A stretch of DNA of 64,000 bases, taken from assembly GCA_019351995.1 (NCBI GenBank), contig JABBOD010000008.1:1-64000 (forward strand). Reading direction: 5' to 3'. The notes beneath the pieces were generated by a model. The model was not told the origin of the DNA. It saw nothing but the letters and a program-made list of their open reading frames with translations, and made no database searches. How positions within the stretch are numbered: position 1 is the first letter of the stretch; every line of letters starts with the position of its first letter. Below are positions 1 to 64,000 of this stretch, piece by piece. Source of the DNA: Acidobacteriota bacterium (GTDB lineage Bacteria; Actinomycetota; Actinomycetes; Actinomycetales; Microbacteriaceae). A program made the position numbers and the translations under genes.

Positions 1-68
1 TCGGGCAGACGATCCAGAGCCATCCGGGTCGCACGCTCACGAACCTCGACGGGATATTTGATGGGCAT
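1..68 (-). CDS. IS3-family transposase OrfA, N-terminal fragment in window
   Basis: An ATG at 68 on the minus strand is preceded by AAAGGA 8 bases upstream and opens MPIKYPVEVRERATRMALDR, which matches the start of IS3-family OrfA proteins (helix-turn-helix DNA-binding subunit that is fused to OrfB by frameshifting in this family). Only 22 codons are visible before the window edge. OrfA binds the terminal inverted repeats; OrfB, with the DDE catalytic domain, would lie further left. It is read in the same direction as the gene it interrupts. Confidence 0.7.
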   Translation of the reverse strand, partial: MPIKYPVEVRERATRMALDRLP

Positions 69-118
69 AACCGCATCCTTTCAAAGAAAGAAAACGGCAC
101 GAAACCCGGGACGGTTCA
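1..118 (-). mobile_element. End of an IS3-family insertion sequence (continues off the left edge)
   Basis: The minus strand shows a typical IS3-family terminus: starting at base 118 and reading left it begins TGAACCGTCCCGGG, a 5'-TG end of the kind known for actinobacterial IS3 elements. It is followed at once by a transposase OrfA start with its own ribosome binding site. The boundary lies exactly where the reading frame of the neighbouring restriction-modification gene stops matching its family. The other end and any target duplication are outside the window, so the family assignment rests on one terminus and the first 22 codons of OrfA. Confidence 0.75.
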
Positions 119-2778
119 GACAAGCTGGCACCAAATTCCGTCCGCAGGACTTCGTCGGCGCTGTTGATGATGAAGTCGACGATCTCATTGGGTGTGTAAA
201 CGATCCCGAGGCGGTCCGACGTGTTCCGGAAGGCACCGGAGAAGAACTTTTCGTACAGACGTTTGATGGTCGTCTGTTTGCCGGCGGCGTCTTTGATACC
301 GGATACGCTTCGGCGCACCGATTCGTAGAACGGTTCGAGGTTCTCCACTTCGGTATCCAGACGGCTGCCCTCGAGTGCGTCGACCATGCGCTGCATCACT
401 TGGGCGACCGGGTTCTGGGCGGAGAATGAGTACCCGTCGAACAGGGCGTTGAAGACCGGCTGTGTGATCAGGTGCTGGCTGAGCATCTCGACCGCATCCG
501 CTTCAGAGATTGACGGGTTCAGGTTGTCCTGCAAGCCGCCGACGAAATCCTCAAACTCAGTACGGAGCTCGGCGTCAGCTCCGAGCACCAGGTTCGCGAT
601 GCGCGTTTGTTGCCGGGTCGCGATGTCTGCGACATCTCGAGCCCAGTTTTCCCAATAGTCGCGTTCGCCAACCTTGTCGACGATCTTCGCGTAGATCGCT
701 GCCTTCCAGTCCGCGCCAATCGCCGACCAGTCCATCGGTACCTGGGCCTCGCCGGGCTTGCGGTCGGCGATGTCCCGCTCGCCGTAACTATCGGGCCCGA
801 CGGGTATGACCTGGATCTGGTCGTCGGCGCGGCCGTTGAGGTCGATCTGCTCGATCTTGGCTTCGAACCGCTCGTCATGCGCGCGCAGAGCCCGCAGTAC
901 CTCCCACACGACCTTGTACTTTTTGTTGTCGTTGAGGGCCTGCTCGGGTGTCTGCCCCGAGGCGACTGCGATCGGCAGGATGATGTAGCCGTAGTTCTTG
1001 CCCTCAGCTTTTCGCATCACACGACCGACCGACTGGACGACGTCAACCTGGGAGTCGCGAGAGTTGAGGAAGATGACAGCGTCAAGCGCCGGGACATCGA
1101 CGCCTTCGGAGAGGCACCTCGCGTTGGTAAGGATTCGGCATACGTTGTCGTCCGGGTCCTGCTCCGATTTCAACCAGTCGAGCAGACCGTTGCGGACCTG
1201 GACGTTCATCGTTCCGTCGACGTGCCTGGCCTCAAGCTTCAAGGTCGCGGCGGCGCCGCGCGCAGCTGTGAGATCCCGGAACGCGACAGGGGCTGCAGTT
1301 TCGAGTTGACCGTCGAACCCGTCGACCATCGATTGGATCTTCTGGGAATCCTTGATCGAGCGGGAGAAAGCGACTGCCCGTCGCAGTGGTACCAGAGCGG
1401 ACGGCTCGGACCCGAGGCCCTGAACGCCGTGTTTCGCTAGGCCGTTGTAGATCCCGACGATGCGGGCCGCATCCGGAATGTTCAGCTCACCTTCGGCTGC
1501 CCACGCCTGCTGCCACCTAGAACCAATCTCACCCTCGTCCACCGCCAAGACGAGGACCCTATAGTCAGTCAGGAGACCCCACTCAACCGCGTCGCCGAAA
1601 CCGAGCCGGTGGAAAACGGGGCCGAAAATCGCCTCGTTATCCATGCTGACAAGAACGGCGTCCTTCTCGACCGCTTTGGTGTGCACGGCCTCGGCATAAA
1701 TCTTCGGCGTCGCTGTCATGTAGAGCCGTTTGCTCGCTTTGATGGCTTCCTCATCATGGACCCGCAGGAACGAGGACTCGTCTTTCCCGCTGAGCGTGAA
1801 TCCGGCCGTGCGGTGTGCTTCGTCGCAGATGACGAGATCGAAGTCGGGTAGTCCGGCTGCCTGGGCGCGGACCAAGACATCGATCGACTGGTATGTCGAG
1901 AAGTAGACGGTGAGACCGTCCGGCGCGTCGCCTTTGGCGACCTCGGTCAGCAGTTGCGCGGTGCTGGTGGTCGCTGGATACGCCAGGTCCGATACGGAGT
2001 AGTCCTCCTCGTTCTTTCCGACTTTGGTGTCTGAGCAGATTGCGAACGCACGCAAAGGGAGTTGCCGTTCGGCTGACCATTCCTTGAGCGTCTGTGACAT
2101 GAGCGCGATCGACGGGACGAGGAACAGCACCGAGCCGCCCGCACCGGCGACCGCTTCAGCGATCCGCAGTCCGGTGAAGGTTTTGCCGGTACCGCAGGCC
2201 ATGATGAGCTTCCCGCGGTCGGAGCGCGTGAAACCCAACTCCACGTCGGTCAAAGCCGTAAGTTGGTGAGGCCGCAATTGCTTCGGCGCTCCACGGTCAA
2301 GCTCGTCGGGATTCGTCAGCGAATAACGCGACCAATCGATTTCGGATTCGGCGAGATCATCAACGCCAATGCGGAACGTAGTGATCGACTGCCCAACGAG
2401 AGCGTCGTTGGCGTGCTTAGACCATTTGTCCGTCGTCGAGATGATCGCGCGGGACGTGAACGGCTGCTTGCCCGACGCGGTGAAGAAGCTGTCAATGTCC
2501 GACTTCTGCAGGTAGTGAGTCGGGTCATAGAACTTCGCCTGGATGGCCGTGAAACCTTCCCCGTAACGCTCCTTCGCGACCAGGTCGATACCGGTGTCCG
2601 TTTTACCGTCGCGATCGGGCCAGTCCTGCCACAACCAGACATCTGAATACCGGGCCGTCCATTTCGGGTCCGTCGTGAGGTATGCCTTCGTGAGCCGCTC
2701 GAAGAGGAGCCCCTTCTCCCGAGTGTCCCGTGCCATAGATGCGTACTGGGCGAGAAGGTCGTGAACAGTGATCGGCAT
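37..2778 (-). pseudogene. Type ISP-like restriction-modification enzyme, truncated by an IS3 element
   Basis: Residues 1-150 carry an Mrr-like nuclease domain (TGIDLV near 63-68 followed by AIQAK near 79-83, a D...QxK pattern). Residues 165-640 form an SF2 helicase with Walker A CGTGKT (about 196-201), DEAH box (about 320-323) and motif VI QSVGRVMR. A linker then leads to YTPNEIVDFIINSADEV, the first motif of an N6-adenine methyltransferase. At that point the IS end at 118 is reached; the last 27 codons to the stop at 37 are IS sequence. Complete type ISP enzymes of this layout are about 1500-1600 residues, so most of the methyltransferase and the target-recognition domain are missing here. 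ATG at 2778 is taken as start rather than the TTG one codon earlier. A nuclease-helicase without methylation would be harmful if active, so it is probably silent (inference). Confidence 0.8.
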
Positions 2779-3012
2779 CAAGTCCCCGAGTTGAGTGGCG
2801 GGCGGGCGAACATCGCAACCCTATTCCAGGGTCGGGACGCCGTTCGTCCGCGCCGCGCTTCGGCTGGAGCGCGCTGGGCAGTTTGAAAGACTCACACCTC
2901 GACGAAGGGTTGAATCTGCTGCACGAGTAGGTGATCTGAGTTGGCTTGCCTGGAAGGGCGTTCTGAACGGATGTGAGCGAACCGCGCGATGTGCATGGGC
3001 TATCGAGTGGTC

Positions 3013-3744
3013 TTAGGCGGCCAGGAACCCAATTTGGGCGGCGGTGGCGAGCCGTTTGCGGATACGCGTGAGGCGGCTTCGCAGCCCTTCGAGACTCAAT
3101 CCCAGCTCCGCCGCGAGCACCGCGTGATTTTGGTCGCCGAGCGAAGCACGAATCAACAAGGCAACCTCGCTGCGGGTAAGCACGCGGGTATCGATAGCCC
3201 AGGCGAGAACGTTGGCCAGTTCGACCTCAGGAGTGGGCTCGGGCGTGCTGGTTGCGGAAACGGTCTCGAGGAGTTCGTCGGAGACGGTGATGGTGCGGGC
3301 CGCGATCAGCCGCTCATTGGCGGTCGGTTTCGGTGTGAGGAAATGCAGCATGTTCATCGTCAGGTTCGCCATGACTCTGTCTTTGAGATGCAGTCGGTAT
3401 GTGCGGATGCTTTCCCAGGCGGCACCAACCGCGTAACCAGCACGGTCGGCGCGGTCCATATATTCGAGACCACGCACACGTTGGGCGATTCTCTGCGCGG
3501 CGGGAATCAGTGCCTGTAGCACGACCCTGTCAGCACGGATGTTGCCGTCACGCCCGAGCAGCAGCAGTGTGTGCAGGAGAGCGTCCTGTTCTCCTCCGCT
3601 CGACTGACGAATCGCCACCAGCAGATCTGCTCCTGTCCGGCAGCCATGGGCGCCACAGTCGACGAGGCGGCCGGCGACGGTGGCCCACTCGGTGTTCAAC
3701 TGCGTCACCAGGGGCGTCGTTCGCAGCAAAGTTGTCGTCATCAT
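3013..3744 (-). CDS. Sigma-factor-like / C-terminal HTH regulator of the conjugative element
   Basis: The protein has 243 residues. The C-terminal 65 residues (LTRSEVALLIRASLGDQNHAVLAAELGLSLEGLRSRLTRIRKRLA region) read as a sigma-70 region-4-like helix-turn-helix. The middle part (MDRADRAGYAVGAAWESIR onward) is helical and resembles a degenerate sigma region 2. The start at 3744 is fixed by AGGAG six bases upstream; an in-frame extension further upstream has no ribosome binding site. It is transcribed away from the conjugation genes across a shared control region with inverted repeats. A role as regulator or sigma-like factor of the element is inferred; the family is not identified by name. 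Confidence 0.6.
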   Translation of the reverse strand: MMTTTLLRTTPLVTQLNTEWATVAGRLVDCGAHGCRTGADLLVAIRQSSGGEQDALLHTLLLLGRDGNIRADRVVLQALIPAAQRIAQRVRGLEYMDRADRAGYAVGAAWESIRTYRLHLKDRVMANLTMNMLHFLTPKPTANERLIAARTITVSDELLETVSATSTPEPTPEVELANVLAWAIDTRVLTRSEVALLIRASLGDQNHAVLAAELGLSLEGLRSRLTRIRKRLATAAQIGFLAA

Positions 3745-3831
3745 CTTCTCCTTCTCGATCAACAAAATGAGGTCACTCGCCACCCTGCGCACCGTGCGTG
3801 TGTTCCGGCGTGTATCCGGTGGCGAGGTGCC

Positions 3832-3870
3832 CAATACACGCAGGCCCGCAGTGCGCTGGTGCGTGTATTG
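3832..3870. promoter_or_regulatory. Perfect 11-bp inverted repeat, candidate operator
   Basis: CAATACACGCA at 3832-3842 is repeated as its exact reverse complement TGCGTGTATTG at 3860-3870, with 17 bases between. It lies about 90 bases upstream of the leftward sigma-like gene and has no T-run, so it fits an operator or a structured leader better than a terminator. Its function is inferred from position only. Confidence 0.5.
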
Positions 3871-3963
3871 CCGGTGCTGATTTGGTCTGTTCGGGTGTGC
3901 TGCCGCAGGTATCGGGGAAGGGAGTCGGGCTCATTTGGGTGAGATTGGCCCACTTAGCTCTCG

Positions 3964-3991
3964 CCCGCCCACCCCTTGCTGAGTGGGCGGG
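3964..3991. repeat. Perfect 9-bp hairpin (CCCGCCCAC / GTGGGCGGG)
   Basis: The arms 3964-3972 and 3983-3991 are perfectly complementary around a 10-base loop. It lies 30 bases before a small reading frame with a strong ribosome binding site. There is no U-tract on either strand, so it may be a factor-dependent terminator, an attenuator or a protein site. Confidence 0.4.
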
Positions 3992-4020
3992 TCAGTCGGT
4001 CCCGTCCGGATGGAGGAGCC

Positions 4021-4134
4021 ATGACCGTCATGAAGCCGGTGCGTACCAGCCCGGGCAGCCTGGGAGTGCAGTCGCCGCCGGAAGGCCGTCTGTCTGCGCG
4101 CTCCGGCGTGAGCAGGTCATCTGGCAAAGAGTGA
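4021..4134 (+). CDS. Possible small protein, 37 residues, unknown
   Basis: ATG at 4021 follows GGAGG with a 4-base gap and opens 37 codons (MTVMKPVRTSPGSLGVQ...). No domain, signal or homology is recognised and the sequence is low in complexity (Ser, Pro, Gly, Arg). It could be a leader peptide for the rightward operon or a chance frame; the ribosome binding site is the only strong support. Confidence 0.25.
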   Translation: MTVMKPVRTSPGSLGVQSPPEGRLSARSGVSRSSGKE

Positions 4135-4323
4135 CGGAACTGGTCTCGACTGCGTTCCAGCTGATCGCCCGGCAGTCGCGTGTCTACCTCTCCACGGTCG
4201 GCCGTTGGCTGGGCGTCCCCGCCCCGGAACCCGCCCGGATGAAAGCCTCTCCAGCCGCCACACCCGAATCACACCCCACCGCCCCCGATAGCGGCGGTAC
4301 CGAGATAACGAACAGGAACAGCG

Positions 4324-4704
4324 ATGAATCACGAAGACCCCTCGACCGGCCCGACCGAACCCACCGGCCAGCCGCCCTCGGTCCAGAGACGGGATCCCAG
4401 CATGGTCGGCCGGCCTGACTGGGCATTGACGGAACTGACACGCAACCCCTCGTCCCCCCACCCGGTTGGGCAAGGACGTGGCCTCACTGGTATCGAGTGG
4501 GTTCGCCTCACCGACCTCGTCCACCGGGTCAGCGCGGACCTCATGACGCAGGGAGCTGGTCTGCACCGTGATGCACACGCATGGGCTCGGACGCGGCTCC
4601 GGGAGACGATCCCACCGTCCGATCGGGCGCGTCGCCTGCCTGCACTTTCCGCGTTCGGCAGCAACGGGCCAACGCCTGCCCGACGCGACGCACTGGGCCG
4701 CTGA
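4324..4704 (+). CDS. Hypothetical protein of the conjugative element
   Basis: It has 126 residues. The first 45 are proline-rich and disordered-looking. Residues 55-98 (GIEWVRLTDLVHRVSADLMTQGAGLHRDAHAWARTRLRE) look like two amphipathic helices, with a basic tail. Codon third positions are GC-rich throughout, supporting a real gene. AGGAA lies 6 bases before the ATG. It is the first confident gene of the rightward operon. The function is unknown. Confidence 0.55.
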   Translation: MNHEDPSTGPTEPTGQPPSVQRRDPSMVGRPDWALTELTRNPSSPHPVGQGRGLTGIEWVRLTDLVHRVSADLMTQGAGLHRDAHAWARTRLRETIPPSDRARRLPALSAFGSNGPTPARRDALGR

Positions 4705-4762
4705 CTAACCGTCCGCCAACCGCTCATCCGCTCAATCGCACCCTTGTCGAAGGAGTCCTGTC

Positions 4763-5572
4763 ATGCAGACCATGGCCAAAGAAGACCGCGCCACACCAGC
4801 TTTCGCGACCTCGGAAGGGCTTCGCGCTGTGTTGAACCGCTTGGACGGCGCAGGTCCCGGCGCCTGGAGCGCCGACCCGGAAGCCCGTGAGTTGGTGCTG
4901 TTTGCGGCAACCAAATATCGGCGGTTGGCTGCGACGTGGCATCGTGACGAAGCGGATGCCGCCCATGCTGCGTTCCTGGCGATGGTCGCCTCAACGACCC
5001 GGCAGGCGGACGACCCGTGGGCGGTCGTGACCACGGCGGTGGCTCGGACGTTGAAAGCGGAAACCCGAGCCGACAGGCACATGATCTCCACTGAGCGGGC
5101 CCGCCACCCCGCAAAACTTGTTGACGAGCCACCGATCCGGGCTGGCGAACATGAAGAGTTCGTGTTCGACATCCTCCACACCCGGATGGAGGTTGCCGTG
5201 GGGGACGAGCAGTTGCCGATGTCGCGGCTGGCGGAAGCGTCGCGGTTTCTCACCCTTCTGGGGTGGCCCGACGAAGTTGCCACCGCAAGCGTCGACTACG
5301 TCACCGACCGGCTGGCCGGGGCCGGGAACCGGGACACGGCGTTTGAATCTCTGCGCCGGGACACTTCGATCCCCGCGCAACTGGACATCCCTCGATCCTC
5401 ATGGACACGACTCGTGCGGTTACTTCTCGGAGGCAGAACGTCTCCCGGGGTTCCGTCGCAACATGGCATCCTGGCCCGGGTCCTGCTGGGAGATACCGCG
5501 GCGACACTGCTCGCCGATGACGCCCTCGTGCTGGCCGTCACCAACACCACCGCGGGCTGGTGCGCAGCATGA
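4763..5572 (+). CDS. Hypothetical protein, possibly sigma-like, coupled to the ParB-like gene
   Basis: It has 269 residues and a clear AAGGAG 7 bases before the start. Residues 40-105 (ELVLFAATKYRRLAATWHRDEADAAHAAFLAMV, then a DPWAVVTTAVARTLKAE segment) have the helical spacing of a sigma-70 region 2. Residues 165-215 could be a helix-turn-helix (ASRFLTLLGWPDEVATASV). That reading is an inference from pattern, not a recognised family match. The stop codon overlaps the next start as ATGA, so it is translated together with the ParB-like protein, which suggests a joint role in regulation or maintenance. Confidence 0.6.
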   Translation: MQTMAKEDRATPAFATSEGLRAVLNRLDGAGPGAWSADPEARELVLFAATKYRRLAATWHRDEADAAHAAFLAMVASTTRQADDPWAVVTTAVARTLKAETRADRHMISTERARHPAKLVDEPPIRAGEHEEFVFDILHTRMEVAVGDEQLPMSRLAEASRFLTLLGWPDEVATASVDYVTDRLAGAGNRDTAFESLRRDTSIPAQLDIPRSSWTRLVRLLLGGRTSPGVPSQHGILARVLLGDTAATLLADDALVLAVTNTTAGWCAA

Positions 5573-6633
5573 GCGAAGGGCACATCGAACTCGCCCGCGC
5601 CGTCGCCTCGATCCATGTCGGGCACAGATTCCGGACTGACCTTGGCAACCTGGACGAATTGGTCACTTCGATCAAACTGCTGGGTTTGCTGCAACCGATC
5701 ACGATCAGCCCGGACGGGACTCTGATCTGCGGGGTTCGGCGCTTCGCGGCGGTGCGGGAACTGGGCTGGAAAACGGTGAACGTGTGGGTGCGGTCCGGGA
5801 TCTCCACCGAGTTGGAACGGCTCCTCGCCGAACAGCACGAGAACACCATGCGTAAAAGTCTCACCCCAACCGAGGCAGCCCGCCTGTATGCCGAGTTGAA
5901 GAAGCTGTACCACGAGGATGCGGCACGACGCCAGCAAGCCACCCAGTTCGGGGCCGGCGCGGGGACCGTGTTACGCGGTCCTACAGATTCTGTAGGACCG
6001 TACGGGATCGCACGATTCCAGGCCGCCAAGGCGATCACCGGGAAACGGTCGGAGTTCACTCTCGAGCATGTTCTCGAGGTGGAACGCCTCGCCAACGATC
6101 CCGCCACACCGGACAACGTCCGCACTGTCGCGATTCGAGGGCTCGCGGCGATGGACGCCGACGGCAAAGTTCACGGCCACTACCTGACCGTGAAAGCTGC
6201 AGAAGCCACCGGAGAACACCAGCAATCCTCAGCCGGGCTGACACCGGCGACAGACATCCGGCAGGGTGGTTCATCGGGGCTGCGGCATCTGCATGTCGTC
6301 GACCGGCCCGAAGAACTGGAGCTGGCGGCGAAAGCCGCACTGGCCCGTGCTCGAGCGGCGCGGAGCACGGGCCGCTCGCCCGGCTCCCCGGTACTGCGGA
6401 CGCCACCCGCCGAGGTTGCCCGGTTCAGCGTGCGGGCGTTTTTGATGACGATCAGCGAGACCGACTACTGGTGGTTACATTACGACCCGGCAGAGATCGG
6501 CAGTACCCTCACCGCCGCCCAGTGGGAGCAGTTTGACGACTGGGTCACCCAAGCAGCAGCCTTCCGAGATGCCGTCCACACGGCTGCGCAACAACGCGGC
6601 CGGACTCCCCTCCGCATCGACGGGGGTGCGTGA
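5569..6633 (+). CDS. ParB-like N-terminal domain protein
   Basis: It has 354 residues. Residues 1-85 form a ParB/Sulfiredoxin-type domain: a LVTSIKLLGLLQPITI segment, then the characteristic GVRRFAAVRELGW (the C/G-xRR box that binds CTP in ParB proteins). Residues 90-125 continue with the LAEQHENTMRKSLTPTEAA motif seen after this box in ParB and relatives. The C-terminal half is not recognised. No ParA ATPase gene is adjacent, so it may be a transcription regulator or a helper of transfer rather than a true segregation protein. The start is the ATG overlapping the upstream stop. The gene contains a 25-base perfect palindrome (see separate entry). Confidence 0.75.
   Translation: MSEGHIELARAVASIHVGHRFRTDLGNLDELVTSIKLLGLLQPITISPDGTLICGVRRFAAVRELGWKTVNVWVRSGISTELERLLAEQHENTMRKSLTPTEAARLYAELKKLYHEDAARRQQATQFGAGAGTVLRGPTDSVGPYGIARFQAAKAITGKRSEFTLEHVLEVERLANDPATPDNVRTVAIRGLAAMDADGKVHGHYLTVKAAEATGEHQQSSAGLTPATDIRQGGSSGLRHLHVVDRPEELELAAKAALARARAARSTGRSPGSPVLRTPPAEVARFSVRAFLMTISETDYWWLHYDPAEIGSTLTAAQWEQFDDWVTQAAAFRDAVHTAAQQRGRTPLRIDGGA
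5976..6000. repeat. Perfect palindrome with 10-bp arms inside the ParB-like gene
   Basis: CGGTCCTACA (5976-5985) and TGTAGGACCG (5991-6000) are exact reverse complements around a 5-base centre. The A+T-richer arms stand out from the surrounding GC-rich codons. ParB proteins recognise short palindromes (parS), so this is a candidate binding site, or an RNA hairpin that reduces read-through. Neither is proven by the sequence. Confidence 0.5.
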
Positions 6634-7328
6634 TGCCCTGGGGTCCGCATTCGACGCTCAGCCCGGGAGTTGTTGGGAAACCACGTCGCCGCCGACTGAT
6701 CGTCATCGTGATGTCCGCCAGCTTGGTATTGACCACCTTGGTTGGCGTGGGGCTCTATGGTCTGCTCCGCCGGCCAGCGCAGGCTCCGACGACACCCGTC
6801 GTCGGAGGCAGTAGCGCCTTGAACCCTTCCCCGACCGTTGGGGCGGATCTGAAGAGTCTGGTCCATAGCAACAACCCGGTGAGGTATGCCGCTGCGGTGG
6901 CACGGGCACTGTTCGTGTGGGACACAATGTCCCCACTCATCCCGGAGGATTACCAGTCGGTTGTGAGCGAGGACGCCGACCCGTCCGGGATTGAGACCTC
7001 CGGCCTGGTCAACGATCTCGCCAGCTACTTCCCCACCACCGCGCAGTGGCAGCAACTGCGGCACTACAAGACCGCCGAAACCCTCACCGTGGACCGCAGC
7101 TATATCCCGGCAGGGTGGGATCCCGCGGTGGCCTCCGACTCCGCGGCGGTGCGACCGGGCACAACGGCGGTGACCATCGATGCGGTTCGGCACCGGACCG
7201 GCAGCTGGTACGGGAGGTCCGCAGCGAGCTCCGACCCGGTCTCGTTCACCGTTTTCGTGACCTGCCGGCCCACCTTCTCCCGTTGCCACATCCTGCGCCT
7301 GTCGGGCCTGAACACCCCGCTGAAGTAG
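6630..7328 (+). CDS. Single-pass membrane protein of the secretion block, possibly VirB8/TcpC-like
   Basis: It has 232 residues. A short basic N-terminus (GKPRRRR) precedes one membrane helix at about residues 22-47 (LIVIVMSASLVLTTLVGVGLYGLL). The rest is extracellular: residues 80-232 have the size and alternating pattern of an NTF2-like domain, which is the fold of VirB8 and TcpC, scaffold subunits of type IV secretion channels. That match is inferred from topology and position, not from a clear motif. GTG at 6630 overlaps the upstream TGA; ATG at 6633 is an equally possible start. Confidence 0.6.
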   Translation: MMPWGPHSTLSPGVVGKPRRRRLIVIVMSASLVLTTLVGVGLYGLLRRPAQAPTTPVVGGSSALNPSPTVGADLKSLVHSNNPVRYAAAVARALFVWDTMSPLIPEDYQSVVSEDADPSGIETSGLVNDLASYFPTTAQWQQLRHYKTAETLTVDRSYIPAGWDPAVASDSAAVRPGTTAVTIDAVRHRTGSWYGRSAASSDPVSFTVFVTCRPTFSRCHILRLSGLNTPLK

Positions 7329-7335
7329 CCCACCC

Positions 7336-8544
7336 ATGCTGAAGATCGTTCTTGGCATCCTCACCGCAGCCATGGTGCTGTTCGGGCCTGCGTTAGCGAT
7401 GATCGGCGTTGGCCTGTTCGTCAACCCTGCACTGGTGCAAGCCGAACTGTGCAACGGGTCCACCCTCACCCTCAGTGGCACCATCCCAACCAGCCTCACT
7501 GCGACCACAACCGACGGCGCCACCGTGGCCCTAAATCACACCCAGTTGGGTAGGGCTGCGACGATCATCGGTGTCGGCGCCCGCACGACTGGTGTTGGAA
7601 CGAACGGGGTGCTGATCGCGCTGATGGCGGCGTTGGCAGAGTCGGATCTGCGGATGCTGTCCAACACGACCGCCTACCCGGATTCGGGCAACTATCCACA
7701 CGACGGCGACGGCTCGGACCACGACTCGCTGGGGTTGTTCCAGATGCGCCCCACCTCCGGATGGGGGTCGGTCGCCCACCTGATGGACCCGAACTACCAA
7801 GCCGCCGCCTTCTATGGCGGCCCGACCGGCCCGAACCGCCCAACCCCTCGCGGCCTGCTGGACATCCCGAACTGGAATGCCATCTCCCTGGGTGCGGCAG
7901 CGCAAACAGTCGAGGTGTCCGCGTTCCCGGGACGGTATGCGGCGTTTGAACCGGTGGCCCGCACCATCCTGAGAACTCTCACCGGAACCGCATCAAACGG
8001 TGTGCTGCAGCCCGCAGGTGCGTGTTCGATGATGTCCGGCAACGCTCAACAGCTTGCCCAGACACTTGCCGACGCCCACACCAACGGCACATTCACCACA
8101 CTCGTCCCGGCGATGTACACGAAGGAGATCGAAGCGACCGCGGACGGGACGGTGACCACGAAATGCGAACTCGACACCCGGGTGCTGCAGGTCCTCGTGC
8201 TCGTCTTGGGCAAGTTCGGCAAGGTCGGCATCAGTGACCTTGGTCGGCCTTGCACCGGGGGCACCTTGAATTGCCCGTCCTCGCCGCACTGCCACATCCC
8301 CGATCTCGCCGTGGACTTCACTAGCGTCGGCGGGCACGTCCTGAACGGGTCGAATGCGCCCGATATCGGCCTGCTGCAGTATCTGGACACGATCCTGCCG
8401 GACGGATCCTGGGCGGGTCAGTCCCAGTGCCGCACTGCCGCCGGTGATCCGCTCCACCTGGCCCATTTGGGCCAGTTCCCGGATACCTGCACCCACCAGC
8501 ACATTGACATCCGCGGCGCCGGCACCGCACCCCTCACCCCGTGA
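7336..8544 (+). CDS. Exported peptidoglycan hydrolase candidate of the conjugation apparatus
   Basis: It has 402 residues with an N-terminal membrane or signal segment (residues 1-30). Residues 80-190 contain IALMAALAESDLRML and SLGLFQMRPTSGWGS, the arrangement of lytic transglycosylases such as VirB1 (ExxL helix with putative catalytic Glu, followed by the GLFQ motif). The last 130 residues have HCHIPDLAVDF and THQHIDI, His/Asp pairs that could bind zinc as in M15-like peptidases; this second assignment is tentative. A cell-wall opening enzyme is expected in Gram-positive conjugation loci and the position between membrane subunits fits. The stop overlaps the next start (GTGA). Confidence 0.65.
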   Translation: MLKIVLGILTAAMVLFGPALAMIGVGLFVNPALVQAELCNGSTLTLSGTIPTSLTATTTDGATVALNHTQLGRAATIIGVGARTTGVGTNGVLIALMAALAESDLRMLSNTTAYPDSGNYPHDGDGSDHDSLGLFQMRPTSGWGSVAHLMDPNYQAAAFYGGPTGPNRPTPRGLLDIPNWNAISLGAAAQTVEVSAFPGRYAAFEPVARTILRTLTGTASNGVLQPAGACSMMSGNAQQLAQTLADAHTNGTFTTLVPAMYTKEIEATADGTVTTKCELDTRVLQVLVLVLGKFGKVGISDLGRPCTGGTLNCPSSPHCHIPDLAVDFTSVGGHVLNGSNAPDIGLLQYLDTILPDGSWAGQSQCRTAAGDPLHLAHLGQFPDTCTHQHIDIRGAGTAPLTP

Positions 8545-8873
8545 ACGGCACAACGACCGCGCCAGATTCTGTCGCGGTTACCGCAGGAGCCGGGTCGGCC
8601 CCGGTTGCGGCCGTGTACCCCAACATCGGCGCGGTCGGTGCAGGGTCCACCCTGGCCGCGGTCATCGGCGCTCTGCTGACTATCGTGCTGATCGTCGCCT
8701 GCCTGATGCTGATCGTCTCCGCCGCCGCCTGGGCTCTCGGTTCAGCCCACGGCAACTACCACACGGTCGCGAAAGCCCGCACCGGTGTCCTCGTCGCCGG
8801 AGGGGCTGCGGCTTTGGCGGGGGCCGGGGTTGGGTGGATGAACTTCCTCCTCCACCTGGGCAGCACCTTGTAG
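8541..8873 (+). CDS. Small two-helix membrane protein (DUF6112-like), copy 1
   Basis: It has 110 residues with two hydrophobic helices: about 38-68 (AVIGALLTIVLIVACLMLIV...) and 84-103. Between them is a short loop with GSAHGNYHTVAKARTG. Size and topology resemble VirB2-like or DUF6112-type proteins that sit next to VirB6-like genes in actinobacterial elements. It is paralogous to the next gene. The start is GTG at 8541, overlapping the upstream stop. Confidence 0.65.
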   Translation: MNGTTTAPDSVAVTAGAGSAPVAAVYPNIGAVGAGSTLAAVIGALLTIVLIVACLMLIVSAAAWALGSAHGNYHTVAKARTGVLVAGGAAALAGAGVGWMNFLLHLGSTL

Positions 8874-8963
8874 TCGACCCGTGGTGTGGACCAGCTGGCG
8901 CACCTTCAGAGTGAACCCCGCCTCCTCCGTGTGCGGGTCACCACCATTCGGGAGCTCACCATC

Positions 8964-9293
8964 ATGCCCGCCACCGACCTCATCCGCACCGCCGCCGGGA
9001 TCCTGTTCACCGCCGTGCCGATGGACATCAGCATTCCCCCGAACGACACCGGGCTGCCCGGCATCGCGGCGCTGCGCACAGTGGTCGGCGCGGTCATGAC
9101 CGTTGGTCTGATCCTCTCGGTCCTCGCGCTGTTGATCGCAGCGATCGTGTGGGGATTCGGCGCGCACTCCTCCAACCCCCACCTCGCCGGGCGAGGCAAG
9201 AGCGGGGTGCTGGTCGCCTGCGGTGCAGCAGTGCTATGTGGCGGGGCGGTGACGTTCATCAACTTCTTCTGGAACGTCGGCCAAAGCGTCTAA
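8964..9293 (+). CDS. Small two-helix membrane protein (DUF6112-like), copy 2
   Basis: It has 109 residues and shares with the preceding protein the order helix, short basic loop (GAHSSNPHLAGRGKSG), helix and a matching C-terminus (WMNFLLHLG versus FINFFWNVG). ATG at 8964 is chosen because GGAG lies 9 bases upstream; an in-frame extension to 8886 lacks this. A pair of small membrane subunits may form a heteromeric part of the transfer channel or a pilin-like pair (inference). Confidence 0.65.
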   Translation: MPATDLIRTAAGILFTAVPMDISIPPNDTGLPGIAALRTVVGAVMTVGLILSVLALLIAAIVWGFGAHSSNPHLAGRGKSGVLVACGAAVLCGGAVTFINFFWNVGQSV

Positions 9294-9324
9294 GAGTGAC
9301 CTGAACCTGAGAAAAGAGGAGCTC

Positions 9325-10680
9325 GTGAGTGGCGTGTGCACCATCCCGGTCCTTGCGAGTGTGTGCCAGACCGCCGGGCAGGCGGCAGGCACCCTGGTGC
9401 AGGCACCGTTCGACTGGCTCGCCCAAGCCGCAGGGAACAGCGCCCAATGGATGTTCCAGGAAGTGTGGTCGGTTTTTGAGCAAAGCACCCTGGTCGATGT
9501 CACCAGCGACAACTACCTGAAGGTGTACAACGTCCTGTTCGGGATCGCGATCTTCATCATGCTGATCTTCTTCTGCCTGCAACTGATCACCAGCCTGATC
9601 CGCCGCGACCCCAGCGCACTACACCGCGCCGCCCTGGGACTTGCGAAGTCGGTGCTCGGATCGTTCCTGATCATCACCCTCACGGCCACCGGGCTTCAGA
9701 TCGTGGATCAGCTTTGCGTCGGCATCGTCCAAGCCACCGGGACCACTCTGAACGAGATGGGAGCAAAGATCGGCGCCCTCACGATAGGACTGACCACGAT
9801 CAACATCGCCAGCCCCGGGGCGGGGGCGATCATCACGATTTTCCTTTCCTTCCTCGCCATCGCCGCGGCCGCGATCGTGTGGTTCTCCCTTCTCGTTCGC
9901 AAAGCACTCCTCCTGGTCGGGATCGTGCTCGCCCCGATCGCCCTGTCCGGGACAGTCTGGGATGCCACCCGCGGGTGGGTGGGGAAATGGGCGGCGTTCG
10001 TGATCGCCCTGATCGTGTCCAAGCTGGTGATGGTGGTGGTGTTCTTAGTCGCAATCAACCAGCTGAACGCGCCGATCAACCTTGACCTGGCATCCCTATC
10101 GGACCCGCTCGCCGGGATCGTGCTGATGTTCGTTGCCGCGTTCGCCCCGTACATGGCGTACAAGTTCGTGTCCTTCATCGGCTTCGACATCTACCACGCC
10201 ATGTCCACCGAGCAGGAAGCCAAACAAGCCCTCAACCGGCCCATCCCCGTCCCCGGGAAACCAACCGGAGACGGGACGAAGAAAGTGCTCGACGGTGTCA
10301 CCGGACAAGGTTCCGGCGGGGCCCCGCCTCAAGGGTCACCGGCCGGCGCTGGCACCCCAGCAGCAGGTGGCGGCGGCGCGGGGGCAACGGTCGGAGCCGA
10401 AACCAGTGGGGCCGGCGCAGGTGGGGCCGGGGCCAGTGGGGCGGCTGCCGGTGGCGGGGCCGCCGCGGCGGGCCCGGCGGTGGCAGCAGTGATCGGCGCC
10501 GAACTGGTGAAGGCTGCGGCGACCGCGGGACCGAAAGCGGGCACCGCGGTCGGCGGAGCCGCCGACCAGCACCTCACCGCCAGCCAGCCGCCCATCACAC
10601 CTGCCAGCAGCGCCGGCACGGCACCGGCTGTATCTCCCGGCGTGCGGGCCGCGGTCCCCTCGCCCGCAACGAGACCGTAA
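9325..10680 (+). CDS. VirB6/TrbL-like multi-spanning channel protein
   Basis: It has 451 residues. Six or so membrane helices lie between residues 65 and 300 (for example NVLFGIAIFIMLIFFCLQ, FLSFLAIAAAAIVWFSLLV, AAFVIALIVSKLVMVVVF, IVLMFVAAFAPYMAYKFV). This pattern, with a conserved RKALLLVGIVLAPIALSGTVW segment, is that of TrbL/VirB6 inner-membrane channel proteins. The last 120 residues are a Gly/Ala-rich, disordered tail with repeated GAGGAGAS-like units, common in actinobacterial members. A GAGG-type ribosome binding site precedes the start (GTG). Confidence 0.75.
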   Translation: MSGVCTIPVLASVCQTAGQAAGTLVQAPFDWLAQAAGNSAQWMFQEVWSVFEQSTLVDVTSDNYLKVYNVLFGIAIFIMLIFFCLQLITSLIRRDPSALHRAALGLAKSVLGSFLIITLTATGLQIVDQLCVGIVQATGTTLNEMGAKIGALTIGLTTINIASPGAGAIITIFLSFLAIAAAAIVWFSLLVRKALLLVGIVLAPIALSGTVWDATRGWVGKWAAFVIALIVSKLVMVVVFLVAINQLNAPINLDLASLSDPLAGIVLMFVAAFAPYMAYKFVSFIGFDIYHAMSTEQEAKQALNRPIPVPGKPTGDGTKKVLDGVTGQGSGGAPPQGSPAGAGTPAAGGGGAGATVGAETSGAGAGGAGASGAAAGGGAAAAGPAVAAVIGAELVKAAATAGPKAGTAVGGAADQHLTASQPPITPASSAGTAPAVSPGVRAAVPSPATRP

Positions 10681-10693
10681 GAAGGGCAGGTTG

Positions 10694-12193
10694 ATGGCCG
10701 AGCTGAGCACCGAGTTCGAGTTGCGTGCGGTGAAGTTCTCCCGCCTCACCCGGCGGGGAATCCTCCTCGGCCTGTCCATGCCCCAACTGATCACCGCCTC
10801 CATCGCCGCTGCCACAATCGTCGGCGCACTGTACGTCGCAGGTGCGGCAGGGCTGGCCTGGACATCCCCAATCTGGGTCGGCGGTGCCGCGGCGACCTGG
10901 CTGCCGATCGCGGGGCGGACGGCGATCCAGTGGCTGCCGATCGCCGGACACTGGTTCCTGCGATCCCGGGTGAAACAAACCTCATACCGCCGACGGCTCA
11001 CCGCCCCACGACCAGTGGGCACACTCGCCCTTCCCGGAGATGCGGCACCGCTGCGGGAACTGGAGGACCCAGAAACCGGGGCGGTCATGATCCACGACCC
11101 GCACGCGCAAACCCTCACCGCGATCCTGGAGGTCACCCATCCGTCATTCATCCTGTTAGACCCGATCGAGCAGGAACGTCGGATCACAGGATGGGGGCGC
11201 GTGCTCGCCACGGCATGCCGGTCCGGACGCATCGCCCGCCTGCAGGTCCTGGAGCGGACCCTCCCGGACTCGGGAACCGGGCTCGCCAGCTGGTGGGCCC
11301 AACATGGCAACGACGACGGGTCCTGGGTTGCCACCACCTACCGGGAACTCATCGAACGAGCAGGACCCGCCGGAGAACGGCACGTCTGCACCATCAGCCT
11401 GTCCCTAGACATGCGTGCCGGGGCCCGGGCAATCAGGGCTGCAGGCGGCGGGATGACAGGGGCCGCGAAGCTGCTCCGACAAGACATGACCACATTTACT
11501 GCGGCGCTGCGTTCTGCGGATCTGAAACCCTCGACCTGGTACTCCCCCGGCCAGCTTGCCGTGATGCTGCGCACCGCATACGACCCCGCAGTCGCGACCA
11601 CGCTGGAACGTGCCGACGCTGTCGACCACGTCCTCGGACGCGGTCCCGGTCTCGGTCTCGGTCTCGGGCGAGTTCTCGCCGATGCGGGAGCGGTGGCGGT
11701 AACGGAATCGTGGGGAATGCTGCGGTCGGACAGCGCTTTTCATGCAGTGCTGTGGGTCAGCGAATGGCCCCGCAGCCTCGTCTATCCCGGATTCCTTTCC
11801 CCGGTTCTGTTATCGAGCGGGATCAGGCGATCGTTCTCTCTGATCTGCGACCCGATCCGCACCGATGTCGCCGCCCGCGACATCCGCAAGAAACGCACCG
11901 GGTACATTTCCGACGCGCAGCAGCGCGCGAAGATCGGGCAGATCGAGGACCTTGGCCAAACTGTCGAATACGGCGACGTCCTCCAGCAGGAAGCAGACCT
12001 CACCGCCGGGCACGGGCTCCTGCGCTACACCGGACTGCTCGCCATCTCCGCCGGCACCGAAACGGAACTCGAGGCTGCCGTTTCGGCGATCGAACAGGCT
12101 GCGATCCAGGCCTCATGCGAAACCCGCCGCCTTGTCGGACAACAAGCCCAAGCGTTCACCGCAGCAGCCCTCCCCCTCGGCCGAGGCATCTAA
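10694..12193 (+). CDS. SCO6880-family conjugation protein (PrgI/VirB3 plus VirB4 N-terminal part)
   Basis: It has 499 residues. Two membrane helices at about 25-75 follow a FSRLTRRGILLGLSMPQL segment, as in VirB3/PrgI proteins. The soluble remainder resembles the N-terminal, non-ATPase half of VirB4. This combined protein is known as the SCO6880 family and is found directly before the ATPase half in actinobacterial elements, as here. It therefore probably anchors the VirB4 ATPase to the membrane. ATG at 10694 is preferred to TTG at 10691. Confidence 0.75.
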   Translation: MAELSTEFELRAVKFSRLTRRGILLGLSMPQLITASIAAATIVGALYVAGAAGLAWTSPIWVGGAAATWLPIAGRTAIQWLPIAGHWFLRSRVKQTSYRRRLTAPRPVGTLALPGDAAPLRELEDPETGAVMIHDPHAQTLTAILEVTHPSFILLDPIEQERRITGWGRVLATACRSGRIARLQVLERTLPDSGTGLASWWAQHGNDDGSWVATTYRELIERAGPAGERHVCTISLSLDMRAGARAIRAAGGGMTGAAKLLRQDMTTFTAALRSADLKPSTWYSPGQLAVMLRTAYDPAVATTLERADAVDHVLGRGPGLGLGLGRVLADAGAVAVTESWGMLRSDSAFHAVLWVSEWPRSLVYPGFLSPVLLSSGIRRSFSLICDPIRTDVAARDIRKKRTGYISDAQQRAKIGQIEDLGQTVEYGDVLQQEADLTAGHGLLRYTGLLAISAGTETELEAAVSAIEQAAIQASCETRRLVGQQAQAFTAAALPLGRGI

Positions 12194-12242
12194 CCCCGCG
12201 CAAAGCTGCGCCACCACACGTCCGATAAGGAAGGACCCGCCC

Positions 12243-13727
12243 ATGGCCACTCACGACACGATCCTGCACGCCAGCTCCCTGATCACACCGGCGAAAGAAA
12301 CCCGCCGAGACCGGAAAGCACGCCGCCATGCGGCCGCAGACATCCACGCCGCAGCCAACAGCCGCAACCGGGCTGAGGTCCGGGCACGATACGAGGCTGA
12401 ACGGGCGCACGCGAAAACAACCACATACCTGCCGCCTGGCGGTGAAACCGGACCGGCCGCCTTGCGGTCCTACCGACGATTCCGGATCCCACCCCATCAG
12501 GACACCTCCGCCACCCTGGCAGGCGCATACCCGTTCCTGGCCGAAGGTGGCATGGGATCGGCGGGGGTGTTCGTGGGCCAAGACATGTACTCGTCCGGAT
12601 CGTTCGTCTACGACCCCTGGGAGCTGTACCGGCAAGGGATCATCACCGCACCCAACATTGTGCTCGCCGGAATCGTCGGCTCCGGCAAATCGTCCCTCGC
12701 CAAAAGCCTCTACACCCGGTCCATCCCGTTCGGTCGGCGGGTGTACGTACCCGGGGACCCCAAAGGTGAACACACCGCGATCGCCGAAGCCGTCGGCGGG
12801 AAAGCGATCGTCCTCGGGCACGGAATGAGGAACCGACTGAATCCGCTGGATGAAGGTCACCGTCCCTCCCACGTCACAGACCAGGAATGGGCAACCCAGG
12901 TCGCCTCCCGCCGACGGGACCTGATCGGCGCCCTCGCGGAGACGATCCTTGGGCGGGTGTTGTCACCGTTGGAGCACACCGCGATCGATGTCGCCCTCCG
13001 CGCCACCGTCGCCTCATCCACCGTGCCGGTGCTGCCAATGGTCGTCGACCGGATCCTCAACCCCGATAGGGACCAGGACGGCCGGCTTGGCGAAGATGGC
13101 CGCCTCCTCGGTCATGGCCTGCGCCGCCTCGTGTCCGGCGACCTCGCCGGACTCTTCGACGGTCCGTCCACCGTGACGTTTGACCCGTCGTTGCCGATGA
13201 TCTCGCTCGACCTGTCGCATGTGGCGGAGAACTCCGCCCTGATCTCAGTGCTGATGACGTGCTCGTCAGCATGGATGGAATCCGCATTATTGGACCCGGC
13301 TGGTGGGCAGCGGTGGGTGATCTATGACGAAGCCTGGCGGCTGATGCAGTTCCCCGCGCTGCTGCGCCGGATGGACGCGCAATGGCGACTCGCCCGCCAC
13401 CTGGGGATCGCGAACATGCTGATCTTCCACAAACTCACCGACCTCGACAACGTCGGCGACCACGGAACCGCCATGCGCGCCCTCGCCTCCTCATTGTTGG
13501 CCAATGCGGAAACGCGGATCATCTACCGGCAAGAAGCCGACCAACTCGGCAGCACAGCGAAAAGTCTGAACCTCACCAAGACAGAGAGGGACCTGCTTCC
13601 CGGTCTGGGGATTGGGCAGGGGCTGTGGCGGATCAAAGAACGGTCCTTCGTTGTGCAACACCAGCTACACCCGAATGAGCTTGCGGCCTTCGACACCAAC
13701 TCCCGATTCCTGGACGATCTCGCATAG
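12243..13727 (+). CDS. VirB4-type conjugation ATPase
   Basis: It has 494 residues. Walker A is GIVGSGKSS at about 143-151. Walker B is WVIYDEAW at about 358. A downstream segment, LLANAETRIIYRQEADQ, is typical of VirB4/TraC ATPases, which power assembly of the transfer channel and pilus. ATG at 12243 has AAGGAAGG upstream; the same frame is open before this, but those codons lie inside the preceding gene. The first 60 residues are highly basic. Confidence 0.85.
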   Translation: MATHDTILHASSLITPAKETRRDRKARRHAAADIHAAANSRNRAEVRARYEAERAHAKTTTYLPPGGETGPAALRSYRRFRIPPHQDTSATLAGAYPFLAEGGMGSAGVFVGQDMYSSGSFVYDPWELYRQGIITAPNIVLAGIVGSGKSSLAKSLYTRSIPFGRRVYVPGDPKGEHTAIAEAVGGKAIVLGHGMRNRLNPLDEGHRPSHVTDQEWATQVASRRRDLIGALAETILGRVLSPLEHTAIDVALRATVASSTVPVLPMVVDRILNPDRDQDGRLGEDGRLLGHGLRRLVSGDLAGLFDGPSTVTFDPSLPMISLDLSHVAENSALISVLMTCSSAWMESALLDPAGGQRWVIYDEAWRLMQFPALLRRMDAQWRLARHLGIANMLIFHKLTDLDNVGDHGTAMRALASSLLANAETRIIYRQEADQLGSTAKSLNLTKTERDLLPGLGIGQGLWRIKERSFVVQHQLHPNELAAFDTNSRFLDDLA

Positions 13728-13911
13728 ATTCACGGATTCAGCGCAACTTCGAGAACTTTTTGGTCAGCTCACGGAACTGAAGCGGCGACCAGCTCGGCGA
13801 GCACCGCTTTGGCGACCCAAGGTGCGCCCTCCACCGAGAGGTGTTACCCCACACGCCCGCGCTGACCCGGGACGACAACGAGGTCGGATCCGGACTGCGC
13901 ACCTTGCAGGC

Positions 13912-14079
13912 ATGACGCTCACCCAACCTTTCCCGCTGTCCCTCACGGTGGGTGCCCCACCGCGCGCTGACTGTTTTCGTTGTCCCGCAGAACCATGGAC
14001 GGCCCCTCTGGACGCGGAACCCGCAGCGGCTTGGGGTGGGCGGTGGCCCGCGGTGACAGCTGACGGGCGCGAACGATGA
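13912..14079 (+). CDS. Possible small protein, 55 residues, coupled to the arginine-rich protein
   Basis: ATG at 13912 opens 55 codons that end in an ATGA overlap with the next start, which is the coupling style used across this operon. It contains a CFRC motif but no second cysteine pair. No ribosome binding site is obvious. The preceding 184 bases after the VirB4 stop hold nothing I recognise. Confidence 0.3.
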   Translation: MTLTQPFPLSLTVGAPPRADCFRCPAEPWTAPLDAEPAAAWGGRWPAVTADGRER

Positions 14080-15047
14080 ACGACGATGACGCTGAACGGC
14101 AGGAACGCCGACGCGAGTCCCGCACCAGGTACAAGGCCGCCCACCCCGATCGGGTGCGGCAAAGCAGACGGGACAACCTCGCGCGACGACGCACCCGCCT
14201 CGAAGCGGAAGTCAAACGGCGCGCAGACGATCGACGGCGAGCCCGTGAGTGGGCTGCCGCACACCCCGACCGTGCCCGAGAACGCTCTCGAGCCTGGAGC
14301 GAAGAGAACCCCGACCGGCGCCGGGAACACCAACGCAACTACTACCAGCGCAACCAAGAGCAACGGCGTCGGGTCGCCCGCGAACAGAACACGCGCCGCC
14401 GGCACGACCCCGCACAGCGTGAACGGGAACGCGAATATCAGGCGGCGAACCGTGAGTCGCGTAACGCCCAGCAGAGGATCCGCCGTTCGGACCCCCAGGT
14501 GCGAGACAAAGACAACCACGAACAGAACGAGCGGCGTCGACGTGAACGGCGACGCCGGCAACTCGGCCTGCCGCCGCGGCGCCCGCATCGCGCCACCATC
14601 ACCGAACGGGAGAACAACGCATCCGCGGCCCGCGCGTTCTTCTCCCGGCGGCGCGGGGCAGGAGACATCCGGCTGCTCCGGCACGAACAGGCCGAGATCC
14701 AGGCGGCAGCCTCCCTTGCCTCCGATGCATTCTGGCGGGCGTCCCTCGAGGCCCGAATGCGAGCCGACGCGCACAAGCCGGCCCGGATTGCCGCCGTCGT
14801 GAATGAACTGCTCGCCACGGAAAGGGGTTCGCGCCTGCGTGAAGAAGTTCGGATGGACTCCGTCGCTCGACGTTTGCGGGGCGCGGAACCGTACCCGGAT
14901 GCCGAAGCGGAGGCACGTCGCCGGGCACTCTCCGCCCTCGCCGCACACCGCACCGCCCACGGCAGCACTCGCAAGGCCGGCACCTTCGGGGGCGTGCCAC
15001 CGCGAACTCGACCGGTCCGTCCCAGCCGCGGCTTTCCCAGCATTTGA
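14076..15047 (+). CDS. Arginine-rich repeat protein of the conjugation operon, unknown function
   Basis: It has 323 residues, extremely basic in the first 185. Short units recur: AAHPDRVRQS, AAHPDRARER, ENPDRRREH and further degenerate copies, giving a long charged helix or coiled coil with a period near 15 to 30 residues. Residues 195-300 are more balanced (HEQAEIQAAASLASDAFWRASLEARM). It lies between the VirB4-type ATPase and the coupling protein, where nucleic-acid processing genes are common. DNA or RNA binding is plausible from charge; no catalytic motif of a relaxase is seen. Confidence 0.55.
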   Translation: MNDDDAERQERRRESRTRYKAAHPDRVRQSRRDNLARRRTRLEAEVKRRADDRRRAREWAAAHPDRARERSRAWSEENPDRRREHQRNYYQRNQEQRRRVAREQNTRRRHDPAQREREREYQAANRESRNAQQRIRRSDPQVRDKDNHEQNERRRRERRRRQLGLPPRRPHRATITERENNASAARAFFSRRRGAGDIRLLRHEQAEIQAAASLASDAFWRASLEARMRADAHKPARIAAVVNELLATERGSRLREEVRMDSVARRLRGAEPYPDAEAEARRRALSALAAHRTAHGSTRKAGTFGGVPPRTRPVRPSRGFPSI

Positions 15048-15093
15048 GCGTTGACCATCCGAGCGTGCCTGAAGGCCGCACCCTCTCGGCAGA

Positions 15094-15112
15094 ACCCGCC
15101 CGGAAGGCGGGT
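15094..15112. terminator. Hairpin after the arginine-rich gene, possible terminator
   Basis: ACCCGCC (15094-15100) and GGCGGGT (15106-15112) pair perfectly around a 5-base loop, 47 bases past the stop. It lies between two convergent genes and could act for both strands. No T-run follows, so it would have to work without a classic U-tract. Confidence 0.35.
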
Positions 15113-15157
15113 GCCCGACCGTTGCGCCCGAAGAGGAAACCTGCGACCCGGCTCGAC

Positions 15158-15177
15158 TACCACTGCCTACCACTGCC
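15158..15177. repeat. Tandem 10-bp direct repeat
   Basis: TACCACTGCC occurs twice with no gap in the short intergenic stretch between the arginine-rich gene and the PIN toxin gene. It may be a protein site or a replication-slippage product. Confidence 0.4.
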
Positions 15178-15215
15178 GGTTGTGGAGCATTCTCGGGTAG
15201 GTCGAACGGGGCGAG

Positions 15216-15611
15216 CTATCGTTGTGTGGTCGAATCGAGGTATTCGCGTGCGGTCAGGATCAGTGGTCTGTCGATCTGGAGCGCGAGGAAGTCTTTGTCG
15301 CCCGTGATGATCATGTCCACGTGGCCGCTGATCGCTGCGTCAAGGATCGGCTGGTCGTTGACATCCCGGATTTCTGTCCCCGGCGCTCCGACGTCGAGAA
15401 GTTCGTAGCCGACGGTGTTGAGGAACAGCTCGAGGGCGGGGAGGCGATCGGCCCATTTGCGGCCAACCACCTCGCGGAGCTCATCGAGGATCCACTGTGT
15501 GAGCACAAGATGGTCGGTTTCAATCACCGTCCCGAGCGTGCGCGCCGGGGCGGACTCGGGGAAGATCAGCGCCGAGACGATGACGTTCGTGTCGACCAGC
15601 ACCCACCTCAC
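15216..15611 (-). CDS. PIN-domain toxin (putative ribonuclease)
   Basis: It has 131 residues. The PIN fold acidic residues are visible: DTNVIVSAL at the start (first Asp), ELREVV (Glu, near 45), and IRDVNDQPILDAA with MIITGDKDFL near the end. These carboxylates bind metal in VapC-like endoribonucleases. The sequence is of the PilT-N/TIGR00305-like putative toxin group. The ATG overlaps the stop of the AbrB gene (ATGA), the classic antitoxin-toxin order. It is transcribed against the surrounding conjugation operon, so it is a separate unit that may stabilise the element. Confidence 0.8.
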   Translation of the reverse strand: MRWVLVDTNVIVSALIFPESAPARTLGTVIETDHLVLTQWILDELREVVGRKWADRLPALELFLNTVGYELLDVGAPGTEIRDVNDQPILDAAISGHVDMIITGDKDFLALQIDRPLILTAREYLDSTTQR

Positions 15612-15880
15612 GCGGTGCGAGGTTGGCGGCGCTCGTGGCGAACCTCGGCGACGACGCGATCAACGTCGGCCTCCGACCCCAACCCGGCCTGCGCGGCAGC
15701 GCCGGCAAAGCTGCGCTGCGCCTCGATCAGCGCGGCCGCGAGCGGTTTCACCACAGTGATGTCGCCGAGCTCGTTGGTCACGAACGCGATCTTGTCGCCG
15801 GGGCCGAGGCGGAGCGCTCGTCGAACATCCGCAGGCACGGTGATCTGTCCGTTCGCGGAGACGGTTGCCATATCCATCAT
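15608..15880 (-). CDS. AbrB/MazE-type antitoxin
   Basis: It has 90 residues. The N-terminal 45 residues (ATVSANGQITVPADVRRALRL, then GPGDKIAFV) are a standard SpoVT-AbrB swapped-hairpin DNA-binding domain. The C-terminal half should bind the PIN toxin. Three ATGs lie within 10 bases (15880, 15877, 15871); the first is placed after a GGGGG stretch. It probably represses its own operon through the repeats just upstream. Confidence 0.8.
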   Translation of the reverse strand: MMDMATVSANGQITVPADVRRALRLGPGDKIAFVTNELGDITVVKPLAAALIEAQRSFAGAAAQAGLGSEADVDRVVAEVRHERRQPRTA

Positions 15881-15890
15881 CAACCCCCTG

Positions 15891-15917
15891 TTCTTGAGAT
15901 TCTTGAGATCTAGTGTA
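15891..15917 (-). promoter_or_regulatory. Toxin-antitoxin promoter with tandem operator repeats
   Basis: On the minus strand a -10-like TACACT (15912-15917) is followed by two exact copies of a 9-base unit, seen on the plus strand as TTCTTGAGA at 15891-15899 and 15900-15908. The repeats lie between the -10 and the antitoxin start, where an autorepressor would bind. No convincing -35 is visible. Confidence 0.5.
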
Positions 15918-16141
15918 TCCGTGCAGTCGGGTGAACACCATCTCTCGGCCCTCCAGGGTGACGCAACCCCTGCCGGTTCCCCGACCCGCGCCGTGGACGG
16001 AGCACCGCACCCCATAGGCGTGAACTGTCCGTGGAATCGGGCCGGTGGTCACACGGACCGGCTGGTGACCTGCGCGATCGGTGGCCTGTGCGCACCTACC
16101 TCACCCATACAGCCCACCGCCCTGGAAGACCGGAGACCACT

Positions 16142-16423
16142 GTGCAGCACTGTTCACCACAGCAATGTGGCCCGCACTCTCTCGCCACCAGCCACCCTGT
16201 AACGGGCACCGCTGAACCGGCGACGCAAACTGTCGAGCTGACCGGCGGCGGCTTCCTCCCAGGTGAGAACGTCGCCATCGCCGCCGTCATCCGCGAGACC
16301 CGTGCCGCAGCAGACGGCCGCGCGCACGCCGTGGTCGAGCAGATGATGGCGGCGCGCGGGGTCACCGAGGTGATCTTGTTCGGCACCAGCTCTGGCACCC
16401 TCGTTCGGGGCGGTATCTGGTGA
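16142..16423 (+). CDS. Hypothetical 93-residue protein before the coupling protein
   Basis: GTG at 16142 has GGAG 6 bases upstream; the same frame is open further up but without a ribosome binding site. The stop overlaps the VirD4 start (GTGA). The central part (TQTVELTGGGFLPGENVAIAAVI) is beta-rich, and the end (RGVTEVILFGTSSGTLVRGGIW) is hydrophobic. No family is recognised. The close coupling implies a function linked to the coupling protein. Confidence 0.55.
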   Translation: MQHCSPQQCGPHSLATSHPVTGTAEPATQTVELTGGGFLPGENVAIAAVIRETRAAADGRAHAVVEQMMAARGVTEVILFGTSSGTLVRGGIW

Positions 16424-18180
16424 GCGTGCCGCAGCTCCGGCCGGTCAACGATCATCTGCTGAACCTTGGGATGGGCACCCTGGCGGCAGGGTTCGCCTTC
16501 GCCCTCATCCTGCGTGGTGCCGGAACGGTCGCCGCCTGGGTGGCAGGACTGCCCGCACCAACAGGCGGAATCGGTGCCGGCTTGGGGGTGTTCGCTCACC
16601 CCCTCGACCCGGGTGTCCCGCTCGGCGACCCCGGGTTGAACTGGGCACTGTACTGGGCTGTCGTTGCGGTGATGTCGACAGCTGTGATTCTCGCGAGCGT
16701 GTGGGCAGTGGTGAGGATCCGCGCTCACGCCACCCAGGCGGACCCGCGGAAACTGAACGGCACCGCGACCGCAGCAGAAATACGCCGGCTGGCGTCGCCG
16801 CGGCAGTTGGTGAAGCAGGCGTCCACGTTCCGGCCATCCCTCAGGCATGCCACGGCGGCCGATGTCGGCTATCTGCTGGGGACCGCACATGGCCGGCAGG
16901 TGTGGGCGACGGTGGAGGACTCCATCCTGTTGATCGGGCCGCCCCGCAGCGGGAAAGGGCTCCACATTGTCATCAACGCCATCCTCGACGCCCCCGGTGC
17001 TGTGATCAGCACCAGCACCCGGCCCGACAATCTCACCGCCACCCTCCGCGCCCGGGAACGAAAGGGGCCCGTGGCGGTGTTCGATCCGCAGCAACTCGCG
17101 CCGGGCCTGCCGGCGGGGTTGCGGTGGTCGCCGGTGCGCGGTTGCGGCGACCCGCTCACCGCAATGATCCGCGCCACCGGCCTCGCGGCCAGCACCGGCC
17201 TTGGCGGCAACGCGGTCGAGAACGGATCGTTCTGGGAAGGCAAAACCCGGGCGGCGATCCAAACCCTCCTCCACGCCGCCGCCCTCGACGGCAGGGATGC
17301 TCGCACCGTCTACCAGTGGGCGCTGAGCCCGTCGGCGGCCGGTGACGCGGTCCGTATCCTGCAAACCAACCCGGCCGCGGCATACGGGTGGGCGGACGCC
17401 CTGGACTCGATGATCCAATCCGACCCCAGAACCCGCGACTCGATCTGGCAAGGCGTGAGCCTCGCCTTCCAGGCTCTCGCCGACCCCCGCGTCCTTGCCG
17501 CCGTCACTCCACCGGTTGGCGAAGAGTTCGACCCGATCGACTTCCTGACCCAGCATGGAACCCTGTACCTGCTCGCCACCGGTGCCGGAGCTGGCGCATC
17601 CGCCGCCCTCGTCGCCGCGTTCATCGAAGACCTGGTGGAAACGGCCAGGAAACTTGCCGCCCGCTCCCCCGGCGCCCGACTGGACCCGCCAGTGCTGATG
17701 GCGCTGGATGAGATCGGCAACCTCGCACCCTTACCGTCCCTCCCCACACTGATGGCCGAAGGCGGCGGGACCGGGATCACCACCATGCCCGTGCTGCAGT
17801 CCCTGGCGCAGGCGCGGGAGAAATGGGGAGACAACAACGCCAACGCGATCTGGGACGCCTCGATCGTGAAAATCATCCTCGGCGGCGCCTCCAACAGCCG
17901 TGACCTGCAAGACCTCTCCACCCTGATCGGCGACCGCGACGAACAAACCGACTCGGTCTCCACCGACCAATACGGCGGCTACTCATCACAACGTTCCCTG
18001 CGCCGCGTCCCCGTCATGCCACCCAACGTGCTCAGAACGCTGCCGTTCGGAACAAGCGTCACCATGCTCCGCACCGCCAGACCCATCATCACCACCCTGC
18101 GGCCCTGGACCAACCGGCCCAATGCCCGCCAACTCCAGCAGCAACGCACCACCCTCGAAGAACAACTCCGGGCTCACTGA
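16420..18180 (+). CDS. VirD4/TraG-type conjugative coupling protein
   Basis: It has 586 residues. Two membrane helices lie at about 15-42 and 73-100. Walker A is GPPRSGKG at 173-180 and Walker B is VLMALDEIGNL near 425-435, followed by the TraM-recognition region (GTGITTMPVLQSLAQ). The family is the hexameric ATPase that hands the relaxase-DNA complex to the secretion channel. Its presence with VirB4, VirB6 and a hydrolase marks this as a conjugative rather than merely mobilisable element. Confidence 0.9.
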   Translation: MSVPQLRPVNDHLLNLGMGTLAAGFAFALILRGAGTVAAWVAGLPAPTGGIGAGLGVFAHPLDPGVPLGDPGLNWALYWAVVAVMSTAVILASVWAVVRIRAHATQADPRKLNGTATAAEIRRLASPRQLVKQASTFRPSLRHATAADVGYLLGTAHGRQVWATVEDSILLIGPPRSGKGLHIVINAILDAPGAVISTSTRPDNLTATLRARERKGPVAVFDPQQLAPGLPAGLRWSPVRGCGDPLTAMIRATGLAASTGLGGNAVENGSFWEGKTRAAIQTLLHAAALDGRDARTVYQWALSPSAAGDAVRILQTNPAAAYGWADALDSMIQSDPRTRDSIWQGVSLAFQALADPRVLAAVTPPVGEEFDPIDFLTQHGTLYLLATGAGAGASAALVAAFIEDLVETARKLAARSPGARLDPPVLMALDEIGNLAPLPSLPTLMAEGGGTGITTMPVLQSLAQAREKWGDNNANAIWDASIVKIILGGASNSRDLQDLSTLIGDRDEQTDSVSTDQYGGYSSQRSLRRVPVMPPNVLRTLPFGTSVTMLRTARPIITTLRPWTNRPNARQLQQQRTTLEEQLRAH

Positions 18181-18241
18181 ACAACACTGCGCCAATGACG
18201 AACCTGGTCTGATCCGCATGCTCAGCAACCACAACACACCA

Positions 18242-18308
18242 GTCGGCTGCGCCACACCTGTCGGCTGCACCACACCTGGCGGCTGAGTCTGTCGGCTGCG
18301 CCGCACCT
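18242..18308. repeat. Array of 18-bp direct repeats, candidate oriT or iteron site
   Basis: Three units of the form GTCGGCTGCRCCRCACCT lie at 18242-18259, 18260-18277 and 18291-18308, with a partial 13-base unit at 18278-18290. The first two differ at one base and the third differs from the first at one base. The array fills the 173-base gap between the coupling-protein gene and the ArdC-like gene. Repeat arrays at such junctions are typical of transfer or replication origins; this role is inferred. A 22-codon frame (18219-18287) crosses the repeats but has no ribosome binding site. Confidence 0.65.
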
Positions 18309-18353
18309 TTCGGGCAGAGGCTCACCAAGTCGTGGCCGGGGAGGGACACCGAG

Positions 18354-19433
18354 ATGCTGGATCCGAGCGCGGCGCACAGCGCACGTGACGCCAAGCTTGC
18401 AGGCCTGCACGACCAGCTGGTCGACGCGGTCGAGGGTCTGGTGTCTGGTGACGACTGGCGACGGGCACTCGAGTTCGCGGCCAGGTTCCGGTCCAGGTCG
18501 TTCAACAACACCCTGCTGATCTGGGTACAGCACACCGCCGCATACACGGCCGGACGCGTCCCGGAACCGATGCCGTCCTACGTCGCCGGGTTCAAACAGT
18601 GGCAGCAACTGAACCGTTCCGTGCTGAAAGGTCAGACCGGATACATGATCCAAGCCCCGGTGACTGCCCGGTTCGCCACCGCAACACCGCAGAATGCAGA
18701 CACGTGGCGGCGGTTGGGCCGCATGGAGAAACCCCGCCCCGGCGAGGTTGTGCAGTCCCGGATGATCGCAGTGAAGCCCGCCTACGTCTGGGACCTGTCC
18801 CAGACCGGCGGAGACCCGGTGCCCGAACGGCCTCCAGCCCGCCTGCTGGAAGGGGCCGCACCGGCTGGGTTGTGGGACGGGCTCGTCACCCAGATCCAGG
18901 ACCGTGGGTTCACGATCCAACGAGTGCCGAATGAGCAGGTGATTCATGGTGCGAATGGGCTCACCGACTACACCGCCCGGACCGTCGCGGTTCGCACCAA
19001 CATGGACGAAGCCGCGCAGGTGAAAACCCTCGCGCACGAACTGGCCCATGTGATGCTTCACGGGCCCGACAACCCGGACGCGGTCGCCCACCGGGGCATC
19101 GGCGAAGTGGAGGCCGAATCGGTGGCGCTCATGGTCGGCGCCGCCCACAACCTCGACACCAGCGGCTACACGATCCCCTACGTCGCCTCCTGGGCCAGCG
19201 CCGTGGACGCTAAGACGGCGACGGAGGTTGTGCAGGCGACCGGTGAACGGGTCCGCGCCACAGCGGGTGCGATCCTCGACAAGCTGACAACGGCGCAGGC
19301 CAGCACTGGCGACCCGCCGGGCCTGACCCGCGAAACTCCCGCAATCGAGCAGACCCCACGAGCGCCAGCACTGCGACACCCTCGTGTGCCAACCCAACCG
19401 CACACCGCGACCGCCGCGGCCCCAAGATTGTGA
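18354..19433 (+). CDS. ArdC-like protein with IrrE-type zinc metallopeptidase motif
   Basis: It has 359 residues. Residues 30-110 (FAARFRSRSFNNTLLIWVQ ... VAGFKQWQQLNRSV) match the ArdC N-terminal ssDNA-binding domain found in antirestriction proteins and plasmid primases. Residues 215-260 hold KTLAHELAHVMLHG (HExxH zinc motif) and a downstream EVEAESVALMVG with the third ligand, as in ImmA/IrrE-like peptidases. ArdC proteins protect incoming single-stranded DNA from restriction in the recipient. It is the first gene after the repeat array, where early-expressed genes are often placed. Confidence 0.8.
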   Translation: MLDPSAAHSARDAKLAGLHDQLVDAVEGLVSGDDWRRALEFAARFRSRSFNNTLLIWVQHTAAYTAGRVPEPMPSYVAGFKQWQQLNRSVLKGQTGYMIQAPVTARFATATPQNADTWRRLGRMEKPRPGEVVQSRMIAVKPAYVWDLSQTGGDPVPERPPARLLEGAAPAGLWDGLVTQIQDRGFTIQRVPNEQVIHGANGLTDYTARTVAVRTNMDEAAQVKTLAHELAHVMLHGPDNPDAVAHRGIGEVEAESVALMVGAAHNLDTSGYTIPYVASWASAVDAKTATEVVQATGERVRATAGAILDKLTTAQASTGDPPGLTRETPAIEQTPRAPALRHPRVPTQPHTATAAAPRL

Positions 19434-19449
19434 TCGACCAGGGGCCGTG

Positions 19450-20343
19450 ATGGACATCGTCTGGCTGCTGTCCGAGGCATCAAAACTGTCGTTACCTCAG
19501 GCTGCCGTCTACTATGCGAGCGCCGGGGTGCCGGTGTTCCCGTGCGTTCCCGGGCAGAAACGTCCGTTGACCCTGCACGGTTTCCACGACGCCAGCACCG
19601 ATCCACGCCAAGTGCGCACGTGGTGGCTGCGGTCGCCAACGGCGAACATCGGGATCCCCACCGGCGAGGCCTCCGGTATCGAGGTTGTTGACATCGACCG
19701 GCGACCGGAACGCTCCGGCTTCAGCTCGTTCGAGTTGGCACGTCGCGCCGGCATCACTGCCGGCTGGGCCGCTCTGGTGCGCACCCCATCCGGCGGCATG
19801 CACGCCTACTACCCTGCCGACCCGGACCGCCAGCAACAGTCCTGGCAAGCCCCAGACGTCCATATCGACTTCCGAGGCAACGGGGGCTACATCCTCGCCC
19901 CACCATCGATCGCCGGCGCAGCACAACAACACCGCGGGTACGCGCTGATAGCGGGCGCCAAACAGCCCACGGCAGCGATCAATGCTGAGGCCCTCCGCTC
20001 ATTCATTGACCCGCCGCCGGCGACGCCCACCACGGCGCACCGACGCCAGCCAACGGACATGGACGGTTTGGCCCGATGGGTCGCCGCCCGCGGTGAGGGA
20101 GAACGCAACAGAGCCCTCTTCTGGGCGGCATGCCGCGCCGCGGAAAACGGCATCCCACCCCAAGAGCTACATGCCATCCTCGGCCCAGCAGCACAGCAAG
20201 CAGGCCTCCCGCCCCGGGAAATCGCCACAACAATCCGTTCCGCACTGAGGACAACCGCGACTCGAGCAATGCCCACCCCTCCGGCTGGGAAAGGCCACAC
20301 GTCAAGGACAGAGCGACGGGACAACAGACCGCCCCAGCTCTGA
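19450..20343 (+). CDS. Primase-polymerase domain protein (bifunctional DNA primase/polymerase, N-terminal type)
   Basis: It has 297 residues. Residues 15-190 show the archaeo-eukaryotic primase fold of mobile elements: AAVYYASAGVPVFPC, GIEVVDIDRR (first metal-binding acidic pair), TPSGGMHAYYP (the sGG-H motif) and HIDFRGNGGYILAPPS (last acidic residue and nucleotide site). The C-terminal part is a helical primase-associated tail. No helicase domain follows, so it could prime complementary-strand synthesis after transfer rather than drive full replication (inference). ATG at 19450 is chosen; GTG one codon upstream is possible. Confidence 0.8.
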   Translation: MDIVWLLSEASKLSLPQAAVYYASAGVPVFPCVPGQKRPLTLHGFHDASTDPRQVRTWWLRSPTANIGIPTGEASGIEVVDIDRRPERSGFSSFELARRAGITAGWAALVRTPSGGMHAYYPADPDRQQQSWQAPDVHIDFRGNGGYILAPPSIAGAAQQHRGYALIAGAKQPTAAINAEALRSFIDPPPATPTTAHRRQPTDMDGLARWVAARGEGERNRALFWAACRAAENGIPPQELHAILGPAAQQAGLPPREIATTIRSALRTTATRAMPTPPAGKGHTSRTERRDNRPPQL

Positions 20344-20354
20344 CCCGACTTCGA

Positions 20355-20377
20355 CAGCGACCCCCGGGTTGTCGCTG
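20355..20377 (+). terminator. Hairpin just after the primase gene, possible terminator
   Basis: CAGCGAC (20355-20361) and GTCGCTG (20371-20377) form a perfect 7-bp stem with a 9-base loop, 11 bases after the stop codon. There is no T-run. Confidence 0.35.
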
Positions 20378-20442
20378 CAGCACCCAAAGATGTCGACGAC
20401 GGAGTACTCGCCAGTGATCGCCCAATCGTTGAAGAGTCGCGG

Positions 20443-20458
20443 CCAGAACGGGTTCTGG
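20443..20458. promoter_or_regulatory. 16-bp palindrome upstream of ssb, candidate operator
   Basis: CCAGAAC-GG-GTTCTGG is a perfect 7+7 inverted repeat with a 2-base centre, 68 bases before the ssb start. Its size and symmetry suit a dimeric repressor. It lies in a gene-free stretch that probably carries the ssb promoter. Confidence 0.45.
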
Positions 20459-20526
20459 TGTGTGCGCCGCTCCTTAGTTGGGACGGACCTAACCCCGGCC
20501 CCTCAACCTGTCGAAGGAGAAGTCCA

Positions 20527-21090
20527 ATGGCAATCCGCACACAACAGTCCCTGTCCGGCTTCATCGTCACCGGCCCAGAACTGAACGTGACCAGCACCGG
20601 CGAGGCCCGCTTCTACGCCAAGGTCGGCCAGGAACACTTCCAACGCAACGACGACGGAACCTTCACCCAGCTTGAGTCGACATTCCACAACCTGGTCCAG
20701 TACCGCAAAGCCGCCGAACGCTCCTACGAGCGGTTCCAGAAAGGCGACCACTTCGTCGCCGAAGGCTACGTCCACGAATACGACCACGACATCGACGGCC
20801 ACACCCAACGCAGGGAAGAGTTCGTGGCCAAAAAGATCGGCCACGACGCCGCCCGCCAGAACTACACCGTGAATCGCAGAACCCCCGCCGCCGGGCCGAT
20901 AGACCAAGACGACAACGTTCAAACGAGCGGGATCACCGGCCAACCCCCGGCAGCGCACGCTGCAGCCCCCGGGTCTGCGCGGGCCACCGCATCGGCCCTC
21001 AGCGCACAGCGTCGAGATCAGCTCGCCGACAACAGCCCCGGCGGTACCCGCAGGAAAACTCCGACGCGATCAAACACGCTGGCGCTCTGA
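20527..21090 (+). CDS. ssb: Single-stranded DNA-binding protein of the element
   Basis: It has 187 residues. Residues 5-115 follow the OB-fold SSB pattern (LSGFIVTGPELNVTSTGEARFYAKVGQ ... FHNLVQYRKAAERSYERFQKGDHFVAEGYV). The last 75 residues are a flexible Ala/Thr/Pro-rich tail that lacks the acidic DDDIPF-type end of host SSBs, so partner recruitment may differ. AAGGAG lies 7 bases before the ATG at 20527. SSBs are common establishment genes of conjugative elements. Confidence 0.75.
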   Translation: MAIRTQQSLSGFIVTGPELNVTSTGEARFYAKVGQEHFQRNDDGTFTQLESTFHNLVQYRKAAERSYERFQKGDHFVAEGYVHEYDHDIDGHTQRREEFVAKKIGHDAARQNYTVNRRTPAAGPIDQDDNVQTSGITGQPPAAHAAAPGSARATASALSAQRRDQLADNSPGGTRRKTPTRSNTLAL

Positions 21091-21193
21091 CTTTCGCACC
21101 CCCGCTCACTGGTGACGACCGAGACCGAACCACGGCCCCCTTCCCCCGCTACCAGCACTGACCCATCCGACTCGACACCGCAAAGGTCCCACG

Positions 21194-21781
21194 ATGGCCG
21201 ACAACCCGACCCTTCCGATCGACGACCCCGATCTCGACGACCAAGGAAGCAACGACGCCCCGTTCACCAACGACCCCGACGAGGGACACCTGCTGGCAGA
21301 ACCGCCGCACCCGATCAACTGGAACCTGCTCACCGCAGAAGACGCTGAACAGGAATGGTGGGCACTCAACAACTGGGTGAACTGGCTACGCCACACGTAC
21401 GGCCTTCCCGTCACGATCATCCCGCCCTACTGGCACCGGCATCCCGAACTCGTCTGGGAACTATCCGCACTGCACCTCCACTGGCTCTGCACCTACGACC
21501 TCGAACAAAACGGCTCCGCACCCATCGGCTGGCACGCCGACTTCGCAGCAACACAAGAACGCCTCCGCGAATGGGTCGCCGCAGCTGGAACAAAACTCGA
21601 CACCGACCGCCCAACCCGGCAAACGGTATGGCCGGGCGAAGAAGCCGGGACGCCACCGGAAGAGCGTTCGACCGAGAACCGCGAAAAGGACTTCGAAGAG
21701 TTCGTCGCCGCGGATGTGGCTGGCCGGCAGAAAGCCGAGGAGGAGTTCTATCACCGCCTCCTTCACGACCTCGGGGCCTGA
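21194..21781 (+). CDS. DUF4913-type protein
   Basis: It has 195 residues. The acidic N-terminus is followed by EWWALNNWVNWLRHTYGLPVTIIPPYWHRHPELVWELSALHLHWL, which carries the W-rich pattern of DUF4913, a family met almost only in actinobacterial mobile elements and of unknown role. The C-terminus (residues 140-195) is a charged helix. It follows ssb by 103 bases with no recognised features. Confidence 0.7.
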   Translation: MADNPTLPIDDPDLDDQGSNDAPFTNDPDEGHLLAEPPHPINWNLLTAEDAEQEWWALNNWVNWLRHTYGLPVTIIPPYWHRHPELVWELSALHLHWLCTYDLEQNGSAPIGWHADFAATQERLREWVAAAGTKLDTDRPTRQTVWPGEEAGTPPEERSTENREKDFEEFVAADVAGRQKAEEEFYHRLLHDLGA

Positions 21782-21783
21782 TT

Positions 21784-21978
21784 ATGCAAGTGAGTGGTGA
21801 ACCTAGTCAGCCGTTTCTGTCACTCGTGGGCGCACCCGCCGTCGAGGCTTTCTTGTCTGGGTGGCGAGAAGGCACGGCTCGGCAAGCTACCTGCCCGGTC
21901 GCCAAGGACGTTCTCGATGAGATTGCGCTCATGCTGGAGGCAACCGGTCAGTCGGCGGTCCTCACCCAATGGGAGTGA
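21784..21978 (+). CDS. Hypothetical 64-residue protein next to the integrase
   Basis: ATG at 21784 starts 2 bases after the DUF4913 stop codon. The sequence has a folded-looking composition (AVEAFLSGWREGTARQ, then DVLDEIALMLEATGQSAVLTQ). The 3' end overlaps that of the convergent recombinase gene by 17 bases. No family is recognised. It could be a small accessory such as a recombination directionality factor, a guess from position only. Confidence 0.45.
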   Translation: MQVSGEPSQPFLSLVGAPAVEAFLSGWREGTARQATCPVAKDVLDEIALMLEATGQSAVLTQWE

Positions 21979-23605
21979 TCACCACACGCTCTGCTACGGG
22001 AGACCGGCCGGGAAGTGCATCGAGACGGTAGATGAGCCGACGCAGATATCCGCGCTTCTCTGCGATGCTCAGACTGGGCCACTCGTTGATCAGGCTTGGT
22101 CCGTCGGCGATTGGAAATTCTTCTAGCGTCAGGGCGTCCAATCGGCGTTGTAGCTGCTCGATGCGAACCTGCACATCTTCGATCAACTGCAGTAGGACCG
22201 TGACCATGGATCCGCGATACTGACTCGAACCTTGTTTCTCGATCAGCGTCCGTCGTTCCTGCTTCGTTTGCTCAAGCTCAGCAAGTAAGCCCCCCACCTC
22301 AGAACTCGTCTGACCAGCGCGACGCCTCGCGCGGGCATTCGCCAGCGACTCGTCGGCGACTTGCGAAAAGAACCAACCCAATACGTAGGCCTCCGCCTTC
22401 GCCGCGTCTAGCGTGCACGAGCCGGGGCAGTTGCCGGTTCCTCGCTGCCGATTCGCCATGCAACGGTAGGCGTAGGTTCGCGTGCTCACGCCGTTGTGGT
22501 TCCTTCTTGACTTGTTTTGACCGTACAGACGGTTGCCGCACTGGCAGAACACGAGTCCAGTTAGCAGCCATTCATGCGATCCCCAAGGATTTCGCACGTT
22601 CGAAGTTCTTCCCTGCTCAAGCAGGCGCCGAACCCGCATCCAGGTCACGAGGTCGCATACGGGCTCCTGGGAGATGACAGGATCACCATTGACGTCGAGC
22701 GCGATGTAGTCCAGAAGTTCAATCTTGACTCCACGCTGATGCTCGGGCACTCGTCGCATGCGATAGCCAACCATTCGTGGCGACACTAGCGACCGATAGA
22801 TTGATGCCTCGTAGACGAAGCCCCCAGAAGCCGTCGTGATCTCGTAGTGCTCCTTCCAATACCTTCCGATCGCCGACAAACTCTTTCCCGCCAGCACATA
22901 CGTGACCGCGTCTCGTAGTGCTGGGAACTCAATCGGATGGGGTACTAGCCGAACGCCAGACCGGCCGAGTTCATCAGTCATCCTCGGCCCAGATCTCCAG
23001 CCAAAAGGTGTCGTTCCACCATGATGAAACCCCGCCTCCGCCAAATGCCTTTTTGCTGCAAGTTGCCTTTCACTCATCGAATCGGTCTCAACTTCAGCTA
23101 ACAGCGCTTTGATTCCCGTAACGAGCTTTGCTCCTGCCGTTGCCGTATTCAGTTCCTCGGCCGAATCCTGGTGAGACACCAGATAGACGCCCGACCTTTG
23201 GCATTCGCCGATCCATTCAATGCAGCCGGATGCGACCCGGTTCGTACGATCGAGCTTCCAGAACGCCACTGCCTTCACCACGCCTGACCGAATGTCGCTA
23301 TTCAGTTGACGCCACGCCTTGCGGGTACGCACGGCCGAAGAGCTCGCCGAGTCGTTGTCGATGTACTCCCCCATTACCGTCCAACCACCATCCGCAAGCA
23401 GCTTTCGGTGAAGGTCGATCCGCTGCCTCTCGATCGCGTCTGCGCCGTCGCGGTGGTATTTCGACAATCTCAAGTACAAATAGATCGGCTTCGTCCCCGT
23501 GGCAGGCATTTCCGGCCCCGTCCTGGCGAAGGCCGGATAGACGACTGTGCGCGCTATTCGACCCGGACGAGCGTTGGCGCCGGCGTTCTTGTTTTCAATG
23601 GTCAT
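21962..23605 (-). CDS. Large serine recombinase (integrase of the element)
   Basis: It has 547 residues. The resolvase domain begins with IYLYLRLSKYHRDG (catalytic Ser in YLRLS, about residue 48) and ERQRIDLHRKL; DRTNRVASG and the long KHYEIT region continue into the recombinase domain. A zinc ribbon follows (FCQCGNRLYGQNK ... YRCMANRQRGTGNCPGSC, four cysteines), then a coiled coil (LLAELEQTKQERRTLIEKQ). The start is decided by AAGGAG: it stands 6 bases before ATG at 23605, but directly abuts the ATG at 23611. The gene lies against the broken comM, as serine integrases usually lie beside their attachment site. Confidence 0.9.
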   Translation of the reverse strand: MTIENKNAGANARPGRIARTVVYPAFARTGPEMPATGTKPIYLYLRLSKYHRDGADAIERQRIDLHRKLLADGGWTVMGEYIDNDSASSSAVRTRKAWRQLNSDIRSGVVKAVAFWKLDRTNRVASGCIEWIGECQRSGVYLVSHQDSAEELNTATAGAKLVTGIKALLAEVETDSMSERQLAAKRHLAEAGFHHGGTTPFGWRSGPRMTDELGRSGVRLVPHPIEFPALRDAVTYVLAGKSLSAIGRYWKEHYEITTASGGFVYEASIYRSLVSPRMVGYRMRRVPEHQRGVKIELLDYIALDVNGDPVISQEPVCDLVTWMRVRRLLEQGRTSNVRNPWGSHEWLLTGLVFCQCGNRLYGQNKSRRNHNGVSTRTYAYRCMANRQRGTGNCPGSCTLDAAKAEAYVLGWFFSQVADESLANARARRRAGQTSSEVGGLLAELEQTKQERRTLIEKQGSSQYRGSMVTVLLQLIEDVQVRIEQLQRRLDALTLEEFPIADGPSLINEWPSLSIAEKRGYLRRLIYRLDALPGRSPVAERVVITPIG

Positions 23606-23629
23606 CAGCATCTCCTTGTTCAGGAGGTG

Positions 23630-23656
23630 CGCTTTCCATCACCCAACTCGTCCAGG
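23630..23656. other. Right attachment-site junction between element and comM
   Basis: On the minus strand ComM coding sequence runs through HGVLFLDEL and then changes abruptly: family members continue with an acidic-phenylalanine segment, here replaced by GDGKRTS and a stop. The break lies within about 23,636-23,650, 30 to 45 bases from the integrase start. The crossover dinucleotide cannot be fixed without the other junction. Confidence 0.65.
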
Positions 23657-24570
23657 AAGAGCACGCCGTGGGCCGCCCGAGCCGCGGCCCCTGGCCGGAT
23701 CACCCCGCTGCCGCCGCCGACGATTGCCGCAGCGCTGGCCGTGTGGTGAGGCGACTCGAGTGGCGGTCGCGTCGACAGTCCGCCGCGAGCGGGGATCCCC
23801 GCGAGCGAACGAATCGAGGCGACCTCCAACGCCTGCTCGGCGCTGAGATCCGGCAGCAGCCCCGGCAGCCGGGAGGCGAGCATCGTTTTGCCGGCACCGG
23901 GCGGACCGAGCAGGTACACGTGATGGCCGCCTGCTGCGGCAACCTGCATGGCCTCCACCGCATCCGGATTACCGATGACGTCGGCGAGATCGCCGTCCTC
24001 CTCGTCAGGAGAAGCCGGCACCGTCGGCATCAGCGCCTCGCGTGGGATCGGTTCGAGCTCGGCCCCGTGCCAAATCGCCGCATCGCGCAAGGAGATGACG
24101 GGGACGACGCGCACTCCGGGTACCAGGGCGGCCTCGTCAGCATTCCCGGCGGGCACCAGCACCGTCTCGAACCCGGCTCGAACCGCGGCGAGGACAGCCG
24201 GCAGGATGCCGGGGAGTGGGCGAAGCCTGCCGTCCAAGCCGAGCTCGCCCAGGTGCACCACGCGGGCAACCGAGTCAGCGGAGACCTGTCCGTCGGCGGC
24301 CAGCGCGGCAAGAGCGATTCCGAGATCGAATCCCGAACCGTGTTTCGGCAGCGCGGCCGGGGAGAGATTGACGGTCAGTTTGCGCGATGGCAACGGGCAA
24401 CCCGAGTTGCCCGCCGCCGCACGCACACGGTCGCGCGCTTCGCCGAGCGCCGCATCGGGGAGACCGATCAGCACGAACGCGGGGAGATTGCTGGAGATAT
24501 CGGCCTCGATCTCGACGACGGCCCCGTCGAGGCCGAGCAGCGAGATGGCGTGCGCCCGCCCGATCGGCAT
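23637..24570 (-). pseudogene. comM: comM / YifB Mg-chelatase-like AAA+ protein, N-terminal part, split by the element
   Basis: About 311 residues of ComM remain. The N-terminal Lon-like fold starts MPIGRAHAISLLGLDG and includes LPAFVLIGLPDAALGEARDRVRAA and the NLSPA-type segment. The Mg-chelatase AAA+ core begins with Walker A LLGPPGAGKTMLA and reaches the Walker B GVLFLDEL. Complete proteins have about 500 residues, so the rest of the ATPase and the C-terminal domain should lie past the left end of the element, beyond this window. ComM is a branch-migration helicase for natural transformation in bacteria where it has been studied. It follows yraN, the usual yraN-comM-dprA order. Confidence 0.85.
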
Positions 24571-24607
24571 CAGCGACGGCCCGTCAGGTGACGAAGGAGG
24601 TGCCCCA

Positions 24608-24961
24608 TCAGAAAACCCGCTCGAGATGCTCGACGATCGCGGGAAGGTCGCGGGGAGCGATCACCGCGACCGCGTCGATCCGGATGCGCCCGGCCCCCGG
24701 GTGCGCATCGCACCAGGCTCCCGCCAACCGCCGCAATCGCGCGAGTTTCGCGACGGTGATCGCCTCGAGCGGATGCCCGAACGCGACGCTCGAGCGGGTT
24801 TTCACCTCGACGAAGACGGTCTCGTCACCGTCACGCAGCACCAGGTCGATCTCGCCCTGCTGGCACCGCCAGTTGCGATCGAGGAGGGTCAGGCCTCGTC
24901 GCAGCAGGTGCTGCTCGGCGATGCGTTCACCGCGGGTGCCCAGTTCGTCTTTCGCTGCCAT
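24608..24961 (-). CDS. YraN family protein (UPF0102, nuclease fold)
   Basis: It has 117 residues. GTRGERIAEQHLLRRGLTLLDRNW, then QGEIDLVLRDGDETVFVEVKTRSS is the YraN signature: a restriction-endonuclease-like fold with E-D...ExK acidic/lysine residues. The function of the family is unsettled. ATG at 24961 fits family length; the frame stays open 81 codons further upstream without support. It sits before comM in the same direction. Confidence 0.85.
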   Translation of the reverse strand: MAAKDELGTRGERIAEQHLLRRGLTLLDRNWRCQQGEIDLVLRDGDETVFVEVKTRSSVAFGHPLEAITVAKLARLRRLAGAWCDAHPGAGRIRIDAVAVIAPRDLPAIVEHLERVF

Positions 24962-25054
24962 TCGCCGAGGATGCCGCCAACGGCATCCCCGCGACGGCCG
25001 GGAGCAGCTGCCTGTGCGAAACGACTCCGAGCGCACGGTGTTGGCGATGGGACG

Positions 25055-25060
25055 TAGGCT
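25055..25060 (+). promoter_or_regulatory. Leaderless-type -10 element TAGGCT
   Basis: TAGGCT ends 6 bases before the GTG start at 25067, so transcription would begin at or next to the start codon. The same hexamer and spacing recur at several other genes of the window. Confidence 0.5.
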
Positions 25061-25066
25061 CGCAAG

Positions 25067-25279
25067 GTGATCCTGCTCGCCGTGTTGCTGCTCCTCAATG
25101 CCGCCTTCAACGTGCTGGTCTGGCCGACGTTCTACCGCCGGGTGGCCAAGGACTCGCGGGCTCGCGACGCCCAGGGCAAGCCAACGCGCTTCCTCATCGT
25201 GCACGCGGTGCTGATCGGCGCGGCCCTCGTCATCGCTCTGGTCTCAGCGGTCGCGGGGATCCTGGCTCTGATTCACTAG
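25067..25279 (+). CDS. SCO4848-family small membrane protein
   Basis: It has 70 residues with two hydrophobic helices (LLAVLLLLNAAFNVLVW and VLIGAALVIALVSAVAGILAL) separated by a basic loop (FYRRVAKDSRARDAQGKPTRFL). The layout and the NVLVWPTFYRRV motif fit the SCO4848 family, conserved in Actinobacteria and of unknown function. The start is a GTG with no ribosome binding site but a TAGGCT 6 bases upstream. Confidence 0.75.
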   Translation: MILLAVLLLLNAAFNVLVWPTFYRRVAKDSRARDAQGKPTRFLIVHAVLIGAALVIALVSAVAGILALIH

Positions 25280-25345
25280 TTCTCTCGCCGGCAGCCGCCG
25301 TCGAGTCGCCCGGCCGGCATCCGAGCCCGGATCTCGCAGCGGCAA

Positions 25346-25669
25346 CTACTCGTCGAGCGCGAGTTCCTTGGGCAACTCCAGGTCCTTGTCGCCGCGAACC
25401 TCGACGTTCACGTCTTTGAACGTCAACACGCGCACGCTCTTGACGAAACGGTCTGAGCGGTAGACATCCCACACCCAGACGTCGCTCATGGTCAACTCGA
25501 AATAGAAGTCGTTCTCGGTGTCGTGGCGCTCGAGGTTGACTTCATTCGCGAGGTAGAACCGTCGCTCCGTCTCGACCACGTACTTGAACTGCCCCACCAC
25601 ATCGCGATACTCGCGGTAGAGAGCCAGTTCGACCTCGCGGTCGTAGTCTTCGAACTCGTCCTCATCCAT
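25346..25669 (-). CDS. DUF2469 family protein
   Basis: It has 107 residues: MDEDEFEDYDREVELALYRE, then VGQFKYVVETERRFYLANEV and VWVWDVYRSDRFVKSVRVLTFKDVN. The family is near-universal in Actinobacteria, usually between rnhB and yraN, exactly as here; its function is unknown. A TAGACT lies 8 bases before the ATG on the minus strand, close to the leaderless pattern. Confidence 0.85.
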   Translation of the reverse strand: MDEDEFEDYDREVELALYREYRDVVGQFKYVVETERRFYLANEVNLERHDTENDFYFELTMSDVWVWDVYRSDRFVKSVRVLTFKDVNVEVRGDKDLELPKELALDE

Positions 25670-25770
25670 CGCTGATGAGTCTAGTTGGCGCGCACGCTCG
25701 AGGCGGTGACCAGCGGGCCGAGACGCCTTCCTGCGCAGACATCGCAGAGACGCACAGAGATGGCCGTCCC

Positions 25771-26457
25771 TCAGTTCGAGCGCGCCAACTCCGGCGCGCG
25801 CAGCCAACTCCAGCGGTGCAGCGGAGTCGGGCCGAGTTCGTCGATCGCCGCGTAATGACCGGCACTCGCGTAGCCCTTGTTGCCGGACCAGTGGTACCCG
25901 GGGTGCACGGCATCCGCCTCGATCATCAGGCGGTCGCGGTGCACCTTCGCAAGGACGGATGCGCCGGCCACGACCGCGCAGTCCCTGTCGGCCTTGACCC
26001 TGGTCGTGATCGTGGGGCGGGGCGCGCCATCCGGAATCGCACCCCCACGAGTGATCGCGGGGGTCAGCCAATCGTGCGAACCGTCGAGCAGCACGACCGC
26101 ACCCTGCATCCCGACGCCGGCGTCGTGCAGCTCGGCCAGCGCGCGCACTGCGGCGAGACCGAGGGCTGCGATGATCCCGATCCGCTCGACCTCCTCGTTG
26201 GAGGCGAGGCCGACCGCCCAGCGACTGCTCCAAGCCCCGACGAGCGGAACGAGCGCTTCCCGCTTCGGCTCGCTCAGCATCTTGGAGTCGCGGAGGCCCT
26301 TCGGCGCGGCACCCGGCCTCCCGTCGAACACGCTCAAGCCGACGGCAACCGGCCCCGCGATGGCGCCGCGCCCCACTTCATCACAGCCGATGACGAGTGC
26401 CGCGCCGTCGCGCATCATCGCCCGCTCCGTCCTCAGCGTCGGATCGACGACGACCAT
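25771..26457 (-). CDS. rnhB: Ribonuclease HII
   Basis: It has 228 residues. Active-site residues are visible: the IGCDEVGRGAIAGPVAVG motif (first Asp and Glu), LLDGSHDWL (third acidic residue) and DRDCAVVAGASVLAKVHRD (fourth region), with the HPGYHWSGNKGY substrate loop. The enzyme removes ribonucleotides from DNA-RNA hybrids and single misincorporations. The ATG at 26457 overlaps the lepB stop (ATGA), giving a lepB-rnhB unit. Confidence 0.92.
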   Translation of the reverse strand: MVVVDPTLRTERAMMRDGAALVIGCDEVGRGAIAGPVAVGLSVFDGRPGAAPKGLRDSKMLSEPKREALVPLVGAWSSRWAVGLASNEEVERIGIIAALGLAAVRALAELHDAGVGMQGAVVLLDGSHDWLTPAITRGGAIPDGAPRPTITTRVKADRDCAVVAGASVLAKVHRDRLMIEADAVHPGYHWSGNKGYASAGHYAAIDELGPTPLHRWSWLRAPELARSN

Positions 26458-27338
26458 CAGCCGCCGCTCGTCGTTGCGCGGGGAGTCGGAGGCGCCGTCA
26501 CGCTCGTGTTGTTCTTGCCAGAGCCGTCGCCGGACTCGACACCGGCGAAAGTCAGCGGGTAGTTGTCGAGCAAGGTCCAGCGGGCAATCGGCCAACTGAT
26601 CAGGACCGCGCGGCCCACCACATCCGAGAAGGGCACGAACCCATTGCCCGGCTTGTCGCGGTTGTAGCGGGAGTCCGCCGAGTCGTATCGGTTGTCCCCC
26701 ATCACCCAGAGCGAGTTGGCGGGCACCGTGACCGAGAAATCATCGCGCGAGACCTTCGTGACCCCCGCGGGAAGCAGAATGTACGGTTCGCTCAACGGAA
26801 CGCCGTTGACCGTCATCTGGCCGAAGGCATTGCAGCAGGCGACCGTGTCGCCCGGCAGTCCAATGACGCGCTTGACGAGGTGATTGTTGCTGTCGGGTGC
26901 GGTCAAGCCGACGATGGACAGCGCCCCGTCGACGATGCCGGTGATCCCCGTCTCGGGGACCGAAGTACTCGGCGGGAGCCAGCCGCCCGGGTCCCTGAAC
27001 ACGACGATGTCACCGCGGTGGATCGGCATGAGCGCCGGCTCGAGTTCGTTGACGATGATCCGGTCGTTGACCATGAGGGTGTTCTCCATGGACGCGGAGG
27101 GGATATAGAACGAGCGGATCAGAAAGGTCTTGATCAGGAACGAGATGACGATCGCCGCGAGCAGGATGAGCACAACGTCGCGCAGGAAGCGGCCCGTCGA
27201 GCGGGTCCGCGAGGGACGACCTCGGGTGCTGCTGCGGTCATTCCGGCCGCCGTGCGAGGTGTCGTCCGAGGCGGTGTCGGCATCGAGTGAGCCACCGCTC
27301 AACGGTCTGCGCGCCCACGGCGCCTGTTCGTCTGTCAT
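26457..27338 (-). CDS. lepB: Signal peptidase I
   Basis: It has 293 residues. A 60-residue disordered cytosolic segment precedes one membrane helix (DVVLILLAAIVISFLIKTFLI). The catalytic Ser is in IPSASMENTL, the general-base Lys in VKRVIGLPGDTV, and WVMGDNRYDSADSRY is the conserved third box. The enzyme cleaves signal peptides of Sec and Tat substrates. ATG at 27338 has AGGGGTGAG upstream. The C-terminal 25 residues are a Thr/Ser-rich tail. Confidence 0.92.
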   Translation of the reverse strand: MTDEQAPWARRPLSGGSLDADTASDDTSHGGRNDRSSTRGRPSRTRSTGRFLRDVVLILLAAIVISFLIKTFLIRSFYIPSASMENTLMVNDRIIVNELEPALMPIHRGDIVVFRDPGGWLPPSTSVPETGITGIVDGALSIVGLTAPDSNNHLVKRVIGLPGDTVACCNAFGQMTVNGVPLSEPYILLPAGVTKVSRDDFSVTVPANSLWVMGDNRYDSADSRYNRDKPGNGFVPFSDVVGRAVLISWPIARWTLLDNYPLTFAGVESGDGSGKNNTSVTAPPTPRATTSGG

Positions 27339-27407
27339 CTCACCCCTGCGTTTCCCCGCAAGCTTATGTTCCCGTTGCGCCCGTGATCGCATCGCAACGC
27401 GCGGGAC

Positions 27408-27451
27408 GAAACAACGATCCCGGCCGGGCCACGAGGGCCACGACCGGGATC
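27408..27451 (-). terminator. Rho-independent-type terminator of rplS
   Basis: Read on the minus strand, GATCCCGG (27451-27444) pairs with CCGGGATC (27423-27416) around a GC-rich loop that can extend the stem. It is followed by GTTGTTTCG (27415-27407), a moderate T-run. It lies 34 bases past the rplS stop, separating it from lepB. Confidence 0.6.
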
Positions 27452-27484
27452 ATTGAAGCTGGGTGCTGTTCGAATACGCTCAGC

Positions 27485-27832
27485 TCACGCGTCGCGCTTC
27501 TCCTTGATCTTGGCCTTCTTGCCGCGCAGCTTGCGCAGGTAGTAGAGCTTGGCGCGACGAACGTCACCGCGGGTGACGATCTCGATGTGGTCGATGACCG
27601 GCGAGTGCACCGGGAAGGTGCGCTCCACGCCGACCTGGAAGCTGACCTTGCGGACCGTGAAGGTCTCGCGGACGCTCTCGCCCGAGCGGCCGATGACGAC
27701 GCCCTGGAAGACCTGGATGCGCGAGCGCGTTCCTTCGATGATGTTCACGTGCACCTTGACGGTGTCACCGGCGCGGAAGTCCGGGATGTCAGAACGCAGC
27801 GATGCCGCGTCGAGATCGTCGAGGATATGCAT
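27485..27832 (-). CDS. rplS: 50S ribosomal protein L19
   Basis: It has 115 residues: [52 protein letters not shown] and the basic C-terminus [22 protein letters not shown] are all canonical for L19, a protein of the subunit interface. It is transcribed alone here, with its own promoter and terminator, because map is inserted on the opposite strand between it and trmD. Confidence 0.95.
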
Positions 27833-27977
27833 GGTGTTTCGCTCTCTGCGACCGCCACAGGTCGAACGCGTGTTGTGATGGATCAGAAGTTGGATGCGTG
27901 CCGTGGGCCGTCGCTGTGACGCGATTGGAACACCGTGCGACTCCCCTGTGGCAGAGCCGAGCCAGGCACAATCGACC

Positions 27978-28005
27978 ATTCTGCCATATCGAGCCCCTCG
28001 TCCAA
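27978..28005 (-). promoter_or_regulatory. Probable rplS promoter
   Basis: On the minus strand TTGGAC (28005-28000) and CAGAAT (27983-27978) are spaced by 16 bases, a sigma-A-like pair about 145 bases before the rplS start. The long leader is compatible with regulation of a ribosomal protein gene. Confidence 0.4.
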
Positions 28006-28025
28006 CACCCTCGCGGTTCCCCGCT

Positions 28026-28031
28026 TAAACT
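28026..28031 (+). promoter_or_regulatory. Leaderless-type -10 element TAAACT of map
   Basis: TAAACT stands 6 bases before the GTG start at 28038. The AAGGGG between them could also serve as a ribosome binding site but lies too close. Confidence 0.45.
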
Positions 28032-28037
28032 CAAGGG

Positions 28038-28808
28038 GTGATCGAACTGCGCACCCCCTCCGAGATCGCCGAACTCCAGCTAGCCGGCGCGTTCGTCGGT
28101 CGCGTGCTCGAAGCCACACGCGACGCCGCGACGGTGGGAATGAACATCCTGGAGCTGGATGCTCTTGCCCACGACATGATCCGCGCCGAGGGTGCCGAGA
28201 GTTGCTACATCGACTACCACCCCTCGTTCGGAGCCTCGCCGTTCGGCAAAGTGATCTGCATCTCCGTCAACGACGCCGTGTTGCACGGGCTCCCCCACGA
28301 CTACGTGCTGCGGGATGGCGACCTGGTGTCACTCGATTTCGCCGCGTCGGTGGGTGGCTGGGTCAGCGACTCCGCTCTCAGCCTGGTGGTGGGCACACCC
28401 CGTGATGAGGACCTGCGCCTGATCCAGCTCACCGAGGTGGCGTTGGCGGCCGGTATCGAGGCGGCGACCGTCGGCAACAAGATCGGCGACATCTCGGCGG
28501 CGATCGGTGATATCGCGCACGCCGCCAAGATCAAAGTGAACACCGACTTCGGCGGCCACGGTGTCGGACGCGTCATGCACGGCGACCCGCACATTCCCAA
28601 CGACGGTCGCGCGCACCGTGGTCTGCCGCTGCGGGCAGGGCTCGTCTTCGCGATCGAACCGTGGTTCATGCTCGGAACGGACAAGATCTACACGGATGAT
28701 GACGGCTGGACCCTGCGCAGCCGCGACGGCTCGCGTGGCGCCCACAGTGAGCACACCATCGCCGTCACCGACGACGGGCCGCTCGTGCTGTCAGCGCGCG
28801 CGTCCTAA
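28038..28808 (+). CDS. map: Methionine aminopeptidase, type I
   Basis: It has 256 residues. The five metal ligands of MetAP are present: Asp in [17 protein letters not shown] (two), His in [11 protein letters not shown], Glu in FAIEPWFML and Glu in [11 protein letters not shown]. The enzyme removes the initiator methionine from nascent proteins. It is divergent from rplS and overlaps the end of trmD tail-to-tail by 4 bases. Confidence 0.93.
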
Positions 28809-29491
28809 GACGCGTCTGGTAGCAGCTCGGGCCTGACCCGCGCGGTCCGCTCCAGCTGTTGCTGGTGCCGCCAGGCCGCGATCGCGGCGTGGTTGCCGCC
28901 GAGCAGCACCGGCGGGGTGTCGAGCCCGCGCCACGTTGCCGGCTTCGTGTAGCTCGGGTATTCGAGTAATCCATTCTCGTGGCTCTCCTCGACGAGACTC
29001 GCGGGATTGCCGACAACCCCCGGGATGAGTCGCCCGACCGCCTCGACAACGACCATCGCCGCGACCTCTCCCCCGTTCAGCACGTAGTCCCCGATGCTCA
29101 GTTCGATGACCTCGGCCCGCTCGCGGGTGTGCTCGATCACACGTTGATCGATCCCCTCGTAGCGGCCGCAGCAAAAGACGAGGTGCTCGCGTCCGGCCAA
29201 GTCGCGTGCCTGCTTCTGCACGAACAGGCTGCCGGCCGGTGTGGGGAAGATGACGGCGCTCTGGGGGGTGAGGATGGCATCCAGAGCCTCGCCCCACGGC
29301 TCGGGCCGCATCACCATCCCGGCCCCGCCGCCGGCGGGAGTGTCATCGACCGTGCGATGACGATCGTGCGTGAACTCCCGGAGATCGTGCACGGCCACCT
29401 CGAGGAGCCCGGTCCGGCGCGCCGTGCCGAGCAGTGACACGTCGAGCACGGAGAAGAACTCCGGGAAGATCGTGACGATGTCGATGCGCAC
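28805..29491 (-). CDS. trmD: tRNA (guanine37-N1)-methyltransferase
   Basis: It has 228 residues. [37 protein letters not shown] and [18 protein letters not shown] form the trefoil-knot SAM site of TrmD, and [14 protein letters not shown] the tRNA-binding part. It methylates G37 to keep the reading frame. The start is GTG at 29491; a TACGCT lies 6 bases upstream, so trmD probably has its own leaderless promoter instead of relying on the rpsP-rimM operon. Confidence 0.93.
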
Positions 29492-29497
29492 GCGTTC

Positions 29498-29503
29498 AGC
29501 GTA
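29498..29503 (-). promoter_or_regulatory. Leaderless-type -10 element TACGCT of trmD
   Basis: On the minus strand TACGCT is followed by 6 bases and the GTG start of trmD. An own promoter is needed here because a gene of opposite direction separates trmD from rimM. Confidence 0.45.
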
Positions 29504-29678
29504 GTTGCGCGGAGCAAGACCCGCGGTTCGGTGCCCCTGATGTCTGCTCACATCCCCGGTCGAGCCACTCTTGGGCCCGGTCACGCGTCTGCCCGTACAC
29601 AGGGCTCGGATCGCGGCGCTGTCCACCACTGAGGTAGCCCGCCGCATCCGGACAGCCGCCGTCGACGACCGTGTTCGG

Positions 29679-30497
29679 ATGCCCGTCGTCAGCTCCCGTA
29701 CGCTCCGCGAATCCGGCTTGTCGGGCCGGGCCATCGCGACGGCGGTCGCCGATGCAAGACTGATCCGCCTTCGAACCGGCTGGTACGCCACGCCCGGGAC
29801 GTCGGTCGAGGTCATCACCGCTGTCAGGTGCGGCGGCTCGCTGAGCTGTGGCGCAGCGCTGCGATCCCATGGCGTCTGGGTCGTACGCCGGGACGTGCAT
29901 GTGCGGGTGAGCCCCTCAGCGCGGGTTCATGGGCGAACAACGCGTCTGCACCGGATGCACGGCGACTCGCACGACGGGATCGATGACGTGATGACAGCTC
30001 TCGTGGTTGCCATCCGGTGCATGCCGTTCGAGGAGGCCGTCTGCGCTCTGGATTCCGCTCTCCAGTTGGGGATGATCAGCAGGTCGGCCGCGCGATCACG
30101 GTTCACCAGCCCGGGCGAGTCCCGAGTGCTGGCTGCCGCCGACCGGCGCAGCGAGTCCGGGATCGAGACTCTGGCGCGGTTGCGACTGCGTTCGCGAGGA
30201 ATCCGCGTGCGGGTCCAGGTCGCGATCGCGGGAATTGGACGGGTGGACCTGCTCGTCGGTGATCGGCTGGTCATCGAAACCGACGGCGATACGTGGCACT
30301 CGACCGCCGAACAGCGCGAACACGATCGCCGACGGGACAGCGCTCTGATCTCTCGCGGCTTCCTCGTCATGCGGGTCGGCTACGCGCGCGTCATGAACGA
30401 GTGGGACGGCTTTCTGAAGGAAGTTCTCGCTGTCGTGCGTCGTGACGAGCACCTCTGGCGGCGAATCCACGCCGCTGGTGTCAGCGGTGTCAGGTGA
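29679..30497 (+). CDS. DUF559 (Vsr-like fold) protein with AbiEi-like N-terminal helix-turn-helix
   Basis: It has 272 residues from the ATG at 29679; the frame is open to 29571 but begins there with TTG. Residues 5-40 ([19 protein letters not shown] ... [14 protein letters not shown]) resemble the winged helix that opens AbiEi-like antitoxins. Residues 185-260 are the DUF559 endonuclease-like part: [22 protein letters not shown] with D...E-D acidic residues, then a [20 protein letters not shown] segment with the helix and strand typical of Vsr-like folds. Such proteins are frequent and variable in actinobacterial genomes and their role is not settled. It is placed convergent to rimM inside a normally continuous translation operon. 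Confidence 0.7.
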
Positions 30498-30563
30498 AAC
30501 TGCTGTCGGAGCTCACAGATGGCTCGGCGAGCCGTTCCGCCAGACATCCGGCCCGCAACCGAG

Positions 30564-31244
30564 TCACTCGTGAGACGCGGGCCGATCGTCAGGTTCCACC
30601 GCGAGGTCCGACGCGGGCGGCGCCTCGGGCTCAGGATCGGTGTCTGGCAACTCTTCGAAGAGGCCGGCAGGCGGAGTGAGCGTGACAGTCCCCGCCGCGA
30701 TATCGACGGCCGGGACAATCGCGGCAACAAACGGAACGAGGACCTCGGTGCTGTCATCGCCGCCGGTCGAGATCACCAGCAGGTCCTGGGCCGGGAAGTG
30801 TTCGACGCGGGCCACGCGTCCGACCTCGACGCCGTCGCGGAGCGCGCGCAGACCGACCAACTGGTAGTCGTACCAGGCGTCCTGCTCCTCGGGAAGCTGA
30901 GACGGATCCTGATCGACCCAGAGAATCGCCTTCACGAGCGTCTCGGCGGCCGTCCGGTCGCCCACCCCCACGAAAAAGCCGACAGGAGAACCGTTGTACC
31001 AGCGAAGCTCGACCAGCTCGAGCGTCTTTCCGTGCCAGGGCGACGAGGTCGGCACCTGCAGCGTGAACGTCGAACCCGGCGTGAACCGGCGATCGGGATC
31101 GTCGGTGTAGAGCTCGATCTTCAGCGCGCCCTTGAGACCGTGCGCCTTGGTCAGCCGACCGACGCGGACCTGATCCGCGGCCTTCTTGCCCGCGCGGGCC
31201 GAATCGGGCTGGCTCGCCTGACGGGGAGCGGGATGCTCGCTCAC
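30564..31244 (-). CDS. rimM: 16S rRNA processing protein RimM
   Basis: It has 226 residues: VRVGRLTKAHGLKGALKIELYTDDPDRRFTPG is the standard N-terminal barrel, DRTAAETLVKAILWVDQ follows, and the PRC-barrel part contains WYDYQLVGLRALRDGVEVGRV and LVPFVAAIVPAVDIAAGTV. RimM assists assembly of the 30S head around S19. The acidic C-terminal 35 residues are an extra tail. GTG at 31244 overlaps the stop of the KH gene. Confidence 0.92.
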   Translation of the reverse strand: MSEHPAPRQASQPDSARAGKKAADQVRVGRLTKAHGLKGALKIELYTDDPDRRFTPGSTFTLQVPTSSPWHGKTLELVELRWYNGSPVGFFVGVGDRTAAETLVKAILWVDQDPSQLPEEQDAWYDYQLVGLRALRDGVEVGRVARVEHFPAQDLLVISTGGDDSTEVLVPFVAAIVPAVDIAAGTVTLTPPAGLFEELPDTDPEPEAPPASDLAVEPDDRPASHE

Positions 31245-31480
31245 GCCTCGTCGGTGTCGACGACGTCGACGCGCACGCGACGGCCGTCGGCGAGCGCCGT
31301 CACCAGCGTGCGGAGCGCTTTCGCGGTCCGACCCGAGCGACCGATCACGCGGCCGAGGTCATCGGGGTGCACGCGCACCTCGATGACCTCACCGCGCGGT
31401 GACGTGGCGGAACCGACCTGCACCTCGTCCGGGTGATCGACGATCCCCTTGACGAGGTGTTCGACGGCGGATGCCAACAT
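31241..31480 (-). CDS. KH-domain RNA-binding protein (KhpA type)
   Basis: It has 79 residues. One KH domain with its GxxG loop (LGRVIGRSGRTAKALRTLV) is preceded by EVIEVRVHPDD. The gene always sits between rpsP and rimM in Gram-positive bacteria and its product is an RNA chaperone implicated in ribosome or small-RNA function. It lies 2 bases after the rpsP stop. Confidence 0.9.
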   Translation of the reverse strand: MLASAVEHLVKGIVDHPDEVQVGSATSPRGEVIEVRVHPDDLGRVIGRSGRTAKALRTLVTALADGRRVRVDVVDTDEA

Positions 31481-31482
31481 GA

Positions 31483-32055
31483 CTAGGCCTTGTCGGCGTC
31501 GGCCGCTGCGGCCTCATCCACGGCAGCGCCAGAACCCTCGGCCTCGTCGACGGCGTCCTCAGCCGTCGTCACGGCCGGCTCCTCAACGGGGGCAGCAGCC
31601 TCGACAGGAGCGGCTTCGACAGCAGCCTCGGCCTCGGCCGGCGCCTCAACGGCAGCCGCCTCGGCCTCGGCGGGCGCCTCGACGACCGGCGCGTCGACCT
31701 TCTTCTCCGCCTTGGGCTTGAGAACCGGCTTCTTCTTCTCGTCGGCGACGAACAACTCGGGCTCCGCCTTGGTGCGGATGGTGCTCTTCGCACCCTTCTC
31801 GCCCTTGAAGGTGCCCCAGTCGCCGCTGAGCTTCAGGAGTGCCGCGACCTGCTCGGTCGGCTGCGCGCCGACGCCGAGCCAGTACTGCGCACGGGCCGAG
31901 TCGATCTCGATGAACGAGGGCTCCTCGGTCGGGTGGTACTTGCCGATCTCCTCGATCACGCGACCGTCGCGCTTGGTGCGCGAGTCGGCCACGACGATGC
32001 GGTAGTACGGTGCACGGATCTTGCCGAGCCGCTTGAGGCGGATCTTGACAGCCAC
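31483..32055 (-). CDS. rpsP: 30S ribosomal protein S16 with long acidic tail
   Basis: It has 190 residues. Residues 1-85 are S16 ([60 protein letters not shown]). The rest is a tail, first basic then rich in Ala, Glu, Pro and Val, with repeated [10 protein letters not shown] units. S16 is usually 80-150 residues, so this is a long version, as seen in other Microbacteriaceae (from general knowledge). The start is GTG at 32055 with AGGAGA 5 bases upstream. It leads the rpsP-khpA-rimM operon. Confidence 0.92.
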
Positions 32056-32207
32056 AGATATCTCCTGGATCTCGCAGGGGCGAGCGCCAACCTGCATGGT
32101 GTGTGAATGTTCGAACTGCAACCGTGTGCGTGGGGCACACGCGGCAGAAAGCTCTGAAAGGGGGTTTCCGCGTCTGATAGAGGGTCGGACGCTGGAGACC
32201 CAACACG

Positions 32208-33209
32208 CTATTCTGGCAGATTTTCGGCGGTGACGGTAACGGGCTGGGTCGCGGCATCGGGAATGGATGCCGGTGAGACGCTTCGACGCCGGCTCACGGC
32301 CACGCCGGCGAGGCACACGACCCCGCCGACGATCGCGAGCTGCACCGGGATCTCACCGAAGACGATCACCCCGAGAACAATCGCGAGCGGCGGCACGATG
32401 TAGGTCGAGATACTCAGTCGCCCCGCCGGCGTGCGCTGCAACGCATACGCCCAGGTGGAGAAACCGAGGGCGGTCGGAACGACGCCGAGGTAGACGATTC
32501 CCAGGACCGCCGAGACCGGGGCTGCTGCGAGCGATGAAGCCAACTGCCCGGCGAAGGGAAGGCAGGCGATCATGCCGATCGCGCATCCGAGGAAGGTCAC
32601 CTGGCCGGCGGGAAGGCGACGGATCGCGGGCTTCTGCACCAGAACTCCCGTCGCGTAGGTGACAGCGGCGATGAGCGACCACACGACACCGATCGGATCG
32701 ACGCCCTTCGCGCTCGTGAGCGAGGTCGCGAGCCCGATCAGCACGACACCCAGGAAGGCGACGGCCGCGCCGATCGCGAGCCACTTCGGGATGCCCTCCC
32801 CCAGGAAAACTCCGGCCCCGAGCGCGATCAGGATCGGGCCGATGTTGACGATCATGGCCGTCGTCCCGGCATCCAGGCTGTGCTCGGCGAGGTTGAGCGT
32901 CACGTTGTATGCGCCGAACCAGGCGACGCCGTAGACGATGATCTGGATCCACTCGCGGCGAGTCGGGGAGGTCCAGCGATGCTGGACCAGCGCGATGGTT
33001 CCGAGCGCAATCGTGCCCACCCCGAGTCGGCCGAGCGCCAGGGCCCCGCCGGGGATGGAGGGCGCGACACCACGGATGACGACGAACGCGCTCGCCCATG
33101 CCAGCAGGGTGAACAGGATGGCGCCGAGAAGCAGAAGGCGCGACCGGGGAGAACTCACGCCCGCAACGCTACGGGTGACGGCCGTCGTTCCCGCGCGTGT
33201 TTCTGACAT
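32208..33209 (-). CDS. EamA/DMT-family transporter
   Basis: It has 333 residues and ten predicted membrane helices in two five-helix repeats, each with the EamA pattern (for example [17 protein letters not shown] and [27 protein letters not shown] in the first half; [31 protein letters not shown] in the second). The family exports metabolites or amino acids; the substrate is unknown. The ATG overlaps the stop of the upstream oxidoreductase gene (ATGA), so the two are co-translated. Confidence 0.85.
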
Positions 33210-34024
33210 CAGCCCTGCGAATCCCGCCACGCCAGCAACGCGATGACCGGCTGGAGGTCGTAGTCCGGCCCGGTGACCGAGGTCTCGAAAAGGGAGACGC
33301 CCAGCGCCCGCTGCTCATCCAGATCGGCGAAGTGGGTCCCGGTGCTGGGTTGCTGACCCACGTGGGCGGACAGCTCGATCTCCTGCGGGTCGCGTCCGAT
33401 CTCCTCGCACCAGCCGTCGAGTACCGACAGCTTGTGCGCCAGGGTCGCCGGGTCGGAGAAGCTGTGCCAGATGTCGGCGTGCTGCGCGACGATCTTGAGG
33501 GTCTTCTTCTCGCCCCCGCCGCCGATCAGGATCGGGATCGTGCGGGTGGGGGCCGGGTTCAGCTTCTCCCAGCGGGCCCGGATGCGCGGCAGATCGACGG
33601 CGAGCGCGTCGAGCCGTGTTCCGGCTGTGCCGAACTCGTAGCCGTACTGGTCGTAGTCCTTCTCGAACCAGCCGGACCCTGTGCCGAAAATGAAGCGGCC
33701 GGAGCTGCCCGAGTGCGCGCTGATGTGATCGATGGTGCGGGCCATGTCGGCCTGCAGGTCAGGGTTGCGGTAGCTGTTGCAGTTCACCAGCGGACCGAAC
33801 TCGATCCGCGAGGTCTGCTCGGCCATCGCCGCAAGCATCGTCCAGGACTCGTAGTGCAGGCCGTCGGGGTCGCCGGAGAGCGGGTAGAAGTGGTCCCAGT
33901 TGAAGACGATGTCGACGCCGAGGTCCTCCAGCCGTCTCACCGTGTCGCGGATCGACGGGTAGAGCGCATGCTGCGGAGCGACCTGCACTCCGACGCGGAT
34001 GGGACGTTCACTACGAGTGGTCAT
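33209..34024 (-). CDS. Luciferase-like (LLM) oxidoreductase, F420-dependent type
   Basis: It has 271 residues. The bacterial-luciferase TIM-barrel pattern is clear: VGVQVAPQHALYPSIRDTVRRLEDLGVDIVFNWDHF, FGPLVNCNSYRNPDLQADMARTID, RFIFGTGSGWFEKDYDQYGY and IPILIGGGGEKKTLKIVAQHADIWHSF. The loop FGTGSGWFEKDY is typical of the F420-dependent branch. The substrate is unknown. A TAGGCT (34036-34031, minus strand) 6 bases before the ATG indicates a leaderless transcript with the downstream transporter. Confidence 0.85.
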   Translation of the reverse strand: MTTRSERPIRVGVQVAPQHALYPSIRDTVRRLEDLGVDIVFNWDHFYPLSGDPDGLHYESWTMLAAMAEQTSRIEFGPLVNCNSYRNPDLQADMARTIDHISAHSGSSGRFIFGTGSGWFEKDYDQYGYEFGTAGTRLDALAVDLPRIRARWEKLNPAPTRTIPILIGGGGEKKTLKIVAQHADIWHSFSDPATLAHKLSVLDGWCEEIGRDPQEIELSAHVGQQPSTGTHFADLDEQRALGVSLFETSVTGPDYDLQPVIALLAWRDSQG

Positions 34025-34030
34025 GAAACC

Positions 34031-34036
34031 AGCCTA
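34031..34036 (-). promoter_or_regulatory. Leaderless-type -10 element TAGGCT of the LLM oxidoreductase gene
   Basis: TAGGCT on the minus strand, then 6 bases, then the ATG at 34024. Confidence 0.5.
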
Positions 34037-34063
34037 GGTCTCCCGCTCAGCGCACCGGTGCCG

Positions 34064-35638
34064 TCAGCGCCCCATGAACTTCTGCAGCGCGGCGAGCTCA
34101 TCTTCGCTCGGGCCGCCGGCCTTCCCCGCGGTCGAGGCGCCGCCGCCCAGCCCGAATCCGGACCCGGTTGAACCCGATCCGGCGGGCTTGGCGCCCTGCG
34201 CCAGCGCCGCGTTCTCGGCGGCTCGCTTGGCCGGATTCCCGGACCGGGAGCCCTTCTTCTGCGGCGGCTGCTTCTTCTTGCCGCCGTAGCTCGCACCCGG
34301 GATGGGACCCATCCCCGGGACCTGCGGCATGCCACCCTTCGCCACGGTCTTCATCATCTTGGACGCCGCCTCGAAGCGGGCGACCAGCTGATTGACGTCG
34401 GTCACCGTGCTGCCCGAGCCGCGCGCGATGCGGACCCGGCGCGATCCGTTCAGGAGCTTCGGGGTGGTTCGCTCCTGCATGGTCATCGACTGGATGATCG
34501 CCTCGGTACGCGTGATCTCGCGCTCGTCGAAGTTGTCGAGCTGCTCACGCATTCCCCGCGCGCCGGGAAGCATGCCCAGCATTCCCTTGATGGAGCCCAT
34601 GTTCTTGAGCTGCTGCATCTGCTTCAGGAAGTCGTTGAGGGTGAAGCTGTCCGTCGCGAACTTCTCCGCGGTCTTGCGGGCCTCGTCCTCGTCGAATGCC
34701 GACTGCGCCTGCTCGATGAGGGTAAGGATGTCGCCGAGGTCGAGGATCCGGCTGGCCATGCGATCCGGATAGAACGGCTCGAAATCGTCGAGTGTCTCGC
34801 CCGTGGAGGCGAACATGATCGGGCGGCCGGTGACGGAGGCGACCGAGAGGGCGGCTCCACCGCGTGCGTCACCATCGAGCTTCGTCAGCACGACGCCCGT
34901 GAAGTCGACGCCGTCCTGGAAGGCGCGGGCCGTGGTGACGGCATCCTGACCGATCATCGCGTCGATCACGAAGAGCACCTCGTCGGGATCGACGGCCTTG
35001 CGGATGTCGGACGCCTGCTTCATCAACTCGGCGTCGATACCGAGGCGGCCCGCCGTGTCGACGATGACGACGTCATGCTGCTTGCGCTCGGCCTCCTTGA
35101 CGCCGTCCTTGGCCACCTTCACCGGGTTGCCGACGCCGTTGCCGGGTTCCGGCGCGAACACCGGGACGCCGGCCTGGCCGCCGACGACCTGCAGCTGCTG
35201 CACGGCCTGCGGTCGCTGGAGGTCTGCCGCGACGAGCAGGGGCGTGTGGCCGTCCTTGACCAGCCACTTGGCGAGCTTGCCCGCCAGCGTCGTCTTACCG
35301 GCGCCCTGCAGGCCTGCGAGCATGATGACGGTCGGCGGCTTCTTGGCGAACTCGAGGCGGCGCTGCTGGCCGCCGAGGATCGCGACGAGCTCGTCGTTGA
35401 CGATCTGCACGACCTGCTGCGCCGGGTTCAGCGCCTTGTTGACCTCGTCGCCGAGGGCGCGTTCGCGCACCTTGCCGGTGAACTCCTTGACGACCTCGAG
35501 GGCGACATCCGCCTCCAGCAGCGCGCGCCGGATCTCGCGCACGGTGCCGTCGATGTCGGCAGGGGTGAGCTTGCCTTTGCCGCGCAGGTTGCGGAAGGTC
35601 GCGGTGAGGCGATCCGAGAGGTTTCCGAAGGTGGCCAT
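34064..35638 (-). CDS. ffh: Signal recognition particle protein Ffh
   Basis: It has 524 residues. The N domain (residues 1-90) is followed by the GTPase G domain: GLQGAGKTTLAGKL (G1), DTAGRLGIDAELM (G3) and LTKLDGDARGGAAL (G4). The M domain from about residue 325 contains the QMQQLKNMGSIKGMLGMLPG hydrophobic groove segment and the SRRVRIARGSGSTVTDVNQL RNA-binding motif. A long Gly/Ser-rich tail with GSGFGLGGGAS closes it. Ffh targets ribosomes making membrane proteins; its receptor FtsY is encoded 3.2 kb away. TAAACT lies 9 bases before the ATG. Confidence 0.95.
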   Translation of the reverse strand: MATFGNLSDRLTATFRNLRGKGKLTPADIDGTVREIRRALLEADVALEVVKEFTGKVRERALGDEVNKALNPAQQVVQIVNDELVAILGGQQRRLEFAKKPPTVIMLAGLQGAGKTTLAGKLAKWLVKDGHTPLLVAADLQRPQAVQQLQVVGGQAGVPVFAPEPGNGVGNPVKVAKDGVKEAERKQHDVVIVDTAGRLGIDAELMKQASDIRKAVDPDEVLFVIDAMIGQDAVTTARAFQDGVDFTGVVLTKLDGDARGGAALSVASVTGRPIMFASTGETLDDFEPFYPDRMASRILDLGDILTLIEQAQSAFDEDEARKTAEKFATDSFTLNDFLKQMQQLKNMGSIKGMLGMLPGARGMREQLDNFDEREITRTEAIIQSMTMQERTTPKLLNGSRRVRIARGSGSTVTDVNQLVARFEAASKMMKTVAKGGMPQVPGMGPIPGASYGGKKKQPPQKKGSRSGNPAKRAAENAALAQGAKPAGSGSTGSGFGLGGGASTAGKAGGPSEDELAALQKFMGR

Positions 35639-35753
35639 GGTGAAAACAGTTTAAGCGATCGCCGGCTCGTGGACCGGCGACGGCATCCCGGCCCGATGAT
35701 GTCGGCGGGAGGATAATCCGACGTGACCGGTTCGACCGACCTCAGGAGAGAAC

Positions 35754-36413
35754 ATGAGCACGCCACAACCCGCTGCGAATGACCCGAAGGCCTCGACGGG
35801 TCCCGAGCCGGATCGGCTCAGCAACTCGGCAACCGACCAGCTGGGCTACGTCCCCGGCTCGCCCTTCGATCTGCTGAAGGTGCATCGCGGCGAGATGATC
35901 GCGGTCGCGGTGATCGGTGTGATCCTGGGAGTCATCGGCCTGATCTTCCCCGGGCCGACCCTGCTGACCGTCGCGATCCTGTTCGGCGTCTACCTGATCC
36001 TCTCCGGAGTGTTCCGCATCACCACCGCGCTGGTAGCCGATCGACTGAGTATCGGGCTGAGGTGGCTGACCGGCACCATGGGCCTGCTGGTGCTCATCGC
36101 CGGCGTCTTCTGCCTGTCGAACCCGTTCCGTTCACTCGGCGTGCTCGCCTTCGTCATCGGCGTCGGGTGGATTGCCGAGGGCATCATCGACTTCATGGCG
36201 GGTCTGCGCAGCACGGTGACGCCACGCTGGCTCGCGTTCGTGAGCGGCATCCTGGCGATCGCGGCCGGAATCTCCATGTTCTGGCTGCCGCTCGCGGGGC
36301 TCTCCGTGCTCGTGGTGGTCGGTGCGATCCTGTTGCTCATCGTCAGCGCGACCACGCTGCTGACACTGCCCCGGCGGTCGACGACAAGCGTCGCCTCGAG
36401 CAGCGCCGCCTAG
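35754..36413 (+). CDS. HdeD-like DUF308 membrane protein
   Basis: It has 219 residues with six predicted helices in pairs, after a 40-residue polar N-terminus. Motifs such as GVILGVIGLIFPGPTLLTVAILFGVYLILSGVFRI and GWIAEGIIDFMAG are typical of the HdeD/DUF308 family, linked to acid resistance in enterobacteria and otherwise unassigned. AGGAG lies before the ATG. Its end overlaps the convergent gene by 4 bases. Confidence 0.8.
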   Translation: MSTPQPAANDPKASTGPEPDRLSNSATDQLGYVPGSPFDLLKVHRGEMIAVAVIGVILGVIGLIFPGPTLLTVAILFGVYLILSGVFRITTALVADRLSIGLRWLTGTMGLLVLIAGVFCLSNPFRSLGVLAFVIGVGWIAEGIIDFMAGLRSTVTPRWLAFVSGILAIAAGISMFWLPLAGLSVLVVVGAILLLIVSATTLLTLPRRSTTSVASSSAA

Positions 36414-36769
36414 AGGAAGAGGAGCGCCGCGATCACCAGCACCATCACCGCGGGCAGCATTGACAACACGATCGCCAGGACCGACAGGAAGAGCTGCGCG
36501 CGGCGGATGATCCCGTAGAGCGCGAAGACGATTCCGACGAGCAGGATGCCGAGACCGACGAAGAACAGCGCGAGATAGACCGACGAGTGCTGGGCCGTCG
36601 TATCGAACTTGTTGGCGAGCCCGGCGAGGAAGCTCCATCCGAGCGCAGTTCCCCCGACGAGCGCCAACGCGATCGCAATCAGCGAATTGCGCGGGGAGTG
36701 CCTTTTCTTCTCCGGTACCTCGCTCGATGCGAGCGGCGGGCTCGATGCGGATGATTCGGCGGCTGACAT
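36410..36769 (-). CDS. Hypothetical small membrane protein
   Basis: It has 119 residues: a polar N-terminus of about 27 residues and three hydrophobic helices (LIAIALALVGGTALGWSFLAGLA, VYLALFFVGLGILLVGIVFALYGII, LFLSVLAIVLSMLPAVMVLVIAALL). No family is recognised. TAGGCT lies 6 bases before the ATG. Confidence 0.7.
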   Translation of the reverse strand: MSAAESSASSPPLASSEVPEKKRHSPRNSLIAIALALVGGTALGWSFLAGLANKFDTTAQHSSVYLALFFVGLGILLVGIVFALYGIIRRAQLFLSVLAIVLSMLPAVMVLVIAALLFL

Positions 36770-36775
36770 GGGTTC

Positions 36776-36801
36776 AGCCTAGCCAGACCGCTCGCTAGCC
36801 T
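36776..36801. promoter_or_regulatory. Pair of divergent leaderless-type -10 elements
   Basis: On the minus strand TAGGCT (36781-36776) lies 6 bases before the ATG at 36769. On the plus strand TAGCCT (36796-36801) lies 6 bases before the ATG at 36808. Only 38 bases separate the two genes, too little for two leaders with ribosome binding sites, which supports leaderless transcription in both directions. Confidence 0.55.
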
Positions 36802-36807
36802 GGGGGG

Positions 36808-37329
36808 ATGGCGCTGCTCATCCCCTTCAACGGCTACTCCCCCGAGATTCACGAGACGGCGTGGGTCGCGCCGAATGCGACCCTGATCGGTCGGGTGCGC
36901 ATCGAGGCAGGCGCGAGCGTCTGGTACGGCTGTGTCTTGCGCGGCGACATCGCGGAGATCGTGCTGGGCGAGGGGAGCAACCTGCAAGACAACAGCGTCA
37001 TCCACGTGGATGCCGGCAAGCCGACCACGATCGGTGCCGGTGTGGGGATCGGGCATGGCGCGATCATCCACGGCACCACCATCGAAGACGGCTGCTTGAT
37101 CGGCATGGGGGCGACGCTGCTGAACCAGTCGATCATTCGAACGGGTGCTTTCGTCGCCGCGGGCGCGCTCGTGCTCGAGGGGCAGGAGATTCCGAGCGGG
37201 ATGCTGGCCGCCGGGGTGCCCGCGAAGGTGCGGGGGGAACTCGATGAGGCGGGGCGCGAGCGCGTGCGGCTGAACGCGATCCAGTATCAGGGGCTCGCTC
37301 AGGAGCACCGGCGGGCGCTCGAGTCGTAA
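36808..37329 (+). CDS. Gamma-carbonic-anhydrase-like left-handed beta-helix protein
   Basis: It has 173 residues of hexapeptide repeats: APNATLIGRVRIEAGASVWYGCVLRGD, LGEGSNLQDNSVIHVDAG, IGAGVGIGHGAIIHGTTIEDG. The three His that bind zinc in this family are visible (IHVD, IGHG, IIHG). It may be an active carbonic anhydrase or a structural relative such as PaaY/YrdA; the sequence alone does not decide. There is no ribosome binding site; see the leaderless promoter entry. Confidence 0.85.
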   Translation: MALLIPFNGYSPEIHETAWVAPNATLIGRVRIEAGASVWYGCVLRGDIAEIVLGEGSNLQDNSVIHVDAGKPTTIGAGVGIGHGAIIHGTTIEDGCLIGMGATLLNQSIIRTGAFVAAGALVLEGQEIPSGMLAAGVPAKVRGELDEAGRERVRLNAIQYQGLAQEHRRALES

Positions 37330-37359
37330 GGACGGCGGATTTCGCCGGTTTCGCTGGCG

Positions 37360-37388
37360 CTCCATTCCTCCATTCCTCCATTCCTCCA
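37360..37388. repeat. Tandem 8-bp repeat CTCCATTC (3.6 copies)
   Basis: CTCCATTC occurs three times in a row followed by CTCCA, in the gap before the HNH gene. It is a simple microsatellite that may vary between strains. Confidence 0.7.
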
Positions 37389-37418
37389 CAGGCTCGAACG
37401 CACAAAGATCTTGTACTT

Positions 37419-37434
37419 TCGAAGATGTGTTCGA
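37419..37434. promoter_or_regulatory. LexA (SOS) box candidate upstream of the HNH gene
   Basis: TCGAAG-ATGT-GTTCGA matches the actinobacterial LexA consensus TCGAAC-N4-GTTCGA with one mismatch. It lies 17 bases before the proposed start codon at 37452, where LexA would block transcription. DUF222/HNH genes of the REP13E12 group in Mycobacterium are known LexA targets, which makes this match more credible. Confidence 0.6.
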
Positions 37435-37451
37435 TAGAGGAAAGTGGGGTT

Positions 37452-38864
37452 ATGACCTCCTCCCGAGCCCAACTCGCCGACGCGACGCGCGCTTTGGCGG
37501 CAGTCCGGCTCACGGCGCTCGATCGTTTCTCCGACCCGGAGCTCCTCGAACTGATCGCGGTATCGGCTCGGCACGAACGCGTGGCGCGGGCTCATTCGAC
37601 CCTTCTCGCCGGCGAGCTCGCACGTCGTTCGGCACCGGAGCTCGGTCACGATGGGCTCGCCCAGAAGCTGGGACATCGCACGCCGCAGAAGTTGATTCAG
37701 GCGACCACCGGCGCAAGCTTGCGTGATGCGGCGCAGGCGATCCGGGTCGGAGGCCTGGCTGCGTCGCATCCGTGGCTGGAGACGGTCGCAGCGGCGGTGG
37801 CCGATGGTTCGCTCTCAACCGACGCGGCGGATGCCATCCGCGCCGGACTTGGAGCACCGAGCGAATCCGTGGAGGCACCGCTCCTCGCCCAGGCCGCCGC
37901 GCAGCTCGGCGGGGAGGCAGGCGCTGTCGACGCGGATCAGTTGTTTCTGCGCGCGCGCGAATGCCGCGACGAACTCGATGCCGTCGGCATCATCGACCGA
38001 GAGCGGGCCGCGCGGGAGAGGCGAGAGTTCCGGCTTCTGCGGTTCCGCGATGGCGGCGTCCGCATCGTGTGGAGAGTCGATCCGATCGAGGGATCGGTCC
38101 TGACCGAGATCTACGACCGGGCAACCTCCCCTCGGCGGGGCGGACCGCGGTTCGTCAGCGAACAGGATCAGATCCAGCGCATCGTCGATGACCCGCGGAC
38201 CACAGGGCAACTGGCCTCCGACGTCTTCTTCGGTCTCGTGACCGCCGGCGCAGAGGTCAATCCTGCCGAGCTCCTGGGGAGAGGGGCACCGGCAGTTCGA
38301 ATCACGGTCACCGAACGCGAGCTGATCGCTGGCACGGGTCACGGGCGCCTCCGGGCAAGCCAGGTGCCGGTGTCAATCGAGACCGTCGAGCGGCTGGCCT
38401 GCGCGCAGGGAACCCTCCGGGTGGTGTTCGACGCACACGGGCAGCCGCTCGACGTCGGCCGTGAGCAGCGGCTTTTCACGGCGCGGCAACGAATCGCCCT
38501 CGCCGAGCGCGATGGCGGCTGCCGCTGGCCCGGCTGCGAGCGCCCGCCGTCCTGGTGCGAGGCACACCACCTCGATCACTGGGTTCGAGACCAGGGCCGC
38601 ACGGATGTGGCGGCCGGCCTGCTGCTCTGCAAGCACCATCACCTGCTGCTGCACGACCACCACTGGGAGATCCAGAGACGGGGTCCCGCGGGGTCGGAGT
38701 ACTGGTTGATGCCGCCACCGGGGCACCCCCGCACCGAGCCGCGATTGATGCGAAGCAAGAGCCTCGCTCTGAATAGGTTGATTGCCGGCTACACGAGAGG
38801 CGTAGCCGGGGCCGGCCGTGAGGGGCTGCTCGGCTCTGCGGGGGAGCCTCGGCAGCTCAGTTGA
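37452..38864 (+). CDS. DUF222 / HNH endonuclease (REP13E12-like)
   Basis: It has 470 residues. The N-terminal 300 residues form the DUF222 domain found only next to HNH domains in Actinobacteria. The HNH nuclease is near 350-410: CRWPGCERPPSWCEAHHLDHW, then GRTDVAAGLLLCKHHHLLLHDHHW, with zinc cysteines and the catalytic HH. ATG at 37452 is preferred over an upstream ATG at 37425 because that one lies inside the LexA-like box. The 3' end overlaps ftsY tail-to-tail by 8 bases. Expression is probably induced by DNA damage (inference). The biological role of the family is unknown. Confidence 0.85.
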   Translation: MTSSRAQLADATRALAAVRLTALDRFSDPELLELIAVSARHERVARAHSTLLAGELARRSAPELGHDGLAQKLGHRTPQKLIQATTGASLRDAAQAIRVGGLAASHPWLETVAAAVADGSLSTDAADAIRAGLGAPSESVEAPLLAQAAAQLGGEAGAVDADQLFLRARECRDELDAVGIIDRERAARERREFRLLRFRDGGVRIVWRVDPIEGSVLTEIYDRATSPRRGGPRFVSEQDQIQRIVDDPRTTGQLASDVFFGLVTAGAEVNPAELLGRGAPAVRITVTERELIAGTGHGRLRASQVPVSIETVERLACAQGTLRVVFDAHGQPLDVGREQRLFTARQRIALAERDGGCRWPGCERPPSWCEAHHLDHWVRDQGRTDVAAGLLLCKHHHLLLHDHHWEIQRRGPAGSEYWLMPPPGHPRTEPRLMRSKSLALNRLIAGYTRGVAGAGREGLLGSAGEPRQLS

Positions 38865-39759
38865 CCAGTTGGGCGGCGAACACACGCGCCGTGAAGCCGG
38901 TGAGGTCGCCGATGCCCTCACCCTGCCCGACCAGCTTGATGGGGATACCGGTGCGCTCCTGCACGGCGAGCACGAAGCCGCCCTTCGCCGAACCGTCCAG
39001 CTTCGTCAGCACCAGTCCGGTCACCCCGGCGTGCTCGATGAATGCTTCCGCCTGTGCCAGGCCGTTCTGGCCGGTTGTCGCGTCCAGCACGAGCAGCACC
39101 TCGGCGATCGGGGCCTGCTTCTCGACGACGCGACGTACCTTGCTGAGCTCGTCCATGAGGCCGCTCTTGGTCTGCAGCCGCCCGGCCGTGTCGATCAGCA
39201 CGATCTCGATACCCTCCTGGATCGCCTTCTCGACGGTCTGGAACGCGACGGACGCCGGGTCCTGCCCCGGATGCTGCGGCCGCACCACCTGCGCCCCCGC
39301 TCGCTCTGCCCAGGTCGCCACCTGCTCGACCGCCGCCGCACGGAAGGTGTCGGCCGCGCCGACGACCACGGATCGCCCGTAGTTCGTCAAGAACTTCGCG
39401 AACTTGCCGATCGTCGTCGTCTTCCCGACACCGTTCACCCCGACCACGAGCACGACCGCGGGGCGGTTGCTGAGCGTGAGGGTGGAATCGAGGCGTTCGA
39501 GACGTTCCTCGATCACCTCTCGCAGCATCCGCTGAAGATCGCGGGGATCGGTCGTCTTGTACTTCGCGACGTTGTCTCGCAGTTGCTCGACGATCGCGTC
39601 GGTCACGTCGGGGCCGAAGTCGGCCGCCAGCAGCGCATCTTCGAGCTGATGCCAGGTGTCGTCGTCGATCGTGGCGCGGGCGAACATGCCGCGCAGGGCG
39701 CCGCCCAGCGACCACGGGGTCCGCGGGCTGGAGGGACTGGGAGAGCCGAAGAGTGCCAT
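38857..39759 (-). CDS. ftsY: Signal recognition particle receptor FtsY
   Basis: It has 300 residues, a short FtsY that begins almost directly with the N domain and lacks the long acidic A domain. The GTPase motifs are present: VGVNGVGKTTTIGKF (G1), VVVGAADTFRAAAVEQ (insertion box), LIDTAGRLQTK (G3) and LTKLDGSAKGG (G4). It docks SRP-ribosome complexes at the membrane. TAGGCT (39772-39767, minus strand) is 7 bases before the ATG. Confidence 0.94.
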   Translation of the reverse strand: MALFGSPSPSSPRTPWSLGGALRGMFARATIDDDTWHQLEDALLAADFGPDVTDAIVEQLRDNVAKYKTTDPRDLQRMLREVIEERLERLDSTLTLSNRPAVVLVVGVNGVGKTTTIGKFAKFLTNYGRSVVVGAADTFRAAAVEQVATWAERAGAQVVRPQHPGQDPASVAFQTVEKAIQEGIEIVLIDTAGRLQTKSGLMDELSKVRRVVEKQAPIAEVLLVLDATTGQNGLAQAEAFIEHAGVTGLVLTKLDGSAKGGFVLAVQERTGIPIKLVGQGEGIGDLTGFTARVFAAQLVN

Positions 39760-39766
39760 TTCGTCC

Positions 39767-39772
39767 AGCCTA
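39767..39772 (-). promoter_or_regulatory. Leaderless-type -10 element TAGGCT of ftsY
   Basis: TAGGCT on the minus strand followed by 7 bases and the ftsY ATG. Confidence 0.45.
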
Positions 39773-39805
39773 GCCAGGGGCGGCGGAAGCGGGGCTGAGG
39801 CGCTC

Positions 39806-39872
39806 AGAAGGCGGCGCGGTCAGAAGGCCGGCGCGATCAGGAAGCGGCGCGGTCAGGAGGCCGACGCGCATC
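39806..39872. repeat. Four degenerate 16-18-bp tandem repeats
   Basis: Units of the form AGRAGGCSGRCGCGRTC start at 39806, 39822, 39839 and 39855, between the divergent ftsY and phosphatase genes. They lie downstream of the ftsY promoter on one side and just before the phosphatase ribosome binding site on the other. Confidence 0.55.
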
Positions 39873-39887
39873 AGGGAGGATGGTCGG

Positions 39888-40487
39888 GTGACTGTTGCTT
39901 TCATTCGACACGGCCAAACCGACTGGAATCGCGACGACAAACTGCAGGGGTCGACGGATATCCCGCTGAACGACACCGGGCGAGCACAGGCGCACGATGC
40001 CGTCCGGCTGCTGGCCGGGCAGGGTTGGCAGGTCGTCGTCAGTTCGCCCATGCTGCGCGCCCGAGAGACCGCCGAGATCATCGCGACCGATCTGGCCATC
40101 GAGCTCGGGCCGGCATACCCGGACTTCGTCGAGCGCGACTACGGCGACCTCGAAGGCGGACCATCGAGCGAGACAATGGCGCGCTGGCCGAACCGCGACT
40201 ACCCGGGCGCCGAGCCGCTCGATTCCGTGGTCGCGCGCGGTCTGGCTGGCCTGGCGCGAGTGGAAGCCGACTTCGTCGATCGCAACGTGGTCATCGTGTG
40301 CCACGGCACGATCATCCGGTACACCCTGGCCTCGCTCGCGGGGTTTCCCCTCGACGGCATCCGAAACGGTTCGATTTCCACGATCGAGCGCGTCGAGGAC
40401 GGATGGCGCGTGCTCACCGTCAACGGTGAGCCGCTCCACCGCGCCTCGGCGAGCACCGCTCCCGACCCGAGCGGCATCGCCGGCTAG
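39888..40487 (+). CDS. Histidine phosphatase family protein (phosphoglycerate-mutase-like)
   Basis: It has 199 residues. The RHG motif is FIRHGQTDWNRDDKLQGSTDIPLN; the second phospho-pocket residues are SSPMLRARETAEII, and VIVCHGTIIR supplies the second catalytic His. The substrate is not predictable; members include broad phosphatases and metabolite-repair enzymes. GTG at 39888 has GGAGG 8 bases upstream. Confidence 0.85.
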   Translation: MTVAFIRHGQTDWNRDDKLQGSTDIPLNDTGRAQAHDAVRLLAGQGWQVVVSSPMLRARETAEIIATDLAIELGPAYPDFVERDYGDLEGGPSSETMARWPNRDYPGAEPLDSVVARGLAGLARVEADFVDRNVVIVCHGTIIRYTLASLAGFPLDGIRNGSISTIERVEDGWRVLTVNGEPLHRASASTAPDPSGIAG

Positions 40488-40505
40488 TTCCGCGGCAATC
40501 CCGAC

Positions 40506-43500
40506 TCAGCTCGCGCGATCCCCGACGGCGACGCGCTGCCCAACGACCGCACTGACGCCGTCCTGCCTCATCGAGACCCCGTACAGAGCGTCGGCGATCT
40601 CCATGGTTCGCTTCTGGTGGGTGATCACGATGAGCTGGGAATTCTGGCGGAGCTCCTCCATCACCGTGAGGAGACGGCCCAGGTTGGCGTCATCCAGCGC
40701 GGCCTCGATCTCATCCATGATGTAGAACGGGCTGGGGCGGGCCTTGAAGATCGCGATCAGCAAGGCGACGGCGGCCAGAGAGCGTTCGCCGCCGCTCAGC
40801 AGGGAGAGGCGTTCGATCTTCTTGCCCGCCGGCTTCACGGTGACCTCGATGCCGGTGGTCAGCAGCTCGTCGGGGTTGGTGAGGAACAGACTGCCGGTGC
40901 CCCCGGGAAAGAGGACAGGGAAGACCTCGTCGAAGGCGGCCCGAGTGTCGTCAAAGGCGGCGCCGAAGATCTCCTGCATCTTCCCGTCGATCTCGTCGAT
41001 GATCGTCAGCAGATCCTTACGGGTCGCCGTGAGGTCCGCGAGCTGCTCGGTGAGGAACTTGTGACGCTGTTCGAGCGCGGCGAACTCCTCGAGCGCGAGC
41101 GGGTTGACGCGACCGAGCTGGCCGAGCTTGCGCTCCGCGGAGGCGAGGCGGGCCTGCTGCTTCGCGCGGTCGAAGCGGACGGTGGGCGGGGTCGGGAGGT
41201 CGTTGGCCGGGGCGGCGGCGTCGACCGCCGGAGCGGTGTCAATGTCGACATCGGGGGCGGTGGCGACCGGCTCGACCAGGGCCGCGTCGAGCGGAACGGG
41301 CACCTCGGGGCCGTACTCGGCCACGAGCACCTCCTCATCGAGTCCGAGTTCTTCTGCGGCGCGCTCCAGCAGCGATGACAGATGCAGTTTCTTCTCGTAC
41401 GCCTGCATCTCGAGGCCGTGCACGTTGTCGTTCAACGCCTGGAAGCGGTCGCGGAGGCCGTTCTCGTTGCGACGCAGTTCCGCGAGTTCCTCGTTCTGCT
41501 TGGCGCGCTCTGCCTCGGCGGCTGCCAGCGCAACCCGGGCTTCCGAGACGGCGCGATCGGCAACATCCAACACCGCGGGAAGGGCGTCGGTGACCCCGGT
41601 GGCCGCGGCGACCTGTCGCTGACGGAGCACTGCGAGGCGCGCGGATTCCTCGGCCGCGGCACGCTCCGCCACCAGCTGGCGCTGCAGGGCGTCCGCCTGC
41701 GCGTGCTGGGCGCGCACCCGTTCGCGAGCGGTCTCGAGTTCGATGCGCGCCTGCACCTCCGCAGCCCGTGCGGACTCCAGCTCGGCAAGCAGCGCGTCGC
41801 GGGCGGAGACATCCAGGATCGGGCGTGGCGTCGCGGCGTGCGCATCGCGATCGCCCAGGGCCCGCTCCACCGCCGAGTCGGCCGCCTGGACGGCCTCGGT
41901 CAGCTCACGCACGGCCTCGGTCAAGCGCTCGCCCTCGGCGGAGGCACCCTCCAGTTGCGCGCGCGAGCGACCGACCGCCTGGCTGCGCTCCGCCAGCCGG
42001 ACGTCGAAGGCCTTGAGTGCCGCGGCAGCCTGCGCGGCATCGATCTGCGCGCCGTCGAGCGCTTCGCGCTTCGCGGCGAGGGCGAAACGGGTGCGCTCGA
42101 TCGCGGTGGTGACCCCGACGAGCTTCTCCTGCGCGGCGTCGCGCTCGGCGACCAGTTCGAGGGTGCTGCGCCCGGCACCGGAACCGCCGCGCAGCACATA
42201 CTGGGTCAGCACCTCGCCGTCACGGGTGATGACCGTGACGCCGTCGACGTCGAGCGCGGCGAGCGCCGGCCACACGGCTCGAGCCGTTCCCAGATCGGCG
42301 ACGACAACGGTTCGCGCGAGCAGTCCGCGGATGCCCGCGGGAGCCGTCACGAGCGAGGCGGCCGCGTCGACCCCGGCCGGCAATCCCGTCAGAAGCGCAC
42401 TCTCGACGCCGTCGGCGACCACGATCTCGACACGACCGGCGTCGGCGTCGCGTGCCTGCGCCAACGCGGAGAAGCCGGCGTCCCGCGAGTCGGCGAGCAC
42501 GGCATCCGCGAGCGTGCCGAGCGCGGCCGCAATCGCAGCTTCGAACCCGGGACGCACCTGAACGTGTTCGGCGACGAGACCTCGGATGCCATCGGCCGCC
42601 ATGATGGACGCCGATCCGTCTTTCTGATCGACGGCCATCGAGAGGGCCGAGGTGCGCGCGGCGAGCGCATCGCGCTCGCGCTCGGAGGCGTGCAGCTCAT
42701 CGCGCAGCACCTCCACCTCGCTCTGCAGCACCTTCACCTGGGCATCGGCACTCTCGACCGCGGCCGCGAGTTCGATGTCCGAGCCGCCATCCGAGACATC
42801 GTCTTCGACCTGCAACAGTTCGGCACGCGCCCGCTCCCGGCGCTGTTCCGCGGCCTGGAGCGCGGCACGCTGACGGTCGAGCTCCCCCCGGGTGGCCGTG
42901 CGACGGGACTCCGCAGCATCCACCTGTCCGGAGAGTCGCCCCTGCTCAAGGTCGTGTTGAGAGATCAGGGCACTCTGAGCGCTGATCTCCTCGTCCAAGG
43001 AGTCGAGAGACGCGCGGGCGGTGGCCGTTGTCGCGGTGGCGCGGCCGAGCACCGCTTCCACCTCGGCCACCCCGGCGGCGAGACGCTGCGCCTCCTCGCG
43101 GGCGTCCTGCACCATCCTCGGTGAGATCGTGGTCGTCATCCCGGGCAGTTCCGCCTGCTGCCCGAGCAGGGAGAGGCGCTGGTTCGCCAAAGTGAACAGG
43201 GAACGCAGGTGGTCCTGAACCTGCTCGAGACCGAAGCTCACGCGGCGTGCCGCGTCCACCGAATCGCCGGTCATCGTCTGCTCGAGTCGCGCCTGGCGCA
43301 GTTTGGCCTGATCGAGCTGCTCCTGCAGCACCAGACGCTCGGTCTTGCGCTCCCCCTCATTGCGGCTCACGTCGGTGATCGCGGCGCGGAGTTCCACGAC
43401 CTCGTCGGCGAGAAGCCGCGCACGAGCGTCCCGCACGATCGCCGCGATGGTCTGCGCCTCACGGGCGATCTCGGCCTGGTGACCGAGCGGCTTCAGCTGT

Positions 43501-44099
43501 CGCCGGATCTCGCCCGCCAGGTCGGAGAGCCGCGTCAAGTTGGCTTGCATCGCGTCGAGTTTGCGCAGCGTCTTCTCTTTGCGACGACGGTGCTTCAGGA
43601 TGCCGGCCGCCTCCTCGATGAAGCCGCGGCGTTCTTCGGGCGTGGCGTGCAGCACCTGGTCGAGCTGACCCTGGCCGACGATGACGTGCATCTCACGACC
43701 GAGACCGGAGTCGCTGAGCAGCTCCTGCACGTCCAGCAGGCGGCACTGCTCGCCGTTGATCGCGTACTCGCTGCCCCCGTTGCGGAACAGGGTGCGCGAG
43801 ATCGTGACCTCGCTGTACTCGATGGGGAGGGCCCCATCCGTGTTGTCGATGGTCAACACGACCTCGGCTCGGCCAAGCGGTCCCTTGGTGGCGGTGCCGG
43901 CGAAGATGACGTCTTCCATCTTGCCGCCGCGGAGCGTCTTGGCGCCCTGCTCCCCCATCACCCAGGCGAGGGCGTCGACGACGTTCGACTTGCCGGAGCC
44001 GTTGGGGCCCACGACGCAGGTGACGCCCGGTTCGAAGGCGAAGGTGGTGGGTTGCGCGAACGACTTGAAGCCCTTGAGGGTCAGGCTCTTCAAGTACAC
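40506..44099 (-). CDS. smc: Chromosome segregation ATPase SMC
   Basis: It has 1197 residues, the usual SMC length. Walker A is GPNGSGKS (31-38), after LKSLTLKGFKSFAQPTTFAF. Two long coiled coils flank the hinge (about 500-660, with GIRGLVAEHVQVRPGFEAAIAAALG). The C-terminal head has LSGGERSLAAVALLIAIFK (signature) and FYIMDEIEAALDDANLGRL (Walker B). The start is GTG at 44099; the same frame runs 61 codons further without support. SMC with ScpAB organises and separates chromosomes; scpA/scpB are not in this window. Confidence 0.95.
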   Translation of the reverse strand: MYLKSLTLKGFKSFAQPTTFAFEPGVTCVVGPNGSGKSNVVDALAWVMGEQGAKTLRGGKMEDVIFAGTATKGPLGRAEVVLTIDNTDGALPIEYSEVTISRTLFRNGGSEYAINGEQCRLLDVQELLSDSGLGREMHVIVGQGQLDQVLHATPEERRGFIEEAAGILKHRRRKEKTLRKLDAMQANLTRLSDLAGEIRRQLKPLGHQAEIAREAQTIAAIVRDARARLLADEVVELRAAITDVSRNEGERKTERLVLQEQLDQAKLRQARLEQTMTGDSVDAARRVSFGLEQVQDHLRSLFTLANQRLSLLGQQAELPGMTTTISPRMVQDAREEAQRLAAGVAEVEAVLGRATATTATARASLDSLDEEISAQSALISQHDLEQGRLSGQVDAAESRRTATRGELDRQRAALQAAEQRRERARAELLQVEDDVSDGGSDIELAAAVESADAQVKVLQSEVEVLRDELHASERERDALAARTSALSMAVDQKDGSASIMAADGIRGLVAEHVQVRPGFEAAIAAALGTLADAVLADSRDAGFSALAQARDADAGRVEIVVADGVESALLTGLPAGVDAAASLVTAPAGIRGLLARTVVVADLGTARAVWPALAALDVDGVTVITRDGEVLTQYVLRGGSGAGRSTLELVAERDAAQEKLVGVTTAIERTRFALAAKREALDGAQIDAAQAAAALKAFDVRLAERSQAVGRSRAQLEGASAEGERLTEAVRELTEAVQAADSAVERALGDRDAHAATPRPILDVSARDALLAELESARAAEVQARIELETARERVRAQHAQADALQRQLVAERAAAEESARLAVLRQRQVAAATGVTDALPAVLDVADRAVSEARVALAAAEAERAKQNEELAELRRNENGLRDRFQALNDNVHGLEMQAYEKKLHLSSLLERAAEELGLDEEVLVAEYGPEVPVPLDAALVEPVATAPDVDIDTAPAVDAAAPANDLPTPPTVRFDRAKQQARLASAERKLGQLGRVNPLALEEFAALEQRHKFLTEQLADLTATRKDLLTIIDEIDGKMQEIFGAAFDDTRAAFDEVFPVLFPGGTGSLFLTNPDELLTTGIEVTVKPAGKKIERLSLLSGGERSLAAVALLIAIFKARPSPFYIMDEIEAALDDANLGRLLTVMEELRQNSQLIVITHQKRTMEIADALYGVSMRQDGVSAVVGQRVAVGDRAS

Positions 44100-44190
44100 G
44101 CCGACCCCTTTCCCATCACGCCCGAAATCGCAGCCGTCCGTCCGTCGCGAGGACGGGGGGAACGACTGCGATAACGGTACCGGACGGGGG

Positions 44191-44766
44191 CTAGCTCCCT
44201 GAGCCGACGGGCGTGCAGTTCTGCCACGCGCCGCTCGACTGGACGTCCTTCGCGAGGGTCTCGATGCTCGCGCCATAGCCACCGGCGAGCGCCGTGGTGG
44301 CGATCGTGTTCAACTCGGCCACCTTGGCGGCTTTGCCTTTGTCGGAGTGCAGCGTCTTCAGATCCGCCTTGAGGTTTGCCGGCAGCGGCCGGACCCCCTT
44401 CAGCACACCCGGGTGGCTCTGCAGGAACTTCGCCCTAGCCTCGACGGTCACGCCGTAGCCGCCGTCCAGAGCCTTCGTCGTGATCGCGGCGATATCGGCA
44501 CGACGGGTCGGGCCCTTGGCCTCGGCGCGAGCCTTCTTCAGGTCGGCGCGAAGCGCCGGAGAGCCGCCACGAAAGGCCGACAGGAGGTGCGCGCCGAAAG
44601 TGCACCTCGTGGCGGAGGGGGGTGTGGAAGCGGTGGCTGGACTGCTCGCGGTGAGAGTCGCCGCCGCCGTGGGGGTTGCCGTGGCGGCATCCGCGGCGAC
44701 GACTCCGCCCAGCACCAGAGCGGCGCCCGCGATGAGCGAGGTGGTGGTCACAATGAGCTTGTTCAT
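44191..44766 (-). CDS. Secreted protein with an internal duplication, unknown
   Basis: It has 191 residues. A signal peptide (MNKLIVTTTSLIAGAALVLGGVVAADAA) is followed by a Thr/Ala/Pro linker. Two related units follow: one includes RADIAAITTKALDGGYGVTVEARAKFLQS (about 90-120), the other KVAELNTIATTALAGGYGASIETLAKDVQS (about 150-180). Two cysteines (CTFGAH near 55 and WQNCTPV near the end) could form a disulfide. No family is recognised. It is transcribed away from the ABC exporter operon. Confidence 0.65.
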   Translation of the reverse strand: MNKLIVTTTSLIAGAALVLGGVVAADAATATPTAAATLTASSPATASTPPSATRCTFGAHLLSAFRGGSPALRADLKKARAEAKGPTRRADIAAITTKALDGGYGVTVEARAKFLQSHPGVLKGVRPLPANLKADLKTLHSDKGKAAKVAELNTIATTALAGGYGASIETLAKDVQSSGAWQNCTPVGSGS

Positions 44767-44901
44767 ACCGACGACCATGCCCGAGAGGGATTCGGCGCCG
44801 GTCAGCGCAGTGTTCGGGCTGTGTAATGCGTGAGATCTGTCATGGCAGATTCGTGACAGGTTCCGTGGGCACCGGATGCCGCCGCTCGCGAAACTGAACG
44901 C

Positions 44902-45867
44902 ATGACATCCGCCACCGCCGCAGAGCCCGTCCCTGCGATCCGCCTTCGCCGACTCACGAAGCGTTTCGGCGCGCTCACGGCAGTTGACGACGTGAGCCTC
45001 GACATCCACCGTGGCGAGGTGGTCGCTCTGCTCGGCCCGAACGGTGCGGGCAAGTCCACCACCATCGACCTCTCTTTAGGCCTCTCTGCCGCAAGCTCCG
45101 GCAGCGCGGAGCTCTTCGGTGTGGCGCCGCGGGGGGCGATCGTCGCTGGCGATGTCGGCGCCATGTTGCAGGGCGGCGCGCTGCTGCCAACGATGACGGT
45201 GCAACAAAGTGTCGCGCTGGTCGCCGCGGCGCACCGGCATCCACTTCCGGTCACCGAGGCCATGGGACGCGCTCGCGTCAGCGATATCGCGAACCAGCCG
45301 GTCAGCAAGCTCAGCGGCGGGCAGCTGCAGCGGGCCCGATTCGCCGTCGCAGTCGTCTCAGACCCCCGTCTGCTGATCCTCGACGAACCCACCGCCGCGA
45401 TGGACGTCGAAGCGCGCCACGTCTTCTGGGACTCCATGCGAGAGTTCACTGACTCCGGCCGGACGGTGGTCTTCGCCACCCACTACCTCGACGAAGCCGA
45501 CGCTTTCGCCGACCGCATCGTGATGATGAGCCGCGGCCGCATTGTCGCCGACGGCACACCAGCCCAGGTCAAGTCGGTCGTCTCCGGTCGCACCGTCTCC
45601 TTTCGGCTGGATGACGTGGCAGCCGGACAGAACGGTACCGAGGCGCGCTTTGCGGCCATGCCCGGGGTGACCGGGGTGGAGGTACGCGGCGAGCGCGCCA
45701 GCATCCGCACCGATGATTCCGACGCAACCCTTCGCGCCGTGTTGGCCGACTTCCCGGCCGCGCGCGATATCGAGGTAATCGCCCGCAGCATGGACGACGC
45801 CTTTATGGCGTTGACGTCCGAGGCCGCGGCTCCCAGCTCTCTGACGTCCGAGGAGGCCCACCGATGA
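44902..45867 (+). CDS. ABC transporter ATP-binding protein (drug/antibiotic exporter type)
   Basis: It has 321 residues. Walker A GPNGAGKSTTI, signature KLSGGQLQRARFAV, Walker B LLILDEPTAAMD and the H-loop VVFATHYLDEADAF are all present. The C-terminal 80 residues are a regulatory extension of the type seen in CcmA/DrrA exporters. Its stop overlaps the permease start. It forms an operon with the permease, a histidine kinase and a response regulator, the NatAB/LiaRS-like layout of exporters induced by their own two-component system. Confidence 0.9.
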   Translation: MTSATAAEPVPAIRLRRLTKRFGALTAVDDVSLDIHRGEVVALLGPNGAGKSTTIDLSLGLSAASSGSAELFGVAPRGAIVAGDVGAMLQGGALLPTMTVQQSVALVAAAHRHPLPVTEAMGRARVSDIANQPVSKLSGGQLQRARFAVAVVSDPRLLILDEPTAAMDVEARHVFWDSMREFTDSGRTVVFATHYLDEADAFADRIVMMSRGRIVADGTPAQVKSVVSGRTVSFRLDDVAAGQNGTEARFAAMPGVTGVEVRGERASIRTDDSDATLRAVLADFPAARDIEVIARSMDDAFMALTSEAAAPSSLTSEEAHR

Positions 45868-46607
45868 GACCCCACTACCTGGCCCGTGAGACGATGCGTC
45901 AGCTCCGCAACGTCCGTTCGCTGGTTTTCACCTTCGCGCTCCCCGTCGCCATGCTGCTGATTTTCGGCTCCGCCTACGGGACGGGGGGCGCGGTGGATTC
46001 CACCACACACCTGCCATGGCTGATCGTCACGACCGTCCAGATGGGTGGATACGGCGCGATGATGGCGGGCCTCTCCCAAGCCTTCGCGATCGTCACCGAA
46101 CGATCGATCGGCTGGAACCGACAGTTGCGCATCACCCCTCTCAGCGGCACCGGCTACCTCGTGTCGAAGGTGGTGGCGGCCCTTGCCGTCGCCGCGGGAT
46201 CGATCCTCGTTGTGTTCGCGGTGTCGATTCTCGCGCTGCACGCCCAGCTGGCGGTCGCGGGTTGGATCGCGGCTGGCATCGGACTCTGGCTGGGCATCAT
46301 CCCGTTCGCCTTACTGGCGATCCTGATCGGCCAGTACGCGCGCCCCGAGTTTGCGCAGCCGCTCTTCATGGTGACCTTCCTGGGGATGTCGATCCTCGGT
46401 GGCCTGTGGGTACCGCTGCAGATCATGCCGGCATGGGTCTCAAACGTGGCGCAGATCGTGCCCTCCTACTGGCTGAACCGCCTCGGTCAGATGGGCGCGC
46501 TGGGTTCCGGCGACGCAATGGCGCCGGCGCTCGTGCTCGTCGGCTGGACAGTCGTACTCACGGTGCTAGTCACCTGGCGCTATCGCCGCGACGCGGTCCG
46601 CGCGTAG
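45864..46607 (+). CDS. ABC-2 type transporter permease
   Basis: It has 247 residues and six membrane helices (VFTFALPVAMLLIFGSAYG, GYGAMMAGLSQAFAIVTE, VAALAVAAGSILVVFAVSIL, GIGLWLGIIPFALLAILIG, FLGMSILGGLWVPLQIM, ALVLVGWTVVLTVLV). This is the ABC-2 family membrane partner of the preceding ATPase. ATG at 45864 overlaps the upstream stop (ATGA). Confidence 0.88.
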   Translation: MRPHYLARETMRQLRNVRSLVFTFALPVAMLLIFGSAYGTGGAVDSTTHLPWLIVTTVQMGGYGAMMAGLSQAFAIVTERSIGWNRQLRITPLSGTGYLVSKVVAALAVAAGSILVVFAVSILALHAQLAVAGWIAAGIGLWLGIIPFALLAILIGQYARPEFAQPLFMVTFLGMSILGGLWVPLQIMPAWVSNVAQIVPSYWLNRLGQMGALGSGDAMAPALVLVGWTVVLTVLVTWRYRRDAVRA

Positions 46608-46622
46608 GCGGCAGGACCGCGC

Positions 46623-46628
46623 TACCGT
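46623..46628 (+). promoter_or_regulatory. Leaderless-type -10 element TACCGT of the kinase gene
   Basis: TACCGT lies 7 bases before ATG at 46636 and decides for that start over the GTG at 46627, which it overlaps. It suggests the two-component genes can be expressed apart from the transporter. Confidence 0.4.
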
Positions 46629-46635
46629 GACTGTC

Positions 46636-47769
46636 ATGACCGCCACCGTGACTGCGCCGTGGCGCGAGAGCGGCTACCGGGGATCTCCGCTGGCCCGCAT
46701 GCGCAACCCCCGAGCCTTCCGCTGGTATGCCGGAGGTGCGATTGGGCTGGTCTATCAGGTAGTCGAACTGTTCGCGGTCTGGAGCTCGCAAGGCTCGGTC
46801 GGGATCAAGACGCTGGCAACCGCCGTGCTTGCAGTGCTCTACGTGCTCTATTTGGTGCTCCCCCCGTTGGTGTGGCCCGAACCAGTGAGGGTACGACTCG
46901 TTGTGATCTTCGGATACTGGGCGCTCAGCTGCGTGCTGTTCCCCCTGATCGGAATCACGACGGTCTGGGTCTGGACGCTCCTCGCCGCCATGGTCGGTTT
47001 CACCTGGATCCCACGTCTCCCGGCGTTCGGAATCGTCGGAGGGATCGTGGCCACCCAGCTCATCATCGCCGCAGCCATGCGCTACCCCAACGCGATCTCC
47101 TTCTCGCCTTTCATCACGGCTTCTGTCGGGATCACGACCCTCACCTTGACGCGTCTCATCGTCCAGAATCAGCAACTTCGCTTCGCGCACGCCGAGATCG
47201 CTCGCCTCGCTGTCAGCGATGAGCGCGCTCGGCTGGCTCGCGACCTGCACGACTCGCTTGGGCATTCGCTGACCGTTGTCACGGTGAAATCCGAACTCGC
47301 CGGCAAGCTGGTCGGCCGAGATCCGGTCCGCGCCGCCCGGGAAATCGTCGACATCGAGCACCTGGCACGCACCGGACTCAGCGAACTCCGGGCAGCGGTC
47401 GCCGGTTATCGGGACGCCGACATCGACACCGAGCTGATCGCGGCCCACACGGCGTTGACGGCTGCCGAAATCGTCGAGCATCTGCCTCATGATGGCTCCG
47501 CCGTTGACCCGGACCTGCGTGCGCTGTTCGGCTGGGTTATCCGCGAAGGAGTCACCAACGTCATTCGTCACGCGAAGGCTCGCAACTGCTGGATTGAACT
47601 CACCGCGACCTCGGTGTGTGTGCGCGATGACGGGATGACAGTCATCGATCTGGTGTCAGCCGCGAACGGGCTACGGGGACTCCGCGAGCGCGCCGCCGTG
47701 CTCGGGGCGCACGTCACGGCGGGCCCACGTGCCTCCGGCCCCGGCTTCGAGCTCGTAGTTTCGACGTGA
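46636..47769 (+). CDS. Sensor histidine kinase, DesK/NarX type
   Basis: It has 377 residues. Five to six membrane helices cover residues 35-165. The HisKA_3 dimerisation box is ERARLARDLHDSLGHSLTVV (phospho-acceptor His in RDLHDSLGHS). The ATPase domain has VIREGVTNVIRHAKA (N-box), VRDDG (G1) and NGLRGLRERAAVLGA (G2). It probably senses membrane or drug stress and controls the upstream exporter (inference). The stop overlaps the response-regulator start. Confidence 0.88.
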   Translation: MTATVTAPWRESGYRGSPLARMRNPRAFRWYAGGAIGLVYQVVELFAVWSSQGSVGIKTLATAVLAVLYVLYLVLPPLVWPEPVRVRLVVIFGYWALSCVLFPLIGITTVWVWTLLAAMVGFTWIPRLPAFGIVGGIVATQLIIAAAMRYPNAISFSPFITASVGITTLTLTRLIVQNQQLRFAHAEIARLAVSDERARLARDLHDSLGHSLTVVTVKSELAGKLVGRDPVRAAREIVDIEHLARTGLSELRAAVAGYRDADIDTELIAAHTALTAAEIVEHLPHDGSAVDPDLRALFGWVIREGVTNVIRHAKARNCWIELTATSVCVRDDGMTVIDLVSAANGLRGLRERAAVLGAHVTAGPRASGPGFELVVST

Positions 47770-48380
47770 GCATCCGGATCCTGATCGCCGACGACCAGGC
47801 TCTCGTGCGTGGCGCACTCGCGACTCTGCTCGACCTGGAACCCGACCTGGAGGTCGTCGCTCAGCTCGGTCGCGGCGACGAGGTCGTCGAGGCTGCCAGG
47901 GCATCGCGTGCCGACGTCGCTCTGCTCGATGTTGAGATGCCAGGACTCGACGGAATCGCGGCCGCCCGGCTGCTGGCCGCGACGTACCCGGAGTGCCGCG
48001 CGCTGATCGTGACGACCTTCGGCCGCCCCGGCTACCTGCGTCTCGCCTTGGAGGCTGGGGCACTCGGCTTCGTCGTCAAGGACACCCCTTCCGGCAAACT
48101 CGCCGACGCCGTGCGTGCCGTCTCACGCGGCGAGCGCGTCGTCGATCCCACCCTTGCTGCGGAATCTCTTGCCGCCGGGCCGTCGCCGTTGAGTCGGCGG
48201 GAGACGGACGTGTTGCTCGCTTTCCGCGACGACGGGACGGCAAGCGAAGTCGCCAGCAGGCTGCACCTGTCGGAAGGAACTGTGCGGAACCATTTGTCAG
48301 CGGCGATGGGAAAAACCAGCGCACGCAACGCTGCGGAGGCGGTACGCCGTGCCGCCGAGAACGGATGGCTGCTGGGATAG
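47766..48380 (+). CDS. NarL/LuxR-type response regulator
   Basis: It has 204 residues. The receiver domain has the acidic pocket IADDQ, the phospho-acceptor Asp near residue 55 (ALLDVEMPGLDG), TTFGRPGY and the Lys of VVKDTPSGKL. A linker leads to a LuxR-type helix-turn-helix (PLSRRETDVLLAFRDDGTASEVASRLHLSEGTVRNHLSAAMGKTSARNA). It is the partner of the preceding kinase, with start GTG overlapping its stop. Confidence 0.9.
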   Translation: MSIRILIADDQALVRGALATLLDLEPDLEVVAQLGRGDEVVEAARASRADVALLDVEMPGLDGIAAARLLAATYPECRALIVTTFGRPGYLRLALEAGALGFVVKDTPSGKLADAVRAVSRGERVVDPTLAAESLAAGPSPLSRRETDVLLAFRDDGTASEVASRLHLSEGTVRNHLSAAMGKTSARNAAEAVRRAAENGWLLG

Positions 48381-48483
48381 CTGCGGAGCCCTCCGCGCCG
48401 CACCGTCGACACTGACGATGTTCTTGGCCCCGACGTCAGTGAGGTCAACGTCGATGGCGTTGATCGCGGCGACCATCACGCGC

Positions 48484-49380
48484 CTAGCGGCTCGCACGAA
48501 TCCTTTGGCAATACGGGCAGAAGTGCGAGCCGCGGTTCATGAAACTCTCGCGCACGATGGGGCGACCGCAGCGCGGACACGGCTCGCCCTGCTGTCCGTA
48601 GGCGTTCAGCGAATGCGAGAAGTAGCCGGATGCTCCGTTGACGTTCACGTACTGTGCGTCGAAACTCGTGCCGCCCTCGGCCAGCGCGCGTGCCAGCACG
48701 AGGCGCACCTCGGCCAGCAAGGTGGTTGCGCGCGCGCGGCTCAGCGTCGCGGTGGGCTGGTCGTAGTGCACACGCGCCGCCCACAGCGACTCGTCGGCAT
48801 AGATGTTGCCGATGCCGCTGATCAGAGTCTGATCGAGAAGGGCGCGCTTGATCGTGGTCTGCTTGGCCGCGAGCGCACGGAGAAAGGCGCGGTCGTCGAA
48901 GCGCGGGTCGAGAGGATCGCGCGCGATGTGCGCGACCTGGCTCGGCACGAGCTGGGCCGGGTCGTCCCGCGTGGCCACCAGCTGGTCGAGCGCCATCGAG
49001 CCGAAGATGCGCTGGTCGACGAAATCGACGCGCAGCGGACCGTGCTCCGGATGCTCGATCTCCAGCACCACCCGCGTCAGCCGGCTGCGGGGTGCCGCAC
49101 GCTCACGGAGGAGGACCTGGCCACTCATTCCGAGATGAACCACCACTGCCTTCGGCCCCTCTCCGGCCATTGGGTGGGCGAGGGGGATCCAGAGGAACTT
49201 ACCGCGTCGCTCGGGGGTGGTGAGCACGGACCCCGTCAACCGCTCAATGAAGTCCTCGGCCGGCCCGAGGTGGCGGCGCAGCGACCGCTCGTCGAGCACC
49301 TCGACACGCGTCACGGTCGCACCGGCGACCGCGGGCTCCAAGCCGGCGCGGACGACCTCGACTTCGGGGAGTTCGGGCAT
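48484..49380 (-). CDS. mutM: Formamidopyrimidine-DNA glycosylase
   Basis: It has 298 residues. The N-terminal catalytic Pro-Glu is intact (MPELPEVEVVRAGL), the helix-two-turn-helix contains ALLDQTLISGIGNIYADESLW, and the zinc finger is PCPRCGRPIVRESFMNRGSHFCPYCQ (Cys4). The enzyme removes 8-oxoguanine. ATG at 49380 gives the obligatory Pro2. It follows rnc by 5 bases, the usual rpmF-rnc-mutM order. Confidence 0.94.
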   Translation of the reverse strand: MPELPEVEVVRAGLEPAVAGATVTRVEVLDERSLRRHLGPAEDFIERLTGSVLTTPERRGKFLWIPLAHPMAGEGPKAVVVHLGMSGQVLLRERAAPRSRLTRVVLEIEHPEHGPLRVDFVDQRIFGSMALDQLVATRDDPAQLVPSQVAHIARDPLDPRFDDRAFLRALAAKQTTIKRALLDQTLISGIGNIYADESLWAARVHYDQPTATLSRARATTLLAEVRLVLARALAEGGTSFDAQYVNVNGASGYFSHSLNAYGQQGEPCPRCGRPIVRESFMNRGSHFCPYCQRIRASR

Positions 49381-49385
49381 CCGAC

Positions 49386-50102
49386 TCAGCGCTTGGGTCG
49401 TTGCATGACGGCCCACGCCGCGAGAGCTGCGGCCATTTCTGCCTGTTTCTTACTCGAGCCGTCACCGGTTGCCACCGCGTTGTCACCGACCATGACGGTC
49501 GCATGGAAGCGCTTCAAGTGGTCAGGGCCGCTGTCCGTGACCGCATAGCGCGGAAGCCCCTTGCCCAGCCGAGTGGAGAGTTCCTGCAGGCTGGTCTTGG
49601 GGTCCATCGCCGCACCGAATCGCTCAGGATCGGCGAGCAGCGGGGCGACCAGACGCAGGACGAGCGCAGTGGCGACATCCGGTCCTCGCGAGAGGTAGGT
49701 GGCACCGATGACCGCTTCCACGCAGTCGGCGAGGATCGAAGACTTCTCCCGGCCGCCCGTGAGCAGTTCGCCCTTGCCGAGCAGAATGTGAGCTCCGAGG
49801 CCGATCCCCACGGCGATCTCGGCCAGCGCGACCGAGGAGACCAGGCTGGCGCGCCGTTTGGCGAGCTCTCCCTCGTCGAGATCCGGATTCTCGGTGTAGA
49901 GCATCACCGTCACGGCCTGGCCGAGGATCGAGTCACCGAGAAACTCGAGGCGTTCGTTGTGCGCGAGGCCACCATTCTCGTACGCGTACGAGCGATGGGT
50001 CAGCGCGAGCTGCAGAAGCTCAGCGTCGATCTCGACGCCCAGGGTCGCCGACAGCTCCGCCCGGTCCGGCGGGACGACCGCGTCGCCCGTAGGGCGAGCC
50101 AC
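49386..50102 (-). CDS. rnc: Ribonuclease III
   Basis: It has 238 residues. The signature HNERLEFLGDSILGQAV is followed by the second acidic site DCVEAVIGATYL. The C-terminal dsRNA-binding domain spans residues 160-232 (DPKTSLQELSTRLG ... GSSKKQAEMAAALAAWAVM). The enzyme processes rRNA precursors. GTG at 50102 is the start, 4 bases after the rpmF stop. Confidence 0.94.
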   Translation of the reverse strand: MARPTGDAVVPPDRAELSATLGVEIDAELLQLALTHRSYAYENGGLAHNERLEFLGDSILGQAVTVMLYTENPDLDEGELAKRRASLVSSVALAEIAVGIGLGAHILLGKGELLTGGREKSSILADCVEAVIGATYLSRGPDVATALVLRLVAPLLADPERFGAAMDPKTSLQELSTRLGKGLPRYAVTDSGPDHLKRFHATVMVGDNAVATGDGSSKKQAEMAAALAAWAVMQRPKR

Positions 50103-50106
50103 AAAC

Positions 50107-50310
50107 TCAGACGTCCGCGACCTTGCGGCCCTTGTACTCCATGTACAGGGGCGTACCGGCCGAGTCCTCCACGACCTTCGCGCGGTGCGGAAGGGAGTAG
50201 ACGGTCTTGCCGTTCTCGATGGTTTTGACGAGCTGCACCGGCGTCGCCTTCCACTGCGAGCGGCGGGCGTGCGTGTTGCTGCGCGACTGCTTGCGCTTGG
50301 GAACGGCCAT
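50107..50310 (-). CDS. rpmF: 50S ribosomal protein L32 (zinc-free form)
   Basis: It has 67 residues: [22 protein letters not shown] is the standard L32 start. The two CxxC pairs of zinc-binding L32 are absent, so this is the zinc-independent form that some Actinobacteria use under zinc limitation or constitutively. It follows yceD, as usual. Confidence 0.93.
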
Positions 50311-50364
50311 GACTGTCTCTTCTCTGGTGTGAACTGCTCGCGCGATGCGCTGACCTGTAAGGGC

Positions 50365-50901
50365 TCAGGCGTCGGGCTGCTGGGTGGTCTCGTTGGTGAA
50401 GTCCTGCAGTGCCGCCCACCGGGGGTCGAGCACGTCACGCGGGGCGCGATCCGGGTCGTCGGCCAGTTTCAGACCCGTTTCCGGATCGAGACCAGGACAA
50501 TCCGGCCGGCACACCGGCTGGAACGGCAGTGCCAGCACCACCGCATCCCGCACAACGGGTTCAAGATCTACGTAGTCATCGTGAACCGCGAAGTCGAAAG
50601 CTTCATCAGGAGAATACGCGAAAAGCTCCTGGATTTCGACTTGGACCGGGAGGCTGACCGGGTCGAGGCAGCGGACGCACTCCCCGACCGCCGTGGTCGC
50701 CACCTCGGCCGAGACCAGGATGCCGTCATGCAGGCCCTCGAGGCGGAGGTCGATCTCGATGTTCTCGCCCACGGGAACCGACACCATCCCCTCGCCGAGA
50801 CGCTCCGGAGCATCGAACTCGAACGCGCGCTCGCGCATCTCTCCCGGCCGGTGCATGAGGTCGTAGACGGGGATGTCGAAGGGGGAAGTGTGGGACGGCA
50901 C
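50365..50901 (-). CDS. YceD / DUF177 family protein
   Basis: It has 178 residues. GECVRCLDPVSLPVQVEIQELFAY and PVCRPDCPGLDPETG are the two conserved cysteine boxes of the DUF177 family, implicated in 23S rRNA accumulation in other organisms. It leads the yceD-rpmF-rnc-mutM gene row. The start is taken as GTG at 50901. Confidence 0.88.
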   Translation of the reverse strand: MPSHTSPFDIPVYDLMHRPGEMRERAFEFDAPERLGEGMVSVPVGENIEIDLRLEGLHDGILVSAEVATTAVGECVRCLDPVSLPVQVEIQELFAYSPDEAFDFAVHDDYVDLEPVVRDAVVLALPFQPVCRPDCPGLDPETGLKLADDPDRAPRDVLDPRWAALQDFTNETTQQPDA

Positions 50902-50950
50902 GAGGGGTCAGCTTACTCGCGAAGGGCGCGCGACGCAGGCGGGCGCCGGC

Positions 50951-52318
50951 TCAGATCTCCTCGACGGCCGTGAACGCCGCGTCGTAGATCGCGAGCGCGG
51001 TGGCAACCTGCTCGGGCGTGACCGTGCAGGGCGGGACCACGTGGATGCGGTTATCCGCCACGAAGGGCAGCAGGCCGCGCGCGAGCAGTTCGGCCTTCAG
51101 CAGTCCGACGGTTGCCGGGACGACGGGCTCCCGAGTCGCCGCATCCTGCACCAGGTCGAGCGCCCAGAAAACCCCGAGACCGCGCACCTCGCCGATCATC
51201 GGATGCCGCGACGCCAACTCGACCAGTCCAGGGCCGAGCGCCTCGCGTCCGATCATCGCCGCGTTCTCGACGATGCCCTCCTCGTCCATGGCATCGATCG
51301 CGGCGACGATCGAAGCCATGGCCAGCGGATGTCCGCTGTAGGTGAGTCCGCCGGGGAACACCTGCTCATCGAACTCGCGCGCGACCGCATCCGAGATGAT
51401 GACGCCACCCGCCGGGACATAACCCGAGTTGACCCCCTTGGCGAAGGTGATGAGATCGGGAGCGACGCGCTCAGGGTTGACGGTCTCGTTCTGCCAGGCG
51501 AACCAGTCGCCGGTGCGGCCGAAGCCCGACATGACCTCGTCGACGATGAGCAGGAATCCGTATTTGTCGGCCAGCTCGCGGAGCCCCGCGAAATAGCCGG
51601 GAGGTGGCACGAGCACGCCGGCGGTACCCGGGACGCCCTCGACGATGAGCGCCGCGAACGAGTTCGCTCCCTCCGCCTGGATGATGCGCTCCAGCGAATG
51701 CAGAGCGCGCTGCGACTCCTGCTCGAGGCTCGTCGACCAGAACTCGGATCGGTAGGCGAACGGGCCGAAGAAGTGCACGTGCCCGCGGGCGAACTCGTTC
51801 GGCACCCGGCGCCAGTCGCCGGTCGCGACGATCGCCGCTCCGGTGTTGCCATGGTAGCTCCGGTATTGGCTGAGGATCTTGTCGCGACCGGTGACCAGAC
51901 GCGCCATGCGCATCGCGTTCTCGTTGGCATCCGCTCCCCCGTTGGTGAAGAAGACCTTGGTGAACGGCGCGCCCGCCTTGGACAGGATGCGCTTGGCCGC
52001 TTCGCCGCGCGTCAGATTGGCGTGCGCGGGGGCCACCGTCGGCAGCAGCGCCGCCTGCTCCTGGATGGCCGCAACCACCTTCGGATGCGCGTGGCCGATG
52101 TTGACGTTCACGAGCTGGCTCGAGAAGTCGAGGTAGCGGGTGCCCGCGAAATCCCAGACCTCACAGCCGAGCCCGCCCGCGATGACGAACGGATGCAGCG
52201 CGCCCTGCGCGGACCAGGAGTGGAAGACGTGTGCGCGGTCCAGCTCGAGGGTGCGCGCGCCGTCATCGGGGTCGAGGTGGGGCGCCGCGGGGGTGGTGGC
52301 CAGTTGGGTATCGATCAT
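50951..52318 (-). CDS. Class III (omega-type) aminotransferase, probable beta-alanine transaminase
   Basis: It has 455 residues. The PLP fold is clear: VFFTNGGADANENAMRMAR, SYHGNTGAAI, LLIVDEVMSGFGRTGDWFA (cofactor Asp) and ITFAKGVNSGYVPAGGVI (Schiff-base Lys). It is the last gene of the pyrimidine degradation cluster, so the likely substrate is beta-alanine or beta-aminoisobutyrate, giving malonate semialdehyde (inference from context). Confidence 0.85.
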   Translation of the reverse strand: MIDTQLATTPAAPHLDPDDGARTLELDRAHVFHSWSAQGALHPFVIAGGLGCEVWDFAGTRYLDFSSQLVNVNIGHAHPKVVAAIQEQAALLPTVAPAHANLTRGEAAKRILSKAGAPFTKVFFTNGGADANENAMRMARLVTGRDKILSQYRSYHGNTGAAIVATGDWRRVPNEFARGHVHFFGPFAYRSEFWSTSLEQESQRALHSLERIIQAEGANSFAALIVEGVPGTAGVLVPPPGYFAGLRELADKYGFLLIVDEVMSGFGRTGDWFAWQNETVNPERVAPDLITFAKGVNSGYVPAGGVIISDAVAREFDEQVFPGGLTYSGHPLAMASIVAAIDAMDEEGIVENAAMIGREALGPGLVELASRHPMIGEVRGLGVFWALDLVQDAATREPVVPATVGLLKAELLARGLLPFVADNRIHVVPPCTVTPEQVATALAIYDAAFTAVEEI

Positions 52319-52330
52319 GATGCTTTCTTC

Positions 52331-53347
52331 CTAGGACTTGGCCGCGAGGTGATCGCTGAGTGCCGGGATAACAGTTTCGCCGTACACCCGGAGAGTTTCC
52401 TCCTTGTTGTCGTGCTGGAGGTAACCGGCGAACTGGTCGACACCGATCGACTTGAGCTCCTCGAGCTTGTCGATGTGCTGCTGGGCCGTGCCGAGCAGGC
52501 AGAACCGGTCGACGATCTCATCGGGGACGAAGTCGACATGGTCGTTTCCCGCCTTGCCGTGCGAGTTGTAGTCGTAGCCGGTGCGGCCCTCGATGTAGTC
52601 GGTGAGCGCCTTCGGGACGCTGCCGTCCGCGCCGTACTTGGCCACGATATCCGCGACGTGGTTGCCGACCATGCCGCCGAACCAGCGGCACTGGTTGCGC
52701 ATGTGCTCCCAGTCGTCACCGATATAGAAGGGCGCGGCCACACAAAAGGTGATGGAGTCGGGATCGCGGCCCGCAGCCTCGGCTGCGTCACGAACGGTCT
52801 TGATCATCCACTTCGCGATGTCGACGTCGGCGAGCTGCAGGATGAAACCGTCGCCCACCTCGCCGGTCAGCTTGAGGGCGAGAGGGCCATAGGCAGCAAC
52901 CCAGACCTCGAGCTCGCTGCCGGTGCTCCACGGGAAGCGGAGGTTCGCCCCGTTGTACTCGACCTCGCGGCTGTTTCCGAGCTCACGGATGACGTGGATC
53001 GCCTCGCGCAGCTCTGTGAGGGTCGTCGGCTTGCCATTGGTGACACGCACCGCCGAGTCGCCGCGCCCGATGCCGACAACGGTCCGGTTGCCGTACATCT
53101 CGTTCAGGGTCGCGAAAACGGATGCCGTGACGGTCCAGTCGCGGGTCGCCGGGTTGGTGACGAAGGGGCCGACCTTCACCTTGCGCGTCTCCGCGAGGAT
53201 CTGGCTGTAGATCACGTACGGCTCCTGCCAGAGCAGGTGACTGTCGAAGGTCCAGACGTGGCTGAAGCCGTGCTGCTCGGCCAGTTTCGCGAGCGCGACT
53301 GTGCGTGACGCGGGCGGGTTGGTCTGCAGAACTGCGCCGAAATCCAT
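52331..53347 (-). CDS. LLM-class F420-dependent oxidoreductase (TIGR03842-like) of the pyrimidine cluster
   Basis: It has 338 residues with the luciferase-like barrel: FGAVLQTNPPASRTVALAKLAEQHGFSHVWTFDSHLLW, VGPFVTNPATRDWTVTASVFATLNEM, RTVVGIGRGDSAVR and WVAAYGPLALKLTGEVGDGFIL. The family is known to accompany dihydropyrimidinase genes. Its reaction there is not established to my knowledge; because no dihydropyrimidine dehydrogenase is present, F420-linked reduction of uracil or thymine is an attractive guess. AGGAG stands before the ATG. Confidence 0.85.
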   Translation of the reverse strand: MDFGAVLQTNPPASRTVALAKLAEQHGFSHVWTFDSHLLWQEPYVIYSQILAETRKVKVGPFVTNPATRDWTVTASVFATLNEMYGNRTVVGIGRGDSAVRVTNGKPTTLTELREAIHVIRELGNSREVEYNGANLRFPWSTGSELEVWVAAYGPLALKLTGEVGDGFILQLADVDIAKWMIKTVRDAAEAAGRDPDSITFCVAAPFYIGDDWEHMRNQCRWFGGMVGNHVADIVAKYGADGSVPKALTDYIEGRTGYDYNSHGKAGNDHVDFVPDEIVDRFCLLGTAQQHIDKLEELKSIGVDQFAGYLQHDNKEETLRVYGETVIPALSDHLAAKS

Positions 53348-53356
53348 GGTGTGCTC

Positions 53357-54790
53357 CTAGATCAGGTACTGCGACAGGCCCCGCTTGACGAAACGGCCGT
53401 CGCCCGACGCGCCCAGGTACTGGCCACGGTCGATGATGACCTTGCCGCGGCTGAGCACCGTGTCGACGTGTCCGTCGATCTCGAAGCCCTCCCACGCGGA
53501 GTGGTCCATGTTCATGTGGTGGGTGGCCGCCGAGATGGTGGTGTGACCGTTCGGGTCGTAGATCACGACGTCACCGTCGGCGCCGGGCGCGATCACCCCC
53601 TTCTTGCCGTACATGCCGAACATGCGTGCGGGGGTGGTGCTGGTCAGCTCGACCCACCGCTCCAGAGTGAGCTGACCGGTGACGACGCCCTGGTACATGA
53701 GGTCCATGCGGTGTTCGAGAGAGCCGATCCCGTTCGGGATCTTGCGGAAGTCGCCGAGCCCGAGGTCCTTCTGACCTTTCATGCAGAACGGGCAGTGGTC
53801 GGTGGAGACCATCTGCAGGTCGTTGGTGCGCAGCGCCCGCCACATGTGATCCTGGTGGCCCTCTTCGCGCGATCGCAGCGGCGTCGAGCACACCCACTTC
53901 GCGCCCTCGAACGCGCCCCACTCGTCGCTGCTGGCCCCGAGCTGCTCCTCCAGCGAGAGATACAGGTACTGCGGGCAGGTCTCGCCGAAGACGTTCTGCC
54001 CCTTGTCACGTGCCCAGGCGAGCTGCTCCACTGCCTGCTTGGCGCTGACGTGCACGACGTAGAGCGGGGCACCGGTGAGGTTCGCGAGCATGATCGCGCG
54101 GTGGGTCGCCTCCTCCTCCATCTGCCAGGCGCGCGCGATGCCGTGATAAAGCGGCGTGTTCTTGCCGGCGGCCACCAGTTGCTCGGCGAGCACGTCGATC
54201 GCCGGGCCGTTCTCGGCGTGCATCATCGTGAGCAAGCCGATGTCCGCGGCCTTCTGCATCGCGCGGACGATCTGGCCGTCATCCGAGTAGAAGACCCCCG
54301 GGTACGCCATGAACATCTTGTAGCTGGTGATGCCCTCGTCGACGAAGCCCGACATCGCCTTCAGCGACTCCTCGTCGACCCCTCCCATGATCTGGTGGAA
54401 GCCATAGTCGATCGCGCAGTTGCCCTCCGCCTTGGCGTGCCACGTGGCCAAGCCGTCCTGGATGCGGGTGCCGGTCGTCTGCACGGCGAAGTCGATCACC
54501 GTGGTCGTGCCGCCCCACGCGGCGGCCCGCGTCCCGGTCTCGAAGGTGTCAGACGCCTCCGTGCCCCCGAAAGGCAGCTCGAAGTGGGTGTGCGCGTCGA
54601 TCCCTCCCGGGATGACGTACTTGCCTCGGGCGTCAATGATGGTGTCGACCGACTCCGTGAGCTCGGTGCCGAGCAGCACCGAGCCGGGTGCCAGGACTCC
54701 GACGATCTTTTCGCCGTCGATCAGGACGTCGGCAGGGCCGCGCCCGGTTGCCGACACCACGGTGCCGCCGGTGATGAGAGTTGTCGCCAT
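53357..54790 (-). CDS. hydA: Dihydropyrimidinase
   Basis: It has 477 residues. The amidohydrolase metal sites are visible: GGIDAHTHFELPFGG, the carbamylated Lys in TSYKMFMAYPG, MMHAENG and VVHVSAKQAVEQ, and TDHCPF. The enzyme opens dihydrouracil or dihydrothymine to the N-carbamoyl beta-amino acid. ATG at 54790 has GGAGG 6 bases upstream; the open frame before it is not used. Confidence 0.93.
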   Translation of the reverse strand: MATTLITGGTVVSATGRGPADVLIDGEKIVGVLAPGSVLLGTELTESVDTIIDARGKYVIPGGIDAHTHFELPFGGTEASDTFETGTRAAAWGGTTTVIDFAVQTTGTRIQDGLATWHAKAEGNCAIDYGFHQIMGGVDEESLKAMSGFVDEGITSYKMFMAYPGVFYSDDGQIVRAMQKAADIGLLTMMHAENGPAIDVLAEQLVAAGKNTPLYHGIARAWQMEEEATHRAIMLANLTGAPLYVVHVSAKQAVEQLAWARDKGQNVFGETCPQYLYLSLEEQLGASSDEWGAFEGAKWVCSTPLRSREEGHQDHMWRALRTNDLQMVSTDHCPFCMKGQKDLGLGDFRKIPNGIGSLEHRMDLMYQGVVTGQLTLERWVELTSTTPARMFGMYGKKGVIAPGADGDVVIYDPNGHTTISAATHHMNMDHSAWEGFEIDGHVDTVLSRGKVIIDRGQYLGASGDGRFVKRGLSQYLI

Positions 54791-54833
54791 CAAGTACCTC
54801 CGGTGAGTGAGTGTGTCGCAGACGGTGTGAAAA

Positions 54834-55682
54834 TCAGGGCTTCGGGATGCTGGTGTACGACTCGGGGCGGCGGTCACGGTAGAACTGCCAGTCGTCGCGC
54901 ATCTCCTGCACCATGTCCATCTCCAGGTCGCGGATCATGAGCTCCTCGCTCGAACCCGAACCGCGCTCGCCGACGAAGTTGCCGCGCGGATCGATGACCT
55001 GGCTGGTGCCGTAGAAGTCGACGGCAAGCTCGCCGTACTCGTTGTCCTCGCGCCCGACCCGGTTGGGCTGCAGCACGAAGTAGCCGTTGGCGACAGCGGC
55101 GCACGGACCCTCGACCTCCCAGAGCCGGTTGGACAGACCGGGTTTCGTGGCGTTCGGGTTGAACACCATGTGCGCGCCGTTCAGGCCGAGCTCGCGCCAC
55201 CCCTCGGGGAAGTGCCGGTCGTAGCAGATGTAGACACCGACTTTGCCGACCGCGGTGTCGAACACCGGGTAACCCAGGTTGCCGGGACGGAAGTAGAACT
55301 TCTCCCAGAAGCGGTCGAGATGCGGGATGTGGTGCTTGCGGTACTTGCCCAGGATCGTGCCATCGCTGTCGACCACCACCGCGGTGTTGTAGTAAACGCC
55401 CGTCATGTCCTCCTCGTAGATCGGCAGCACCATCACCAGGTTCAGCTCCCTCGCCAGCGCGGCGAACTTCTGCACGATGGGACCGTCTGCCGGCTCGGCG
55501 TAACGGTAGTACTTCTTGTCTTCGGTGATGCCGAAATACGGACCGTAGAACAGCTCCTGGAAGCAGATGATCTGCGCGCCTGCCGCCGCCGCGTCGCGCG
55601 CGAACTGCTCATGCTTCGCGATCATCGACTCCTTGTCACCGGTCCAGGTGGTCTGGGTGATGGCAGCGCGCACGATCGTCAT
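54834..55682 (-). CDS. Beta-ureidopropionase-like nitrilase-superfamily amidohydrolase
   Basis: It has 282 residues. The catalytic triad is visible: Glu in CFQELFYGPYF, Lys in GKYRKHHIPH, Cys in VGVYICYDRHFPEGWRELGLNGA. The HFPEGWRELGLNGAHMVFNP segment is typical of beta-ureidopropionases, which release beta-alanine, CO2 and ammonia, the step after dihydropyrimidinase. It is the first gene of the cluster, divergent from the MocR regulator; GGGAGAA precedes the ATG at 55682. Confidence 0.9.
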   Translation of the reverse strand: MTIVRAAITQTTWTGDKESMIAKHEQFARDAAAAGAQIICFQELFYGPYFGITEDKKYYRYAEPADGPIVQKFAALARELNLVMVLPIYEEDMTGVYYNTAVVVDSDGTILGKYRKHHIPHLDRFWEKFYFRPGNLGYPVFDTAVGKVGVYICYDRHFPEGWRELGLNGAHMVFNPNATKPGLSNRLWEVEGPCAAVANGYFVLQPNRVGREDNEYGELAVDFYGTSQVIDPRGNFVGERGSGSSEELMIRDLEMDMVQEMRDDWQFYRDRRPESYTSIPKP

Positions 55683-55751
55683 GATGAGTTCTCCCTCGTG
55701 GCCTTCTTCGGCCGTCTTGCTTTTTGTTATTGTTCGCCGTAAACATTTCAC

Positions 55752-55771
55752 TGACGTTACGGATCGTGACG
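55752..55771. promoter_or_regulatory. Direct repeat TGACG in the divergent control region
   Basis: TGACG occurs at 55752 and 55767 (15-base period) in the 115-base gap between the nitrilase-type gene and the MocR gene. MocR-type regulators often bind direct repeats, so these are possible operator half-sites. The repeats are short and the evidence is weak. Confidence 0.3.
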
Positions 55772-55797
55772 CTGGCGTAAAAGGTACGGCGGTTCGG

Positions 55798-57120
55798 ATG
55801 AAGTCGGTAGCCCTCGCGATCGAGGAACGTTCCCCGCAGGGGATCGCCACCGGTATTGCACGCCTCATCACCAGCGGCGACCTGGTCGCCGGCGACCGGC
55901 TGCCGACCGTGCGCGACCTCGCGGTGGATCTTGGCGTCAGCCCGGCAACCGTCAGTCACGCCTGGCAGACCCTCGCATCCGCGGGGCTGATCACCAGCAG
56001 GGGCCGCAGCGGGAGCTTCGTGCGGTCGGCACCGCGGGAGTGGCTCCCCCGGCGCTACCGCGACCTGGGCGCCTCGCACGAAGCGCGACTCGACCTCTCG
56101 CGCGGCACCCCCGATCCGGACCTGTTGCCGGTGCTCGGTCCCGCGCTCTCGCGGATCTCGGCTCGCGCAGACACGCAGAGCTACCAGCAGCTGCCCGACA
56201 TCCCCGAGTTGCACGACCTGATGCGGGAGAGCTGGCCATCCCCCGTCGAGTCGATCACCGTGACGAACGGCGCCCTGGATGCCATCGATCGCGCGCTGTC
56301 GACGATCACGCGGTTCGGCGACCGGATCGTCGTCGAGAATCCGACCTTCCCGCCCTTCATGGATCTCCTCGAGCAGTACGGCCTCGAGCCGGTACCCGTC
56401 CATCTCGACGAGCAGGGCATGATCCCGACCGAGTTCACCAGAGCACTCGCCTCGAGCCCGGCGATGGTGGTGCTGCAGCCGCGCGCCCACAACCCCACCG
56501 GTGTCTCGCTGTCCCCGGCGCGGGCCCACGAGCTGGCATCGCTGCTGCGTCGCAGCCGCACCGCCGAGAACGCGGTCGTTCTCGAAGACGATCACTCGGG
56601 CGCGATCAGCTCGAAGCCGGATGTGTCCCTCGCCAGCTGGATCCCGGATCGCGTGCTGCACGTGCGCAGCTTCTCGAAGTCGCACGGGCCCGATCTGCGG
56701 ATCGGCGCACTCGGCGGACCACGCGCACTCGTCGATCGCGTCGTGGCGCGACGACTGCTCGGACCCGGCTGGACGTCTCGCCTGATGCAGGCGATCCTCT
56801 ACGAACTGCTCACGGATCCCGACTCCGTGGCGCAGGTGGATGCCGCGCGTGACATCTACCAGCGTCGCCAGGGCGAGGTCGTGGCCGCCGTGCACGCCGC
56901 AGGCGGGAGCATGCGGGCCGGCGACGGCGTGAACGCGTGGTTGCGGGTCAGCGACGAGCGCTCGGCGATCGTGCATCTGGCGGCCGCCGGCATCCGAGTC
57001 GCGCCCGGGGCACCGTTTCAACTCGGCGAGCCGGGCGGGTTCGTGCGGGTGACCGTCGGGATGGTGCGCGAGGAGGTCGCGGCCGTCGGGGCGGCGCTCG
57101 CTTCCGCGGCGACGGCGTGA
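55798..57120 (+). CDS. MocR-type (GntR family with aminotransferase domain) regulator
   Basis: It has 440 residues. The N-terminal winged helix is RLITSGDLVAGDRLPTVRDLAVDLGVSPATVSHAW. A fold-type I aminotransferase domain follows, with VLQPRAHNPTGVS, VVLEDDHSGAI and the PLP Lys in SFSKSHGPDLRIG. Such proteins sense amino compounds through PLP. Divergent from the pyrimidine degradation genes, it is their likely regulator, responding to beta-alanine or a relative (inference). Confidence 0.85.
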   Translation: MKSVALAIEERSPQGIATGIARLITSGDLVAGDRLPTVRDLAVDLGVSPATVSHAWQTLASAGLITSRGRSGSFVRSAPREWLPRRYRDLGASHEARLDLSRGTPDPDLLPVLGPALSRISARADTQSYQQLPDIPELHDLMRESWPSPVESITVTNGALDAIDRALSTITRFGDRIVVENPTFPPFMDLLEQYGLEPVPVHLDEQGMIPTEFTRALASSPAMVVLQPRAHNPTGVSLSPARAHELASLLRRSRTAENAVVLEDDHSGAISSKPDVSLASWIPDRVLHVRSFSKSHGPDLRIGALGGPRALVDRVVARRLLGPGWTSRLMQAILYELLTDPDSVAQVDAARDIYQRRQGEVVAAVHAAGGSMRAGDGVNAWLRVSDERSAIVHLAAAGIRVAPGAPFQLGEPGGFVRVTVGMVREEVAAVGAALASAATA

Positions 57121-57143
57121 CCTCGTCCCCCCGTCTCGACCCG

Positions 57144-57149
57144 TATGGT
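57144..57149 (+). promoter_or_regulatory. Leaderless-type -10 element TATGGT of fbiA
   Basis: TATGGT followed by 6 bases and ATG at 57156. It favours that start over the GTG at 57117 which overlaps the MocR stop. Confidence 0.4.
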
Positions 57150-57155
57150 CGAACC

Positions 57156-58145
57156 ATGAAGGTCGTGGTGCTCGCCGGTGGAGTGGGTGGTTCACGTTTC
57201 CTGCTCGGGATGCGTGCCGAGCTGCGCAACACCCATCCGGATGCCGAACTGACCGCGATCGTGAACACGGGCGACGATCTGTGGCTCGCCGGGCTGAGGA
57301 TCACCCCCGACCTCGACACGATCCTGTATACGCTCGCCGGCATCAACGACACCGAACGCGGCTGGGGTCGTGTCGGGGAGACCGAGCGCGTCTCGACCGA
57401 GCTCGCAGCCTGGGGAATCGGCCACTCATGGTTCACCCTGGGCGACCTGGATCTTGCGGCGTCGATCGCGCGCTCCTCCTGGCTGCGGGAGGGAGTCCCG
57501 CTGCACGAGGTGGTGGAGCGTCTGCAAGCTCGGTGGCCGCTGGGCCTGCGGATGCTCCCGGCCACGGACGATGAGGTCGAAACGCACGTGCGGGTCGAGG
57601 GCCGAACGATGCACTTCCAGGAATGGTGGACGCGATACCGAGCCTCGCTGCCCGCTGTCGCATTCGAGCAACTCGGTGTGGAATCCTCCACCCCGGCGCC
57701 TGGCGTCATCGCCGCTCTGGAGTCGGCCGACGTGATCGTGCTGGCACCGTCGAACCCGGTGGTGTCCATCGGGACGATTCTGGGCATCCCCGGTCTGCGG
57801 GACGCACTGCGGGCCAGCACCGCCCCGGTCGTCGGTGTGTCGCCGATCATCGGCGGGAGTGTCGTTCGCGGCATGGCGGATTCGTGCCTCACCACGATCG
57901 GGGTCGAGACGGATGCCGCGGCCGTGGCTCGGCACTATGGCTCTCGACACAGCTCAAGCAGCGGCATCCTCGACGGCTGGCTCGTCGACACCGCCGACGA
58001 GGCCGCGACCGAGCCGCTCACAGCCGAGGGAATTGCCACGCGCGCCGTGCCGTTGTGGATGCGTGACGAGCCCATGAGCGCGGCGATCGCAGCCGCCGCC
58101 CTCGAGCTGGCTCAGCAGCTCGCCCGGGACGCCGACGCCGACTGA
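57156..58145 (+). CDS. fbiA: F420 biosynthesis: 2-phospho-L-lactate transferase (FbiA/CofD)
   Basis: It has 329 residues. VVVLAGGVGGSRFLLGM, VNTGDDLWLAGLRITPDLDTILYTLAG and VIVLAPSNPVVSIGTILGIPGL are the family's nucleotide and Fo-binding motifs. The enzyme joins the activated three-carbon phosphate to the deazaflavin Fo, giving (dehydro-)F420-0. Its usual neighbour fbiB is not present here; fbiD is, convergent and 9 bases away. Confidence 0.93.
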   Translation: MKVVVLAGGVGGSRFLLGMRAELRNTHPDAELTAIVNTGDDLWLAGLRITPDLDTILYTLAGINDTERGWGRVGETERVSTELAAWGIGHSWFTLGDLDLAASIARSSWLREGVPLHEVVERLQARWPLGLRMLPATDDEVETHVRVEGRTMHFQEWWTRYRASLPAVAFEQLGVESSTPAPGVIAALESADVIVLAPSNPVVSIGTILGIPGLRDALRASTAPVVGVSPIIGGSVVRGMADSCLTTIGVETDAAAVARHYGSRHSSSSGILDGWLVDTADEAATEPLTAEGIATRAVPLWMRDEPMSAAIAAAALELAQQLARDADAD

Positions 58146-58154
58146 AGGGAGTCG

Positions 58155-58820
58155 TCAGGTCCCCATCGCACGCGCCGGCCCCATCGCACGCGCCCCGCTC
58201 ACACGCGCCGGCCCGATCGCGCTGGCCGGCCCCGCCGCCAAAGCGGCGCGAGTCGCGGCCCCGAGACCGAGCGTCCGTGCCACCTCGAGCTGCTCGACGG
58301 TATCCACGTCCGCCGTCACGGTGCTCTCGGCCGGGAGCGTGAGTGGCAGCAAGCCGAGCGCGCGGTGCGCGGCGGCCGAGCCGGGGCCGAACGCGGTGAG
58401 CAGCGGAACCCCGGCGGCAGCGGTCACCAGGGTCGTGCCGGAGCTCTCGCGGTCGGCGACGAAGGTGCGCGGGTGGGAGGAGGCCAGTTGCGCCGCGGCC
58501 TCGAGTGCGTCGGCAAGATCCTCGGGGCGCAGCGACGGCAGATCGCCGAGCAGGACAGCCCGGGGCTCATCGGGGGCGAGCGCCGCCGCGGTGCGGACCG
58601 CGGAGTCGATTCCGGCGGGCACCCCCTCCTCGACGAGCTCGGCAGCAGGAGGACGGAAGGCGGGGTCGGAGGTCACGACCAGCACCCGCCCGACCGAGAG
58701 ACAGGCGACGGCCGCCGCGACGGTGTCGAGCGCGATCGCCCGGGCGAAGTCCGCCCCGAGGCCGAGGCGCGACTTGGCGGTCGCCGCCGGTTTCACCGGG
58801 ATGATGATGGTCCACTGCAT
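58155..58820 (-). CDS. fbiD: F420 biosynthesis: phosphoenolpyruvate/phospholactate guanylyltransferase (FbiD/CofC)
   Basis: It has 221 residues: IIIPVKPAATAKSRLG (nucleotide loop), VLVVTSDPAFRPPA, AVLLGDLPSLRPEDLADAL (metal-binding Asp) and SSGTTLVTAAAG. The enzyme makes the guanylated precursor used by FbiA. ATG at 58820 gives the family start. The last 30 residues are a repeat-coded tail of Gly, Pro, Ala, Arg and Met, outside the fold. Confidence 0.88.
   Translation of the reverse strand: MQWTIIIPVKPAATAKSRLGLGADFARAIALDTVAAAVACLSVGRVLVVTSDPAFRPPAAELVEEGVPAGIDSAVRTAAALAPDEPRAVLLGDLPSLRPEDLADALEAAAQLASSHPRTFVADRESSGTTLVTAAAGVPLLTAFGPGSAAAHRALGLLPLTLPAESTVTADVDTVEQLEVARTLGLGAATRAALAAGPASAIGPARVSGARAMGPARAMGT
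58161..58229. repeat. 18-bp tandem repeats in the 3' end of fbiD
   Basis: Two near-identical 18-base units (58161-58178 and 58179-58196, differing at two bases) are followed by a 15-base and another 18-base degenerate unit. Being mostly multiples of three they add hexapeptides of the kind AMGPAR to the protein. Confidence 0.65.
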
Positions 58821-58868
58821 GTGATCAGTCTGCGCGAAAGGTCCAGCCGATTTCGTCAGGCCCACAGC

Positions 58869-61067
58869 TCACCCTGGCCTTCCCGGGTCGGCCCGCACAC
58901 GTGCGATCATCGAGGCGGGCAGGAAGATCGCGCGCAGACGCACGCCGGGGGCAACCGACCGCGCGATGGCGCGGCGAAGCGCGCGCAGTTCGTGCAATCG
59001 GAGCGGTGCAGCGTCCGGTCGGCCGTACGCCGTGGTCTCCACCTGGCCGCGGAAATCAGCAATCACCGACGAGTCACCGTCGAGCACCCTGGCGAGTCGC
59101 GCCGCAAACTCACGCGCGGTCTCGGTGTCAGGGGCAGCCCAGCCATGATCGCGGGCCGTATCCCGCACCTCCGCCCACGCATGGACAGCGGGCTCGCGTC
59201 CGTTCGCGATCGCCATCTCACGACGCCAGCGGACAGCCGTCCTGGCGATCAGGGGGCTCAGACCGGCCCCGAGGATGATCAGCAGCACGATCAGCGCCAC
59301 GAGCGGCGTCGCATCGACCCCGCGGCTCGCGCCGGCCGCGGGAGACGACGCCGCATCGCTGGGAAGGGTGCGTCCGGCATTCGCGGTCGGAGTCGCTGTC
59401 GCGGCGGCAGCGCCCGTTGCGGCGCTGGTGGGGGCGGCACTGGGCAGCTGATCGACCGCAGCCGGCACCGAGTAGTCCGGCAGAGCGCCACGACCGGGCG
59501 TCGGCTCGAAGCGCAGCCAGCCGATCCCGTCAAAGTACAACTCCGGCCAGGCGTGCAGGTCATGAGTGGTGACCGTGTACACCGTCTTGCCGTTCTTGAT
59601 CGACGGGACTCCGGGCTGGAAGCCGACGGCGACGCGCGATGGGATGCCGAGCACGCGCGCCATGATCGCCATCGCGGAGGCGAAATGAACGCAGTATCCG
59701 GCCTTTTTCTGCAGGAACTCGGCCACCACGTCCGCACCCGTTCCGTCATAGCCCTGGGCGACGGGTGCCGTCGTCGAGTACGTGAAGAGCGGGCTGGTGA
59801 AGTAGTTCTGCAGCGCGATCGCCTTGTCGTAGTTCGTGGCGGCCGAGCCGGCCACCGCGGTGGCGGTGTCAGAGATGATCTTCGGCAGCCCGGCGGGTAA
59901 CTGCAGGTACGCGTGGCTCGCGACGGGATCGGTGGTCGCCGCCCGCAACTGCGTCAGGTCGGGATGCACCGCGATGAAGCTGGCCGTGTACTTCTGCCCA
60001 CCGACGTTGGTGTTGGTGGAGCGCACCGACAGCCCCGCCGGCTCCCAGAACCAGGTGCCGGTGGTTCCCGTCACCCTGGTCGTCGGGTACGGCACCGGCA
60101 ACCACTGGCCCTGGATGCCACCGACCGTCACCGATGCGGTCTCGTTCGTGCGCGCCACCGCCGCGGTCAGCCCCGCCGCGGCCGGGAACGCCGCCAGGCT
60201 GTTCGTCGGCGTCGTCGGGATCAGCTGAGGTGTCCACGCGCGTCCGTCGAAGTTGGCCAGCGTCGCCAAACGCAGGTAGACCGCTCCGCTATCCGCCGTC
60301 TGGTACGTCACGGCCGTGACCGGGGCAGCTCGGCGGAGGTCGTCACCGAGGTTGATCAGCGGATTGACACCGGTGGAGATGCCCGAGACACCCGACGAGT
60401 CTGCCGGCTGCTGAACCGAAGGCAGAATCGCAGGAACCAGGAAGGAGCCGACCACCACGACCGCCCCCATCACCACCACGGTCGAGCCCGTCGTGCGCTG
60501 ACGGCCAACCCGCAACAGGATGAGGTAGCCGAACGCCGCAAGCACAAACCAGAACGGCTCGGCGAGGTTCGGGCGCACGGCAACGGGCACCGCGAGCAGC
60601 GTGAGAATCGGAAGCGCGGTCAAGGCGGGCGCGATCCGGAGCGAGATGTCGCTGAGCAGCGCAACGCCGATGGCGGTGCACGCGATCAGAAACACGATGC
60701 TCAGCTCCGGCGTGGCCGGGATCGTCTGCGCCGCGATCTGGTTCCACGCGTCGTTGCCGAGCGCCGCGAAGTGCCCCAGGGTTGCCGGCGAGGGGATCAC
60801 GCCGAACAGTGCTGTATCGGCGCCATACCCGACGGTCAGTCCCACCACCCCGACCAGTCCTCCGGCGACGGTCGGCAGCCAGACCCGACGACTCAGCTGG
60901 CGCACCAGCGTGGTGGTGATCAGCACCAGGAGCAGAAACAGCGAGCCGACGACCCACCACGACGAGTCGGAGAGCGTGACGCGCAAACCCGCCAAGGCCA
61001 CGAGGAGGGTCGCGGCGAGAATGATCATGCGCGACCAGGCCCGCCCGGCCGGCTCAGCGTGCACCAC
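58869..61067 (-). CDS. TgpA-type transglutaminase-domain membrane protein
   Basis: It has about 732 residues. Five or six membrane helices lie in the first 220 residues. A periplasmic-side transglutaminase-like core follows with the triad Cys in KKAGYCVHFASAMAIMARVLGIPSRVAVGF, His in THDLHAWPELYF and the following Asp. One more helix (ALIVLLIILGAGL) precedes a cytosolic DUF4129-like end. The family accompanies DUF58 and MoxR proteins; its role in the cell envelope is not known. The start is uncertain: GTG 61067 or 61064 (overlapping the DUF58 stop) or ATG 61028. Confidence 0.82.
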   Translation of the reverse strand: MVHAEPAGRAWSRMIILAATLLVALAGLRVTLSDSSWWVVGSLFLLLVLITTTLVRQLSRRVWLPTVAGGLVGVVGLTVGYGADTALFGVIPSPATLGHFAALGNDAWNQIAAQTIPATPELSIVFLIACTAIGVALLSDISLRIAPALTALPILTLLAVPVAVRPNLAEPFWFVLAAFGYLILLRVGRQRTTGSTVVVMGAVVVVGSFLVPAILPSVQQPADSSGVSGISTGVNPLINLGDDLRRAAPVTAVTYQTADSGAVYLRLATLANFDGRAWTPQLIPTTPTNSLAAFPAAAGLTAAVARTNETASVTVGGIQGQWLPVPYPTTRVTGTTGTWFWEPAGLSVRSTNTNVGGQKYTASFIAVHPDLTQLRAATTDPVASHAYLQLPAGLPKIISDTATAVAGSAATNYDKAIALQNYFTSPLFTYSTTAPVAQGYDGTGADVVAEFLQKKAGYCVHFASAMAIMARVLGIPSRVAVGFQPGVPSIKNGKTVYTVTTHDLHAWPELYFDGIGWLRFEPTPGRGALPDYSVPAAVDQLPSAAPTSAATGAAAATATPTANAGRTLPSDAASSPAAGASRGVDATPLVALIVLLIILGAGLSPLIARTAVRWRREMAIANGREPAVHAWAEVRDTARDHGWAAPDTETAREFAARLARVLDGDSSVIADFRGQVETTAYGRPDAAPLRLHELRALRRAIARSVAPGVRLRAIFLPASMIARVRADPGRPG

Positions 61068-62349
61068 GGAGGTACCCCACGTCGTTCGAGGCAGCGTTCC
61101 ACGCCGCGACCGGATCATCCCCCGGATGCACCGGCACACACAACCAGCCGACGTCGCTCAGTCGGCGCACGACCGCCTGGCGTGGTTCCACGAGAAACGC
61201 GATCGCGGCGTCACCGGGTCGCCGGCGGCGGATCAGCCCGTCCACCGTGAGTTCCTCGGGATCGCCGAGCACCGCGAAGATCGGGCCCGTGGTGGCAAGC
61301 GCGCTGCGCTCCAGACGATCGGAGCCGGTATCCACGAGGCGCACCGCGGCAAGGCTGGTCAGGAAGCCCTCGCGTCGCGAGCCGTCCCAACGCTCGCCGA
61401 GTTGATCGATCTGCGCCGTCGCCGTCTCATCGACCGCCACCGAGAACCCAGACGCGTCAAGGTGCACGCCCAGCGAGGCGAGCATCCGCACCGCCCACTC
61501 GAATGACTCGCTGCTGAAATGGGGATAGCCCGCGCGGGAATCGTCGATTTCGACATCCGGATACCCCGCGAGCCGGGTATCGAGCACGATGCGCGCATCG
61601 GGGTGGCTACGGTGCTCCTCCTGACGCACCATCAGCTCGCCCCGCCGGGCGGAGGCACGCCAGTGAACTCGCCGCAGGGCATCACCCGTGCGGTACTCGC
61701 GCGTGGTCAGATCGTCGTCGTTGCCGGTGACACGACGTTGCACCAGCTGCGCGGTCCCGTCGCCATCGGCCAGATTGGGCGCCCCGGTCGGCAGATCGAC
61801 GATCGCCGGGACCACCACCAGCCGATCCGCGGCACCGATCGCGAGGGTGGATCTGGCCATGCCGAACGGGTCCTCGTGCTCGACGATGAGCGGACCGATC
61901 TCATACAGCCCGCGTCGAGGTGGATGCAACTCGTACTGCACCGTCACGACCCTGCGCTGCATCGTCTTGCCGTCGATCGGCTGCAGCTCTCGGGGGGCGG
62001 AGGTCTCCTGCCAGGGGATCGCGTCATTCCAGATCACGTGCGGACTGGACCCGGACGCCAGATTCCGGATGCGCAGACTGACCTGCACGGAAGCCCCGGC
62101 CGCCACCACCGGGGGGGAGAAGAGTCGCACGACCTCGAAGCGCGGGCGCCGAACCCGTGTCACCAGCAACCCGACCCCGACCAGCAGCATCGCAGCCGCC
62201 GCGATCACCAGGGCTTCACGACGCCCGGCACTGTAGGCGACGACCAGAGCCAGGATGCTGACGAGGATCGCTCCGACGCCGCGCATTGTCGGCCGAAGCG
62301 TCTGCCGACGCCTCAGCGAGTCGCGAACCGGCTCCCTCCTCGCTACCAC
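61054..62349 (-). CDS. DUF58 (von Willebrand A-like) protein
   Basis: It has 431 residues. Two N-terminal helices (RGVGAILVSILALVVAYSAG, LVIAAAAMLLVGVGLLVT) are followed by a beta-sandwich region and the DUF58 signature TREYRTGDALRRVHWRASARRGELMVRQEE (near 210-240). The C-terminal part has a von Willebrand-like pattern (IVLDTRLAGYPDVE). It is the middle gene of the MoxR-DUF58-TgpA operon. GTG at 62349 is the start. Confidence 0.82.
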   Translation of the reverse strand: MVARREPVRDSLRRRQTLRPTMRGVGAILVSILALVVAYSAGRREALVIAAAAMLLVGVGLLVTRVRRPRFEVVRLFSPPVVAAGASVQVSLRIRNLASGSSPHVIWNDAIPWQETSAPRELQPIDGKTMQRRVVTVQYELHPPRRGLYEIGPLIVEHEDPFGMARSTLAIGAADRLVVVPAIVDLPTGAPNLADGDGTAQLVQRRVTGNDDDLTTREYRTGDALRRVHWRASARRGELMVRQEEHRSHPDARIVLDTRLAGYPDVEIDDSRAGYPHFSSESFEWAVRMLASLGVHLDASGFSVAVDETATAQIDQLGERWDGSRREGFLTSLAAVRLVDTGSDRLERSALATTGPIFAVLGDPEELTVDGLIRRRRPGDAAIAFLVEPRQAVVRRLSDVGWLCVPVHPGDDPVAAWNAASNDVGYLRGAR

Positions 62350-62391
62350 GCCGCTGCGCCTCTCCGACGGCCGCCCATCACCGACTGCCCA

Positions 62392-63456
62392 TCAGGCGGT
62401 TCCGGCTGCTCCCAGAGGAACGGGGGTCGCCGCGACGATGCGAGCGGTGATATCGGCGAGCCCCTCGCCGCCGAACGGGTTGGCACCCACGGAGCTGCGC
62501 ACGGCCAGGAGCCGGTGCGCCAGCACCGGGACGGCGAGAGCATCCACGTCATCGGGAAGCACGAAGTCACGACCGTCGAGTGCGGCACGCGCTTTGGCGG
62601 CCCGGATCAGCTGCAGGGTCGCGCGCGGGCTGGCCCCGAGCCGCAGCTCGCGGTCGACACGGGTCGCCGCGGCGATGGCGACCGCGTACTGCTCGACGGC
62701 GGCACTGACGAACACCTGCCGCACCGTCTCGACCATCCGGGCGAGCCGAGTCAGGGTGACGACGGGTCTGAGTGCCTCGAGCGGGCTGCCCGCCTCGCGC
62801 TGCCGCAGCATCGCGACCTCGCTGGCGGCATCCGGATACCCCATCGAGATGCGCGCCATGAAGCGGTCGCGCTGCGCTTCGGGAAGGGCATATGTGCCCT
62901 CCATCTCAATCGGGTTCTGCGTCGCGATCACCGTGAACGGGCGGGGAAGAGCGTAGGTCGCGCCGTCGACGGTGACTTGACGCTCCTCCATGCTCTCGAG
63001 CAGCGCTGACTGGGTCTTCGGGGAGGCGCGGTTGATCTCGTCGCCGATCACGATGTTCGCGAACACCGGGCCCGGCTTGAACTCGAACTCCCGCTCATTC
63101 TGGTTGAACACCGAGACACCGGTGATGTCAGAGGGCAACAGGTCCGGCGTGAACTGGATGCGCGACACCGAGCAATCGACGCTTCGGGCGAGCGCACGCG
63201 CCAGCATCGTCTTGCCGACGCCCGGCACGTCCTCGACGAGCAGGTGCCCCTCCGCGAGCAGCACCGTGAGGGCGAGTTCGACCGCGGCGCGCTTGCCGTC
63301 GATCACCGTCTCGACCGCCGAGACGACCGCGCGGCTGTCGATGAGGAACTCGGGCGTCGGGATCGCGGTCACGGGGATGTTCGCCGGGGCTTCTTCGTCG
63401 AAGCCGGGGCTTTGGGTCGTCTGCGGGGCACTCCCCGAGGAGTAGGCATCCATCAT
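62392..63456 (-). CDS. MoxR-family AAA+ ATPase
   Basis: It has 354 residues. Walker A is EDVPGVGKTMLARAL, Walker B is VFANIVIGDEINRASPKTQSALLESMEE, and sensor 1 is FTVIATQNPIEMEGTYALPEAQRDRF. MoxR proteins act as chaperones for von Willebrand-type partners, here the DUF58 protein encoded next. The start is one of two adjacent ATGs. Confidence 0.9.
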   Translation of the reverse strand: MMDAYSSGSAPQTTQSPGFDEEAPANIPVTAIPTPEFLIDSRAVVSAVETVIDGKRAAVELALTVLLAEGHLLVEDVPGVGKTMLARALARSVDCSVSRIQFTPDLLPSDITGVSVFNQNEREFEFKPGPVFANIVIGDEINRASPKTQSALLESMEERQVTVDGATYALPRPFTVIATQNPIEMEGTYALPEAQRDRFMARISMGYPDAASEVAMLRQREAGSPLEALRPVVTLTRLARMVETVRQVFVSAAVEQYAVAIAAATRVDRELRLGASPRATLQLIRAAKARAALDGRDFVLPDDVDALAVPVLAHRLLAVRSSVGANPFGGEGLADITARIVAATPVPLGAAGTA

Positions 63457-63466
63457 CTCGAGTCTG

Positions 63467-63730
63467 TCACGCGGTGCGCGTCACTGCAGGCTGCGTGGGG
63501 TTGTCCGGTGCCGAGACCGTGACCGCGACGCGTGGATCGCGACGGATGTTGCGAACCTTCTGGTGCCCATCCACGGTGTTGATGATCACGAACTCGCCGT
63601 CGGTGTCGACCCAGGTCTGGGTCAGTTGCGGCGAGCCGTCGGGCATCAGCGTCGCGAGGTACGTGATGCCGTTGTTGCGAAGCAGGTCGATGACCCTGTC
63701 GGGGACTTCCATCCCGTCAGTCTGCGGCAC
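63467..63730 (-). CDS. PPOX-class F420-dependent protein, shortened
   Basis: It has 87 residues (GTG at 63730; ATG at 63712 is possible). VPDRVIDLLRNNGITYLATLMPDGSPQLTQTWVD, FVIINTVDGHQKVRNIRRDPRVAVTVSAPDNP is the N-terminal half of the split-barrel PPOX/F420 family (usual length about 130-150). After DNP the family continues with another beta hairpin and helix, here replaced by TQPAVTRTA and a stop 10 bases before moxR. It is either a degraded remnant or a minimal version. F420 binding residues of the first half remain. Confidence 0.65.
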   Translation of the reverse strand: MPQTDGMEVPDRVIDLLRNNGITYLATLMPDGSPQLTQTWVDTDGEFVIINTVDGHQKVRNIRRDPRVAVTVSAPDNPTQPAVTRTA

Positions 63731-63736
63731 CGATGC

Positions 63737-63949
63737 CTATTCGTCGTCCCGCAGCTCCCACGGGATCTCGCCCTCGACCAGGGTGACCGGCTCGGCCGGA
63801 GGCTCACCGAACGGGATCGGGAACGCATACGGGACGGGCATCACCGGCTTGGACATCGGCGGCGGCTCGATGCGAGGGGTCAGCTTCTCGATGACCTCGT
63901 CGGCGGCATCCCGTCTGCGTTTGCGTTCGTCACGCGACGGTGAGCTCAC
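63737..63949 (-). CDS. Hypothetical proline-rich protein
   Basis: It has 70 residues: a basic helix (SRDERKRRRDAADEVIEKL) followed by a Pro-rich stretch and an acidic end. No domain is recognised. The GTG start overlaps the stop of the gene upstream (GTGA), and it ends 6 bases before the PPOX gene start, so it lies in a tight operon. Confidence 0.55.
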   Translation of the reverse strand: MSSPSRDERKRRRDAADEVIEKLTPRIEPPPMSKPVMPVPYAFPIPFGEPPAEPVTLVEGEIPWELRDDE

Positions 63950-64000
63950 GTGCGGTCCGCGTATGCGACGGTTTCGACGAGCTGGCCGTCGCGGTCGTAC
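63946..64000 (-). CDS. C-terminal end of an unidentified gene
   Basis: Seventeen codons (YDRDGQLVETVAYADRT) end with a TGA that overlaps the next start. The gene enters from the right edge and cannot be identified from this much. Confidence 0.5.
   Translation of the reverse strand, partial: YDRDGQLVETVAYADRT

Follow-up and report, generated by a model that had tools for sequence, protein, structure and literature searches.

The window, that is, the whole stretch of 64,000 nucleotides analyzed here (C4:1-64000, from an assembly of 2.88 Mb in 91 contigs), contains the N-terminal half of comM (23620..24570, minus strand), which encodes 316 amino acids including eight contributed by inserted DNA. 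This piece matched Pfam Mg_chelatase and ChlI, covering positions 1-118 of the 207 of the Mg_chelatase model. The ComM part ends with LFLDE and is followed by the element-encoded residues LGDGKRTS and a stop, the cut in comM lying after the Walker B glutamate codon. The junction reading places the crossover dinucleotide GA (comM strand) at 23648..23649, bases 1 and 2 of this codon. On the element side, the attL element arm, equal to the attP right arm, reads ATGGAAAGCGCACCT on the comM strand (23625..23639) and is conserved beside the recombinase gene in related loci. The chromosomal neighbor upstream of comM is a UPF0102 (YraN) gene (24608..25204, minus strand), and the left junction is internal to a 78-kb contig.

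The gene next to the junction encodes a large serine recombinase of 549 amino acids, termed int1 (21962..23611, minus strand), with Resolvase, Recombinase, and zinc ribbon domains in one protein (PF00239, PF07508, and PF13408) and a match to a PHROG integrase (6.3e-71). The distance from its ATG (23611) to the crossover is 36 bases. The earlier note on this DNA had placed the recombinase start 30-45 bases from a ComM coding sequence broken at Walker B, and both statements were borne out. A 64-residue ORF converging on int1 (21784..21978, plus strand; tblastn matches in 4 of the 25 related loci surveyed below) is a candidate directionality factor by inference only, and the other int1 neighbor is a 195-residue protein without a Pfam match or an assigned function (21194..21781, plus strand; matches in 14 of 25 loci).

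Genes of a transfer region occupy window positions 5560-21781, and most of their products have counterparts in the related genomes G190, G138, and G043. On the plus strand, this region encodes a ParB_N protein (5560..6633), a cell-wall-hydrolase-like protein with PHROG endolysin and tape-measure matches (7336..8544), two DUF6112 proteins (8541..9293), an SCO6881-like membrane protein (9325..10680; 101 bits, below the cut-off of 325), an SCO6880-family conjugation protein (10691..12193; NF042935 with 432.6 bits against a cut-off of 60), and a VirB4-like ATPase matching below curated cut-offs (11865..13727; its start is uncertain and it overlaps the upstream ORF). These are followed by a type IV secretion system (T4SS) coupling protein of the TraG/VirD4 type (16420..18180) with counterparts in the same three genomes, an ArdC-like antirestriction protein with an M78 domain (18354..19433), a primase-polymerase with Prim-Pol and PriCT_1 domains (19384..20343), and an SSB-like protein with a weak match below the Pfam cut-off (20458..21090). 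A Type ISP/IIG restriction enzyme (37..2781, minus strand) is probable cargo of the element. Its frame stops after 914 residues, as compared with 1646 in the PADLOC model, and the contig start is 36 bases beyond.

The element has two of the parts expected of an integrative and conjugative element, namely an integrase with defined chromosomal ends (the right one read from contig ends) and a T4SS ATPase and coupling protein, the VirB4-like match being below curated cut-offs. The scanned window genes were T4SS-like rather than phage-like, apart from the one hydrolase-like protein that matches tape-measure and endolysin PHROGs. A TrwC relaxase was not found in this fragmented assembly and is present in the sister elements of G190, G138, and G043, indicating that the element is incomplete either in this organism or in the assembly. 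The description of the element as conjugative is therefore supported by its T4SS genes and by TrwC in the sister elements, but not by a TrwC relaxase in this assembly.

PF13335, the C-terminal domain of ComM, was matched only once in the same genome, on contig C87. This contig opens with GAGGCTCCGGAG, beginning at the Walker B glutamate codon (EAPEFS...), and its comM frame reaches a stop at 612. From 694, directly downstream of comM, it carries a gene that we take to be DprA-like, and a gene similar to it sits downstream of comM in G002. A pattern search of the genome for the element arm (up to two mismatches) gave five matches against two for the control. The only exact match was in contig C39, 4 bases before its end region, and the last bases of this contig are CGAGGTGTACTTTCCATTGGGCGATGAGG. 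The end of C39 and the start of C87 meet at the same comM codon with a 4-base overlap and are unjoined in the assembly, so the right junction is inferred from two contig ends; once joined, it would read as the element arm, GA, and GGCTCCGGAG. These ends probably supply the other junction with the C-terminal half of comM that the earlier note had called for, and place the attachment in comM rather than in another gene. The second half of comM was not removed, as had been proposed, but separated with its own frame intact, and no intact copy of comM was found in the assembly. As judged from its contig end, C39 is probably part of the same element. C39 (L113, G000:C39, 3-14807) carries metal-related cargo comprising two P-type ATPases, a multicopper oxidase, two cation-efflux proteins, and an ArsR-type regulator.

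Both same-genus genomes have an intact comM, which rules out a short comM shared by relatives, and supply the uninterrupted reference gene. An int1-type recombinase was found at E 1e-30 in one of these three genomes, that of the window itself, and was absent from both relatives. Among 398 genomes of the family, six matched int1 at E 1e-40, including the genome under study. A survey of genome contigs gave 25 related recombinase loci in 20 genomes, five of which have two loci each, and several of these loci are the named records of the family genomes (G numbers). They comprise 18 loci of the window type (int1) and seven of a second type (int2), approximately 50% identical to int1. Fourteen of the 18 int1 loci start beside a ComM N-half and a 15th (L102) beside a short N-half remnant. 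Thirteen N-half alignments end at query residue 336/337, and that of L099 is longer, with a junction that reads the same. Three int1 loci (L095, L098, and L111) lie outside comM, indicating that this type is not strictly confined to the comM site. Six of the seven int2 loci are beside a C-half cut at GA, the seventh (L109) being on a 5.7-kb contig without comM. In total, 21 of 25 loci are at the Walker B glutamate codon. Recurrence in 14/18 int1 and 6/7 int2 loci means that the junction at this codon is not due to chance, and it supports site-specific insertion of a mobile element next to a serine recombinase, as first suggested. Integrase homologues beside split comM genes, which the note had asked to be sought in other genomes, were found. 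Matches to the recombinase were partial in L103, L111, and L112 and contained one stop in L110; thus, some copies may be broken. The coupling protein was found within the flank of 13 of the 18 int1 loci, and none of eight element proteins sought was found in any of the seven int2 loci.

A tree was built from 22 of the 25 loci together with the window protein and two very long-branched outgroups. The six int2 rows grouped together (support 99/100) and the window protein grouped with Lacisediminihabitans (100/99); the tree does not resolve int1 as a single clade. The recombinases of Brevibacterium senegalense and Metallococcus carri, which belong to different families, are nearly identical, pointing to transfer between families. 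No match was found in phage records at E 1e-20, viral contigs gave two loci with 25-28% identity, and plasmid records gave none at E 1e-30, on which ground a plasmid-borne recombinase was rejected.

Both junctions can be read on a single contig in G138, where about 68 kb separates the comM halves and the junctions have only GA in common. There, the element arm preceding the C-half is AGGTGTACTTTCCAT and the one following the N-half is ATGGAAAGTACACCT, both at a distance of 8 bases from GA, and the outer junctions of a stack of elements in Leucobacter coleopterorum agree with them. The arms are less symmetric in G267 and G059, and the halves are separated by about 74 kb in G043, 13 kb in G267, and 15 kb in G059. 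The G138 sites have the features of serine integrase attachment, with unlike attP and attB, a short core (GA only, in G138), and dyad arms. The dinucleotide is invariant in 52 of 52 intact comM sequences from 49 genomes, and in the same sequences the 40-base window containing it is placed 130th among 1490 (top 9%) in conservation, lower than Walker A and the sequence surrounding codon 378. The claim that the site lies in the most conserved part of comM is thus only approximately correct.

Interruption of comM is not restricted to these recombinases. A comM search of the 398 family genomes gave 360 matches at E 1e-30, from which 31 genomes with two matches and seven with a weak single match were re-inspected, the other 322 not being looked at singly. 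At least 12 of the 398 genomes are split at Walker B, a count that leaves out G117, G171, G196, G369, G176, and other partial cases. Six of these carry int1 or int2 (G043, G059, G138, G190, G267, and G000, the genome under study), and in the other six the serine recombinase near the junction belongs to another group (G057, G081, G128, G193, G227, and G275, the last read on the C-side alone). In G227 (L144, 383-3085), the ComM N-half and a serine recombinase share a single open frame of 900 residues, which could give a read-through fusion. In G088 (L148) and G234 (L150/L151), comM is interrupted close to the ANPCPCG stretch, at codon 375/376, and accompanied by tyrosine integrases, representing a second integration site. 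G117 (L152) and G171 (L153) have a full comM and, 9-13 kb upstream, an additional N-half fragment that stops at the Walker B codon, perhaps left by an element that departed or restored comM; in L153 a terminase gene lies between fragment and full gene. G196 (L154) has a piece of the comM C-half at 1472-1750, preceded by an arm-like sequence, 600 bases upstream of a full comM. Three further candidates (G146, G170, and G208) were rejected as splits, as their N-part continues beyond codon 336 up to the end of its contig and overlaps the following one.

comM and its Walker B motif are already known as a recurrent target. According to Durrant 2022 (PMC10083194), 12.4% of predicted site-specific serine recombinases target a magnesium chelatase/ATP-dependent protease gene. 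These enzymes are of the same class as int1, and the gene is, as annotated, the one interrupted here; the main-text passages on this target mention neither the codon nor the actinobacterial family nor stacking. Tn6022-like and Tsy transposons with TnsF are described as targeting a conserved 10-bp stretch in the comM Walker B motif (Faure 2023, PMC10293859), with a target selector derived from a tyrosine recombinase, whereas int1 is a serine recombinase. The Wolbachia phage sr1WO (PMC9203015) is reported to use a serine recombinase and a magnesium chelatase gene, with halves on both sides. It is a phage and the window element is of the T4SS type, and the likeness is at the level of the gene. 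Croucher 2016 (PMC4774983) describes insertions of mobile elements in comM of Aggregatibacter, Acinetobacter, Mannheimia, Francisella, and Pseudomonas and proposes that they block transformation, so the transformation idea is also already published; those insertions occupy the orthologous place in comM, but have integrases of another group (similar to CF65_00446) and occur in other phyla. The main text of PMC12884075 does not mention comM, YifB, or chelatase. In the literature covered, which excluded the supplement of Durrant 2022, we found no report of the base-level site in this family, of the int1/int2 division, or of stacked defense islands.

Taken together, the window very probably contains one end of a presumably conjugative integrative element of the T4SS type, whose own large serine recombinase joined attP to a fixed comM attB at GA. 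This interpretation draws on the anatomy, the left junction, the matching right contig ends, the crossover in relatives, and the recurrence in many genomes, all as observed. As read in close relatives, attP would consist of the dyad arms around a GA center, and strand exchange would take place at the GA that opens the Walker B glutamate codon, leaving comM as two separate halves with intact frames. int1 is the likely agent of this insertion, and C4, C39, and C87 appear to be linked in the way described above. Walker B is needed for ATP hydrolysis in such ATPases, and losing the part after it should abolish hydrolysis. The truncated ComM ATPase is thus presumably inactive, the downstream DprA-like gene is probably uncoupled from its promoter, and transformation may be affected.

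Why comM serves as the target can be explained in several ways. We give about an even chance to the explanation that the gene is chosen as widespread, conserved, and dispensable, loss of function being a side effect. This agrees with the invariant GA (52/52) and the top 9% conservation of the site window, with the six Walker B insertions that have serine recombinases of other groups, and with the use of codon 375/376, close to another top-ranked window, by tyrosine integrases. However, the site window is not the best conserved (rank 130/1490), many other conserved dispensable genes exist, and competence genes are reported to be enriched among targets (Durrant 2022, PMC10083194). The last point speaks for the proposal, made in the earlier note and in print (Croucher 2016, PMC4774983), that the element gains from the loss of ComM, since transformation with homologous DNA would remove it. 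Destruction of Walker B and the presence in the host of ComEC, together with the DprA-like gene directly downstream of comM, also fit this proposal. Nevertheless, a conserved sequence by itself would also make a good site, and sr1WO uses the same gene in intracellular Wolbachia, where transformation seems unlikely, so we regard such a benefit to the element as possible but rather unlikely.

Excision of a Listeria phage regulates the integrity of comK, and excision of the present element under some condition could likewise restore comM. Stops were found in none of 14 N-halves and in one of six C-side alignments, there on the element side of the junction, and pN/pS of the halves in this genome was 0.09-0.18 versus 0.14 and 0.21 for the intact pair G001-G002. 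The absence of decay fits either a recent insertion or occasional restoration; because recent insertion explains the same data and no intact comM is present in the assembly, regulation of this kind appears improbable. A prophage or an assembly artefact, suggested by the right junction at contig ends and the match of int1 to a PHROG integrase family, was rejected as hardly credible, given a left junction inside a 78-kb contig that recurs in independent genomes, the lack of a close recombinase in phage records at E 1e-20, and only 25-28% identity to two loci in viral contigs.

Integration of the T4SS-type element at the Walker B codon may be one part of a wider arrangement. In five genomes both types occur together, int1 next to the N-half and int2 next to the C-half. 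An internal site consisting of the upstream arm, GA, and an int2-type right arm was read in G043, G190, and Leucobacter coleopterorum, and none was found within the stretches looked at in Leucobacter sp. 7(1) and Metallococcus carri. The int2 islands are small, lie beside the C-half, lack conjugation genes, and are stacked on an int1 element in the three genomes read. PADLOC, run on chosen large ORFs only, matched 14 of 18 proteins (E 1e-10) from small islands at int1/int2 sites in G190, G059, G043 (two), G267, Leucobacter coleopterorum, Leucobacter sp. 7(1), and Metallococcus carri, the last two counted without defined borders and the middle G043 island without an assigned recombinase. Only 1 of 11 proteins from comM islands of other recombinases and 2 of 10 chromosomal window proteins matched. 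The island sample is small and chosen by size; therefore, the enrichment in defense genes is only a lead. Near full-length matches were obtained for GajA, HamA, a type I methyltransferase, RmrA, and PDC-S53, HamB covered most of its model, and the other island matches were partial or generic (kinase, ATPase). Several int2-side islands carry defense genes (Gabija, Hachiman, and RmrA). Matches to SMC-like ATPases were weak, as a chromosomal control protein that resembles SMC matched too, so the LmuB match in G043 is not regarded as secure.

From these observations, we tentatively propose, at somewhat less than even probability, that the Walker B codon of actinobacterial comM is a shared dock with two tiers, in which T4SS elements with int1 occupy the N-side and int2 islands of approximately 8-19 kb without conjugation genes occupy the C-side. 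Since int1 and int2 both cross at GA and have similar arms, they would stack by exchange of att half-sites, and the islands would mostly be anti-phage defense cassettes, mobilizable by the resident conjugative element. In SCC elements, Ccr serine recombinases stack cassettes in tandem at rlmH, some with restriction genes. The proposed dock would work like SCC, in that serine recombinases stack elements at one gene, but the gene is comM instead of rlmH and the parts are different. int1 itself falls outside the SCC recombinases, scoring 42.5 bits against CcrB (cut-off 900) and 24.1 and 22.3 bits against other Ccr models (cut-offs 700 and 900).

These results define attB, attP, and the crossover to the base for a type of serine recombinase present in several actinobacterial families, where it might be used as a genetic tool. 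They also add counted cases to the open question of whether comM is favored for interference with competence or as a conserved, dispensable harbor. If the stacked defense islands hold, they would show an exchange of defense genes at one chromosomal spot in these bacteria.
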